A stretch of DNA of 64,000 nucleotides, taken from Acorus gramineus (Eukaryota; Streptophyta; Magnoliopsida; Acorales; Acoraceae). The stretch spans positions 1,936,845-2,000,844 of the forward strand of contig JAUJYN010000029.1 in NCBI GenBank assembly GCA_030737835.1, written 5' to 3'. The notes under the pieces are model-generated. The model did no database searches, was not told the DNA's origin, and saw nothing but the letters and a program-made list of their open reading frames with translations. Position numbers and translations under genes: made by a program. Below, one piece after another: positions 1 through 64,000 of the stretch (positions are counted from its first letter, which is position 1; each line of letters starts with the position of its first letter).

Positions 1-460
1 ATTGGGAACGGTCCAACAGAAATTTGGGTCACGAGCGACCCGCCTTCGCCTCATCCACACCCTCACTCCCGAAAGGAGACATTTTGGGACTTTGGGAGAG
101 ACTTAGACTGCTCTCTACCCCTGGTCCACCGGTAGCCTCTCCCCGCTCCGTAGCTCGCCTGGTCCTCTGACCGGGAGCCTGTCTAACGCCGGGGCTGTAC
201 TACGCGGATCCAACGAAGGGGAGAGCGATTCCACGCTCGCGACACCATTCAATAATCTCTTACCGGGTAGCCCCTACCTAGCATACTCCCAAATTCAGTA
301 CCCCTCCGACTGCATCGGCGGTACCTACTGATGGGAACTCACTGCCAGGACAGCTAAAACCCGGCTTCCTTAACCCAAACAACCGCTCTTGACACTCACT
401 CATCCAGATACCCCACACACTTGCATAATAACCACCAATTACACACACACCTATCCTTAT
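1..460 (-). mobile_element. Diverged LTR-like fragment at the window edge
   Basis: The sequence has the same landmarks as the family-B LTR interior at about 37870-38290: a CACCCTCACTCCC-type tract, a GGTCCACCGGTAGCC motif, and paired 'cggtggtacctac...gatgggag' blocks. It joins the gag/protease side of the neighbouring Tekay element abruptly near 460. It may be a nested LTR whose other end lies outside the window, or a recombination joint. No reading frame here looks real. Confidence 0.5.
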
Positions 461-469
461 ACTAGAGAG

Positions 470-1810
470 CTGGGAACACAAGATGATACCTCGAACCATG
501 ACACCCGAAGGCTGCGCCTCCTCGGCCGTAAGCGCTGCAACTCTGCCTTGAACCAACCGCGGCTGAGGAACAGGAGCACGCCTCGCCGGCTGCACTGGCT
601 GCTGCTGACGCTGAGGCTGCTGCTGCTGCTGGCGCGGAAGCTGCTGCTGCAAGAACGCGGCTGCTGAGGTGGCACTCGGGGTCGATCAGCATCTGGGCAA
701 TTGTATCTGATATGCCCGATGCGCTGACAATGAAAACAGCGCCGCCTCTCCGGCTGCCAGGACTGGATGGGCACTGCTGCAATGGGTGCTGGATCCCACT
801 GGCACCGCATCTGCTGGAGGAGAGGCAGCCGCTGACTGCTCGAAGCGGGGCCTCTTCCTCTTGCGCTGCCCCTGGTCCCGACTCCCGGAAGGACCCTGAT
901 CTGAAGAAGGGGTCGGAGCCCGCACTTGAATCCCGAGGTCTCTCTCGACGGTCTTCGCCCGAGACACTACGTCGGAGTACCTCGTGAAAGCGTGGGCAGT
1001 GACGTGCACCCGGATAGCGCTGCTGAGACCCAGCTCGAATCGCCGGCACCTCGTGACCTCGTCCATCACCAAGGCTGGAGCAAATCTGGACAGACTCGTA
1101 AAGCGCGTAGAGTAGTCAGCAACCGACATGGAACCCTGCGTCAACTGCTCGAACTCCCGCTCCACTATCTGTCGCGTCGAGAACGGAAAATACTCGTCCA
1201 GAAAATGCCTCCGGAAACCCGCCCAAGAAAGCTGCTCCACTCCCTCTGGAATGTCCACCACTCGGGTAGCCCACCAGTCGGCGGCGTCACCCTTCAGCAT
1301 GAAGGTGGCCAGGGCGACTCGCTGGCGATCGGTGCAAAGCATGGCCGCGAAAATCGTGTCCACCTCCCTCAACCAACGCTCTGGCGCAAGAGGATCTGCC
1401 GACTGCCCATGAAACTCGGGAGGATGGAGCTTCAGAAAGGCGTTGAGGCCGCTCTGCTGCACTCGCGCTGCCGCCTCTAGCTCCTCCTCCCTCTGCAGGG
1501 GATCCTCAACTCTCACTGCCGGAACTGCCACAGGAACTGGGGGTACATCGGGTACCACAGGCGGATCTACCACCAAGGGGACCGGCGGAACTGCCTCGCG
1601 GGTCACCCTCAGCTCCTGAATCTCCCTAGCCTGCTCTGCCAGCATCCTCGTCTGTGTCTCCACCAAATCAGCCAACCGAGCGAAAGCACGCTCCCAAGCA
1701 GGAGGCTCCTGCGTCAAGGGCTCTCCGGTAGCATCCTCGTCTCTGGTAGGTCCGGAAACCTCCAAAGACCGAGAGGGACCTCGTCCGCGCCGTCCTCTGC
1801 GAGGAGGCAT
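470..1810 (-). pseudogene. gag of Tekay-0 (capsid, nucleocapsid), incomplete
   Basis: Gag is the structural polyprotein of the retrotransposon particle. The start at 1810 gives MPPRRGRRGRGPSR, the same N-terminus as both plus-strand copies, and lies about 100 bases past the primer site. The capsid-like segment contains LKLHPPEFHGQSADPLAPERWL and DWWATRVVDIPEGVEQLSW. A CCHC zinc knuckle, CFHCQRIGHIRYNC, lies near 738-697 and is followed by a glutamine/serine-rich linker. The similarity to sister elements stops near 460. Treated as an incomplete fossil. Confidence 0.8.
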
Positions 1811-1912
1811 ATCAGCACCCTAAGAAAACCAGACACTAGGATCAGAATACTCATACAGAAATCCTAGGACTCATCTCTACGAAAGGGAGACTATTGGCTC
1901 TGACAGGACCAG

Positions 1913-1924
1913 GCTCTGATACCA
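1913..1924 (-). other. Primer-binding site, initiator tRNA-Met type
   Basis: On the minus strand this reads TGGTATCAGAGC, complementary to the 3' end of plant initiator tRNA-Met. It lies five bases inside the LTR end, as in the two plus-strand sister elements. Confidence 0.9.
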
Positions 1925-1929
1925 ACTTT

Positions 1930-4900
1930 TGTCACGCCCCAGGGCGGCCAACCCAGGGACGCGGCAAGTGTATATATCATATCAGAAGCCAACACAGGAG
2001 GTCAATAATATATATCATACACAGACAACTAGAATGACACACATGCAACAAAAGGGGCTGACATGATATATACACCAAATGCGGAAGCAAAAGACTGAAT
2101 CTGTGAATAAACATTCTACAGACTCGATACTCAATCATCTGTCCTGTGAGAGCCAATATACACAAATACAACTGAACATATACAAACACGTGCCAAGCAC
2201 GGAAATCAAATACATACAGTCAAGAAGGGATGCTGATAACCTCTGGCACTCGCGGAACGTGGCGCTGCTCCGCTACTGAAGAAATCCCTCGGAAAGCTCC
2301 AACTGCTGCTCCGGCTCCAGCTCAGGCTCAGTGGCAACTGGGGAAAAACATATGCGAGGGGTGAGCCACACGCTCAGTGAACAGCACAACCCATGCATCA
2401 CAGACAATATTTACCAATATTCCATTATTTTATCCAGCCATCAATACATAACAACATAATCCAGTGGTTCGTACTTCGCCGAACCACCACACCCTCACCC
2501 TCACCCATCCATGGGTGACATAGGCTATTGGGACTGATAATCATCTATTCACAAATCCAGTAGGTCGCTCATCGCCAACCCACTACACCCTCACCCTCAC
2601 CCTTGACGGGTGACATAGGATTTTGGGACTGACTAGGCTGTTGGTCACCCTTAGTCCACCGGTAGTCTCTCCTCCACTCCGTAGGCCGCTTGGTCTACTC
2701 CCACGTTCAGCACAGTCCGAAACCAAATCAGGAGGTGCCTACTAATGGGGCCCTCCGAAGGCCCTGTCTAACGCTGGGGGTAGCCTCTACCGAATCCAAC
2801 GCAGGGAACAGAACAGCCTATCCATACGCATATGATCCACTCGGATCCGCCGACTACATATCATCACAACTCAAATGTCATGAATTCCTCTGAATTCAAC
2901 CAGGTGCATCATCAAGATGCGGGAACATGTACAAAAATCAGCAAGGCTGGAATATCATTGGGGGAAAGAAACTCGGAAGGGCGGCGTGAGTTCCCGTTAT
3001 AGGATACCCCGACAACCAAACAAGGAACACGGAGTACCCTAACCCGGGTCTCACCGCTGTCCTTGCAAGGCCCCTCCCCTATAATATCTACCAACTATGC
3101 TAATAATTATACCAATCATACAATCATTACATATAATATTATTGGGACTAGAACCTTGGGAGGGCAGCCCGAGGTCCCGATACAGGACATCCCGACAACC
3201 AAACAAGGAACACGGAGTACCCTAACACGGGTCTCAGCGTTGACCTCGCAAGGCTCCTCCCTATAATATTATCCTAAGGCATGCGATCTAACAGATACCA
3301 GCATTTAATTTAATAAATAAACTAGTAGGACGCATGCATAGGCCGGGGTTTCCTAGCATGAAAACCAGGGGACATGCTGCATGGCTCATACGCATATCCT
3401 ATGGGTGCAAGTCCCTAACATAAAAGCCTAGGGTAGCATGCATTCTACATTTTCATCATGCTCACATGCAATACATATTATTGCAGGTTAATATAATCCA
3501 CCGTGACCCAGGAGAGGTCGGTATACGCCCAAGTGCGTACAACGCCTCTCTACTGGGTTGGATTGTCCCACTCACCAGAATCGGGGTCGTCGCGCGACCG
3601 TCCGTCTAGATCTGCAAGACAGACATCAAATGGTGAGTTAAAATCCATAAATACCAAGGTACAAAATCATACATAAACCCACAATTAACACCCAACACTC
3701 GGGCAAACGTGCATACGACCCGCACGCACGCTAGCCCGAGCACTCCGACAACCACCCGCACGGCCGGCCACCACCCGCACGGCCACCCGACCGCCCGGAC
3801 GCGCCGCCGCGCCTCAGCCCGCGCACTCCGCGCACCGCCCGGGGCACCGCGCGTCCACCGCGCCCAGCCGCGGCAGCCCGCACGCGCACCGCACGCCGTG
3901 CGCTGGCCCGCGAGCACCCCGCACGCCCCCGCGCGCGGCGCCTCGCCCCCGCGCACACCTTCCTGCCCCGCCGCGCCTCGCGCTCAGCTCCTCGCCTCGC
4001 GCCTCCTCCGCGCGCGCCCCAGTCCCTGCCTCGCCACATCTGCACGAGCATCACCACTGTCCGCCTGCTAGCACCCCCGGGACCAGCTCCTCGCGCACCA
4101 GCATACCCGTGCGCTCCGCCCAGCACGTCCGCATGCCCGCACGATCAGCTCGCCCGCACTTAGCGCCCAGCACGCCCGCGCGCCTGCACGACCAGCACGC
4201 CCGCGCGCCTGCACGACCAGCACCTCGCGCACGCCTAGCACCTCGGCACCACCTCGCGCACGCCTAGCACACGGCACCACCTCGCGCACGCCTAGCACAC
4301 GGCACCCCCGAGCGCACACTGCCTGTGCTGCCTGAGGCCCCCAGCTTGAGCACGCCAGCCCTGCCAGCCCGTCCCGCGCGCCCAGCACGACTAGCACTGC
4401 CAGCCCCAAACCCGCGCACACCCCGCACATGCCGCGCGCACGCACGACCGCGAGCGCACGCGCGCATCCCCGCACGCGCCCAGCCTACGCGCTGCCTGGG
4501 CCGTTGCCGCCGCTGCCTGCTGCCCGGGACAGTGGCCCTGCCTGCCGAGCACCTCCAACCACCCCTCCCACTGCCGCCGACCACCTCCAACCACCTCCGA
4601 CCACCCTCCGACGACCCCCACTGCCACCGACCCCCCCCCCCCCCCAAACACAAAAACCCCCCCTAGAAATCATCTAGGCAAGAAAAAGAGGGAAAGGAGG
4701 CTTACCGAGGGGAGGAAGAGGCGTCCGGTGGCTCTCCACGCGCCGAAACCCTTCCCAAAAGCCTTCTCACGCCCCGATCTAGCTTGGCCTTCGAAATGGG
4801 CCAAATCAGAGGACGAAAAGGGGAGGTCGGGGAGGCTAGGATCGTCGGAACTCGGATTTGAAGACACCGGAGCGTAGATCGGGACCCGATCTACACTTCC

Positions 4901-5290
4901 CGTGCTTTGGGTTTTCGGTTTTGAAGGGTTTAAGGGCTTCAAACGGGAGCTTTTAAGTGAGGGGGAGAGAGGGAATCACGTCGGGAAGATGATGAATAGT
5001 GTAGGGGGTGATTTAGATTCCATTTAAATAGAGTGCGACTTAAAAACTCGGATACGTCCCGGAACTGCAAAATTTTTGGAAACGATCCCGGAATTCAATG
5101 AAATTTTCGTGAGAGGTCTAAAATGGCACCAAGACACCAAATATGCAGTTGGATTTTCGGAGTCCTCTAGCTCAGGACGATAGCTAACAGTCCAAAAATA
5201 AGCGGTTCCGATCGAAAACCGGTAAAAATTTTAAAACTGCCAGGACGCTCTAACGGTTACCTGCAGGCTAAAAGTGACACAAGTATAACA
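1930..5290 (-). mobile_element. LTR of Tekay-0, about 3.36 kb
   Basis: In element orientation it begins TGTTATACTTGTGTCACTTT at 5290 and ends GGGGCGTGACA at 1930, matching the other Tekay LTRs end to end. It holds a donor-like GTAAGC near 4702, a CpG-rich tract at about 3720-4510, and the conserved 36-nt exon-like block at 3611-3576 flanked by CAG and GTGAGT. Two GGGTGAGGGTGAGGG-type units lie at about 2490 and 2590 (read from the minus strand). The bases after 5290 (TATTG) would be one copy of the target duplication. Confidence 0.85.
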
Positions 5291-5866
5291 TATTGAGGGG
5301 TGAGGGTGAGGGTGTGGTGGGTCGGCGATGTAGCGACCCACTGGATTGTGTAGTTCCTGCCACTTTGAGGCTATTAATAATAAATTGTGGTTAATATAAA
5401 TTGTGATGCATGGGTTGTGCTATTCACTGAGCGTGTGGCTCACCCCTCGCATAATATTTTTCTCCAGTTATCACTGAGTCGGATCTAGAGGAGGAGCTCC
5501 CCGAGGGATTTCATCAGTAGCGGAGTAGCGCCACGTCCCGCGAGTGTTAGAGGCCATCAGCATCCTTTCTTTTGATTGTATGTATATATTTCCGTGCTTG
5601 GGCACCGTTTGTATATTATTTGGATGTCATTGTATATATTGGCTCTCACAGGGCAATTGATTATGTATCGAGTCTGTAATATGTTTTTGAATTACAGATT
5701 CAGTCTTTTAGCTTCTGCTATTTGTGTATATATCATGTCAGCCTTGCTTTTGTATGTGTTGTCATTTTAGCTGTTGTTTAGAGTATGTTATTGACCTCCA
5801 GATAAGACTACTGATATCATGTATACACTTGCCGCGTCCCGGGGACGGCCGCCTTGGGGCGTGACA
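5291..5866 (+). mobile_element. 5' LTR of Tekay-1, 3' portion
   Basis: It matches 13264-13840 of the 3' LTR: the G-rich TGAGGGTGAGGG run, the CTCACCCCTCGCAT block, the acceptor-like TTTTTCTCCAG ending at 5467, and the terminal GCCGCGTCCCGGGG...GTGACA. The upstream part is separated by the Tekay-0 insertion. Confidence 0.9.
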
Positions 5867-5871
5867 AAAGT

Positions 5872-5883
5872 TGGTATCAGAGC
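5872..5883 (+). other. Primer-binding site, initiator tRNA-Met type
   Basis: TGGTATCAGAGC starts five bases after the LTR terminus GTGACA. It has the same sequence and spacing in all three Tekay internal regions in this window. Confidence 0.92.
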
Positions 5884-5984
5884 CTGGTCCTGTCAGAGCC
5901 AATTGTATTCTTTCTTAGAGATGAGTCCTAGGATTTCTATATGAGTATTCTGATCCTAGTGTTTGGTTTTCTTAGGTTGCTGAT

Positions 5985-8900
5985 ATGCCTCCTCGCAGAG
6001 GACGGCGCGGACGTGGTCCCTCTCGACCTTTGGAGGTTTTCGGACCTACCAGAGGCGAGGATGCTACTGGAGAGTCCTCGGCTGTGAGGCCAGGATCGGC
6101 GCAGGAGCCTCCTGCATGGGAGCGCGCGTTCGCGCGGATAGCGGATTTGGTAGAGACTCAGACCAGGGCACTGGAGGCCCAGACTAGAGTATTGGCTGAG
6201 CAGGCTAGAGAGATTCAGGAGCTGAGGGTGGCCCGTGATGCAGTTCCACAGGTCCCCTTGGTGGCAGATCCACCTGTGGTACCCGACGTACCCCCAGTCC
6301 CCGTGGTGGTTCCAACGGTGAGAGTTCAGGATTGCCATGAGAGGGAGGTGGAGCTGGAGGCTGCAGCGCGAGTGCATCAGAGCAGCCTCAGTGCCTTTCT
6401 GAAGCTCCACCCTCCCGAGTTCCATGGCCAGACGGCGGATCCCCTTGCCCCAGAGCGTTGGTTGATGGAGGTGGACACGATCTTCTCGACCATGCATTGC
6501 ACCGATTGCCAGCGAGTCTCTCTGGCCACCTTCATGCTGAAGGGTAGCGCCGCCGACTGGTGGGCTACCCGATCGGTGGACATCCCCGAGGGAGTGGAGC
6601 AGCTTTCATGGGTGGGATTCCGGAGGTATTTCCTGGAGGAGTACTTCCCGTTCTCGACGCGGCAGATCATGATGCAGGAGTTTGAGCAGCTGACGCAGGG
6701 CTCCATGTCTGTCGCTGACTACTCCACGCGCTTCACGAGGCTTTCCAGATTCACCCCAGCCTTGGTGATGGACTAGGAGACGAGGTGCCATCGTTTTGAG
6801 CTTGGTCTCAGTAGCGCCATTCGGGTGCATGTCACCTCCCAGGCTTTCACGAGGTACTCTGACTTGGTGTCTCGGGCAAAGACAGTCGAGCGAGACCTCG
6901 GGATCCTCGTGAGGGTTTCGACCCCTTCGGCAGACCAGAGACCTCCCAGGAGCCAGGACCAGGGACAGCGCAAGAAGAAGAGGCCCCGCTTTGATCAGTT
7001 AGTGGTTACCTCTCCTCCAGCAGATGTGGTGCCAGTGCGAGGTCCAGCACCCATCGCGGCAGTGCCAGTCCAGTCCAGGCGACCGGAGACGCGGCGCTGT
7101 TACCACTGTCAGCGCATCGGGCATATCTTGTATAATTGCCTTGATGCTGGCCGACCCCGCGTGCTGCCTCCACAGCAGCAGCAGTTACAGTAGCAGCCAT
7201 ACCAGCAGCAGTTCCAGCAGCAGCAGCAGTCGCAGTAGCCTCAGCGCCACCAGCAACAGCAGCCTCAGCGTCAGCAGCAGCAGCCACAGGGTGGCCGAGC
7301 TGACTAGAGGAGGTAGCCAGTGTAGCCTGTGAGGCGTGCCCCTGCTCCTCACCCGCAGTTTGTCCAGGGTCGAGTGGCAGCGCTTTCAGCAGAGGAGGCG
7401 CAGGCTTCAGGCAGCGTGGTCTGAGGTATTGTTCAGATCTCCCAGCTCCCTGCATATGTGTTATTCGATTCCGGAGCCACGCACTCGTTCGTGTCTCCCG
7501 CTTTTGCGAGACGGATGGGCGTGGCGTCCGCCCCTCTAGATGTTATCCTGGAGATATCATTGCCCGTGGGAGATCGTATTCTCCTCCGTTCTGTGTACCG
7601 AGGGTGTGCGGTGGTGGTCGAGGAGCATGAGTTTCTAGTGGAGTTGGTGGAGCTCGCTATGACGGACTTTGATGCCATCCTGGGAATGGATTGGCTTGCA
7701 GCTAGTCATGCCAGCATCGACTGTTTTGCCAAGTTGGTGTCTTTCCACCTTCCGGGTCAGAGGTCCTTCCAGTACGTGGGCGATCGTGACATAGCCCCTT
7801 TGGGGTTCGTGTCGTCCATCCAGGCGTGGAGACTCCTTCAGGGAGGATGCGAGGGCTTTCTAGCGTACATTGCTCAGGAGGATGCACCACTGCAGGCAGA
7901 TATCAGTCAGACACCGGTCGTGGCAAAGTATCCTGAGGTTTTCCCCGATGATCTTTCAGGATTACCGCCGGATCGCGCGATCGAGTTTGAGATCAATCTG
8001 ATTTCGGGGACCGAGCCGATTTCGAGAGCTCCGTACTGGATGGCCCCTGTAGAGCTGAAGGTGCTCAAGGAGCAGTTGGAGGAGTTGCTGGAGAAGGGCT
8101 TCGCACGTCCGAGTGTTTCTCCGTGGGGAGCCCCTGTTCTATTCGTTCGGAAGAAGGATGATTCGCTGCGGCTTTGTATCGATTACAGGAAGCTGAACAA
8201 GCAGACAGTGAAGAACAAGTACCCCTTGCCGCAGATTGACGATCTGTTTGACCAGCTCCAGGGAGCGCGAGTCTTTTCTAAGATCGATCTCCGTTTGGGT
8301 TACTATCAGCTGAAGATCCGGGAGTCAGACATTCCGAAGACGGCCTTTCGCACCCGTTATGGGCACTACGAGTTCAGAGTACTGCCATTCGGGTTGACGA
8401 ATGCGCCGGCGGCCTTCATGGATCTAATGAACCGGGTGTTTCGGCCCTTCCTCGACTCCTTTGTGGTAGTATTATTCGATGACATATTGGTGTACTCGAG
8501 GAGTCTTGAGGAGCACGCTCACCATCTTCGCACTGTCTTGGAGACTTTGGCCAGACATCAGTTGTTCGCCAAGTTCAGCAAGTGCGAGTTTTGGTTGGAG
8601 CGTATGGCCTTTCTGGGCAATGTGATTTTCGGTGAGGGCATATCTGTGGACCTGGACAAGACGCTCACCGTGTCGAATTGGCGTCGACCGTCAAACCCCA
8701 CAGAGATTCGGAGCTTCCTGGGCTTGGCAGGTTATTATAGGAGGTTTGTCGAGGGTTTCTCGAAGATAGCTGTTCCTCTTACCCGCCTCACTCGGAAGGA
8801 TGTCCGGTTCGAGTGGTCCCCTGCTTGCGAGGAGAGCTTCCTAGAGCTGAAGCGAAGGCTCACCTCAGCGCCAGTTCTTACCCTTCCGTCTGGGAGTGGT

Positions 8901-10801
8901 GGGTTCGTAGTATATTCGATGCATCGCAGTTGGGTGTGGGTTGCGTCCTGATGCAGCACGGTAAGGTTGTGGCTTACGCGTCGCGTCAGTTGAAGCCCCA
9001 TGAGCATAATTACCCCACCCACGACCTTGAGTTGGCAGCGATCATCTTTGCGCTGAAGATGTGGAGGCATTACCTCTATGGAGAGGAGTTCGAGCTCTTT
9101 ACCGATCATAAGAGCTTGACATATTTGCAGTCCCAGCCGGAGCTCAACATGCGTCAGAGACGTTGGGTCGAGTTCCTGAAGGACTATGATTGTGACATCG
9201 CTTACCATCCGGGTAAGGCGAATGTCGTGGCAGATGCTCTCAACAGGCAGCCCTTGGGCATGGCCGCCCACATGGCTGTACGTCGTTGGAGGCTTCTGGA
9301 GGAGGCCGCTTGCTGGATCAGTGTTCGAGAGACTCCTGCGGGTGGCTTTTTGGCCAGGCTAGTGGTGCAGCCAGTCCTTCTCGACGATATCCGCACGGCT
9401 CAGGCTCAGGATCCGCATTTTATAGTCCTCTCTGAGGGCGTCGCCCGGGGCGAGCGTCCGGACTACCAGATTCGTGAGGACGGGATCCTGCGGTTCAGAG
9501 GTCGAGTGCATTCCTGACGACGCAGAGCTGAAGCAGAAGATTCTGGACGAGGCCCATCGTTCGAGGTACACAGTGCATCCTGGTGGCACGAAGATGTACA
9601 GGGGCCTTCGTCGTGGCTACTGGTGGCGCGGGATGAAGACGGATATTGCCCGTTTCGTTGCCCGATGCTTAGTATGCCAGCAGGTGAAGTCGGAGCATCA
9701 GCGCCCTGCGGGGAAGCTGCAGTCCATTGAGATCCCTCAGTGGAAGTGGGAGCAGATCACCATGGATTTCGTCTCGGGTTTGCCGAGGTCACGTTCGGGT
9801 CGCGATGCCATCTGGGTGATTGTCGACCAGCTGACGAAGTCCCTCATTTCCTCCCCATCCGACTCACCGATTCTCTGGACACCCTGGCGCAGTTGTTCGT
9901 CTCAGAGATTGTTCGTCTCCATGGCACTCCCGTCAGCATCATTTCGATCGAGACGCGCTTTTTACTTCGAGGTTCTGGCGTAGCCACCAGCACGCCCTTG
10001 GTACGAACCTCCATTTCAGTACAGCGTTTCATCCGCAGACGGACGGCCAGTCGGAGAGGACGATCCAGACTCTTGAGGATATGCTGCGAGCCTGTGTTCT
10101 CGATTTTGGGGGCAGTTGGGAGAGGCACCTTCCGTTGGTGGAGTTTGCCTACAACAACAGCTACCACTCGAGTATCCGGATGGCTCCTTACGAGGCGCTC
10201 TATGGCCGCAGCTGCAGGTCCCCCTTGTGTTGGGACGAGGTCGGAGAGCGCCAGTTGGAGGGACCAGAGATCGTTCACCAGACCTCAGAGATGGTGAAGA
10301 CGATTCGCGAGCGTATCCGAGTCGCTCAGAGTCGTCAGAAGAGCTACCGACCGTCGTCGCCGTGAGCTCGCCTTCGAGGTTGGTGACCATGTCTTCCTGA
10401 AGGTGTCCCCGATGAAGGGCATCTTCCGTTTCGGTGTGCGGGGCAAGCTGAGTCCGCGTTTCATTGGGCCGTTCCTCATCCTCGAGCGAGTTGGGGAGGT
10501 GGCCTATCGCATAGCTCTGCCCCCACAGTTGGCTCAGGCCCATGACGTCTTCCATGTCTCGCAGCTGAGGCGTTATGTCCACGATCCTGCTCACGTCATC
10601 CCGTTCGAGCCGCTCGTCTTCGAGCCGGACTTGTCATTCGTGGAGCAGCCGATTGAGATCCTGGACCGCCGCGAGAAGAGGCTCCGCACCAAGACCGTCC
10701 AGCTGGTCAAGGTGCGATGGCAGCACCGTTCCGGTGCCGAGGCCACTTGGGAGCTCGAGGACGCCATGCGTGACGCGTATCCGCATCTTTTCCCTTCCTA
10801 G
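5985..10801 (+). pseudogene. gag-pol region of Tekay-1 with C-terminal chromodomain
   Basis: In the Tekay/Del group gag and pol are usually one long frame. Recognisable parts in order are: capsid-like gag starting MPPRRGRRGRGPSRPLEV at 5985; CCHC knuckle CYHCQRIGHILYNC near 7097-7140; glutamine-rich CAG-repeat linker (about 7170-7290); aspartic protease with [11 protein letters not shown] near 7460; reverse transcriptase (about 8030-8700, with [11 protein letters not shown] and [12 protein letters not shown]); RNase H (about 8900-9240, ending near the [13 protein letters not shown] motif); integrase zinc-binding and core parts (about 9530-10300); and the chromodomain-type end LVKVRWQHRSGAEATWELED (about 10620-10798). 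The region carries several disabling changes and is a fossil; it could be mobilised only in trans. Confidence 0.9.
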
Positions 10802-10835
10802 ATGTTTTTGTATTATTTTGAGGACAAAATTTCCT

Positions 10836-10846
10836 GGGGGGGAGAA
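10836..10846 (+). other. Polypurine tract of Tekay-1
   Basis: A G-run followed by GGAGAA directly abuts the 3' LTR start TGTTATATATGTG. The same layout occurs just before 54745. Confidence 0.85.
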
Positions 10847-13840
10847 TGTTATATATGTGTCACTTTTTGCCTTCTGGTAACCATTGGGACATTCTGGCAG
10901 TTTTTCAGTTTTTTTCGTTTTTCGATCGGAACCGCTAAAATTTTGGACTGTTAGCTATCATCCTGAGTTTGAGGACTCCGATTGAAAATCTAACTGCATA
11001 TTATGTGTCCTGGTGCCATTCCAAGCCACTCACGAAAATTTCATCGAATTCCGGTAACGTTTCAGAATTTCACAGTTCCGAAGCGTATCCGGGTTTTGAC
11101 CGAGCGAGAAGTCATTGGGAGACTTGACTTGGTCAAATTTGACCTTTGACTTGGTCAAATGAATTTGGATTTTAGTGTGGTTGGGTTGACTAAGGTCAAA
11201 CCTCACCTAAGTGCACTTAAACCTCACTAATCCTAGCCTAAACCTAATTAGGGCTAATCTAAGTGTGGGTGTGAGAGTGTGTGGTGTGGTGTGGCCATAA
11301 CAAAATCCCACGACAACATAAGCCCTCCTATTCATCATCTTCTCCAAAATTTCTCTCTCTCTCCCTCTCTTTAATCCCCCCTTTTGACCTAGTTCTAGTG
11401 GTGGAAATCAAAAACCCTAAGAAGAGAAAGGATAGGTAAGAACCCGATCTACCTTCCGGTGGTCTCGGATTCGAATTCCCACATGTGTGACCCCTTCTCA
11501 TACCATCTTTTCTCCTCTTTTCAGCCCCTCTTTGGCTGAGTTGGAGATCTCGGTGGTGGCAGTCTTGGAGGCGGTGTTTTGGTGCGCGAAGAGCACCGAT
11601 CTTCGTCCCCTTCCTTTCCTCTCCTTGGGTGAGTTTCTTTTCCTTCCTTTCTTGTTTAGATGCTTGATTAGGAGGTATTTTGGGTATGTATGGCTGTTGG
11701 TGGCTGTGGGTAGCTGTTGGTGGCTGTTGGTGGCCATTGGTGGCCGTCGGGGAGGTGGTAGGGTTGTCTCGGGTAGGCTGGCAGCGCAGGCGGGCAGGCT
11801 GGCAGGCAGGGCGGGCAGAGCAGGCTGGCAGGGCACGAACGCGTGCGCGCGGGCGTGCGCACGGGTGGAGCAGGAGTGTGCGGGTGCTGCGCGCTGGGCG
11901 CCGTGCGGGGGCGTGCGCGCGGGTGGAGCAAGAGTGTGCGGGGGCTGCGCGCTGGGCGCCTTGCAGGGGCGTGCGCGCGGGGCGCTGCGCAGAGGCGCAG
12001 TGCGTGCTGTGCGCGCTGGGCCGTGTGCGGGTGCTGCGCGCAGGGGGCCGTGCGGGGGCGTGCGCACGGAGCGCTGCGCAGAGGCGCAGTGCATGCTGTG
12101 CGCGCGCGGTGAGGCAAGCGGGGTGCTGCGTTGGGGTGCAGGGCGTGCGGGTGTGCGCGCGAGTTGCTGCGCTGGGGCGCAGTGAGCGCACGATGCACCC
12201 GGGGGGCTCGTCAGAGGGTCCGGGCTTGCGGGCAGGGGCTCGGCAGTGCGTCTGGGCGCGCGGGCTGGGGCGCGGCTGTGCGCCTGGGGCGGGTGGCCGT
12301 GCGTACGGCTGCCCGGGGGTTCGGGTGAGTCGGGGTGCTCGGACTCGCGTGCGTACGGGCCGTATGTACGCTTGTCCGAGTGTTGGGTATTTTAGTGTAT
12401 TTTTTGTTATATTTGTGTATTTTACTCACCAAGTTGATTACCCTATCTTGCAGATCTTGACGGACGACCGCGCGACGACCCGGTTATTGGTAAGTGGGAC
12501 AATCCAACCCAGTAGGGAGGCGCTATATGCACTTGGGCGTATACCGTCCTCCCCTGGGGCACCATAGTTTAATATTAACTTGTTTAATATGTAATCTATG
12601 CAAGCATGATTAATATGTAGTATGCATGCTACCCTAGACCGTGTATGTTAGGGACTTGCACCCTTAGGATATGTGTAAGAGTCATGCATCCTGTCACCAT
12701 GTTCTCATGCTAGAAAGCCTCGACCTATGCATGTGTCCTACTAGTTTAATTATTAAATTAAATGCGAACTTCTGGTATTTTAGCATGCCTTAGGGAATAT
12801 TAAGGGGCCTTGCGAGGTCAGCATTGAGACCCGGACTAGGGTACTCTGTGTTCCTTGTTTGGTTTTCGGGATATCCTATGTCGGGACCTCATGGTGCCCT
12901 CCCAAGGTTTCTTTTCCCGATAATATTATAAGATATGTTTCCCCGCATCTTAGTTATGCGCCCTGGAGGAATTCTGATGAATTCATGACATTAGAGGTTA
13001 TGAGAGGTGTTGTCGACGGATCTGAGTGTATTGCATGCGTATGGATAGGTCGTTTCTGTTCCCTTCGTTGGATCCCTATAGAGACTGCCCCAGCGTTAGA
13101 AAGGCAGTCCCGTCAGAGGGATCCCATCAGTAGGTACCCCCTGATTTGGATTCGAACTGTGCTGAAGTGTGGGAGGAGGCCAAGCGGCCTACGGAGTGGA
13201 GGAGAGACTATTGGTGGACTAAGGGTGATTAACAGCCTAGTCAGTCCCAATATCCTATGTCACCTATTAAAGGGTGAGGGTGAGGGTGTAGTGGGTCGGC
13301 GATGTAGCGACCCACTGGATTGTGTAGTTCCTGCCACTTTGAGGCTTGATTAATTATTTGTGGTTAATATAAATTGTGATGCATGGGTTGTGCTATTCAC
13401 TGAGCGTGTGGCTCACCCCTCGCATAATTTTTCTCCAGTTATCACTGAGTCGGATATGAAGGAAGAGCTTCCCGAGAGACTTCATCAGTAGCGGAGCAGC
13501 GCCACGTCCCGCGAGTGTTAGAGGCCATCAGCATCCTTCCTTTTGATTGTATGTATTATATTTCCGTGCTTGGGCACCATTTGTATATTATATTTGGATG
13601 TCATTGTATATATTGGCTCTCACAGGACAGTTGATTATGTATCGAGTCTGTAATATGTTTTTGAATTACATATTCAGTCTTTTAGCTTCCGCTATTTGTG
13701 TATATATCATGTCAGCCTTGCTTTTGTCTGTGTTGTCATTTTAGCTGTTGTTTAGAGTATGTTATTGACCTCCAGTTTAAACTGCTGATATCATGTATAC
13801 ACTTGCCGCGTCCCGGGGACGGCCGCCCTGGGGCGTGACA
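10847..13840 (+). mobile_element. 3' LTR of Tekay-1, about 2.99 kb, complete
   Basis: It starts TGTTATATATGTGTCAC and ends GGGGCGTGACA. Inside are a donor-like GTGAGT at 11629, a CpG-rich tract (about 11750-12370), the 36-nt exon-like block 12454-12489 preceded by TTGCAG and followed by GTAAGT, one G-rich TGAGGGTGAGGG unit near 13270, and an acceptor-like TTTTTCTCCAG ending at 13438. If used as splice sites these define putative introns of about 825 and 949 nt within the LTR. Confidence 0.9.
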
Positions 13841-14607
13841 GGGGAAGAGCTCACCTAGGGAGGGGGAGTGAAAGGGGGAGATTCAGGGGTCCTCGATGCA
13901 CCCGCGACCACCTCAACCACCACCACCACTACCACCACCTCCACAGCCCTCCTCAGCCTCCTTCTTGGCCGAAAATCAGGGGGGGAAAGGGCATGAGAGG
14001 GAGCTTGAGAGAAGAGAATCAACAACAACAACTACTTACACAAACACTCACCATCACTTCCTCCTCCACCTTCTCCTTCTCTTCTCTTTGAGACATTAAC
14101 ACAAACACATGGGGGGATTGAAAGAGAGGAAGAGAGACCCAAAAGAATTCCACGTGGGGAGTGGGAGGGGGAGAGAGAGAGAGAGAGACTTTTCTCACAT
14201 GGGGGGGGGTGAACCTAACCTAAACTCACCCTCTAACACTTCAAATAGTCAAATGGTTGCTTCATCATTAAGCAAAGGGGGGGTAAGGTTACCCAAGGTC
14301 ACCCCATTCACCAAAATATCTCACACTATTTGACTAATCAAACCAGGAACTCTCGAAAACCCGGATACGATTCGGAACTGCATATTTTTCTAAACGTTAC
14401 CGGAATTCGATGAAATTTTATGGGTAGTACTAAACGGTACCAGGACCCATAATATGCAGTTAGATTTTCAATCAGAGTTCTCTAACTCCCGCAGGTGGCT
14501 AAAAGCTAAAATTTTAGCGGCTCCGATCGAAAAATTAAAAAGGCCCTGAATGACCCAGAAGTGACCAAGGCTTAACCGAAATGGCTCCAAATGACACAGG
14601 CATAACA
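13841..14607 (-). mobile_element. Family-B LTR fragment (B1)
   Basis: It aligns with 18571-19351 and with the right end of the LTR at 37009-44286. Shared features are a (CCA)n-rich stretch, 'gagagagagag' stretches, the CGGAATTCGATGAAATTTT block and the terminus GACACAGGCATAACA at 14607. It is the promoter-side part of an LTR read from the minus strand; Tekay-1 interrupts it on the left. The next bases (14608 on) are the interior of another B-type LTR, so B1 was itself inserted into B2. Confidence 0.7.
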
Positions 14608-17600
14608 AGTAGTATTACAATACTACCTAAGGCATGCCATATTCTATACATCCATACACATTACCAAAAATACATGCCCATACTAGAGGGGCTCATGCAA
14701 CACAATCATTCATACATGAATACAATACATGTATATAAGCCTAGCATGCAAGATATCTACATATTATAGTTTAAGCATGGGCATACTACTTATCTACACA
14801 AGTAGTATAGCTAGGATGCCCCATCGATGCGCGACGCACGACTACGCGCGTTGAGCGCATCTCGAGGGGGGGGGATTGGATCAAACCACTCACCGCAACC
14901 CGGGACCTCGCGCATCCCATCCAACGAGATCTACAAGGTAAGGGCATCAAATTTGGTGAGTAACATCACAATTTAACACTTAGAAATCACTAGAATTACC
15001 AAAGACTTAGACGTGCACGCATACGGGCTCGCACGCATGCAAGCACGCGCGTACGCACGCATGCCCAAGTGCCCCAGCACCTACCCGAGCCCCTGGCCAG
15101 CCCCACGCATGTCACGCCCCAGGGCGGCCAACCCCGGGACGCGGCAAATGTATATATCATATCAAAAACCTACACAGGAGGTCAAATATATATATACTCT
15201 AAACCACAAATAAAATGACAACACAGATCAAACAGGGCTGACATAATATATACACAATATAGCGGAAGCTAAAACTGAGTCTGTAAACCAAAACATATTA
15301 CAGACTCGATACACAATCATACGTCCTGTGAGAGCCAATATACATGGAAACAACTGAACATATACCAACACGTGCCAAGCACGGAAATAAAATACATACA
15401 GCCAAGGAAAGGGATGCTGACAGCCTCTGGTACTCGCGGACGTAGCGCTGCTCCGCTACTGAAGAAATTCCTCGGAAAGCTCCAACTGCTGCTCCGGCTC
15501 TAGCTCAGGCTCAGTGACCACTGGGGAAAAACATGTGCGAGGGGTGAGCCACACGCTCAGTGAACAGCACAACCCACGCATCACAGACAATATTTACCAA
15601 TATTCCATTATTTTACCCAGCCATCAATACATAACAACATAAACCAGTGGTTCGTACTTCGCCGAACCACCACACCCTCACCCTCACCCATCCATGGGTG
15701 ACATAGGCTATTGGGACTGATAATCATCTATTCACAAATCCCGTAGGTCGCTCATCGCCAACCCACTACACCCTCACCCTCACCCATCTATGGGTGACAT
15801 AGGATTTTGGGACTGACTAGGCTGTTGGTCACCCTTGGTCCACCGATAGTCTCTCCCTCCACTCCGTAGGCCGCTTGGTCTCCACCCACAACTTCAGCAC
15901 AGTCCGAAACCAAATCAGGAGGTGCCTACTTATGTGGGTCCTCCGAAGGACGGCCTTTCTAACGCTGGGGGTAGCCTCTACCGAATCCAACGCAGGGAAC
16001 AGAACAGCCTATCCATACGCATATGATCCACTCGGATCCGCCGACTACATATCATCACAACTCAAATGTCATGAATTCCTCTGAATTCAACCAGGTGCAT
16101 CATCAAGATGCGGGAACATGTACAAAAATCAGCAAGGCTGGAATATCATTGGGGGAAAGAAACTCGAGAGGGCGGCGTGAGTTCCCGTTATAGGATACCC
16201 CGACAACCAAACAAGGAACACGGAGTACCCTAACCCGGGTCTCACCGCTGTCCTTGCAAGGCCCCTCCCCTATAATATCCACCAACTATGCTAATAATTA
16301 TACCAATTATTCAATCATTACATATAATATTATTGGGACTAGAACCTTGGGAGGGCAGCCTGAGGTCCCGATACAGGACATCCCGACAACCAAACAAGGA
16401 ACACGGAGTACCCTAACACGGGTCTCAGCGTTGACCTCGCAAGGCTCCTCCCTATAATATTATCCTAAGGCATGCGATCTAACAGATACCAGCATTTAAT
16501 TTTAATAAATAAACTAGTAGGACGCATGCATAGGCCGGGGTTTCCTAACATGAAAACCAGGGGACATGCTGCATGGCTCTTACACCTATCCTATGGGTGC
16601 AAGTCCCTAACATAAAAGCCTAGGGTAGCATGCATTCTACATTTTTCATCATGCTCACATGCAATACATATTATTACAGGTTAATATAATCCATGACGCC
16701 CCAAGAGAGGTCGGTATACGCCCAAGTGCGTATAACACCTCTCTACTGGGTTGGATTGTCCCACTCACCAGAATCGGGGTCGTCGCGCGACCGCCCGTCT
16801 AGATCTGCAAGATAGACATTCAATATGGTGAGTTAAAATCCACAAATACTACAAAATACACAAGAACTTACATAAACCCACAACTAAACTCCCAACACTC
16901 GGGCAAACGTGCATACGACCCGCACGCACGCTAGCCCGAGCACTCCGGCTACCACCCGCACGGCCACCCGCCCTCGGATGCGCCGCCGCGCCTCAGCCCG
17001 CGCGCCCCGACGCACTGCCGCACGCACGCGCACGCTCGCGCGCGCCCGCGCGCACCGCGCGTCCGGCCCAGCGCGCCCCCGCGCGCACTGCACGCACGCC
17101 CCAGCACGCGCGCGCAATGGTCCCCAGCACCGCGCACACTGGTCCCCAGCACCGCGCCCAGGCGCATGCCCAGGCGCCCTGCCCAGCACCCAGGCACAGT
17201 GCCCAGGCGCCCTGCCCGCGCGCGCGCACGCTCGCGCGCACGCCCGGGCGCGCCCGCGCACACCCGCGCGCACTCCCGCGCACACCCCCGCTCGCGCCAG
17301 CATCCGCGCGCACGCCCGCGACCACTCCGCGCGCACCCGCGCACCCGCGCGCACGCACCCGCGCGCGACTGCGCGCCCGACTGCGCCCGCCAGCGCCCAG
17401 CTCCACCCGCGCGCACGCCCGCGCGCACGTCTGCGCGCGCCCCTGCCAGCTGCTGCGCCTGCTGCCTGTGCAGCGTGTGCTGCTGCCTGTGCTACTGCCA
17501 CCAGCCACCTCAACCACCACTCCTCCGGCGACCAATGGCCTCCGACCACCTCCACAGCCCTCCGACGACCACCCACCGCCGCCAACCACCCCCCCAACCC

Positions 17601-19351
17601 CAAATCCCACCTCCTAACATCCATCTAAGCATGAAAAAGAGAGGAAAGAGGCTTACCGAGGGGAGGAAGAGGCGTCCGGTGGCTCTCCACGCGCCGAAAC
17701 CTTTCCCAACGGTTCTCTCACGCCCCGATCTACCTTGGCCTTCAAAACGGGCCAAATCAGAGGACAAAGAGGGGAGGTCGGGGAGGCTAGGATCGCCGAA
17801 AACGGGATTTGAAGACACCGGTGTGTAGATCGGGACCCGATCTACACTTCCCGTGCTTTAGGTTTTTAGGTTTGAGGGGTCTAGGGCTTGAAAGTGAGAA
17901 AAAGAGAGAGGGGAGAGAGAAAATCACTTTGGGGAAGACGATGAACAGTAACTCGGGTTTTAGATCCCACTTATTTATAGTGCGCGACTTAAAAACCCGG
18001 ATACGCCCCGGAACTGCGAAATTTTTGTAAACGATGCCGGAATTCGATGAAATTTTCTTGAGAGGTCTAAAATGGCACCAGGACACCAAATATGCAGTCA
18101 GATTTCCAATCGGAGTCCTCTAGCTCAGGACGATAGCTAACAGTCCAAAAATTAGCGGTTCCGATCGAAAACCCTAAAAATTTTAAAAACTGCCAGGACG
18201 CTCCAACGGTTACCAGCAGATTAAAAGTGACACAAGTATAACAACGCATGCCCCAGCACGCGCACGCACGCGCGCGCGCGCTGGCACCCAGCTGCGCGCC
18301 CAGACACACGCCCAGGCGCACTGCCCCCGCGCGCGCGCACGCTCGCGCACGCCCGCGCGCCCACTCCGCGGGCACCCTCGCGCCCGCCTGCGCCTGCCAG
18401 CGCCCCTCTGCGTGAGCGCTTGCTCGAGCACGCGCGCAGACAGACCCCTGCGCGCGCCCAGCCATCCTTAACCCCTTTTAACCCCTCCCCCACACTTCTC
18501 ACTCACCCTAAACCAATTACCTAGCATGCATGACCTCCCAACAACCCCTTAAGCCATGAAAAACCAAGAAAAGAAAGGGAAGAGCTCACCTTGGGAGGGG
18601 GAATGAAAGGGGGAGATTCGGGGGCCCTCGATGCACCCGCAACCACCTCAACCACCACCACCACTACCACCACCTCCACAGCCCTCCTCAGCCTCCTTTG
18701 GCTGCAAATCAGGGGGGGAAAAGACATGAGAGGGTGCTTGAGAGAGGAGAAACCACAACAACAACAACACATGCACAAACTCACCTTCTTGTGCTTGCAC
18801 CTCCTCTTCTTGCTCCATCTTCTTCTCCTTGGCATAAAACCAAACACTTGGGGAGAAAGAGAGCCATAAGAGAGGGAGGAAAAGTGTTCCACGAGTTGGG
18901 AGAGAGGGGGAGAGAGAGAGAGGGCAAAAAGGTCTTTTTCATGCCCAAATAGTGCCTAGGGGTGACCTTAAGGGGGGGGTGAGGTTAGGGTTAGGCTCAC
19001 CCACTCACATAACAAATAACCAAAGGTTTCTTCACCCCTAAGCAAGGTGGGGGTAAGGTTACCAAGGGTCACCACATCCCCAAAATATCTCACACTATTC
19101 GACCCGGATGCGATTCGGAACTGTATATTTTTTAAAACGTTACCGGAATTCGATGAAATTTTTATGGGTAGTACTAAACGGTACCAGGACCCATAATATG
19201 CAGTTAGATTTCCAATCAGAGTACTCTAACTCCCGCAGGTGGCTAAAAACTAAAATTTTAGCGGCTCCGATCGAAAAAACAAAAAGGCCCTGAATGACCC
19301 AGAAGTGACCAAGGCTTAACCGAAATGGCTCCAAATGACACAGGCATAACA
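14608..19351 (-). mobile_element. Family-B LTR fragment (B2), split by a solo LTR
   Basis: The two pieces are 14608-15109 and 18249-19351. The left piece matches 42669-42960 of another B LTR and carries an exon-like block at 14930-14894 (37 nt) with AG before and GTGAGT after. The right piece starts with a CpG-rich tract and ends GACACAGGCATAACA at 19351. Unlike the copy at 37009-44286, its middle is CpG-rich rather than AT-rich, so the family is modular. Confidence 0.7.
15110..18243 (-). mobile_element. Solo Tekay LTR with 5-bp target duplication
   Basis: A complete LTR (3134 bp) from TGTCACGCCCC at 15110 to ACAAGTATAACA at 18243, with no internal region attached. ACGCA directly flanks both ends (15105-15109 and 18244-18248), the signature of insertion followed by LTR-LTR recombination. 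The 36-nt exon-like block is at 16804-16769, the donor-like GTAAGC near 17653, the CpG-rich tract at about 16910-17460, and two G-rich units near 15680 and 15775. Confidence 0.92.
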
Positions 19352-19354
19352 ATA

Positions 19355-19560
19355 TGAGTCCACGCTATGTTAAAAACGAGGACACACCACACTATGTTAT
19401 ATGAGTACACACTATGTTAAGCTCGTATACGCTGTGTTAAGTTAGAATATGCTATGTTATATAAGTACACGCTATGTTAAACTCATACATGCTATGTTAT
19501 TTCATAGTATGATGTATTATATGATGATACGCTTTGAATGAATATTACAATCAACTATGT
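19355..19560. repeat. AT-rich degenerate short repeats, cluster 1
   Basis: Irregularly spaced copies of a motif close to GTACACGCTATGTTATATA, roughly 18-25 bases apart. The same motif recurs at 21005-21175 and 22370-22505, bracketing and splitting the FAR1-like gene. Confidence 0.7.
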
Positions 19561-19939
19561 GCTATGAAGTCAATGGGATAACTCAACTATTTTGTCCAAA
19601 CAGACAACCATTTTGTATTCTGATTGCAACTTGTATACCAATTTAATAAAGTACACCTATTTTTACATTTTATTGTACAATGGTCACTAAGGAATTTGGG
19701 ATTCAAGCTAACGATCAAACTCGCCATCAACATATGCATCCACGGTGGACCACATTGATGGCGCACATTGATTAATGCTCTCCTATGTTGACGGTACATG
19801 GCCCTGCGTTGGTGTAGAATCTTGCGTTCATTGCACCTTCTTTGTTTGCTGCACAACGGTGAGGGAAATGATCAGCAACACTGTATATGCTAACCTAAGA
19901 AAGTATGTGATATACTAAGTGTTTGAACAGATAATGTAC

Positions 19940-22290
19940 TTACAGTTGTTTTCTTCTTCTTGTTGCATGCAACTTCAGTCCTGGATTTCAACCTCATCTT
20001 GCCAGAACAACCCTTGGATTGTACAACTTCACAGGGTCAAATTTTTCAACTTCCGTGGGTGTGCTACCAATTGACGATAGTCAAAGATCATTGCCAGACA
20101 TGTGGGAAGTCATCTTTGCCTTCAATTCTCTAAACAATGATGCAGCATATTCCGAATCATCTTTAGATGAATTTACCATCTACATGAACTCTTGCACGGT
20201 ACATATCCCTAAATTGTACAGTGAATCGAACAGGTCCATTGCTTTATTGGGATGATCAAGTGTGCCACAAGCGGATGAAGAAAGAATCCGCTTGAAATCC
20301 TTCCTCCGCTGAGGGAGAATATACCTCTCAGGTATATTCATCACGAATTCATTTCAAAGAATGCAAAGAAAATGTCGACAAAGTATCCCTCTAAATTCAT
20401 ATGACCAACAAATGTATTGTATCTCTTCGGTGCCTCGATAGAAAACAACATCAAACTTCAAATGCCTATTTAGCCTCTTCACCATCTCAATCACCTTGTA
20501 TTTGACGATGTTGTCATCCCCTGTTGATACACACCGAGCATTCAATTAGATCAATTGTTTCAGTTCTTCTTGAAACTTCTGGAATATATTAATTGTGTAT
20601 ATTTTCGCCATCTGTTCTTCCATTTCCATTGATTACACAAGTTAGGGGGTACAATGGAAGCACGTAAAGTCTTCTAAGGCCTCCTTCTCATGCTTATTTT
20701 TTAAAGCATTCTCATACTGTTGAACAAATTGACTCAAACTTGTTTTTAAAATAACGTAATCATCAAAATATGCATTCATGCTTTCGTTACGTTGGGTGGT
20801 GAACATCCTCGCCTAAAAGGTATCCCTAATGTAAACTGGAACTCACCGTTCCCGGTCCTCATACAAAGAAGACAACGATGTATTTTCTTGAAGACCATAT
20901 ACATCCATAACTTTATCCCATCTCTACTCGAATTCATTCACGGTGAGGCAATTATAAACTAGATTCATAAGTTGATCTTTGAAAGACTTGTAATCCTTCA
21001 CCTAGATTCACAAATTGAACTTATTATAGTATATACTATGATTAAACGGTATACACTATGATAAATATGTTTATCCTATTTTAACGGAGTATGCACTATA
21101 ATAGAAAGGTATGTACGCTTTTATAAATGTGTACACTATAATAAAGCAATATACGCTTTAAGAAGGTTATGTGAAACATGTATATGCTGCATAATGAATA
21201 ATTTACGAAAGCTCTAGAAGTTTGTATTATAAGTCGATAAATTGATGATAATAGTATACGTACCTACCTAGTTTTTCAGGAACTTTCTTTAAGATATTCC
21301 AGAGACAAAGACGGTGTCTTGCATGAGGAAACACTTTTTCAACGGCTCCCCCGATAGATCTGTATTGGTCAATGATTATCTCTTGAGGGGGACGGTTCCC
21401 TATGCACGCCAACCAAGCCTTGAAAAGCCATACGTATGTATCTATCATCTCTTTAGCTAGCAATCCACAACCTAGCATAATGGAATGTCTATGGTGGTTT
21501 ACGCCAACAAATGGAGCAAACAGCATTGTGTATTTGTTTGTCAAATATGTCGTGTCGAATGAGATCACATCACCAAAATAATGATATGCAGCCCTACATC
21601 AGGCATCTGTCCAAAAAACACTCTTTAAACGACCATCGCTATCCAAATCAATCCTATGAAAAAAGCTAGAATTTATTTCTTGCTGCCTGTTAAAATATTG
21701 AAGGAGTGTTTCCGCATCGCCTTCCCCAAGCTCGATACGTCTTACTTTACTGAGAAAATTATGACAATCCCTTTCTATGAATGGAAGTTGATCATATCCC
21801 CCTCCTTCGACAGCTAAGGCATCAAATGTCTTGCATGGTGGAACCACAACAGCATCATTTATCGCCAGTTATTTCATGGCATGTGAGGTCGATGCCCGAT
21901 AACATTTGTGAAATCGTGAGAGCTTTGGATCCACCTCGTGATTATGTTCAAGAACGAGCAGGTCTAGCACCCACATACCATCTCCATACGTCTTAATTTG
22001 TATTCTCGCCTTTCAGTTTGTCTTACAAACTGGTTTATGACGATGCACGGATATTACCGAGCCGCTCTCGGTTGACTTCTTCCTCTTCTTACTCTCCTTG
22101 GAACATGCAAATATCACGGCCTTTAAATCTCCTTCAACAGTGTATTTCCTTCCCGTTTTAACGATGCCAAACCCCACAACAAAAAGCATATTCTTTATAG
22201 GATTCGAAGGCTTCGTCGATTAACTTGAATTCCATTCCAACATTCAGTTCTGTGTCTCCATTTACCTTGTCTTCCACTATGACATGTCTT
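19940..22290 (-). pseudogene. FAR1/FRS-like (MULE transposase-derived) gene, decayed
   Basis: FAR1/FRS proteins are transcription factors derived from Mutator-like transposases. On the minus strand the usual parts appear in order. The FAR1 DNA-binding region (VGMEFKLIDEAFESYKEYAF, then GFGIVKTGRKYTVEGDLK) is at about 22250-21870. A linker follows (about 21850-21600, RRIELGEGDAETLLQYF). The MULE core is at 21568-21260 (SFDTTYLTNKY, FAPFVGVNHHRHS, HARHRLCLWNILKKVPEKL). A SWIM-like motif YEFRGILCRH is near 20380, and a basic tail ends at a donor-like GTAAGT near 19943. The first frame shifts near 22.18 kb. In-frame stops lie near 22.01 and 21.60 kb and several more in 20.5-20.95 kb, and the SWIM motif has lost a cysteine. 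An intron is likely at about 21257-20998. A further small exon may lie at 19600-19850. Function is probably lost. Confidence 0.8.
21005..21175. repeat. AT-rich degenerate short repeats, cluster 2 (inside intron)
   Basis: Copies related to GTATACACTATGATAAA lie within the likely intron of the FAR1-like gene, between the MULE core and the downstream coding part. Confidence 0.65.
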
Positions 22291-22369
22291 TGTTGTATGT
22301 ATTTCACCGCACCCGCACAAACCCATTTACTAAAACAATACACAATCTATTTAGCATGTACTCATTTAA

Positions 22370-22505
22370 AAAGGTATATGCTTTGTTAAAATGGTATATG
22401 CTTTATTAAAATAGTATATATAACATTAACTTAGTATATGCTTGTTAAATAGGTATACACTATGTTACATAAGTATACACTAAGATAACGTAGTATGTAC
22501 AAATA
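22370..22505. repeat. AT-rich degenerate short repeats, cluster 3
   Basis: About six imperfect copies of a motif like GGTATATGCTTTGTTAAAAT lie just upstream of the DNA-binding region of the FAR1-like gene. Confidence 0.65.
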
Positions 22506-22509
22506 AATA

Positions 22510-23785
22510 TTAGTTGATGTTTTTCAATCGATTATTCTGCCACTAAATAAATACAAATATTTTTTAGAGGATTGAAGAGAGAGACGGCTCAACGTGCGTA
22601 TCATGGTACACACTGAATAAATCTCATCCACGAAATACCAATTTAAAAATAAAATAACTGCATAAATTTTTTTTTCTGGAACGAATCCTTATTGTACAAA
22701 TATTAAAAGTAAAAAATGACACATTTCTTTCCACAAAAGAAAATTTCAAGATTTGTACATATTAAAAGCTATGCTCACTCGGATCACGTAAAAAATTAAA
22801 TACAAACAAACAAATACATACTTTCTGTTTTGAACTGGATATAAATGTCAGTACTTCAAATGTTGAGCAAAAATACAGCACAAACAACAAAAACTCGCTT
22901 TTCAAAAGATTCAACAGAAAAAAAAAGACGTGATATCCTACTGAAGCAAAGCCAAAAGTGAAATAAATGAAAAAATGAATTATATTGTATTTCTTTTCGC
23001 CAAAAATGGTTTTAAAGGGAAATGAAAATTTCATTTTGAGGGTGAAACGAAAAAAGGGTGACTAACGTGGTTGCGCTGACATGAAGGAGAGAGGATAGTT
23101 TATTTTACAATTTGACGTAGAGACTACAACCCGGGCTATAAAGGAAACTACTTGTATCATTACCGTTATAAAAATAGATCATGTCCGAATGGTGATGAGG
23201 AGAAAAGCATAACACCATACAAAAAATGAAATAAAATAGTACAAGAAACAATAAAGAATCAAGGCGACAGAGATGGGAGGGTAAAAAAGGTTTCACATCA
23301 AAGAATGTGGGCATAGCCAATGACTGTTTTACAACTTATTCTAACGAACATTCACTACTATTTATTTCCTACTTTTAAACAATTATAATAAATATGCCTA
23401 CTATTTATTTAAAAAGTTAAAATCTATAATCTATAATTTAATATTTATAATATGTAAATTTAAGTTGTAACAAACATAACCATTATACCTTTTTAATGAT
23501 ACACCAAGTTGGTACTACTACTAGTTATCACTTTATACTATGATTAATCCCGGTGAGAGTAGTAAAAGATATCTCTGACGTCTACAAGAGTTCTCCACTT
23601 CCCTTTTCCATGAATGTTGTTCGTGGGCTCGTTTAAAATGTATATATATACATGAACTACAACAAAGTTGAAAAAACGTATGTGCACATAATTTCACAAT
23701 CAACAGAACCCGAATTTCAGCATTGTGACATCATTTCAATGATGCTGCGACTCCGCCATGTCAAAGGAACTCTCTTAAGACAGTT
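22510..23785. other. AT-rich intergenic stretch and probable 3' flank of the TLDc gene
   Basis: No coding similarity is seen in any frame. Minus-strand AATAAA-like words occur at about 23363-23410, some 380 bases past the TLDc stop codon, and are candidates for its polyadenylation signal. Short open frames here are low-complexity and look like chance. Confidence 0.5.
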
Positions 23786-26700
23786 TCACCATCTGCAAAT
23801 CCCTGGGGCCTCTGTTCGACACAAATCTATAGTTTCCTCATATTTTGATGCATATACAAAGCCCCACAACTGCAATCACAGCACAATAAACCGCACGCCA
23901 TTGTCACCATCCAACGCAGCCTTGAAAAAAATGATAGAATGAAAGCAATGGAAAATGAAGCAACCAGGATGTGAATGCACACCTCAACTTCCTTCACTTC
24001 AAAGTCTTGAGTGTGTGCAAGGCACGAATTTCCAAATGTTTCAGAGGCAGAACTTGATCCATTTAACCTTTAGAATAGATAAAACAATGTGACTGATTAA
24101 GATGAGAATAATAGGTTGTCAGAAAAAAGTTAAAAATAAATAGCATACCATGAGAAGAATAGTTTAATGGAAAGCTATAATATATTTGCAGTTATGGAGG
24201 TTTATAATTCATAAATATATAGAAAGGAGTACAGGGCCTACAGATCTCCATCCAGGTAGAGTGCAAAATGACCACCCCCACCCAGCGCTAGGAAGTCACT
24301 TGAGCAGAGGGTAAAGTAGCGATTAGCACCTGCAAAATTGGAACATAAAACTAAATGATTGATGTGGCCCAGTAATATATCCATGTTCAACATTGACCCA
24401 CAAAACCATATCATCTTCATACAAGAGAATCAAGACTTCAAGAAGATATTATTTTGGACATTTGGAATCCATATTGAATAATAGCACCTCTGTGTATTAT
24501 TTGAACTGTTGCTACCACATCATGAGATCTAAAATTAATATCAGGACCCATTGACAAACTCTTAGAATGCTAGGAAGAATGATGAAGATGCTCCACGAGG
24601 GAGAAATATTAACACAAACTTCTTTCATCATATATCCCCTTTTGTTGTTTGATCCATTAAGCTGCTGTTGTTTTTTTTCCTGTAGGGGACATTTTTCATG
24701 GACACTGTTAGATATTCAAAAGAACATATTTTTATATGCTTTTAAGAGTTGTTTTGGAACATTTCCCTATGTAATTATTCATATATACATGCATATTAGG
24801 GAAGTTTCTATTCTTTATATTCAAAGCATATTTTGCACAAATTGACAATATTTATACAATTAATATGCATTATCATATTTTTCATATAGAGCCATATTTT
24901 AAAATTCAGAAATCTAAATTTGGCAGTATTTAAATTTGGCAGGTTATAAATTGAAGAAGGAATTAGCATTCAAAGCTTCATCAAAACTTCTAGAAATGAT
25001 CCACCAAATCAATAAAATCTTCAATCAAATCAGCTTTGACATCTCCAACAAATCAACAAGATCTCTAATAGATTTTGCAATTATATCTCCAACATATTTT
25101 GCAAATCAGCATTAACAACTCAAGCAAATCAGCATTTACAACTAATTCAACCCTCAAAACCCCTATAAAAAGGGCACTCCAAGGAGAGATCTCTGCATTC
25201 AGCCAAGGAGAGATCTCTGCATTCAACCGAGAAGAAATTTATTTTCAGTTTTTGTTCTTTCTTTTCTGTTTTCAGTTTTTTTTGTTTTTAGTTTTTGTTT
25301 TTATTTCTTTAGTATTAGAGACAGATTTTCTTGTTTTTTCAATAAAGTACATTATTATTTTATGGAATATCTTTATTTTATTCTAGAATTTCATCAACCA
25401 TGGTAGGCTAAAAAATCCTTCCATCAAGGAGAGGATTCCACCCCATGAGATTGAGTGATTGATTCTTTTTTTTGTGCATTGATGTTTTCTGATTTGTTCT
25501 TCATGTTTATATAGTTTCTTCAACTCAGATTTCTTTTGATTATGGGTATTTTTAGATCTTCCGTCGTTCTACTTAGATGGGATACGGTTGATGCTTTATA
25601 AACCCTATTTTTAAATCGAGTAGAAGTGAACTGCTTTTGAAATATTCTGTTTTCATTAAATGCAAAAGAAAGAATTATCACGATATTCGTGGGGTGGATT
25701 TCCAATCCTTGGTGATCTTTTTTTTATATACATTGACTTCAACCTAAGCTTTACAAATAATTTGTTTTTAAACCTTTTTGCCAAATATTGATAATCTTTT
25801 ACTTTTATTCGTTTACTTCAATAGCCTCCCTGTGGATTCGACCCCTTGCTACCACTTTCTACCTAGGTAAGGGTTTTATATTTTTGTTGGCAAAGACGAG
25901 ATTTTAACGACAATCAAAGCCACCAACAAATTGGCGCCGTTGCCGGGGAGGCAAGGTAAGTAACGGTGAAGGTTGAAGGTATCAAATTTTTTTTTTCTTT
26001 TCTTAAAAAAAAAAACAAAAAAAAAAACAAAAAAAAAAAAAAAAATTATATAAAAAAAAAAAAATTATTTTTCTTTTATTTGGTTTGCAGGAAGAAGAGA
26101 GAAGGATGAGGAACATAAAGCTCAAGACTCATTGATCTAATTCCACTTCAAATTTTTGGATTTCCGGAGTGAACATACTCCGTAGGTAAGTTCTCCATTG
26201 ACAAAAGCTCTTGTTTTAATGTTTGTTGTGCATTTAGCGTATTCATTTGCATAAATCAACTTAAGGGCAAAATTCATTATATATAAAAAAAAAAAGATAA
26301 GGTCGGTATTTCATCAATCGTCCTTGGCCCAAAAATCACTACATTGCATGATTATCCCAAGCCAATTAAAATAAAATCAATTAGACATTGGCTTTAGGAT
26401 TCTTGAGCTCATTAAGGCAAAGACCACCAAAAGTTCCACCAATTATGCTCTTTGATCATGTTGATGTCTAGGAAAGCTTTGTCCCTCTAAGGGAGACACA
26501 TTGTGTTCTAGGAGGGTGGTACTTAAGCGGGACCATTGTGACCCCACCACTACCTGGAGGCTGACCTGGTCAACGTTTCATAAGATCGAATTGGAGGCTT
26601 AGGTGTACTCTTCAAACCTGTTAGGAGCTGTCTAATCTAGGAGAGGGGTTCAAAATTTTTTGTTGCATGCGCGGTAGAAGATCCAATAGGGGAGAGTTAA

Positions 26701-29700
26701 AACCTTTAGACCCTGAGATTGAGAGAACCTTTCATCTACATAGGCGAGTCCTTAACCATTCATCACTCTTCATAATGGGTGAACGTGCCAAAACCCTGAA
26801 TGAGCTATATGCTCCTGCATCTTCCGATCCACCAACTTGCATAGTGCTGCCGGCCACCACTGCAATCCAATTTGAGATTCGGCCAGCAACCATCAATATG
26901 CTTCCCAAATTCCATGGGTTCGAGAGTGAGCAACCCTATATCCATCTAAACAAATTCTTGACAATTTGTCAAACATTCAAAAATCAGAACCTAGATGAGG
27001 AAGGTGTCAAATTGAGGTTGTTCCCCATGACTTTGGAAGATCATGCAGCTGCATGGCTGTATTCCCTCTCCACCAATTCAATTTCAACATGGGAACAACT
27101 CTCTAAAAAATTCATGACAAAATTTTATCCTATGGCAAAAACTGAGAAAATCAAAGATGCCATTAGAACTTTTAGGGGGAGAGCTGAAGATGAATTTTCT
27201 CAAATTTGGGAAAAATTTCATGATTTGTTAATCAAATGCCCACACCATGGGCTTGACAAAGCCCAACTAGTTCACTTTTTCTATAAGGGACTACCTCACA
27301 CACATAGGAACATGATTGAGTCCATGCACAAGGGTAAGTTCATGGATCAGACCCCTGATGAAGCCTATGAGTTCCTTGTAGATTTAGCTGAGAATGCCCA
27401 GAATTGGAGTAGCTATGACAATGAAGTTGATGATAGAGGATCTAGAAAGTCAGGTATTTATGAAATAAAAGCAGATCCAGATCTTAAATATGTCATGACC
27501 AACTTAGTGGATGGGGTGAACAAATTGAGCAAGAAGTTCGATACTTTTGCGGTAACAACAAATCGGAACTCACAGAGAGATCCAAACCCCATAATGAATG
27601 TGGAACATGAGCCACACAACATATGTCTCATTTGTGATAGTTCAGAGCATCTAGTGGAGTGTTGCCCTAGTTTGCCCACCATCAAGGCTGAGCAGGCAAA
27701 TTCGATTAATTCATATAATGCCTTCAAAAAGCCCACTCCCAATTCTTTTGGCCCAGTATACCATCCTGATAATAGGTTTCATCCAAACTTCTCTTATAGG
27801 CAGAATGAACCTATCCAATATCAAGGTGGTCCACCAGGGTATCAAAGAAATTTTTCTAGGCCAAGCTCGTCACAAGCTCCTCAGTTGAACCAACCTTTGG
27901 TTCCACCTCCTCCTCCTTATGTTGCTCCCACTCCTCAACAACCCTCACATCTGGAAGCCATGATGGCTAACATGATGAAGCAACAACAAGAATTCATCCA
28001 TCAGCAGCAGCAGCAAACCAATTTGTCACAAACCCAGACTAATCAAATCCATGCACAAGCAATTGCAAAACTTGAAGTTAGTCTAAGCCAAATAGCCAGT
28101 TCTCTAGTAGATAGGAAGAAGGGTGAATTACCTAGTCAGCCAGTGCCTAATCCTAGTAGGCAACAGAGTCAAGGCCCAATAGGGCAATATCAGGTTAACT
28201 CTAATGAAAACTCATCCCATGAAGTCCAGGCCATTACCACCTTAACATATGGCAGGCGAGTGGACAAAAAGGTCCAACTCCCCAAGGAAAAAAGTGAAGA
28301 AATCGCGGTCCATAAGACTGCTGACCAGGAAGAAGGTCAGGAGACCCAAGAGAAGGGAAATGAAACCCAGGAAATAGCACCAAAGCCAGTAGATGTCTAC
28401 AAACCCAAAGCTCCTTATCCTCTTAGATTGCAAGAACCCAAGAAAAGTTCTCATTTTGATGATATCATGGAAGTATTCAAAATGTTCAGATCAATATACC
28501 TTTCTTAGATGCCATCAAACAGATTCCCTCCTATACAAAATTCCTGAAAGATCTCACCACGGTGAAAAGGAGAACCAGTGTTCCTAGGCACGCTGTGATG
28601 GCTGCACAAGCCTCATCTTTCATTCAACAGCAAATTGCCCCTAAATATAAGGACCCTGGTTGCCCCACAATTGCGATCAAAGTAGGAGAGACTATCATCC
28701 AAAGAGCCCTCCTAGATTTAGGAGCCAGTGTGAATTTGCTACCCTATTCTGTGTACAAGGAGTTAGGTTTGGGGGAGTTAAAACCCACAGACATTACCCT
28801 TTCATTAGCAGATAGAACTGTGAAATATCCAAAGGGAATTGTGGAGGATGTGATTGTCAAGGTGAAAGAATTCTATTATCCTGTGGATTTTGTAGTCTTA
28901 GAAACTGAACCAGTGAAAAACCCAGGCAGCCATATCCCTGTGATCCTAGGCAGACCATTTTTAGCCACATCAGATGCTGTTATTAGATGTCGGAATGGTA
29001 TAATGACTCTAGCCTTTGGAAACATGACTGTCCAACTCAATGTTTTCCATAGTAGCAACCAATCACCTAATATGGATGATCTTGAGGAAGTTTGCATGAT
29101 TGAGGAAATGATTAGCAACTCTTTTGAAGAATCGAGTTATTCTGACCCATTAGAAAGATGTTTGGCCCATTTCGGCAAAGATTTTGATGAAGAAAGTTCG
29201 ATTAGGGAAGTGAATGCACTTTTAGATTCCTCTCCGATCATGGATACGAGCAAATGGGCCACTCGATTTGAATCATTGCCCATTTCTAAATCTCAGCTAG
29301 TACCATCTAGTGTCAAGCCACCCCAATTAGAGCTTAAGGACCTTCCTAAGACTTTGAAATATGCATATCTGGGTGACAAAAAACCCTACCTGTTATAATT
29401 GCTTCAAATCTAAAGGAAGATCAGGAGGAAAAATTGTTAAGTGTCTTGAGGAAGAATCAGGAAGCTATTGGTTGGTCAATAGCTGACATCAAAGGGATTA
29501 GCCCATCTGTGGTTCAACATAGGATCCATCTAGTGGAGGATGCAAAAACCTCTAGAGAATCACAAAGGCGATTAAACCCAGTCATGAAGGATGTAGTCCG
29601 AGCTGAGGTCATCAAGCTCCTAGATGCTGGTATTATATACCCCATCTCTGATAGTCAATGGGTGAGTCCAGTGCAAGTTGTACCCAAGAAGTCTGGTGTC

Positions 29701-30638
29701 ACAGTAGTAAAAAATGATCACAATGAGTTGGTTCCCACTCGAATCCAAACTGGGTGGCGAGTGTGTATCGACTATAGGAAGCTGAACGCCGTAACTAGGA
29801 AGGATCATTTCCCTCTACCCTTCATTGACCAAATGCTGGAACACAGGTCATTCTCATTACTGTTTCCTTGATGGTTATTCTGGATATAATCAAGTCCCTA
29901 TTTCCCGTGAAGATCAGGAAAAAACTACTTTCACCTGTCCCTATGGAACTTTTGCCTATCGTCGTATGCCATTTGGGTTATGCAACGCACCAGCCACATT
30001 TCAGCGTTGTATGATGAGTATTTTTTCGGACATGGTGGAAATTTTTTGGAAGTCTTCATGGATGACTTCTCAGTTTTTGGTTCTAGCTTTGATGAATGTC
30101 TGCACCATCTGACACTTGTTGTAGAACGTTGCAAGGAAAAGAACTTGGTTCTTAACTGGGAAAAGTGTCATTTCATGGTGGAATCTGGGATTGTTTTGGG
30201 ACACATTGTGTCAAAGAGAGGAATAGAAGTAGATAAAGCCAAGGTTGATTTGATCGCTAAGTTGCCCCCTCCCAAAACTGTTAGAGAGGTGAGGTCTTTT
30301 CTAGGACATGCCGGTTTTTATCGCCGTTTTATAAAGGATTTCAGTAAGATTTCAAAACCCTTGTGTGATTTGTTAGCTAAGGATACTCCCTTCAATTTTT
30401 CCTCTGCTTGTCTAGCTGCCTTTGAAAGACTCAAATCTGAGTTAACCTCTACACCTATCATCCGATCTCCTAATTGGAGTGTTCCCTTTGAGGTGATGTG
30501 TGATGCCTCAGATTTTGCTATTGGTGCCGTGTTAGGCCAACGAATAGACACCAGGTCTAAAAGCATATCATCAGCTTTCATATCCCTACAGGTAAATCAA
30601 AATACGTAAATCTTATTCAAACATTGGTTTCCAACCCC

Positions 30639-30669
<31 letters not shown>

Positions 30670-30798
30670 ATCACGTCTCCTGCCTTGTACTTCTTTCTTT
30701 TTAGTAATTGTGACTCAGCTTCGGCAATAAAATTTCTTTTGGTGCAATTCCCACCATTCCCCCCACCCAAGTCTTTTAGTAAAGAACAAAGTTCTAGT

Positions 30799-30829
<31 letters not shown>

Positions 30830-33800
30830 CCAAGATTGTTCAGAATAGTAGTAGGTATACAACGACATTGGTCATCACTGAGTAAATCTCCATTTTAGGA
30901 TGCGGTAATTAACACTTACGTATGCTTGTTTGACACTAACAAACATGTTCATGTTTATATTACCTTAACATATATGTATATATAGCCAATTCGGACACCT
31001 TGTAACAGCTTTACCCAGGTATAAAAGGTCTAAATTCTCTCTCAAAAAAAAAAAATGAATATATGAGGGAGCTATATTATGAAAAATCATAATATCATCT
31101 CTCAAGTAAAAATGACACAGCTTTTAGAAATGGCATGAAGAAATACTACAATACCATAGGATTGACCCTGTATTATGGTAAGGACATAGATGACAATTAA
31201 AAGTGAAGCATCATTTTGTGCTGGATAGCCCCGCTATTTCTTTCTTTCTTTCTCTTTGCATATTCCTTCCAAACAAATGGTCAATGATTTAAAATAACAG
31301 AAACAACGAAAAAAGAATGCTTGTGTTGGATTCTTCTATGGAAATCATATGTCCCTATGAACAGTCTTAAAGAACAAAGTAGCTCAGTAGTGAGTCAACC
31401 TGCCAAGCTGGATGATCACCTTTTAGTCCAGATAGTGTCTCACACTTTTGCTGCTAAGATAGGCATAACTAGTCTTAGGCTTAATATACGAGTACAGGAT
31501 GAAGTACAAAAGGGAAATGGCTTGTGAGGAAGTCGTCGTTTTCATTGAAGAAAAAAAGAAAGAAAAACCCAAAAGATATGCTTCTATGTCAATGATTAAC
31601 ATCAACGTGATGAATTAAACGGTAAGCTCAATCTACCACATCGTGAAGAGGAAAAGCAATCAAATTTTGGATAATTGATTTGCACAATATTAGAATACAT
31701 AAGGATTGGGGGAGGTTTTGTGCGGTTGCGTTGTCCATTTTTTTGCAGGGGAGTGTGTCAGTGATTCAGGAGTGATCCGGTTAGGGTGGGGGGCTCCTTG
31801 GTAGATCTCTCTTCTACCGGAGTATCTCCTTTTCCTTGCTTGCTTTGTATGTATTTCCCTGTTTTTGGGCACTTATCCCTATTCTGAATAGAAGATGAAT
31901 GCCTACTGCTTCTTTCAGAAAAAAAAAATAGAATACACAAGGATCAGGAGAATGAGAGCAGACCAAAATCTGAGAAACCTTTAAAGGGTTGGGTAAGGGG
32001 GTCTTTAGGCTGAACCATGTGAGGCAGGGGCAATGCTAAACTTTGAAAACCCAGACTTGGCTCTGTCAGCATCTCCAAAGAGGCTGCTCTCAAATTTTTC
32101 CCGTCATTGGATAGCATAACTAAATGTGAGCAACAGTGACCAGAAAATTATTGTGAATCCAAATATCTTCACAAAATATCAATATGCCTCAACATTCTCA
32201 CATATTTCAAGGACCACTACTTGTCTAGAAAACATGACTTGTACAATAGGCCATTTGCTTTGTCTGTTCGTAATTTGTGCATGAAAAAGTACCAGTCATT
32301 AGCAAAGAAATGCCCAAGGTCTGCAGTTTTTTTAGTTTAAATTAAACTCTAAATGACTTGTAAAGAAACTCATAAATTGGATCACCTTGGAAAACAAACA
32401 TCCATCTTTTCCTTCGGATTTTATATTCAAATATAACATGTACCCATACGGGCAATGTCCAGACGTTCTGTCATTTAGCACATCAAGGTCTAATTGTTTA
32501 CTGATACTAGATAAAGGAAAATTCTATAACTACCTGTTGGGCGACAAATGGCAGGATGGCTAGATAGATTTGTGAACACAAAGGTACTGTTTGTTCCCTG
32601 TTTGAAAAATGGAAAAAGTTTTAACAATTAACATGATAAGAAAAAAATGTGATCAAAATTTATGACAAAAAGAGACAAAAATGGCATGAAATAACAAACA
32701 AATATTTTCTTTTAGATATAACTAACAGCAGTCAAAGTCAAGACTAGATACTTTTTTCCCAATACCTGATACTTTCTCTTGTTGGTTGGCCTCAGGGGTG
32801 CCTCTACCAAGCCGCCAAACACTGCACCTCTCCGGTCCCCAACAACCTAAGCAGTGGAGACTAAGTCATATGCCATAAGGAATGGGAATTGTGGATAAAA
32901 GAACCATATGATCAACAGTATAAAATGAGGAGCGCATTTGTGTAAAGAATAAAAAAGAAGCCAGAGCCCTAACTTTAATGTGTGCTGCCATCATGCAAGG
33001 AAACTGCTACTGAATAAATAGGTCATATATGCATCACCCTATCTTGCCAGCCGAAGAGGAAAAAAAGTAAAGTAGAAAAAGAGATTAGAATAATTAATAT
33101 AATGTGATGTCTAACTCAGGAGCAGTAGAATGCAATTGCATGTCCTCTATACACGAAGGCAGCTTCCTATACTATCAAGGATGAATCCATTTGCATTTTC
33201 GGCAAGTTTACTTTCCATGTAGAATGGAATTCAAAGTGTCATGAGAGAGTCTATTGGGCATTCTTGATGTGCTGGTTCTTTTCCTTTGTTTTCTTTTTCC
33301 TGTTTTTTTCTTGCTCTTTCTAGTCCTACCATGAGAGAGATGGGATGATCTATATCTTCTAAAAAATAATATGTGGTGATTCTAGAAATACAAATCTACA
33401 CAACTTGTAGAGAAGATTGCACAAAGCATGAGTTGAGAATCTGAAATGCCAGATATTAGCTTGTCATGATAATGGAAAAAACCGTGCATTCAAGACTTGG
33501 AAAAACTATTAAAATACTCCTCAAGAACTGCCATTTGAAAATAAATAAATAAATAAATAACCCTTCCTTGCAATCCACCACGGGAAATAACAAATTTTGA
33601 GAAAAGAATGGATGCCCCATAGTTGCATGAAACCCACGTTGAGAGTGCTAGCTCAGCCTATACTGAAGGCCAAATGTACCCATGAAAACGTTAGGTGGCT
33701 TATAGCACATCCTAACATTTATCATCCTAACTTCTCTTAAAACAGAAAAGAAAACAAGTAAAACTTAGAAAATAAGAATTTCTGTTTAAAACTTCCGGAA

Positions 33801-36082
33801 CTCTATATTTCCGAGCTTACATTTTTCTTCATACAAAAAGATGTTCTGAATACTAACTATAATGCAAACAGCAACATGGTAGCCTATAAAATGGATAAAT
33901 TCAAGGAAGAAATTCCTACTGAATGACTTCATATTTTCAATCTAACGTCTGACCATACACATCTCAAATAGTGTCAACTACAATAGATATAGTTGATATG
34001 ATGAAATTTACTTAAGAGGCAGATATAACTATTTGTCCAAAGTTTATGCATAGATCACTAGATCAGTACCAGCAGACAGTGACCAGGCAAGAGAGTGCTT
34101 CTTCTGTACAGGGTCGATAATGAAATTCCATGTCTCCAAGTGCTGCACAAGTAAGACGAGAAATTATAAGAAATGTCTTTTTTTTAGATATCTGAGGGAC
34201 TCCCCGTGGTTGACCTTACGATCAAGCTGGGAAGGCTACCTCCGCCTGTTTGTCCCGGTCCCATGGAAAATTCTTTTAAATAATCACCAATATAGAGGTG
34301 GGTAAGTCAGCGCCAAGACTCGAACCCAAGACCTACCCTTAACACAGGAAAGCCTTGAACCGTTGTGCTATGGCCGGGACTTTATATTATAAGGAATGTT
34401 GGGAATTGCATATATCCACATCCTACACTAACTTCTAATTGTTGATAAAGAATAAGATATGGTTGGACACCTATAGAGCAAAACCCAATTCCTCCCTTGA
34501 ACCAGTGCAGGCAGGGAGATATAAAGCTTTCCTCGCATATTTTCCGAAAGAAGCAATGAAGGCTCAGAAACATCTGGGAGGATGACCTGTGATGAGGCCT
34601 CATTCGAGTCCAGAACAGGCTCTAACTCACATCCAAATGGTGTTGAACTGCTCTCATCAGAGTTTGTTATATGATCATCTAACTTTTGCTCAGCAACTCG
34701 GTCGTCTCGGTATCTATATATTTTGGTCACTTTGCGGAAAGCTCTACCAAGAGATTGTTTCCCCCTTGAAATTAGACTTCTCCTTCCAACAGTGTGTTTA
34801 TTTTCTGAAGCTAAATCCGTCTCAGATGTCTGAGGAGATTCACTGTGTTCTTCATTGGTTTGGCTGGAAGATTCAGAAGATGCTAAAAAGGACTTCACGA
34901 ATGCAGTGAAAGAAGATGTATCAGGTCCGTCTGGAACTCCAGGGTCCATATCTTCTTCAATTGGCTCTTGAATTTTCATACCTGGCTCATCTTTCTGGCC
35001 AAACAAAGAAAGCACTAAATCAGAAGATTGATCCCAACTATTTTCTGGCAATCTCCTCCACGAATTGTACATTAGACCAATAATATTACAATAAATCAAT
35101 TATTAAACTCTATAAAGCTCGCAAAAGACACTTTAACTGATAAAGAAAAAGATGAATGTTGGTACCAGGCTTATCTCCAAAAAGGAACAGTAATTTACAT
35201 TCAAGGCAAGCAAACGAAAAGATTCAAGGGTAACCAAAAAGATGTAAAGCTTCAGTTCAAAATCAGGAACATCCACGAACCAATAATCATCAACATTTTT
35301 CATTTCCCTATGAAGAGTCACTTCACATTCATCAAGTGGGTATGTTATATATATGTTAAAGAAAATGGAACAAACAAGTGTGTAGTGACAATTTCTCTCA
35401 CTTAGTATCCAGTAAAAAGAAACAGCGTGAATATAACATAGAAACCCAACATATGTCCAAAGTAATGATACTAAGAACATATAATCATCCATCATTTCCC
35501 TATAAAGAGACCTTCAAATTCATCAAGTGGATATGTAATGTCTGCTCAAGAAAATGCAACATACATGTGTGTAGAAACAATTTCTCTGATTTAGAATCCA
35601 GAACCAAAAAAACAACAAGAATATAACATACGAGCCCACCAATGTTTAGTTAATCCCTCATACTCAGAAGCAAATTCTCACTTCCAACACCAAATAAGTA
35701 TAATTCCACAAAGTGCATAAATTCCAATCTCATACCATAAGCTACATTCTTGATAATTCAATTAAAAGATCAATCAAGAAACCCATGAGCAGAAACCCCA
35801 AAATCCTTAAACAAAGACCCTCAAAACCACATAACCAACAAAACCCCATCTCCCAATAAGAACCCATTATAACAATCTTCTACAGAACAATCCAATACTT
35901 CAATCCACAACAGGGTTCAACTAATCCCTTCATAAGAAACCACTGAAAGCAGCAATAAATTCTTAAAAAAAACTCACAGTGGGTCTTGACGGTTCATCTG
36001 AGATTGGGTTGAGGATGACAGTGGTCAGATCAGAGACAAAGCCCGTAGCTTTGCTCCTAAAAGACTCCCGAGTATGCCCCAT
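23786..36082 (-). CDS. TLDc-domain (oxidation-resistance family) protein, 8 exons, 367 residues
   Basis: Exons on the minus strand: 36082-35978, 34994-34471, 34142-34070, 32846-32766, 32597-32534, 24329-24242, 24067-23983, 23869-23786 (stop TGA). All introns are GT-AG, with phases 0, 2, 0, 0, 1, 2, 0. The protein starts MGHTRESFRSKATGFVSDLT, has an acidic/serine-rich middle with PDGPDTSSFTAFVKSFL and a basic SLISRGKQSLGRAFRK patch, then a C-terminal TLDc domain (about residues 178-365) with SEPSLLLSE, GDRRGAVFGGLVEAPLRPTN, FTLCSSDFLALGGGGHFALY and EAPGICRW at the end. Plant members are linked to oxidative-stress tolerance, and TLDc proteins in animals bind the V-ATPase; the role here is inferred. 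Length is normal for the family and no break was seen. Residues 225-232 (TLLPGHCL) differ from the usual MLWPGLSL. Intron 5 is 8.2 kb and contains an Athila element; intron 2 is mostly a SINE. An in-frame upstream ATG at 36229 is less likely, since family members start at MG(H/Y). Confidence 0.9.
24706..25928 (+). mobile_element. 5' LTR of the Athila element
   Basis: The right end CCACCAACA at 25928 is set by the primer site that follows. The left end TGTTAGATATTC at 24706 is my best TG...CA match and is less sure. Inside are a TATAAAA box at 25164-25170 and an AATAAA signal at 25341-25346, giving a short R region of roughly 150 bases. Confidence 0.6.
25164..25170 (+). promoter_or_regulatory. 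TATA box in the Athila LTR
   Basis: CCCCTATAAAAAGGG is a good plant TATA context, about 175 bases before the LTR's AATAAA. Confidence 0.65.
25932..25948 (+). other. Primer-binding site, tRNA-Asp type
   Basis: TGGCGCCGTTGCCGGGG, three bases after the LTR end; the standard Athila/Tat type primer site. Confidence 0.9.
25987..26068 (+). repeat. A-rich low-complexity tract in the Athila leader
   Basis: Long A runs broken by single C or T bases, preceded by a T run. It lies between the primer site and gag; probably grown by slippage. Confidence 0.8.
26667..30550 (+). pseudogene. Athila gag-pol region, incomplete
   Basis: Gag starts near 26667 (MRGRRSNRGELKPLDPEIE), with the Athila capsid core at about 26890-27420 (MLPKFHGFESEQPYIHLNKF, KLRLFPMTLEDHAAAWLYSL) and a cysteine-containing LICDSSEHLVECCPSLP segment near 27630. 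The protease region is at about 28650-29050 (ALLDLGASVNLLPYSVYKEL, VILGRPFLAT). Reverse transcriptase is at about 29430-30300 ([35 protein letters not shown]), with the start of RNase H to about 30550. The remainder is lost. A few breaks are present; it is a fossil. Confidence 0.88.
30635..30670 (+). repeat. Homopolymer pair: C run then A run
   Basis: About 25 C followed by about 11 A, in intron 5 just past the Athila truncation point. Run lengths in such tracts are often unreliable in assemblies. Confidence 0.9.
30799..30821 (+). repeat. (TA)n microsatellite
   Basis: About eleven TA units followed by TGTATGTA, within intron 5 of the TLDc gene. Confidence 0.9.
31707..31928 (+). mobile_element. 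Short poly(A) retroposon, likely 5'-truncated LINE tail
   Basis: A 222-bp insertion ending in an A run, flanked by a 16-bp duplication with one mismatch: TAGAATACATAAGGAT (31691-31706) and TAGAATACACAAGGAT (31929-31944). The body ends 'gaatagaagatgaatgcc...tttcag' before the A tail, like plant LINE 3' ends. It has no clear internal Pol III boxes, so a truncated LINE is likelier than a SINE. It sits in intron 5 of the TLDc gene. Confidence 0.75.
34163..34399 (-). mobile_element. tRNA-derived SINE in TLDc intron 2, with target duplications
   Basis: The body (34177-34385, minus strand) has an A box TAGCACAACGG and a B box GGTTCGAGTC near its start, and ends in an A run. Flanking duplications are ATTATAAGAAATGT (34163-34176) and ATTATAAGGAATGT (34386-34399), one mismatch. 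It makes up most of the 328-bp second intron of the TLDc gene and ends about 35 bases before the exon 3 acceptor. Same orientation as the gene. Confidence 0.85.
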
Positions 36083-36154
36083 CTTCCTCCAAACAGGGGA
36101 TTCTTTCTTCTTTTTCTTCCAATTTATATTATTTACTATAAAAACAACTTTCCA

Positions 36155-36161
36155 TTTTATA
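36155..36161 (-). promoter_or_regulatory. Candidate TATA box of the TLDc gene
   Basis: TATAAAA on the minus strand, 73 bases before the start codon at 36082. A start of transcription about 30 bases downstream would leave a short leader. It lies at the 3' edge of the SINE-like segment 36165-36292. Confidence 0.45.
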
Positions 36162-36164
36162 CGT

Positions 36165-36292
36165 TTTAGATACTCGGGGAAGATAAACCAGTGCCCTTCT
36201 TGTGGTGGTCTCGGATCTCCTGATTCCAAGCATCAATTCAAACACGCCCGACGGCTTCGTCCACTCAGCCACTAGGCCGTAGGTCCGCCGAG
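36165..36292 (-). mobile_element. Possible tRNA-like/SINE segment at the TLDc promoter
   Basis: The minus strand has an A-box-like TGGCTGAGTGG and, about 30 bases on, a weak B-box-like TGTTTGAATTG. No A tail or duplication is clear, so this could be an old SINE or a chance match. Confidence 0.35.
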
Positions 36293-36517
36293 CGAATCTT
36301 TTTTATAGTAACATTTATTGTCAAGTGAAAACAATATGGATAGTTTTTAGATTTATAAGATGCTATTTTTTCTAAACCTATTTTAAATAGAAAAACTAGG
36401 GCATATAAATTTTTTCTAAACAAGTTTGAAATTGTTGACTTTATCAATAAAATAAGTTATTTTCTATTTGGTTGTGTTTTCAATCATTCTCGTTAGAAAA
36501 CGTAATAATAAATATTT

Positions 36518-36852
36518 GAGTGTTTTGGTTGATGAAAAATAAAATGTGGAATAAAGTGTAAAAAATTGATTTGACGTATGGATCTCATTAATGCATAAGA
36601 GGTGATGATAGATGATTTGATGTGATGACAGATGATTTGATGTGATGACATGTGATTTGATAGATGGTTCTCCTTATACTAGTAAAGGAATAACATTATT
36701 CCATTAGAGGACTTGAAATACAAATACCAGCTTATTCTGACCTAATTCTGCATAGCTATACCCCTTTATTTCACCCACCCAAATAGTTTTTCAACCCCTA
36801 TTCCCATTTATCCCCCTTATTCCCCTATTTATTCCCCATCCAAACGACACCT
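36518..36852. mobile_element. Possible MITE upstream of the TLDc gene
   Basis: The left end GTGTTTTGGTTGATG...GGAATAAAG and the reverse complement of the right end GGTGTCGTTTGGATG...GGAATAAGG are similar over about 35 bases. The length (about 335 bp) and AT-rich body suit a MITE. No confident target duplication was found. Confidence 0.3.
36602..36665 (+). repeat. Short tandem repeat, about 20-bp unit
   Basis: Three imperfect units of GATGATTTGATGTGATGACA, within the possible MITE. Confidence 0.75.
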
Positions 36853-36924
36853 AAGAAATTTTTTTATATTTGTAATAAAAGTGTTGTTACATTATTCTTT
36901 TACCCCGCATTTGCCAACTGACAT

Positions 36925-36974
36925 AAACAGTGAATAGGGGAGAATAACAGCAGAATGACCCTTATTCACTGTTT
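36925..36974. repeat. Inverted repeat (hairpin)
   Basis: AAACAGTGAATAGGGG (36925-36940) pairs with CCCTTATTCACTGTTT (36959-36974), 15 of 16 positions, with an 18-base loop. Confidence 0.75.
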
Positions 36975-37008
36975 GTTTGGCGTGGATAAACTCTGATAGC
37001 TATGTTAC

Positions 37009-40000
37009 TGTCACGCCCCAGGGCGGCCGTCCCCGAGACGTGGCAATAATGAAATATCAGCTATCAATACCTGAGGTTAATAAAGACTCCAACAACAACA
37101 CACAAGGCGACAAAGCAAGGATAATGATAACTGACTGAAAAGCGGAAGCATAATATATAAACAATGTCTGTAAACCAAAAACATTATTACATACTCGAAT
37201 ACACAATCACTGTCCTGTGAGAGCCAAGCCTAGTCCAAATAAAATACAACCTGTGCCACATGCACGATTTACAATACATAAAATGACTCTAGGACTGCTG
37301 ACAGCCTCGCACTCGCCACCCGCCGGAAGAACGCTCCACGCCCATAAGACCACACCACAGGGAAGCTCCAGCTCCACGCCCAACACTGCCCCTGAAAAGA
37401 AACAGTATGCGAGGGGTGAGCTACAAGCTCAGTGAGTGGCTGGAAACCAATCACCATTACAACAGTTCAATGCTAACACAATTTCCTTTCAAGGAAAAAC
37501 ATGGGTAGAAACCCAATGGATAACAGGGTCACGCGGCAGCGCGACCAACCTCACCCTCACCCTCACTCCCGGAGGAAGACTCTTGGGACTTTTGGGGAGA
37601 GACCATACCGTTGGTTGAAGAGACGCGGAATTACTGGTCCACACAACACTACTGAATCACCAACCTCACCCTCACCCTCACTCCCGGAGGGAGACTCTTG
37701 GGTCTCTTGGGGAGAGACCATACTGTTGGTCGACGAGACCCGGAATTACTGGTCTACACAACACTACTGGATTATCTACATCGAGATAACTGCCCAACGA
37801 TGTCTTTGAACATCGATACGCAACCGGACCCAACAACTATGGGAACGGACGAACAACGAATGGGTCACGCGGCGACGTGTCTTCACCTCATCCTCACCCT
37901 CACCCCTTAGAGGTGACATAGGACTTTTGGAAGAGACTTAGACTGCTCTACACCCTTGGTCCACCGGTAGCCCTTTCCCCGGGTAGTCACTACCTGGTAT
38001 ACTCCCACGATCAGTACGCTTCTGAACGCCTCGGTGGTACCTACGGATGGGAGCCCTCTGTCAGGACAGCTTTTCCAACGCCGGAAGTTCCTACATCGGA
38101 TCCAATGAAGGGGAGAACGATTCCACGCTCGCAATATCATTCGTTAACCCTCTCCCGGTAGCCTCTACCTGGTACACTCCCATGATCAGTACGCTCCCGA
38201 ACGCATCGGTGGTACCTACGGATGGGAGCCCTCTATCAGGACAGCTACAACCTGGCCCTCTTCAACACGGACGACATTGGGAGTAAACATTCCATGTTCG
38301 CAAAGCAAACCCAATGGAGAAACAACTACTCTCGATAATCACTTATCGAGATATCGAATACTACTGTACTCCCACACCGTTGCGTCGCTCGAACACAGGG
38401 GGGGTGTCACGCCCCAACTACCGGCTTAACAATCCGATAAGATAATGAATTCTCCTGAATTCCACACGAGTGCATCGCTCGGATGCACGGGGCGATTACA
38501 TCGCTAGCGCTCTAACTAATAAGGTACAACCCGATAGCGGGTCATACCCACGCCTATCCCAGATAGGCCTATCAGTTTTTTAACATGCGCATATAAATAT
38601 ATCCAGGAGAATTTTTATATCTAGCTATGTGCATGAACCATATGCACAATCATCTAATAATTATAGGGACACTTCCTAACATGGATTTACATTATAATAA
38701 ATCATACAACATGCATACATGGTCATTAATCACATAAGCACACAAGGCCTAACTTAAACATGCGTTGGATATCACCAACTTAAAAGAAAGGGTCAAGCGT
38801 GATCTCGCGCACTAACAGGTGCATGCCAATATTCCAAACGAACCTGAGTCAAGTAGGAAATCGCATCTACTTACTCAGTTCGTTCAGAGGGAGAGGGCGG
38901 GAGAGATCATCATCTCATGAAGCTGGTCATAGCTTTGCCCCATTAGCATGGGCGCAACAACTACATGTCACGCCCCGGGCGTCCCCGGGACGCGGCAAGT
39001 GTATATAAAATATCAGAATCTACACAGGAGGTCAATAATATATCATACACAAGCAACCAGAATGACACACAGACAACAAAAGCAGGGCTGACATGATATA
39101 TACACCAAATGCGGATAACTAAAGACTGAATCTGTAATCAAAATACACTACAGACTCCATACATAATCACATGTCCTGTGAGAGCCAATATACATACAAA
39201 GACATCCAAATACAACCAAACGCGTGCCCAAGCACGGAAAATAATACATACTGGCACAAGGGATGCTGATAGCCTCTGAAACTCGCGGGACGTGGCGCTA
39301 CTCCGCTACTGATGAAGTCCCTCGGGGAGCTCCTCCTCCAGATCCGACTCAGATGACACTGAAGAAAATATTGTGCGAGGGGTGAGCCACACGCTCAGTG
39401 AACGGCACAACCCATACATCACAGACAATATTGACCACAACCAGATAAACCTTAACATCCACATTTACCATAGCCACCAATAATCAACAATTCCTCAAAC
39501 TAGTGGGTCGCTACCGCCCACCCACTACACCCTCACCCTCACCCTCAATGGGTGACCAAGGATATTGGGACTAATCAACACAAAACCAGCGGGTCGCTTC
39601 CGCCAACCCGCTACACCCTCACCCTCACCCCTCAACAGGAGTGACATAGGATATTGGGACTGACAATCATCCATTGACAAATCCAGCGGCTCACTCATCG
39701 CCAACCCACTACACCCTCACCCTCACCCTACAACGGGTGACATAGGCTCTTGGGACTGACTAGGCTGTTGGTCACCCTTAGTCCACCGATAGTCTCTCCT
39801 CCACTCCGTAGGCCGCTTGGTCTCCCCCCACAACTTCAGCCCAGCCGAAACCAAATCAGGAGGCGCCTACTGATGTGGGTCCTCCGAAGGACGGCCTTTC
39901 TAACGCTGGGGCAGCCTCTACCGGATCCAACGAGGGGGACAGAACAGCCTATCCATCGCATATGATCCACTCGGATCCGCAGACAACACATCATAACAAC

Positions 40001-43000
40001 ACTAATGCTCTGAATTCCTCAGAACCCACCAGGGCGCATAACTACGATGCGGGGAACATGCATAAGGTTATAACAAGGGTGGAATATCATTGGGGGAAAG
40101 AAACTTGGGAGGGCAGCGTGAGTTCCCGTTATAGGACACCCCGACAACCAAACAAGGAACACGGTGTACCCTAACCCGGGTCTCACCGCTGTCCTCGCAA
40201 GGCCCCTCCCCTATAATATTCACTATAACATGCAATTTAACAAATACTAGCATTTAATTTAATAAATAAACTAGTAGGGCACATGCATCGGTCGGGCTTC
40301 CTAACATAGAACCAGGGAACATGCTGCATGGCTCATATACATATCCTAAGGGTGCAAGTCCCTAACATGCAAGGTCTAGGGTAACATGCATTCTACAATT
40401 AAATCATGCTCGCATGATATACATATTACACATGCCAATATCTATCCATGGTGCCCCAGGAGAGGTCGGTATACGCCCAAGTGCGTATAACACCTCTCTA
40501 CTGGGTTGGATTGTCCCACTCACCAGTATCTGGGTCGTCGCGCGACCGTCCACCCAGATCTGCAAGACAGACATTCAATATGGTGAGAACAAATACTTAA
40601 ATACTCCAAAAATACATCTAAAATACATTACACTCGGACAAACGTACATACGACCCGTACGCACGCGTATCCGAGCATCCCGACTCACTCCCGAGCCCAC
40701 CGGGCAACCGCACGCACGGCCACCCGCCTCGGGCGCACCGCCGAGCCCTGGCCCGCGCGCCCGGACAGCCTGCCAAGCATCTGCCCGCAAGCCCCAGACA
40801 CACTGCATGCCCGGGCGCACGCACGCGCACGCCCGTGCGCACCGCGCGTCCGGCCCTGGGTGCACCCGCACGCACCGCGCCCCCGCACACACCCCCCGCC
40901 TGCACTGCGCCCCAGCAAAGCGCCCAGCACTCCCTGCCGCACCCCCGAGTGCCCTGCGCTCCACGCGCAGCACCCGCGCGCGCCCCGCGCACACCCCGCG
41001 CACACCACCTGCCTCTACCCGAACGCACCACGCACGCACCGCCAGCTCCGCCCCCGCCCGCACACCGCGCGGACCGCCAACTCCGCCCCGCGCGCACCCC
41101 GCGCGCACCACCAGCCGCCTTGCCGCGCCCCGCGCGCACCCCGCGCGCACCCTGCACGACGCCCCGCAGCGGTGCCCAGCGCCCAGCACCCTCGGCCAGC
41201 ACCCGGTACCCGCGACCCATCGCCCAGCGCTCAGCGCCCAGCACCCGGGACCCTCACCCAGCGTCCACGCGCACGCACGCGCAACACGCGCCCAGCGCGC
41301 CTGGCAGCACGCGCCCAGCGCGCCTGCCAGCCTGCCCGCGTTGCCTGCCTGCGTGCGTCGCCGAGTGGCCCGAGCACCGCTCGCCTGCACGCCCGGGGCA
41401 CTGCCCGCCTGATACCCGAGCGCCCCTGCCCTGCTCGCCTGCGCGCCCAGCCTGCCAGCGCGCACAGCCACTACCCGCAGCCAGCCTGCACCACACGCTT
41501 CCTTCTGCACCCCCCGAGCGCAGGCCCGCGCGCGCGCCCGCGGGCACGCCCTTGCGCGCCCGGCAAACTGGTGCGCCTGCTGCCTGCCGCACGCCCGAGT
41601 GCCCTGCGCCCCATGCGCAGCACCCGCACGCGCCCCGCCCTCACGGCCATCATCCCCAGCACCGCCGCCCAGCTCCAGCCGCTCGACCAGCACGCCCAGC
41701 GCCTGCAGCACCACCCGAGGGCACGCCGCGCGCACGCCTGCGCGCACGCCCGACCACCTGGTGCCCCACGCTGCTGCGCCTGCTGCCAGCGCTCCCGGGA
41801 CAGCCACCCCACCTACCCAAGCAGCCTAGCTCCCCTACCCGAGCACCCACTCACCACCACCGGCCACCCCCGGCCTCCGACCACCACCCCAGCCCTCCGA
41901 CGGCCACCCACCGCCTCCGACCACCACCCAACCTCATTTCCACCCTCCTAACATACATCTAAGCAAGTAAAAGAGGGGGAAATAGGGCTTACCAAGGGAG
42001 GAAGGGAAGTCCGGACGCTCTCCGCGCGCCGAAACCTCTCCCAAAGGGTTCCAATGCCCCGATCTACCTCCACCACCGAGATGGCTCAAAACAGAGGAGA
42101 AGAGAGGGCGGACGGACGGGCAAAACTCGCCGGAATGGGGATTTGAAACCACCGGGGTGTAGATCGGGACCCGATCTACACTTCCTAGGTTTTGGGTTTT
42201 AAGCTTTGAGGGGTCTAGGGGGCTCAAAAGTGAGAAAAACGGATAAGGGGAGAGAGAGGGCTTGGGGAGGAAGAACATGAATAGTGCCAAGCACTTTTTA
42301 AATCCCACTTATATAGCGCGCGACTTAAAAACCCAGATACGCCCCGGAACTGCGAAATTTCGGAAACGTTACCGGAATTCAATGAAATTTTCGTGAGAGG
42401 TCTAAAATGGCACCAGGACACCAAATATGCAGTTAGATTTCCAATCGGAGTCCTCTAGCTCAGGACGATAGCTAACAGTCCAAAATTTAGCGGTTCCGAT
42501 CGAAAACCCTAAAAATTTTTAAAAACTGCTAGAACGCTCCAACGGTTACCAGCAGGCTAAAAGTGACACAAGTATAACACCACGCCCTCGAGTCTTATCG
42601 CAAGGGAATATTAGGCAGGTGCCCGTTATTAACCCAAACTTATTCATGCTGGATATTCCAATTAATATGGTGAGAGTATTATTACAATACTACCTAAGGC
42701 ATGCCATATTCTATACATCCATACACATTACCAAAAATACATGCCCATACTAGAGGGGCTCATGCAACACAATCATTCATACATGAATACAATACATGTA
42801 TATAAGTCTAGCATGCAAGATATCTACATATTATAGCTGAAGCATGGCCATACTACTTATCTACACAAGTAGTATAGCTAGGGGGCCCCATCGATGCGCG
42901 AGGCGCGTCTATGCGCGTCAAGCGCATCCCGAGAGGGGGGGGGGATTGGATCAAACCACTCACTGACACCCGGATCGCCGCGCGTCCAGTCTACGAGATC

Positions 43001-44286
43001 TGCAAAACACAACCAATGATCCATAATTAAATTATGGAACCTCCTATAACACATATAAGCTTACTTCGTGAAAACCCTAACCCCTAATACTTCCATATTA
43101 TCACCCAAGACACATGCAACCAACTCTTTGACACTCAACCAAGCAAAACTGCTAAACCTGCTGTAACCAGCCCTACTAATTGGTCTTCACAGCACCCAAT
43201 ACACTTCCACAAATTATGAAATAAATCATGCACATTCTATGATATGCTGGGATCAAGACATTAAACCTAATTTTGCCTCTACAAGCCCGAAACAAATCAT
43301 TTCCCGAAGCAGGTCAATTCCTACGCGAATCTGGACAGGTCATGCAAAATTGGTTCTAACTTACACCACAGATATCATAATGACCCCGAATTTCATATAT
43401 AACAACTACACACATAGATGATCATATCACATGAAGACATAATCATACAAATATGCCTCTAAATACTAGATTCACTGAGATATTTAAAAGACAGATAGCT
43501 GTCTTACCGAAACAGGGGGAGGGAAATGGGGAGATCGGGGTTCTCGACACACCCACGACCACCTCAACCACCACCACCACACTACCTCATCAGCATCTCC
43601 TCAAGCCCTTCATGGCTGAAAATAGGGGTGCAAAAAAAAGACGGGGTATGAGAGGGAGCTAAAGAGAGGAGAATCAACAACAACAACAACATGAATGCAC
43701 ACACACACACACACCTTAATCATCTTCTTTGCACCCCCTTTTGTGCTTCTTCTTCTCCTTCACTTGCTGATTTTGTTTTTCTCTTTAAAACTCACTAAAG
43801 AAAGCCTAAAAGGGAGAGAAAAGAGAGGGACGTTGGAGGGAGAGGGAGAGAGAGAGTTCTCACTCTCAAAGGGTGTTTAATGCCCAAAAAGTGGGTGGTT
43901 GGGGGGTGGGTTTGACCTTGTCAACCAAACCAAGGAAACAAACCAAACCCATTGACTTGACAAAGTCAACTTTGATTGGTCAAAGTCTCCATTTGACTGG
44001 TCAAAGTCTCCATTTGACAATCCAGTAACGGCCAAACCCGGATGCGATTCGGAACTGCATATTTTTTTAAAACGTTACCGGAATTCGATGAAATTTTTAT
44101 GGGTAGTTCAAAACGGTACGAGGACCCATAGTATGCAGTCAGATTTCCAATCAGAGTACTCTAACTCCCGCAGATGGCTAAAAGTCAAAATTTTAGCGGC
44201 TCCGATCAAAAAATTAAAAAACCCCTCAATGACCCAGAAGTGACCAAGGCTTAACCGAAATGGCTCTAAATGACAGAGGCATAACA
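37009..44286 (-). mobile_element. Solo LTR, family B (B3), with 5-bp target duplication, itself interrupted
   Basis: It runs from TGTCACGCCCCAGGGCGGCC at 37009 to GACAGAGGCATAACA at 44286. Exact GTTAC copies flank it (37004-37008 and 44287-44291). Without the nested Tekay LTR (38966-42579) it is about 3.66 kb. The exon-like block is at 42999-42964 (36 nt) with GCAG before and GTGAGT after. G-rich TGAGGGTGAGGG-type units (minus strand) lie near 37555, 37670 and 37890. Confidence 0.88.
38966..42579 (-). mobile_element. Solo Tekay LTR nested in B3, about 3.6 kb
   Basis: It runs from TGTCACGCCCC at 38966 to ACAAGTATAACA at 42579, with no internal region. Flanks CTACA and CCACG agree at three of five positions, so either the duplication has drifted or the ends recombined. 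It is the longest Tekay LTR here because its CpG-rich tract (about 40650-41830) is expanded. The exon-like block is at 40559-40524; three G-rich units lie near 39530, 39620 and 39715. Confidence 0.85.
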
Positions 44287-44432
44287 GTTACGCCCCGGAG
44301 CGGCCGTCCACAGATCGTAGCAATATATAAATATCAGGTGATCAATACAAGAGGTCAATAATGACTCCAATGGGTACATCGATGATCCAATATATGACAT
44401 ATCTGGTTTAACAAAGCAATAATAATAGATAG

Positions 44433-45367
44433 CTCCTTGTAGAGGTAAAAATCCTCACCACGACATGTGTCATATCAGGGGTAATGTGTCACACCAGGAC
44501 GGACATGGGCCTACCGTGGGACCAGCAAATCCGAGTTCCAATCATTGGTCATGATGACTCTCCCAAATGTACTGACACGACTAGATCTAGTGTCTAGTTG
44601 GGCGGTCGGGCACCTGGAGAGCGAGTAGTCTAAGGCACGACCAGACATGAGATCTGGTCCGTCGACCTTACTCCTCAAAGGCGAGTAGTCTAAGGCACGA
44701 CCAGACATGAGGTCTGGTCAGTCGACCTTATTCCTCGAGAGTGAGTAGTCTAAGGCACAACCAGACATGAAGTCTGGTCGGTCGACCTTACTCCTCGAAG
44801 GCGAGTAGTCTAAGGCACGACCAGACATGAGGTCTGGTCGATCGACCTTACTCCTCGAAGGCATGATGTGAAACGTACGGGCGAGCACATCAAGAAACCC
44901 CGAGCAAGATGAAGAAACGGTAAGAATACCACTAACGCCTGTAACTGCCAAGATAGCATTTAAGGCCCATTACCAACAGAACGTGAGTAATCAAGGACCG
45001 ACGTGGAGCGTAAATGCTGGGGGGGTTTCCCTGGAAAAAAACCCACTAAACACTTAGTGGCAAGGCGGTTACAAGGGTAATAAAGGAACTATGTGTGACT
45101 TGATCCCCAAGGGGTACGTAGGTAGCCTATAAAGAGGTCGCGCGCTCAGCACTCTAGGGGCACAGTCAAGCAAGGTCAAAAACGTTATCCATTGAGTCAA
45201 GCACAATCATTGTGCGTCATTTGTGTTATTTCCTATACAGCCATTGAGATAATTGAAGCATAGCTACAAGAATTATTCATATTGCTTGAGTTCTTTTTTT
45301 CTAAGAAATTTACAAATTTAACTGAAGGGGGAAAATATCCACCTCACTCCTTTTTCAAAAAAAATAA
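44433..45367 (+). mobile_element. Unclassified 935-bp insertion with 12-bp target duplication
   Basis: Exact AATAATAGATAG copies flank it (44421-44432 and 45368-45379). The right end is A-rich (TTTTTCAAAAAAAATAAA), which suggests reverse transcription of an RNA by LINE machinery. Inside are a 4 x 60-bp array, a TATAAAG box at 45128-45134, and a downstream part that reads like the promoter/R region of a Tat-type LTR. It may be a retroposed LTR transcript. The strand is inferred from the A tail and TATA box. Confidence 0.6.
44621..44860. repeat. Tandem array, 4 x 60 bp
   Basis: Four head-to-tail units of exactly 60 bases, each starting GNGAGTAGTCTAAGGCAC and containing the palindrome-like CCAGACATGAGGTCTGG. 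Units differ at only a few positions. The multiple-of-three length makes the minus strand read as a repeating peptide, which I do not take as a gene. Confidence 0.95.
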
Positions 45368-46883
45368 AATAATAGATAGCCTATCAGAAAGTGAGGAAGC
45401 GTAAAATTACATAAATCTGTCATCCAAAGTAATATTACAGATCCAATTAACACAATTACTGTCCCGTGAGAGCCAAGTCTAGTTAAAATCAACTAAAAAT
45501 AACGACATGTGCGTCAAGCACAAATACCATAACATACAGGTAAGAGGAATGCTGATGGCCTCACGCTCGCAGAACAAAAAGACCGAACGCCGCAACAACT
45601 ATTGGAATCCCACCTCACAGAGCTCCTCCTTCAATATCAACTCAGCCCCTGGTGAAGGAACAATACACGAGAGGTGAGCTATAAGCTCAGTGAATGGTAA
45701 GAAGCCACACATTGTATCTATATCACATCAATAGTACAATAATAGTTTCAACCAAGACATGGAATAACCTATAATAATAGAATATCACGCAATGACGTGC
45801 CCTCACTATGCCTTCACTCTTACCCATAGGGATGTCAAGAGACTTTTGGAAGAAATCAATACGCTAACGCTCTACATCATCCGGTAGCCCTCTTCCAGGT
45901 AGCCCTCGTCCTGGCGGCCTTCCAACATCATGGCGGTGCCACACAGGAAAGCTTCGACGCTTGACAGCTTCAACACACGATGATGTGTAAAAGAAATACT
46001 CTACAATCACAATATAACCCTTATAAATCCTCCACCATCAGTTAGCCATTACCGATACGTTATCGAATTCTCGTAAATTCCCATAAAGTTGCATCCCTCA
46101 AATGCGGGAAGATTAACTATATTCACAACTGAATAATGTCCTAGCATGACCCTAAAGGCGGGTCCTACACACACCTATAATTGATAAGCAAAGTTTAGTA
46201 TCCAAATATTTAGTTTTAACATTCCATAATATATCAAAGCTAAGTATGGAACTATACAAACTTAATTATAAATAGCATACCACATATTTAACTAATCATG
46301 GAGCAAATTCAATATACGAATCTCCTATGGCATACCATATTTAATAATATTAAATACATAAGATAAAATATCATGCTAGCATTAGATGTATAAAAATATG
46401 TTTATTTATGCATATATTATAGTGGACAAACAAGTAATGGGTGCGATATAAATTGTCTATGCAAAATACAAATTATAAATATATTTAGTATGCGTTATCT
46501 AACATGGTAAGTTATAATCCTAATAATACGTCCATTATATGAATACTACATAACTACGGCGCTCTTAGAATACACGGAGCACGGCTACGTGTATTACGCG
46601 CTTCCTAAGTGGGTGGATCGAACCACTCATCGTTACCCCGAATCGTCGCGAGTTCTGTCAATGAAAGCTGCAAAACACAATCAATGATTCTCAATTAAAA
46701 TATGAAGTCTCCTGACACACATACAAGCCAACTTCATGAAGACACTAACTCTTGATGGTTCACACATCATGCATAATAGCTCTTTGACACACAATCAAGT
46801 AAAACCGGTACATCTACTACAACCAGCACTAAACTTTAATCTACACAACACCAAATACACATCTAATAATTCTGAAATAAATC

Positions 46884-49772
46884 TGTTATATATGTGTCAC
46901 TTTTAGCCTTCTGGTCACCATTGGGACATTCTAGCAGTTTTTCGGTTTTTTTTCGTTTTTCGATCGGAACCGCTAAAATTTAGACTTTTAGCTATCACCC
47001 TGAGTTTGAGGGCTCCGATTGAAAATCTAACTACATATTATGTGTCCTGGTGCCATTCCAAGCCACTCACGAAAATTTCATCGAATTCCGGTAACGTTTC
47101 AGAATTTCGCAATTCTGAAGCGTATCCTGGTTTTGACCGAGCGAGAAGTCATTGGGAGACTTGACTTGGTCAAATGTGGGCCCATGACTTGGTCAACCCC
47201 CTTTGTTTTCTAGTGTGGATGGGTTGACCCAAGTCAAAGTGCCCTTAAACCTCACTTAAACCCCCCCTAATCCTAGCTTAGCCTAATCTTTTTTTCACTA
47301 ATTAGGGGTGTGAGTATGTGTGGAGTGGGTGTGGGTATAAAGAAATCCCACGACAACATGATCCCTATTCATCATCTTCTCCACTCAATCCCTCTCTCTT
47401 CCCTCCCCTTAAAACCCCCATATGATCTAGTAGGAAGCCTTGAAATCAAAAACCCTAAGAAGAGAAAGGTTAGGTTTTGTCCCGATCTATCTTCCGGTGG
47501 TCTCGGATTCGAGTTCCCACATGTGTGACCCCTTCTCATGCCCTCTTTTCTCCTCTGATTTCAGCCATTTTTAGGGCTGAGGGAGATCTCGGTGGTGGTG
47601 GTCTTGGAGGTGGTGTTTCGGCGCGCGAAGAGCAACCGATCTTCCCTTCCTTCCTTTCCTTCCTTGGGTGAGGTTTCTTTCCTTCCTTTTCTTGTTTAGA
47701 TGCATGTTAGGAGGGTGTTTTTGGGTATGTATGGCTGTTGGTGGCCGTTGGTGGCCATTGGTGGCCGTCGGGGAGGTGTAGGGTTGGCTCGGGTAGGCTG
47801 GCAGCGCAGGCAGGCGGGCTGGCAGGCAGGGCTGGTAGAGCAGGCTGGCGGGGTACGCGCGCGTGCGTGCGCGCGGGTGGAGCAGGAGTGTGCGGGTGCT
47901 GCGCGTTGGGCGCCTTGCTGGAGCGTGCGCGCGGGGCGCTGCGCAGAGGCGCAGTACGTGCCGTGCGCGCAGGGCCGAGTGCGGGTGCTGCGTGTAGGGC
48001 GCCGTGCGGGGGCGAGCGCGCGGAGCACTGTGCAGAGGCGCAATGCCTGCTGTGCGCGCGCGGTGAGGCGAGCGGGTGGTGCGCGCGGGGTGCACGCGGG
48101 GCGCTGCGCTGGGGCGCAGGGCGTGCGGGGTGCACGCGGGGTTGCTGCGCTGGGGCGCAGTGAGCGCGCGGTGCACCCGGGGGGATTGGCAGCGTGTCCG
48201 GGCATGCGGGCAGGGGCTTGGCAGTGCGTCTAGGCACGCGGGCTGGGGCGCGGCAGCGCGCCTGGGTGCTCGGGCTGGGGCACGGCAGTGCGCCCGGGGC
48301 ACGGGAGTGCGCGGATGCGTGCGCACCCGTGCGTGTGCGTGCGGGTGGCCGTGCGCATGGCTGCCCGGCGGTGCGGGAGTGTGTCGGGGCACTCGGACTC
48401 GCGTGCGTACGGGCCCGTATGCATGCTTATCCGAGTGTAGGGTATTTCTAGCGTATTTCTTGTGTATTTGTGTATTTTACTCACCATTTTGGTTTCCCAT
48501 GTCTTGCAGATCTTGACGAGCGGTCACACGACGACCCGGGTATTGGTGAGTGGGACAATCCAACCCAGTTGGGAGGCGTTCGATGCACGTAGGTGTGCAT
48601 TGCCCTCCCCTGGGGAACCATAATCGCATATTAGATAGTATTAATTGTAAACTATGCATGCATGATTATTATGTAGTATCCATGCCACCCTAGGCCTTGC
48701 ATGTTAGGGATATGCACCCTTATGATATGTGTAAAGGCCCAAGCATCCTGATACCATGTTTTCATGCTAGGGAAGCGTCGACCTACGCATGCGTCCCATT
48801 TAGTTTAATTTATTTAAATCAAATATGAGTTTTGTAATTAGCATGCCTTAGAGAATATTATAACCTTGTGGTTATAATATATGCTTCCCCGCATCTTAGT
48901 TATGCGCCCTGGAGGAATTCTGAAGAATTCATGACATTTGTAGAGTTGAGATCGGTGTCGGCGGATCCAAGTGGATCGTATCCATGTGGGTAGGCTGTTT
49001 CTCTTCCCTTCGTTGGATCCGTGTAGGGACTCCTCAGCGTTAGACAGGCCGTCCTGACAGAGGGCTCCCAGCAGTAGGCACCTCCTGATTTTGTTTCGGA
49101 CCGTGCTGAATTGTGGGAGTAGACCAGGCGAGCTACGGTGTGGAGGAGAGGCTATCGGTGGACCAAGGGTGATTAACAGCCTAGTCAGTCCCAAAAGACC
49201 ATGTCACCAGTTTGAGGGTGAGGGTGTAGTGGGTTGGCGATGAGCGACCCACTGGTTTGTGTAGTTGTTGCCACTTAGAGGCTATGAATGATTTGAGGTT
49301 AATATGAATTGTGATGCATGGGTTGTGCTATTCACTGAGCGTATGGCTCACCCCTCGCATATATTTTTCTCGAGTGATATCTAAGTCGGATCCGCAGGAG
49401 GAGCTCCCCGAGGCACGTCAGCAGTAGCGGAGCAGCGTCACCTTTCTGCTTGCGAGAGGCCATTCAGCATCCCCCTTTGATTGTATGTATTGTATTCCGT
49501 GCTTGGGCACATGTTTGTATTATATTTGGATGTCGTTGTATATATTGGCTCTCACAGGACAGTTGATTATGTATCGAGTCTGTAATATGTCTTTGAATTA
49601 CAGATTCAGTCTTTTAGCTTCCGCTATTTGTGTATATATCATGTCGGCCTCATTGTTGTCTGTGTTGTTATTTTTGATGTTATTTAGGGTATGTTATTGA
49701 CCTCCTGTATAGACTTCTGATATCATATATACCCTTGCCGCGTCCCGGGGACGGCCGCCCTGGGGAGTGACA
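46884..49772 (+). mobile_element. 5' LTR of Tekay-2, about 2.89 kb
   Basis: It starts TGTTATATATGTGTCAC and ends GGGGAGTGACA. It has a donor-like GTGAGG at 47668, a CpG-rich tract (about 47790-48420), the 36-nt block 48510-48545 between TTGCAG and GTGAGT, a G-rich unit near 49214, and an acceptor-like TTTTTCTCGAG ending at 49374. Confidence 0.9.
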
Positions 49773-49777
49773 AAAGT

Positions 49778-49789
49778 TGGTATCAGAGC
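49778..49789 (+). other. Primer-binding site, initiator tRNA-Met type
   Basis: TGGTATCAGAGC, five bases after the 5' LTR end. Confidence 0.92.
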
Positions 49790-49891
49790 CTGGTCCTGTC
49801 AGAGCCAATGGTCTTCTTTTCGTAGAGATGAGTCCTAGGATTTCTATATGAGTATTCTGATCCTAGTGTCTGGTTTTCTTAGGTTGCTGAT

Positions 49892-52800
49892 ATGCCTCCT
49901 CGCAGAAGAATGCGTGGACGTGGTCCCTCTCGACCTTTGGAGGTTCTCGGACCTACCAGAGGTGAGGATGCTATTGGAGAGTCCTCGGCTATGGGGCCAG
50001 GATTGGCGCAGGAGCCTCCTGCATGGGAGCGTGCTTACGCTCGGATAGCAGATCTGGTGGAGACTCAGACGAGAGCATTAGAGGCCCAGACGAGGGCATT
50101 AGCTGAGCAGGCTAGAGAGATTCAGGAACTGAGGGCGGCCCGTGATGCGGTTCCACAGGTCCCCTTGATGGCAGATCCGCCAGTGGTACCCGATGTACCT
50201 CCTGCTCCCGTGGTGATTCCAGCGGTGAGAGTTCAGGATCCCCTGGTGAGGGAGGTGGAGCTAGAGGCTGCAGCGCGAGTGCACCAGAGTGGCCTCACAG
50301 CCTTTCTGAAGCTCCACCCTCCCGAGTTCCATGGACAGACGGCGGACCCCCTTGCCCCTGAGCGATGGTTGATGGAGGTGGACAAGATCTTCTCGACCAT
50401 GCACTGCACCGATCGCCAGCGAGTCTCCCTGGCCACCTTCATGCTGAGAGGTAGCACCGCTGACTAGTGGGCTACCCGATCGGTGGACATTCCAGAGGGA
50501 GTGGAGCGACTTTTATGGGCGGGGTTCCGGAGGTATTTCCTGGAGGAGTACTTCCCGTTTTCGATGCGCCAGATCGTGATGCGGGAGTTTGAGCAGCTGA
50601 CGCAGGGCTCCATGTCAGTCGCGGACTACTCCACGCGCTTCACGAGGCTTTCCAGGTTCGCCCCAGCCTTGGTGATGGATGAGGAGACGCGGTGTCGTCG
50701 ATTTGAGATGGGTCTCATCAGCACCATTCGGGTGCATGTCTCTTCGCAGGCTTTCACGAGGTACTCGGACTTGGTGTCTCGGGCGAAGACAGTCGAGCGA
50801 GACCTCGGGGCCTCCATGGGGGTTCCAACCCCTTCTGTAGACCAGAGACCTCCCAGGAGCCAGGACCAGGGACAACGCAAGAAGAAGCGGCCCCGCTTTG
50901 ATCAGTCAGCGGCTGCCGCTATTCCAGTTGATGTGGTGCCAGTGCGAGGTCCAGCACCCATTGCGGCAGTACCAGTCCAGTCCAGGCGACCGGAGACGCG
51001 ACGTTGTTACCATTGTCAGCGCATCGAGCATATTTTATATAATTGCCCTGATGCTGGCCGACCCTGCGTGCTGCCTCCGTAGCAGCAGCAGCAGCTACAG
51101 CAACAGTCGTACCAGCAGCAGCAGCAGCAGCAGCCTCAGCGCCAGCAGTAGCAGCAGCCTCAGCGTCAGCAGCAGCAGCCACAGGGTGGCCGTGTTGACC
51201 AGAGGAGGCAGCCAGGGCAGCCGGCGAGGCATGCCCCTGCTCCTCAGCCACAGTTTGTTCAGGGCCGAGTTGCAGCACTTTCGGCCGAGGAGGCGCAGGC
51301 TTCGGGTAGCGTGGTCCGAGGTATTGTTCAGATCTCCCAGCTCCCTGCATATGTGTTATTTGATTCCGGAGCCACGCACTCGTTCGTGTCTCCCGCTTTC
51401 GCGAGACGGATGGGCGTGGCGTCCGCCCCTCTTGATGTTATCCTGGAGATATCATTGCCCGTCGGAGACCGTATTCTCCTCCGTTCTGTGTACCGAGGGT
51501 GTACCGTGGTGGTTGCGGAGCATGAGTTTCCAGTGGAGTTGGTGGAGCTCGCTATGACGGACTTCGATGCCATCCTGGGAATGGATTGGCTTTCAGCTAG
51601 TCACGCCAGCATCGACTGTTTTGCCAAGTCGGTGTCTTTCCACCTTCCGGGTCGGAGGTCCTTCCAGTTCGTGGGCGATCGTGACATAGCCCCTTTGGGG
51701 TTCGTGTCGCCCATTCAGGCGTGGAGACTCCTTCAGGGAGGATGCGAGGGCTTTCTGGCGTACATTGCTCAGGAGGACGCACCGCTGCGGGCAGATATCA
51801 GTCAGACTCCGGTCGTGGCAGAGTATCCTGAGGTTTTCCCCGATGATCTTCCGGGATTACCGCCGGATCGCGCGATCGAGTTTGAGATTAATCTGATTCC
51901 GGGGACCAAGCCGATTTTGAGAGCTCCGTACCGGATGGCCCCTGCAGAGCTGAAGGTGCTCAAGGAGCAGTTGGAGGAGTTGCTGGAGAAGGGCTTCGCA
52001 CGTCCGAGTGTTTCTCCGTGGGGAGCCCCTGTTCTGTTCATGCAGAAGGACGGTTCGCTGCGGCTTTGTATTGATTACAGGCAGCTGAACAAGCGGACCG
52101 TGAAGAACAAGTACCCCTTGCCGCGGATTGACGATCTGTTTGACCAGCTCCAGGGAGCGCGAGTCTTTTCTAAGATCGATCTCCGCTCGGGCTACTATCA
52201 GCTGAAGATCCGGGAGTCAGACATTCCGAAGACGGCCTTTCGCACCCGTTATGGGCACTACGAGTTCAGAGTACTGCCGTTTGGGTTGACGAATGCGCCG
52301 GCGGCCTTCATGGATCTGATGAACCGGGTGTTTCGGCCCTTCCTCGACTCCTTCGTGGTAGTATTCATCGATGATATATTGGTGTACTCGAGGAGTCTAG
52401 AGGAGCACGCTCACCATCTTCGCACTGTCTTGGAGACTTTGGCCCGACATCAGTTGTTCGCCAAGTTCAGCAAGTGCGAGTTTTGGTTGGAGCGTATGGC
52501 CTTTTTGGGCCATGTGATTTCCGGCGAGGGCATATCTGTGGACCCGGACAAGACGCTCGCCGTGTCGAATTGGCGTCGACCGTCGAACCCCACAGAGATT
52601 CGGAGCTTCCTGGGCTTGGCGGGTTATTACAGGAGGTTTGTCGAGGGTTTCTCGAAGATAGCTGTACCTCTTACCCGCCTCACTCGGAAGGATGTCCGGT
52701 TCGAGTGGTCCCCGTCTTGCGAGGAGAGCTTCCTGGAGTTGAAGCGAAGGCTCACCTCAGCGCCAGTTCTTACCCTTCCGTCTGGGAGTGGTGGGTTCGC

Positions 52801-54696
52801 AGTTTACTCCGATGCATCGCGGTTGGGTGTGGGTTGCGTCCTGATGCAGCACGGTAAGGTTGTGGCTTACGCGTCGCGTCAGTTGAAGCCCCATGAGCAG
52901 AATTACCCCACCCACGACCTTGAGTTGGCAACGATCATCTTTGCGCTGAAGATGTAGAGGCACTACCTCTATGGCGAGGAGTTCGAGCTCTTTACTGATC
53001 ATAAGAGCTTGATTTATTTGCAGTCCCAGCCGGAGCTCAACATGCGTCAGAGACGTTGGGTCGAGTTCCTGAAGGACTATGATTGTGACATCGCTTACCA
53101 TCCTGGTAAGGCGAATGTCGTGGCGGATGCTCTCAGCAGGCAGCCCTTGGGCATGGCCGCCCACATGGCTGTACGTCGTTGGAGGCTTCTGGAGGAGGCC
53201 GCTTGCTGGATCAGCGTTCGAGAGACTCCTGCGGGTGGCTTTTTGGCCAGGCTAGTGGTGCAGCCCGTTCTTCTCGACGAGATCCGCACGGCTCAGGGGC
53301 AGGATCCTCACTTTCTAGTCCTCTCTGAAGGCGTCGCCCGGGGCGAGCGTCCGGACTACCAGATTCGCGAGGACGGGATCCTGCGGTTCAGAGGCCGAGT
53401 ATGCATTCCTGACGACGCAGAGCTGAAGCAGAAGATCTTGGACGAGGCCCATCGTTCGAGGTACACAGTGCATCCTGGTGGCACGAAGATGTACAGGGGC
53501 CTTCGTCGTGGCTACTGGTGGCGCGGGATGAAGACGGATATTGCCCGTTTCGTTGCCCGTTGCTTGGTATGCCAGCAGGTGAAGTCGGAGCATCAGCGTC
53601 CTGCGGGGAAGCTGCAGTCCATTGAGATCCTCAGTGGAAGTGGGAGCAGATCACCATGGACTTCGTTTCGGGTTTGCCGAGGTCACGTTCGGGTCGCGAT
53701 GCCATCTGGGTAATCGTCGACCGACTGACGAAGTCCGCTCATTTCCTCCCCATCCGACTCACCGATTCTCTGGACACCCTGGCGCAGTTGTTTGTCTCCG
53801 AGATTGTTCGTCTCCATGGCACTCCCGTCAGCATCATTTCTGATCGAGACGCGCGATTTACTTCGAGGTTCTGGCGTAGCCTCCAGCACGCCCTTGGTAC
53901 GAACCTCCACTTCAGTACAGCGTTTCATCCGCAGACGGACGGCCAGTCGGAGAGGACGATTCAGACCTGGAGGACATGCTGCGAGCTTGCGTTCTCGATT
54001 TTGGGGGCAGTTGGGAGAGGCATCTTCCGTTGGTGGAGTTTGCCTACAACAACAGCTACCACTCGAGTATCAGGATGGCTCCATACGAGGCGCTCTATGG
54101 CCGCAGCTGCAGGTCCCCCTTGTGTTGGGACGAGGTCGGAGAGCGCCAGTTGGAGGGACCAGAGATCATCCACCAGACCTCAGAGATGGTCAAGACGATT
54201 CGCGAGCGTATCCGAGTCGCTCAGAGTCGTCAGAAGAGCTACGCCGATCATCGTCGCCGTGAGCTCGTCTTCGAGGTTGGTGACCATGTCTTCCTGAAGG
54301 TGTCCCCGATGAAGGGCATCTTCCGTTTCGGTGCGGGGCAAGCTGAGTCCGCGTTTCATTGGGCCGTTCCTCATCCTCGAGCGAGTTGGGGAGGTGGCCT
54401 ATCGCATAGCCTTGCCCCCACAGTTGGCTCAGGCCCATGACGTCTTCCATGTCTCGCAGCTGAGGCGTTACGTCCACGATCCTGCTCACGTCATCCCGTT
54501 CGAGCCGCTCGTCTTCGAGCCGGACTTGTCATTCGTCGAGCAGCCGATCGAGATCCTGGACCGCCGCGAGAAGAGGCTCCGCACCAAGACCGTCCAGTTG
54601 GTCAAGGTGCGATGGCAGCACCGTTCTGGTGCCGAGGCCACTTGGGAGCTCGAGGACGCCATGCGTGACGCGTATCCGCATCTTTTCCCTTCCTAG
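49892..54696 (+). pseudogene. gag-pol region of Tekay-2 with C-terminal chromodomain
   Basis: The order is as in Tekay-1. Gag starts MPPRRRMRGRGPSRPLEV at 49892; the CCHC knuckle is at about 51003-51046, followed by a CAG-repeat glutamine-rich linker (about 51080-51190); protease [11 protein letters not shown] near 51360. Reverse transcriptase is at about 51930-52600 ([24 protein letters not shown]) and RNase H at about 52790-53150 ([27 protein letters not shown]). The integrase zinc-binding part is at about 53450-53590 and the core follows to about 54200. The chromodomain-type end LVKVRWQHRSGAEATWELED is near 54600-54660. The presence of a chromodomain with long LTRs and a tRNA-Met primer fits Tekay/Del. 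It carries a few disabling changes and is otherwise well preserved. Confidence 0.9.
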
Positions 54697-54731
54697 ATGT
54701 TCTTGTATTTATTTTGAGGACAAAATTTCCT

Positions 54732-54744
54732 AAGGGGGGAAGAA
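54732..54744 (+). other. Polypurine tract of Tekay-2
   Basis: AAGGGGGGAAGAA directly before the 3' LTR start. Confidence 0.85.
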
Positions 54745-57700
54745 TGTTATATATGTGTCACTTTTATCTTTCTGGTCACCATTGGAGCATTCTGGCAGTT
54801 TTTCAACTTTTTCTTTTTTCGATCGGAACCGCTAAAATTTTAGACTTTTAGCTATCATCCTGAGCTTGAGGACTCCGATTGAAAATCTAACTGCATATTA
54901 TGTGTCCTGGTGCCATTTCAAGCCACTCACAAAAATTTCATCGAATTCCGGTAACGTTTCAGAATTTCACAGTTCCGAATCGTATCCGGGTTTTGACCAA
55001 GCGAAAAGTCATTGGGAGACTTGACTTGGTCAATGTTGACCTTGACTTGGTCAAAATATTTTGTTTTCTAGTGTGGTTAGGTTGACCCAAGTCAAAGTTC
55101 ACCTAACCTAACTTAACCTAATTAATTTCTAAGTGTGTGAGTGTGTGAGTGGTGTGTGTGTGGTGTGGCCCCCCTTTAAGTCCACGCCCAAGAATAGGAA
55201 CCCCCCCTATTCATCTTCTTCTCCACCCCTCTCAAGCTCTCTCACCATTGTTATATATGTGTCACTTTTTGGCCTGTTGGTAACCATTGGAGCATTTTAG
55301 CAATTTTTAAAATTTTTGCATTTTTCGATTGGAACCGCAAAATTTTGGACTGTTAGCTATCGTCCTGAGCTAGAGGACTCTGATTGAAAATCTAACTGCA
55401 TATTATGTGTCCTGGTGCCATTTTAAGCCACTCATGAAAATTTCATCGAATTCCGGCAACGTTTCTGAAATTTCGCAGTTCCGGGGCGTATCTGGGTTTT
55501 TAAGTCACTTACTATATATATGTGTGATCTAATTTTGAGAAGCACTGTTCATCATCCCTACCAAGCTTTCCCTCTCTCCTCTCTCTCATTTTTCTCCCTT
55601 TTGAAGCCCTTAGACCCCTCAAACCCAAAAACCTAAAGCCTAAGAAGTGTAGATCGGGTTTCATCATCCCGATCTACACCCCGGTGCCTTCAAATCCCAT
55701 TTCCGACGAGTCTAGCCTCCCCATCCTCCCCTCTTTCTCCTCTGTTTTGGGCCATTTCGAAGGCCGAGTGAGATCCGGGCGTTGGAGGGCTTTGGGGAAG
55801 CGTTTCGGTGCGCGGAGAGCACCCGGTCACCTCTTCCTCCCCCTTGGTAAGCTTTCTTTCCCTCTTTTTCATGCTTAGATGCTTGATAGGAAGGGGTTTT
55901 TGTGTTTGGGGGATGGTCGGCGGCTGTGGGAGGCCGTCGGAGGTGGTTGGGGGCGGTTGGAGGCCGTCGGAGGCCATTGGGTGGGTGGTGGAGGTACTTG
56001 GGCAGTGGGGGTTCTGTTTCGGGCAGCAGGCAGCAGCGGCAGCAGCTCAGGCAGCGCGCAGGCTAGGCGCGCGCGGGCGTGCGCGCGTGCGTGCGGGCGG
56101 GCGTGCGCTTGGCGCGAGGAGCTGGTCGAGCAGCTGTGCGCAGGTGTGGTGCGAGGAGCTGGTCGAGCAGCTGTGCGCGGGTCTGGTGCGAGGAGCTGGT
56201 CGAGCGGCTGGTGCAAGGGCTAGTCGAGCGGCTGGTGCGGGGAGATGTGCGAGCGGACGATGCGCGCGGAGTGCGTGCAGGGCGTGCACTCGGGGGGTGC
56301 TGGTCGAGGGGCGCCGTGCAGGGTGCGCGCGGGGCGCGGCGAGGCGGCGGTGGTGTGCGCGGGGCGCGGCGAGGCAGCGGTGGTGCGCGCGGGGTGTGCG
56401 CGGGGTGAGGCGCTGCGCGCGGGGCGTGCGGGGTGCTCGCAGGCTAGCGCGAGGCGTGCGGGGTGTGCGCGGGCGGCTGCGCTGGGGCGCAGGGGGCGCG
56501 CGGTGCACCCGGGAGGTTCGGCGGCGTGTCCAGGCGGCGGGCAGGGGCCCGGCGGTGCGTGGCGGTGCACTCAGGCGGTCGGGTGGCCGTGCGGGTGGTT
56601 GCCGGCCGTGCGGGTGGTTGCCGGGGTGCTCGGGCTAGCGTGCATGCGGGTCGTATGCACGTTTGCTCGAGTGTTGGGTATTTATTTGTGTGTTTTGTGT
56701 ATTTTGGGGTAATTGTGGATTATACTCACCCAGTTGATATCCTGTCTTGCAGATCTCGACGGACGGTCGCGCGTCGACCCGACTTCCGGTGAGTGGGACA
56801 ACCCAACCCAGTTTGGGAGGCGCTACATGCCTTTGAGCGTGTACCATCCTCCCCTGGGGCACATAGTTAGTATTAACTGCTTTGTTATAATCCATGTAAG
56901 CATGTTGTGTGTGTAGAATGCATGCCACCCTAGACTCGTAGGTTAGGGACTTGCACCCTTAGGATTTGTGCATGAGCCGTGCATCCTGTCACCCCGTTAT
57001 CATGCTAGGAAAACCCCGACCTGTGCATGCGTCCTATTATTTTTATTTATTTAGTTAAATGCAAGCCTTAATATTGATAGCATGCTTTGGGGAATATAAG
57101 GGGGCCTTGCGAGGTTAAAATTGAGACTCGGGTTAGGGTACTCCGTGTTCCTCATTTGGTTGTCGGATGTCCTACATCGGGACCTCAGGTTACCCTCCCA
57201 AGGTCTCTTTTCCCCATTTATGTCTTATTTATTTCCCCGCATCCTGGTTATGCGCGCTGGTGGAATTCTGAGGAATTCAAGACATTAGAGTTGTAGAGAT
57301 GTGCTGTCAGCGGATCCGAGTGGATCATATGCGATGGATAGGCTGTTCTGTTCCCTTCGTTGGATCCGTGTAGAGACTACCTCGGCGTTGGAAAGGTTGT
57401 CCCGTGCAGGGGCTCCCACCAATAGGCGCCTCCTGATCTGGTAGAAGGACTGCACCGAACACGGGAGTGGCCAAACGACCTACGGAGTGAGGAGAGACTA
57501 TCGGTGGACCAAGGGTTACCAACAGCCTAGTCAGTCCCAAGAGCCTAGGTCACCTATTGAGAGGTGAGGGTGAGGGTATGGTGGGCCGGCGATGCGACAA
57601 CCCACAGGATGGTGTATGGATGATTATCAACCCATTAAGTCCCAACATCCTTGGTCACCTATTGAGGGTGAGGGTGAGGGTGAGGGTATGGGGTTCGGCG

Positions 57701-60420
57701 ATGTGACGAACCCCCAGATTTGTGTTGTTTATGCCGCCTTGGGGCTTATGACTTGATTAAATATGGTTAATATGAACTGTATGCATGGGTTGTGCTATTC
57801 ACTGAGCGTGTGGCTCACCCCTCGCATCCAATCTTTTCAGTGATCGCGGACGAGGACTTGAAGGAGGAGCTTCCCGAGCGACTACACCAGTAACGGAGTA
57901 GCGCCACGTCCCTCGAGTTTTGAGGCCATCAGCACCCTTCTCTTGTTGTATGTATACATTTCTGTGCTTGGGCACCTAGTTTGGATTTTGTATGGATTGT
58001 ATTTGTGTATATATGGGCATGTTGGCTCTCACAGGACATATGATTATGTATCGAGTCTGTAGTATGTTTTGATTACAGATTCAGTCTTTTAGCTTCCGCA
58101 TTTGGTGTATATATTATGTCAGCCCTGCTTTTATCTGTGTTGTCATTTTAGCTGTCGTATGAATATATTATTGAATTCCAGTTACTGATATCATATATAA
58201 ACTTGCCGCGTCCCGGGGACAGCCGCCCTAGGGCGTGACACACCTTCTCTTTAAAACCCCCATTTGATCTAGTAGAAGATCTTGACCAAGAAAACCCTAG
58301 AAGGAGAAAAGGAAGGTGAGGACCCGATCTATCTTTCCATGGTGTTAGATTTCCATTTCCCTTTGTTTCTCCTCCTCTCATGGCACTTCTTCTCCTCTGT
58401 TTTCATCCCCTCTTAGGCTGAGAAGAGGGCTTAGTGGTGGTGGCTTTGGTGGTTGTGTTTCAGTGCGCGAAGAGCACCCGATCTTCCCTCCCTTCCCATC
58501 CTCCCTTGGGTAAGCTTTCTTCCTTCCTTTTTCTTGTGTAGATGCTTGTTTAGGGTTGCATATGGGTATGCATGGCATGCATGGTGGTTAGGGGGTTGGA
58601 GGGGGGCTGTTGGGGGCTGTTGTGTGTGTGGGAGTGGCTTGGGGGCGCGTGCGGGGTCATCCGCGCGAGCCTGCGCGCGCAGGTAAGCGCTGGCGCGCAG
58701 TCGGGCGCGCTCGCGGGCGTGCACGCGTACGCGCGGGCGTGCAAGCTGGTGCTGCACAGGGGGCACAGTGCGTGCGGGTGTGCGCGCGAGGTGCTGCGCT
58801 GGGGCGCATTGCGCGCAGGTGCACCCGGGGCTGGACGCGCAGTGCGCGCGGGCGCGCGCGAGCGTGCACGCGCTCCCGACAGCGTGTCTGGGCGTGCGGG
58901 CAGGTGCGCGGCAGCGCGCTTGGGTGCTCGGGCTGGGGCGCGGCAGTGCACCCGGGGCGCGTGGGTGCGTGCATGCGTGCGCACCCGTGCGTGTGCGTGT
59001 GGGTGGCCGTGCGCATGGTTGCCCGGCGGTGCGGGAGTGTGTCGGGGCACTCGAACTCGCGTGCGTACGGGCCCGTATGCATGCTTGTCCGTGTGTTGCG
59101 TGTTTTTATCATATTTCTTACGTATTTGTGTATTATACTCACCATTTTGATATCCATGTCTTGCAGATCTTGACGAGCGGTCACGCGACGACTCGGGTAT
59201 TGGTGAGTGGGACAATCCAACCCAGTTGGGAGGCGTTCGATGCACGTAGGCGTGCATTGCCCTCCCCTGGGGCACCATAATTGCATATTAGATAGTATTA
59301 ATTGTAAACTATGCATGCATGATTATTATGTAGTATCCATGCCACCCTAGGCCTTCCATGTTAGGGATATGCACCCTTATGATATGTGTAAAGGCCCAAG
59401 CATCCTGATACCATGTTTTCATGCTAGGGAAGCCTCGACCTACGCATGCGTCCCATTTAGTTTAATTTATTTAAATCAAATGCGAGTTTTGTAATTAGCA
59501 TGCCTTAGAGAATATTATAACCTTGTGGTTATAATATATGCTTCCCCGCATCTTAGTTATGCGCCCTGGAGGAATTCTGAAGAATTCATGACATTTGTAG
59601 AGTTGAGATCGGTGTCGGCGGATCCAAGTGGATCGTATCCATGTGGGTAGGCTGTTTCTCTTCCCTTCGTTGGATCCGTGTAGGGACTCCTCAGCGTTAG
59701 ACAGGCTGTCCTGACAGAGAGCTCCCATCAGTAGGCACCTCCTGATTTGGTTTCGGACCGTGCTGAATTGTGGGAGTAGACCAGGCGAGCTACGGTGTGG
59801 AGGAGAGGCTATCGGTGGACCAAGGGTGATTAACAGCCTAGTCAGTCCCAAAAGACCATGTCACCAGTTTGAGGGTGAGGGTGTAGTGGGTTGGCGATGA
59901 GCGACCCACTGGTTTGTGTAGTTGTTGCCACTTAGAGGCTATGAATGATTTGAGGTTAATATGAATTGTGATGCATGGGTTGTGCTATTCACTGAGCGTA
60001 TGGCTCACCCCTCGCATATATTTTTCTCGAGTGATATCTAAGTCGGATCCGCAGGAGGACCTCCCCGAGGCACGTCAGCAGTAGCGGAGCAGCGTCACGC
60101 TCTGAGTGTGAGAGGCCATTCAGCATCCCCCTTTGATTGTATGTATTGTATTCCGTGCTTGGGCACATGTTTGTATTATATTTGGATGTCGTTGTATATA
60201 TTGGCTCTCACAGGACAGTTGATTATGTATCGAGTCTGTTCTTTGAATTACAGATTCAGTCTTTTAGCTTCCGCTATTTGTGTATATATCATGTCAGCCT
60301 CATTGTTGTCTGTGTTGTCATGTTGATGTTTTTAGAGTATGTTATTGACCTCCTGTATAGACTGCTGATATCATATATACCCTTGCCGCGTCCCGGGGAC
60401 GGCCGCCCTGCGGCGTGACA
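54745..60420 (+). mobile_element. 3' LTR of Tekay-2, split by a solo LTR
   Basis: The pieces are 54745-55248 and 58241-60420, together about 2.68 kb. The first part and the leader (58241-58520) resemble the LTR at 62371 on, whereas the second half (about 59281-60420) is nearly identical to 48625-49772 of the 5' LTR. Donor-like GTAAGC at 58510, CpG-rich tract about 58620-59090, 36-nt block 59167-59202. Confidence 0.85.
55249..58240 (+). mobile_element. Solo Tekay LTR nested in the Tekay-2 3' LTR
   Basis: A complete LTR (2992 bp) from TGTTATATATGTGTCAC to AGGGCGTGACA with no internal region. The flanks read CACCAT on the left and CACCTT on the right, suggestive of a drifted duplication but not a clean five-base match. 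Donor-like GTAAGC at 55847, CpG-rich tract about 56035-56640, 36-nt block 56753-56788, two G-rich units near 57568 and 57664, acceptor-like CTTTTCAG ending at 57840. Confidence 0.85.
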
Positions 60421-61617
60421 GGCTATATGCAACATTTGGTATGACTGATATGTTCATATCATTTGGTTTTCTTCTTGAGGAATATGAGCTAGTTACTGAT
60501 GTAATATATTTGCCCTGGTTGTGTGTTTTTATATACTATCAAGGGTCATAAATAACTCATATAATATTTGGTTTGCATGAAGGGTTCATATTAAAAGTTA
60601 CAATTGGGCTTATGAGCTTGTGAATAATATAATTATGCTTATATGTTTTTTTTATAAAAATAATATGTTTTTATATACTTTCATGTGTCAGAGATGGAAT
60701 CCAAACTGATAATCATTGTGTCATATTTTATATTATAGTTAAATTAATTGGTTTTGAATGAACATTGGGTTATGTGTGTTATGGTTTTCATCTCCTCTTT
60801 GTTGCATTACATTGGTTTACTTTTCCATCTAAAACCCCCTAAAACATTCCTACGTTTGTTACATGTTTATAACTAACCTCTATTGAAATCGAAGCATATA
60901 ATAATATATATGATAATAGGTTTATGTTAAGGATGAAATCTGAGGTCAATGACCAATTAATATATTTCTTGTTCAACGGTTTTGTAGTGTTATTATGTGT
61001 TCATTTTTTAGCAGAATGATTACTATGTGAAATTGCTTGCATTTGGGCTTACCTTTTGCATCTGTTAGACCTTCCTATTTATTGATGAGGAAATATGTTT
61101 TTCATCCTCTCTATACCCATCTACATCCCATGCTGACAACTAAACAAACCCCCACCCGTAAACAGGAATATATTGAAGTCGGAACTTAAGTTGTAAATTT
61201 TAATTAACAAACGAGGATGTCAATGACCAATGCTATGCTGTATGTGTTGATGTTTGTGAGTGTTATTCATATTCATAGCTCCAATGGAATGCCCCCCAAC
61301 TCAACCTTTATGCTTAAGGCTTTTTTCGCATCTTTTGAAACTTTTTCATGATAAATGAATAAATTATAAAAATCTTCTAGACCCATCGATGCATCCCATG
61401 CTTGTGTACAACCAACCCTAAAAAATAACTGAGCATATATTGATGTTTACACATAAGTTACATATGTTAATTCACATATCTAAGGTCAATGGCCAAAGAA
61501 TATATGTATGTGTTCATGTTTGTTAGTCTTATTTGCATTCATATAGATGTAAATGTCCAATGAATATATATATGTTGTTGGTATCTTAATCCATTCCATG
61601 GTGTCCAATGTGTCTAG
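60421..61617 (+). repeat. AT-rich island with about 270-bp degenerate tandem repeats
   Basis: Three diverged units start near 60818, 61090 and 61375. Each has a 'ccatc...cccatgct' or similar lead, then 'gaggtcaatgaccaa', then 'tatgtgttcatgtttgt'. No coding similarity was seen. It directly precedes the Myb/SANT-like gene and is the host flank of Tekay-2. Confidence 0.6.
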
Positions 61618-62370
61618 ATGTCAAAGACGAGCCAGCCTCCCCTACGCATGGCATCCAATAAGAATCGGATTGGAAACTGGACCAACTCGATGGATGCTTG
61701 TTTGGTGGGGTTGTTTGTAGATCAATTTCAACAGGGTAATTGCGTGAAGGGAGTCTTCCAAAACAGTTATTGGCAGACTATCACCGCAACCTTGAACTAT
61801 TGAATGGCTATGACTTTGGAAATGAGTTATTGCAAGAATCGTTGAAAAGTGTTGAAGCAAACCTATCACCTATACCAAGAACTGAGCAACAAAATATGAT
61901 GGGGTTGGGATGATGCAAGGAAATGGTTGTACCGGGAGATGCACAAGACTGGGATAGGGTCATATCAGTATGTACAATTGAGGATAGTTTAGTTTTGTCA
62001 TGGTCTCCTAATATTAAATGTTAAATGAAAGTCGTTGTCTGCTTATCATGTGTAGAACAATATCAAGTTTGGGTTATGCCAGGATAAGCCATTTATATGG
62101 TTCAAAGAATTTTCCATGGGAACACCACATCCAAGGGATTCCACACCCATGCCTCCCTCATCAGTGAGGATGAGGATGACAATGACATTGAAGGAGACTC
62201 AATGGAGGCCAACAAAAATAGGTTCGATTCACTGCATATAGAGAGACCATCAGTGGAGGATTACTTCACTCGAGGGAATACATGTGAGAATTGGTGGGGG
62301 ACCAGCACACCAATAGAGATACCTAATGAAGGTGAACCAACCTCTAGGAGAAAGGGTAAACGTTCCATAG
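61618..62370 (+). pseudogene. Myb/SANT-like DNA-binding domain gene, decayed and cut by an LTR
   Basis: Exon 1 starts MSKTSQPPLRMASNKNRIGN at 61618 and continues in one frame as a Myb/SANT-like domain of the plant/Harbinger-associated type (NWTNSMDACLVGLFVDQFQQ, then SYCKNR, KVLKQTYHLYQELSNK, WGWDDARKW). Three in-frame stops interrupt it: at 61801, in the NRWKVLK-type motif, and before WGWDD. An intron follows, with a donor-like GTATGT near 61970 and an acceptor-like TGTGTAG near 62056. The second exon encodes the usual acidic tail (SEDEDDNDIEGDSMEANKNR) in a frame offset from its beginning. The Tekay LTR at 62371 removes the 3' end. Such genes are DNA-binding proteins or partners of PIF/Harbinger transposases; function here is lost. 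Confidence 0.7.
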
Positions 62371-64000
62371 TGTTATATATGTGTCACTTTTATCCTTCTG
62401 GTCACCATTGGAGCATTCTGGCAGTTTTTTAACTTTTTCTTTTTTCGATCGGAATCGCTAAAATTTTAGACTTTTAGCTATCATCCTGAGCTTGAGAACT
62501 CCGATTGAAAATCTAACTGCATATTATGTGTCCTGGTGCCATTTCAAGCCACTCAAGAAAATTTCATCGAATTCCGGTAACGTTCAGAATTTCACAGTTT
62601 CGAATCGTATCCGGGTTTTGACCAAGCGAAAAGTCATTGGGAGACTTGACTTGGTCAATGTTGACCCTTGACTTGGTCAATTGGGTTTGTTTTCTAGTGT
62701 GGTTGGGTTGACTAAGGTCAAAGCTCACTTAAACCTAACTTAACCTAGCTAAGCCTAATTAGTGCTAAGTGTAAGTGGTGAGTGTGTGAGGTGTGTGTGT
62801 GTGGTGACTTAATGTCCACGCCCAAGTATAGTAAATGCTATTCATCATCTTCTCCATTTCAAGCTCTCTCTCTCTCTCTCTCCCTCTCTTTAAAACCCCC
62901 ATATGATCTAGCTAGAGTGGTTGATCAAGAAAGCCATAGAAGGAGAAAAGGAAGGTGAGGACCCGATCTATCTTCCTATGGTCTTGGATCTTCATTTCCT
63001 TTTGTTTTTCCTCCTCTTATGGACCCTCTTCTCCTCTGTTTTCAGCCCCTCTTAGGCTGAGAAGAGGGCTTGGTGGTGGTGGTCTTGGTGGTGGCGAATC
63101 GGTGCGCGAAGAGCACTCGAATTCCTCCCCTTCCCTTCCTCTCTTTGGGTGAGCTTTCTTCCTTCCTTTTTCTTGTGTAGATGCTTGTTTAGGGTTGCAT
63201 ATGGGTATGCATGGCATGCATGGTGGTTAGGGGGTTGGAGGGGGGCTGTTGGGGGTGTGGGAGTGGCTCGGGCGCGCGTGTGGGGTCATCCGCGCGCGCG
63301 TGCGCGCGAGCCTGGGTGCGCAGGTAAGCGCAGGCAGGCGCAGGCCCACAGTCAGGCGCGCGTTGGCGGGCGTGCGCGCGTGCGCGCGGGCGTGCGAGCG
63401 GGTGCTGCGCAGGGGGCGCAGTGCGCGCGGGGGTACTGCACTGGGGCGCAGTGCGTGCGGGTGTGCACGCGAAGTGCTGCGCTGGGGCGCAGTGCGCGCG
63501 GGTGCACCCGGGGCTGGACGCGCGGTGAGCGTGGGCGCGCGCGGCAGCGTGTCTGGGCGTGTGGGCAGGGGCGCGGCAGAGCGCCTGGGTGCTTGGGCTG
63601 GGGCGCGGTAGTGCGCCCGGGGAGCGGGGGTGCCCGCACGCGTGCGCACCCGTGCGTGTGCGTGCGGGTGGCCGTGCGCATGGCTGCCCGGCGGTGCGGG
63701 AGTGTGTCGGGGCACTCGGACTCGCGTGCGTACGGGCCCGTATGCATGCTTGTCCGAGTGTTGGGTATTTCTATCCTATTTCTTGTGTATTTGTGTATTT
63801 TACTCACCATTTTGATTTCCCATGTCTTGCAGATCTTGACGAGCGGTCACGCGACGAGCCGGGTATTGGTGAGTGGGACAATCCAACCCAGTAGGGAGGC
63901 GTTCGATGCACGTAGGCGTGCATTGCCCTCCCCTGGGGAACCATAATTGCATATTAGATAGTATTAAGTATAACTATGCATGCATGATTATTATGTAGTA
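62371..64000 (+). mobile_element. Tekay LTR running off the right edge
   Basis: It starts TGTTATATATGTGTCAC and follows the other Tekay LTRs to the window end: donor-like GTGAGC at 63149, CpG-rich tract about 63240-63740, 36-nt block 63833-63868 between TTGCAG and GTGAGT. Whether it is solo or the 5' LTR of a full element cannot be seen. Confidence 0.88.

What the first reader, a model, noticed from the sequence alone, without database searches (positions are those of the whole stretch)
12454..12489. A conserved 36-nt exon-like block inside every Tekay LTR: a putative multi-intron spliced leader
In all eight Tekay LTR copies that include this region, a block of exactly 36 nt begins ATCT after a CAG and ends before GTRAGT: 3611-3576, 16804-16769 and 40559-40524 (minus); 12454-12489, 48510-48545, 56753-56788, 59167-59202 and 63833-63868 (plus). 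Family B keeps it at 42999-42964 (36 nt) and 14930-14894 (37 nt). Family C keeps the block but has lost the GT. A donor-like GTRAG lies about 0.5-1.4 kb upstream and a pyrimidine-rich acceptor about 0.9 kb downstream, near the LTR end. The surrounding sequence varies in length and content, so the fixed block with splice-site flanks looks selected. Introns inside an LTR leader, with a microexon, would be unusual for this lineage.
Basis: partly seen in the sequence, partly recalled or inferred. Interest (0 to 1): 0.82.

Follow-up and report, generated by a model that had tools for sequence, protein, structure and literature searches.

The report
Introns inside plant retrotransposon LTR leaders
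The long repeats at the ends of a family of plant jumping genes seem to carry a small non-coding exon between two introns, which would let the plant's splicing machinery make a short messenger RNA while the unspliced RNA is kept for copying; the sequence evidence is fair but no RNA was available to prove splicing.

Summary
In detail: 8 of 8 A-type LTRs have CTTGCAG|36 nt|GTRAGT as stated; B1, B2 and C keep the block, C without the GT. Alone it is weak: looser units arise 1-2.7 times per surrogate LTR and the block is averagely conserved. The case for introns rests on more: (1) the upstream donor is GTRAG in 11 of 11 copies, with 0 of 29 and 1 of 25 flanking positions invariant; (2) LTRs B1 and B2 match in exon 1 (72%), exon 2 (68%) and intron 2 (94%) but not in intron 1 (49%, shuffled 48%), the matches ending within 6 nt of the splice sites; (3) the second acceptor keeps AG in 9 of 9 copies behind a variable pyrimidine tract; (4) a TATA-like box precedes exon 1 in 5 of 7 copies. 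An acceptor-like site 9 nt before the gag ATG could remove the primer site and nearly all upstream ATGs. Best reading: non-coding leader introns. Against: GC-rich intron 1 in family A, no RNA, species unknown. It is not a trans-spliced leader on present evidence.

The parts
10847..13840 (+). LTR copy A1 (TGTTAT...GTGACA), 3' LTR of element 1
   Evidence: self-BLAST and alignment
11329..11628 (+). A1 predicted exon 1 (start-like CTATTCATC near 11328, no clear TATA in this copy; CT-rich); end set by donor GTGAGT
11436..11524 (+). A1 optional small intron 0 inside exon 1 (TAG|GTAAGA ... TTTTCAG|CC, 89 nt); best-scoring donor and acceptor of this LTR by approximate matrices
11629..12453 (+). A1 predicted intron 1 (68% GC, 825 nt)
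12454..12489 (+). A1 36-nt exon 2
12490..13438 (+). A1 predicted intron 2 (949 nt)
13439..13840 (+). A1 exon 3 / rest of LTR
48510..48545 (+). A2 exon 2; exon 1 ends 47667, exon 3 starts 49375
59167..59202 (+). A3 exon 2; exon 1 ends 58509, exon 3 starts 60032
56753..56788 (+). A4 exon 2; exon 1 ends 55846, exon 3 starts 57841
63833..63868 (+). A5 exon 2; exon 1 ends 63148; LTR cut by the window end
16769..16804 (-). A6 exon 2; exon 1 ends 17657, exon 3 starts 15520
40524..40559 (-). A7 exon 2; exon 1 ends 41993, exon 3 starts 39358
3576..3611 (-). A8 exon 2; exon 1 ends 4706, exon 3 starts 2337
43000..43507 (-). B1 intron 1: 508 nt, 37% GC, GTAAGA...TTGCAG, no detectable homology to intron 1 of B2
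42964..42999 (-). B1 exon 2 (36 nt)
37330..37391 (-). B1 exon 3 start after CTCACCCCTCGCATACTGTTTCTTTTCAG (end arbitrary)
14894..14930 (-). B2 exon 2 (37 nt); B2 LTR 19351-18244 is continued here after the nested A6 LTR; B2 donor 1 at 18589
46631..46667 (-). C exon 2 (37 nt), donor GT changed to AT; C exon 3 starts 45648
49778..49790 (+). primer binding site TGGTATCAGAGCC of element 2 (initiator-tRNA-Met type, recalled); also 5872-5884 (+) and 1924-1912 (-)
49841..49882 (+). acceptor-like stretch TTCTGAT...GGTTTTCTTAG ending 9 nt before the gag ATG at 49892 (element 2)
5934..5975 (+). same acceptor-like stretch in element 1, gag ATG at 5985
1820..1861 (-). same acceptor-like stretch in the A8 element, gag ATG at 1810

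Best explanation
These are LTRs of a Tekay-like Ty3/gypsy chromovirus whose transcribed leader contains real, host-type (GT-AG) introns lying inside the LTR. Transcription starts about 0.3-0.5 kb into the LTR, behind a TATA box. A CT-rich non-coding exon 1 ends at a GTRAG donor; a fast-changing intron 1 follows; then the 36-nt non-coding exon 2; then intron 2; then an acceptor near the LTR end (exon 3). Some copies have an extra intron of 83-91 nt within exon 1. Splicing removes most of a 2.5-3.2 kb leader that holds 52-65 upstream ATGs (two elements counted). Inferred step: exon 2 (or a later exon) is also joined to the acceptor-like site 9 nt before the gag ATG. That mRNA would have almost no upstream ATGs and would lack the primer binding site, so it could be translated but not reverse transcribed; unspliced RNA would be the template. 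This would explain why LTR introns, which a spliced template would lose in one round, are still in the copies seen here. Shown: the sequence features, their cross-family conservation, and the intron-bounded loss of homology. Inferred: that splicing happens, where transcription starts, which junctions are used, and the two RNA pools.
For: Donor 1 is GTRAG in 11 of 11 copies (A 8, B 3), A/G both occurring at +3, while 0 of 29 exon-side and 1 of 25 intron-side flanking positions are invariant (ungapped anchoring on the motif; B3 reaches only +12). Control: in that 55-column stretch 58 of 7680 patterns of the same degeneracy are shared by all 8 A copies, and the only ones with three or more fixed purines are GTRAG and its overlap GGTRA; GTRAG is absent from the shared set in the 6 other stretches tested. 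B1 and B2 agree in exon 1 (72%), exon 2 (68%) and intron 2 (94%) but not in intron 1 (49% vs 48% shuffled); the BLAST matches of B1 to B2 and B3 end within 6 nt of the splice sites. The acceptor of exon 2 keeps AG in 11 of 11 (A 8, B1, B2, C) and donor 2 keeps GT in 10 of 11. The acceptor of exon 3 keeps AG in 9 of 9 (A 7, B1, C), with no AG at -25 to -3 in 9 of 9 and 12-13 pyrimidines of 17 despite differing sequence. Donor 2 ranks 1-5 among 132-320 GTs and acceptor 2 ranks 2-5 among 85-206 AGs per LTR with approximate, recalled plant matrices. A TATA-like box lies 29-32 nt before CT(A/G)TTCAT in 5 of the 7 copies that hold the region (patterns chosen after seeing the alignment). Upstream ATGs: 52 and 65 in the unspliced leaders of two elements, 3 and 0 after joining exon 1, exon 2 and the gag exon.
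Against: No RNA data. Intron 1 of family A is 66-73% GC and 17-24% U, against the U-rich habit of plant introns quoted in PMC3735527 (passages). The 36-nt block is not unusually conserved in family A, and the sequence after donor 2 is as conserved as the GT. Donor 1 and acceptor 3 score modestly (ranks 4-24 and 6-41); other sites in the LTRs score higher, for example CAG|GTAAGC within intron 1 of A3 and A5; A2 and A3 have CGAG at acceptor 3. In the donor-1 control, two of the six other stretches share 22-23 purine-containing patterns, so shared short motifs are not rare in this LTR. With lenient scoring, B1 matches to A copies run on into intron 1: about 20-65 nt past the donor (A2, A3, A5) and about 60-90 nt before exon 2 (A6, A7), at 60-66%, so 'unrelated' holds for B1 against B2, less cleanly against A. 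Family C lost the GT. The gag-proximal acceptor ranks only 11 of 178 and 10 of 204 in the two elements ranked, and its three copies are too alike to show selection. No convincing donor links exon 3 to gag; an exon 3 that reads on to gag leaves 14 and 10 upstream ATGs. ATG shortage in exon 1 is borderline (10 vs 16.7 expected, p about 0.05).
Confidence: 0.6

Rival explanations
1. A conserved non-spliced DNA or RNA element (regulatory, structural or packaging signal) covers CTTGCAG to CCAACCC; its splice-like ends are incidental, and the other sites are chance matches.
For: The 24 nt from the donor on are as conserved as the GT, GAGTGG....ATCCA is kept in A, B1, B2 and C (one A copy, A4, reads ACCCA) although C lost the GT, and loose microexon-like units arise 1.0-2.7 times per surrogate LTR. 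Other LTR islands are conserved too.
Against: Does not explain donor 1 at 11 of 11 in an unconserved stretch, the intron-1 replacement bounded by splice sites, or the variable-sequence pyrimidine tract at acceptor 3.
Confidence: 0.22
2. Splice sites act without productive splicing: U1/U2 binding at the leader shields the 5' LTR from premature polyadenylation or aids export.
For: Good donors downstream of the presumed start; the poly(A) signal must also be in the LTR (logic of LTR replication). HIV-1 uses its major donor this way (recalled).
Against: Would not need conserved acceptors; no poly(A) site was mapped here.
Confidence: 0.1
3. Exons 2 and 3 are coding: a short C-terminal peptide of an LTR-encoded protein.
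For: One joined frame is open in 7 of 7 A copies and ends at a TAG/TAA at the same place (28 or 32 codons; the length difference is 12 nt); by eye, C exon 3 also ends ...CAATAG. A 2026 paper says that active sunflower Tekay members encode an additional ORF (PMC12844716, passage).
Against: In exon 1 an in-frame ATG exists in 1 of 8 copies (A7); changes by codon position 22/17/29 and pN/pS 0.64 over related copies, the former on a tree typed by hand, are weak; B2 and C have 37 nt. The best donor near the pol stop (AAG|GTGCGA) is in phase 0 in both elements; a CAG|GTGAAG about 1.1 kb before the stop is nominally in phase 1 in both, but using it would remove much of integrase, and the reading frames there are broken.
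Confidence: 0.06

Closest known systems
BARE1 (barley, Ty1/copia): distinct RNA pools, spliced gag RNA (PMC3735527, passages seen)
   Same: Splicing and RNA class separate translated from replicated RNA; [quoted passage not shown]
   Different: BARE removes a 104-nt intron near the end of gag; in the passages seen, no intron in the LTR and no leader exon
Ogre and CRR (Ty3/gypsy) spliced transcripts (as described in PMC3735527 and, for Ogre, PMC6317226; passages)
   Same: Ty3/gypsy plant elements with spliced transcripts; CRR is a chromovirus (clade recalled)
   Different: Splicing between ORFs (Ogre) or removing RT (CRR), not in the LTR leader
EVADE short-gag splicing and sunflower Tyran/Varan isoforms (PMC12786077, PMC7730604, passages)
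   Same: Alternative splicing makes a gag mRNA beside the genomic RNA
   Different: EVADE splicing removes the protease domain; whether Tyran/Varan introns touch the leader was not seen; Tekay members were absent from the expressed set of that sunflower study
Retroviral leader splicing: HTLV/BLV donors in R; HIV-1 small non-coding leader exons (recalled)
   Same: Donor inside the transcribed LTR and small non-coding exon joined into mRNAs; spliced mRNAs are not templates
   Different: Here, two or three whole introns and an internal exon lie inside the LTR of a plant Ty3/gypsy element

Membership tests
Ty3/gypsy element | gag, aspartic protease, RT, RNase H, integrase in this order | tested here: met
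   Element 1: Retrotrans_gag, RVP_2, RVT_1, RT_RNaseH in order. Element 2: RVP_2, RVT_1, RNase H, Integrase_H2C2 in order, and rve at E 7.5e-5 below its cut-off
Chromovirus | chromodomain at the pol C-terminus | tested here: inconclusive
   PF00385 at E 1.1e-4, 22.4 bits, below the 25.1 cut-off, at residues 82-126 of the last 129 aa of element 1 pol; element 2 end not scanned because its frame holds a stop
Tekay clade | groups with Tekay rather than Reina, Galadriel or CRM in RT/INT trees | not testable with these tools
Spliceosomal intron | GT-AG ends with extended donor and pyrimidine-rich acceptor, kept across diverged copies | tested here: met
   donor 1 11/11, acceptor 2 11/11, donor 2 10/11, acceptor 3 9/9
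Spliceosomal intron | plant-typical U-rich, AU-rich body | tested here: inconclusive
   B1 intron 1 is 37% GC and 38% U; A intron 1 is 66-73% GC and 17-24% U; A intron 2 is 46-50% GC
Spliceosomal intron | removed from RNA | not testable with these tools
   no transcript data; no genome held
Trans-spliced leader (SL RNA) | short exon donated in trans from a separate RNA | not tested
   nothing seen in the sequence suggests it; the block has donor and acceptor signals in cis on both sides

The most novel reading that the evidence does not exclude
A plant Ty3/gypsy retrotransposon that splits its RNA into two pools by leader splicing: spliced, PBS-less, nearly uATG-free mRNA for translation and unspliced RNA for reverse transcription, with introns kept inside the LTR only because spliced RNA cannot be primed, and with intron bodies that can be exchanged between families.
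Probability: 0.3. Interest if true: 0.78.

Novelty: new variant of a known kind. Interest (0 to 1): 0.6.

Why it matters
A December 2025 review says plant LTR retrotransposons generally lack introns, with Ogre and EVADE as notable exceptions (PMC12786077, passages). Introns within the transcribed part of the LTR should be lost at the first reverse transcription of a spliced RNA, so their survival makes a clear prediction about which RNA is copied. If true it gives a simple sequence-level mechanism for separating translation from replication, and LTR promoters with splice donors would be ready-made first exons for neighbouring host genes.

Tried and rejected
Pol C-terminus spliced into the 3' LTR: the best donor near the pol stop is in phase 0, not the phase the exon 2-3 frame needs; a nominal phase-1 donor 1.1 kb upstream would delete much of integrase. 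Exon 3 to gag donor: top GTs differ between the two elements scanned and are mostly weak. Relatives: viral contigs with two patterns, 0 hits; genome contigs gave one bacterial contig, L001, a 25-nt match without further similarity, taken as chance. Solved structures with the pol end: 3 weak matches, best E 0.16. tRNA scan with bacterial settings: none. Copies with cleanly missing introns: none noticed in the self-BLAST, but only about 11 LTRs are available and no dedicated search was run. G-quadruplex motifs as the reason for the GC-rich intron: 0-3 per copy in intron 1, not pursued. Papers: ten searches (one search was an input error). I saw capped listings with starts of abstracts, and passages of seven papers (PMC12844716, PMC3059260, PMC7730604, PMC12786077, PMC3735527, PMC7010299, PMC6317226); none described introns inside a plant LTR leader. 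Subscription papers and preprints are not in that library.

Full report
What is there. The window looks like plant DNA filled with nested LTR elements. Self-BLAST and alignment give eight A-type LTRs of about 3 kb (A1 10847-13840, A2 46884-49772, A3 54745-55243 plus 58243-60420, A4 55249-58240, A5 62371-window end on the plus strand; A6 18243-15110, A7 42579-38966, A8 5290-1930 on the minus strand), three B-type (B1 from 44286, B2 from 19351, B3 from 14607, all minus) and one C-type (from 46883, minus, left end cut by A2). For A3 only the part 58243-60422 was aligned.

The block. In 8 of 8 A copies CTTGCAG precedes and GTRAGT follows a stretch of exactly 36 nt. B1 has 36 nt, B2 37 nt, C 37 nt with ATGAGT in place of GTGAGT. 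A search for GTGAGTGGGACAATCCAACCCAGT with up to 3 mismatches gives 8 sites in the window, at most one mismatch each, all at this place.

How strong is the block by itself? Not very. In surrogate sequences with the same dinucleotide make-up, loose units (YAG, 20-60 nt, GTRAGT) appear 1.0-2.7 times per LTR, YAG-36-GTRAGT 0.03-0.09 times, the strict TTGCAG-36-GTRAGT 0-0.002 times, but the eight copies are relatives. By parsimony on a FastTree tree the 36-nt block has 0.69 changes per column against a mean of 0.84 for 36-column windows (49th percentile); CTTGCAG has none (best 7% of 7-mers), GTRAGT 0.17 per column (best 21% of 6-mers).

What does support introns. First, donor 1. In the fastest-changing region of the LTR (exon 1, 1.30 changes per column) all 11 copies that hold it have G|GTRAG, both purines at +3 and all four bases at +6; of the flanking positions 0 of 29 upstream and 1 of 25 downstream are invariant (B3 reaches only +12). 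The copies were anchored on the motif without gaps, which favours the motif. As a control, 7680 five-letter patterns with one two-fold degenerate letter were tested in the same 55 columns: 58 are shared by all eight A copies, and the only ones with three or more fixed purines are GTRAG and its overlap GGTRA. In six other stretches 6-77 patterns are shared, GTRAG never; two of the six do share 22-23 purine-containing patterns, so shared short motifs are not rare.

Second, intron exchange. B1 and B2 are 72% identical over the last 100 nt of exon 1, 68% in exon 2 and 94% over the first ~285 nt of intron 2, but intron 1 is 49% identical, the same as after shuffling (48%). B1 intron 1 is 37% GC; the B2 halves are 68% and 54% GC. 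BLAST matches stop at 43514 (B2) or 43503 (B3) against the donor at 43508/43507, and resume at 43005, six bases before exon 2. B1 intron 1 resembles that of C (64% over 228 nt, shuffled about 53%). So exons persist while the intron body between them is replaced. Against A copies the picture is less clean: lenient BLAST runs about 20-65 nt past the donor (A2, A3, A5) and about 60-90 nt before exon 2 (A6, A7) at 60-66% identity. The step from 68% to 94% also hints at a recombination near donor 2.

Third, acceptor 3. AG is kept in 9 of 9 copies (A 7, B1, C), with CTCACC upstream, 12-13 pyrimidines of 17 in a tract whose sequence differs, and no AG at -25 to -3. A2 and A3 have CGAG there.

Fourth, position. 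In 5 of the 7 copies that hold the region (A2, A4, A6, A7, A8; not A1 and A5) a TATA-like box (TATTTAAA in A8) lies 29-32 nt before a CT(A/G)TTCAT motif (patterns chosen after seeing the alignment), so exon 1 would be a CT-rich 5' UTR exon of roughly 300 nt. A1, A5 and B2 also have a complete GT-AG pair within exon 1 that would make a small extra intron of 83-91 nt; in A2, A3, B1 and B3 it is weaker or broken.

Fifth, the gag end. In element 1, element 2 and the A8 element the leader runs TGACA-AAAGT-TGGTATCAGAGCC (primer site) and ends ATTCTGATCCTAGTGTYTGGTTTTCTTAG|GKTGCTGAT-ATG (gag). This acceptor-like site ranks 11 of 178 and 10 of 204 AGs in the two elements ranked, and its three copies are nearly identical, so it is suggestive only. 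Unspliced leaders of two elements hold 52 and 65 ATGs; exon 1 + exon 2 + gag exon hold 3 and 0; with exon 3 read through to gag, 14 and 10.

Coding? Exons 2+3 share an open frame with a stop at the same place in 7 of 7 A copies, and by eye C ends alike, but exon 1 offers an in-frame ATG in only 1 of 8 copies (A7), codon-position changes are 22/17/29, pN/pS 0.64, and B2 and C break the length. I treat it as non-coding and keep the coding reading as a rival.

Mechanism. Established retrotransposon biology says that the LTR is rebuilt from both RNA ends, so an intron in the transcribed part of the LTR is lost when a spliced RNA is copied. Its presence in the copies seen here means that unspliced RNA is copied. 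A spliced mRNA that skips from the leader exons to the gag acceptor lacks the primer site and cannot be copied. This is inference; splicing itself is inferred too.

Against. No RNA, no genome, no relatives found in the collections searched apart from a chance bacterial match. Intron 1 of family A is GC-rich (66-73%) and U-poor (17-24%), while plant introns are U-rich according to PMC3735527 (passages). Donor 1 and acceptor 3 are middling by score, and stronger-looking sites exist elsewhere, such as CAG|GTAAGC inside intron 1 of A3 and A5. C lost donor 2. ATG shortage in exon 1 is borderline.

Prior work. Passages seen: BARE splices a 104-nt intron near the end of gag; Ogre splices between ORFs, CRR removes RT, the env RNA of the Bagy2 group results from splicing (PMC3735527; Ogre also PMC6317226); EVADE and sunflower Tyran/Varan make short gag isoforms (PMC12786077, PMC7730604). 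The 2011 CRM paper PMC3059260 has 0 occurrences of 'intron', 'spliced' or 'splicing'. In the capped listings of my ten paper searches and the passages of seven papers I found no introns inside a plant LTR leader, within an open-licence library only. Novelty: new variant of a known kind.

Noticed in passing
46884-49772 and 54745-60420: The two LTRs A2 and A3 flank one internal region, but the tree places A3 (right part only) with A5, not with A2, and their intron-1 starts differ, suggesting mosaic LTRs.
   Followed up: partly
17845-17825 (A6), 42179-42159 (A7), 4894-4874 (A8), minus strand; 55649 and 55668 (A4): A palindrome GTAGATCGGG-N-CCCGATCTAC (longer spacer in A4) stands near where A1, A3 and A5 have the donor of the small intron 0.
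   Followed up: no
11629-12453 and counterparts: Intron 1 of family A is a GC-rich, repeat-rich hypervariable stretch (0.66-1.43 kb) with 0-3 G-quadruplex-type motifs per copy.
   Followed up: partly
44287/44286 and 14608/14607 (minus strand): LTR-to-LTR abutments: a C-type LTR end directly followed by the B1 LTR start, and B2 interrupted by the B3 LTR start.
   Followed up: no
44621-44862: Tandem repeats with a 60-nt period (91% alike) within the C-type region.
   Followed up: no
26667-30609: Another retroelement with a 613-aa gag ORF, protease and RT fragments; it shows no match to the other elements in the self-BLAST at E 1e-20.
   Followed up: no
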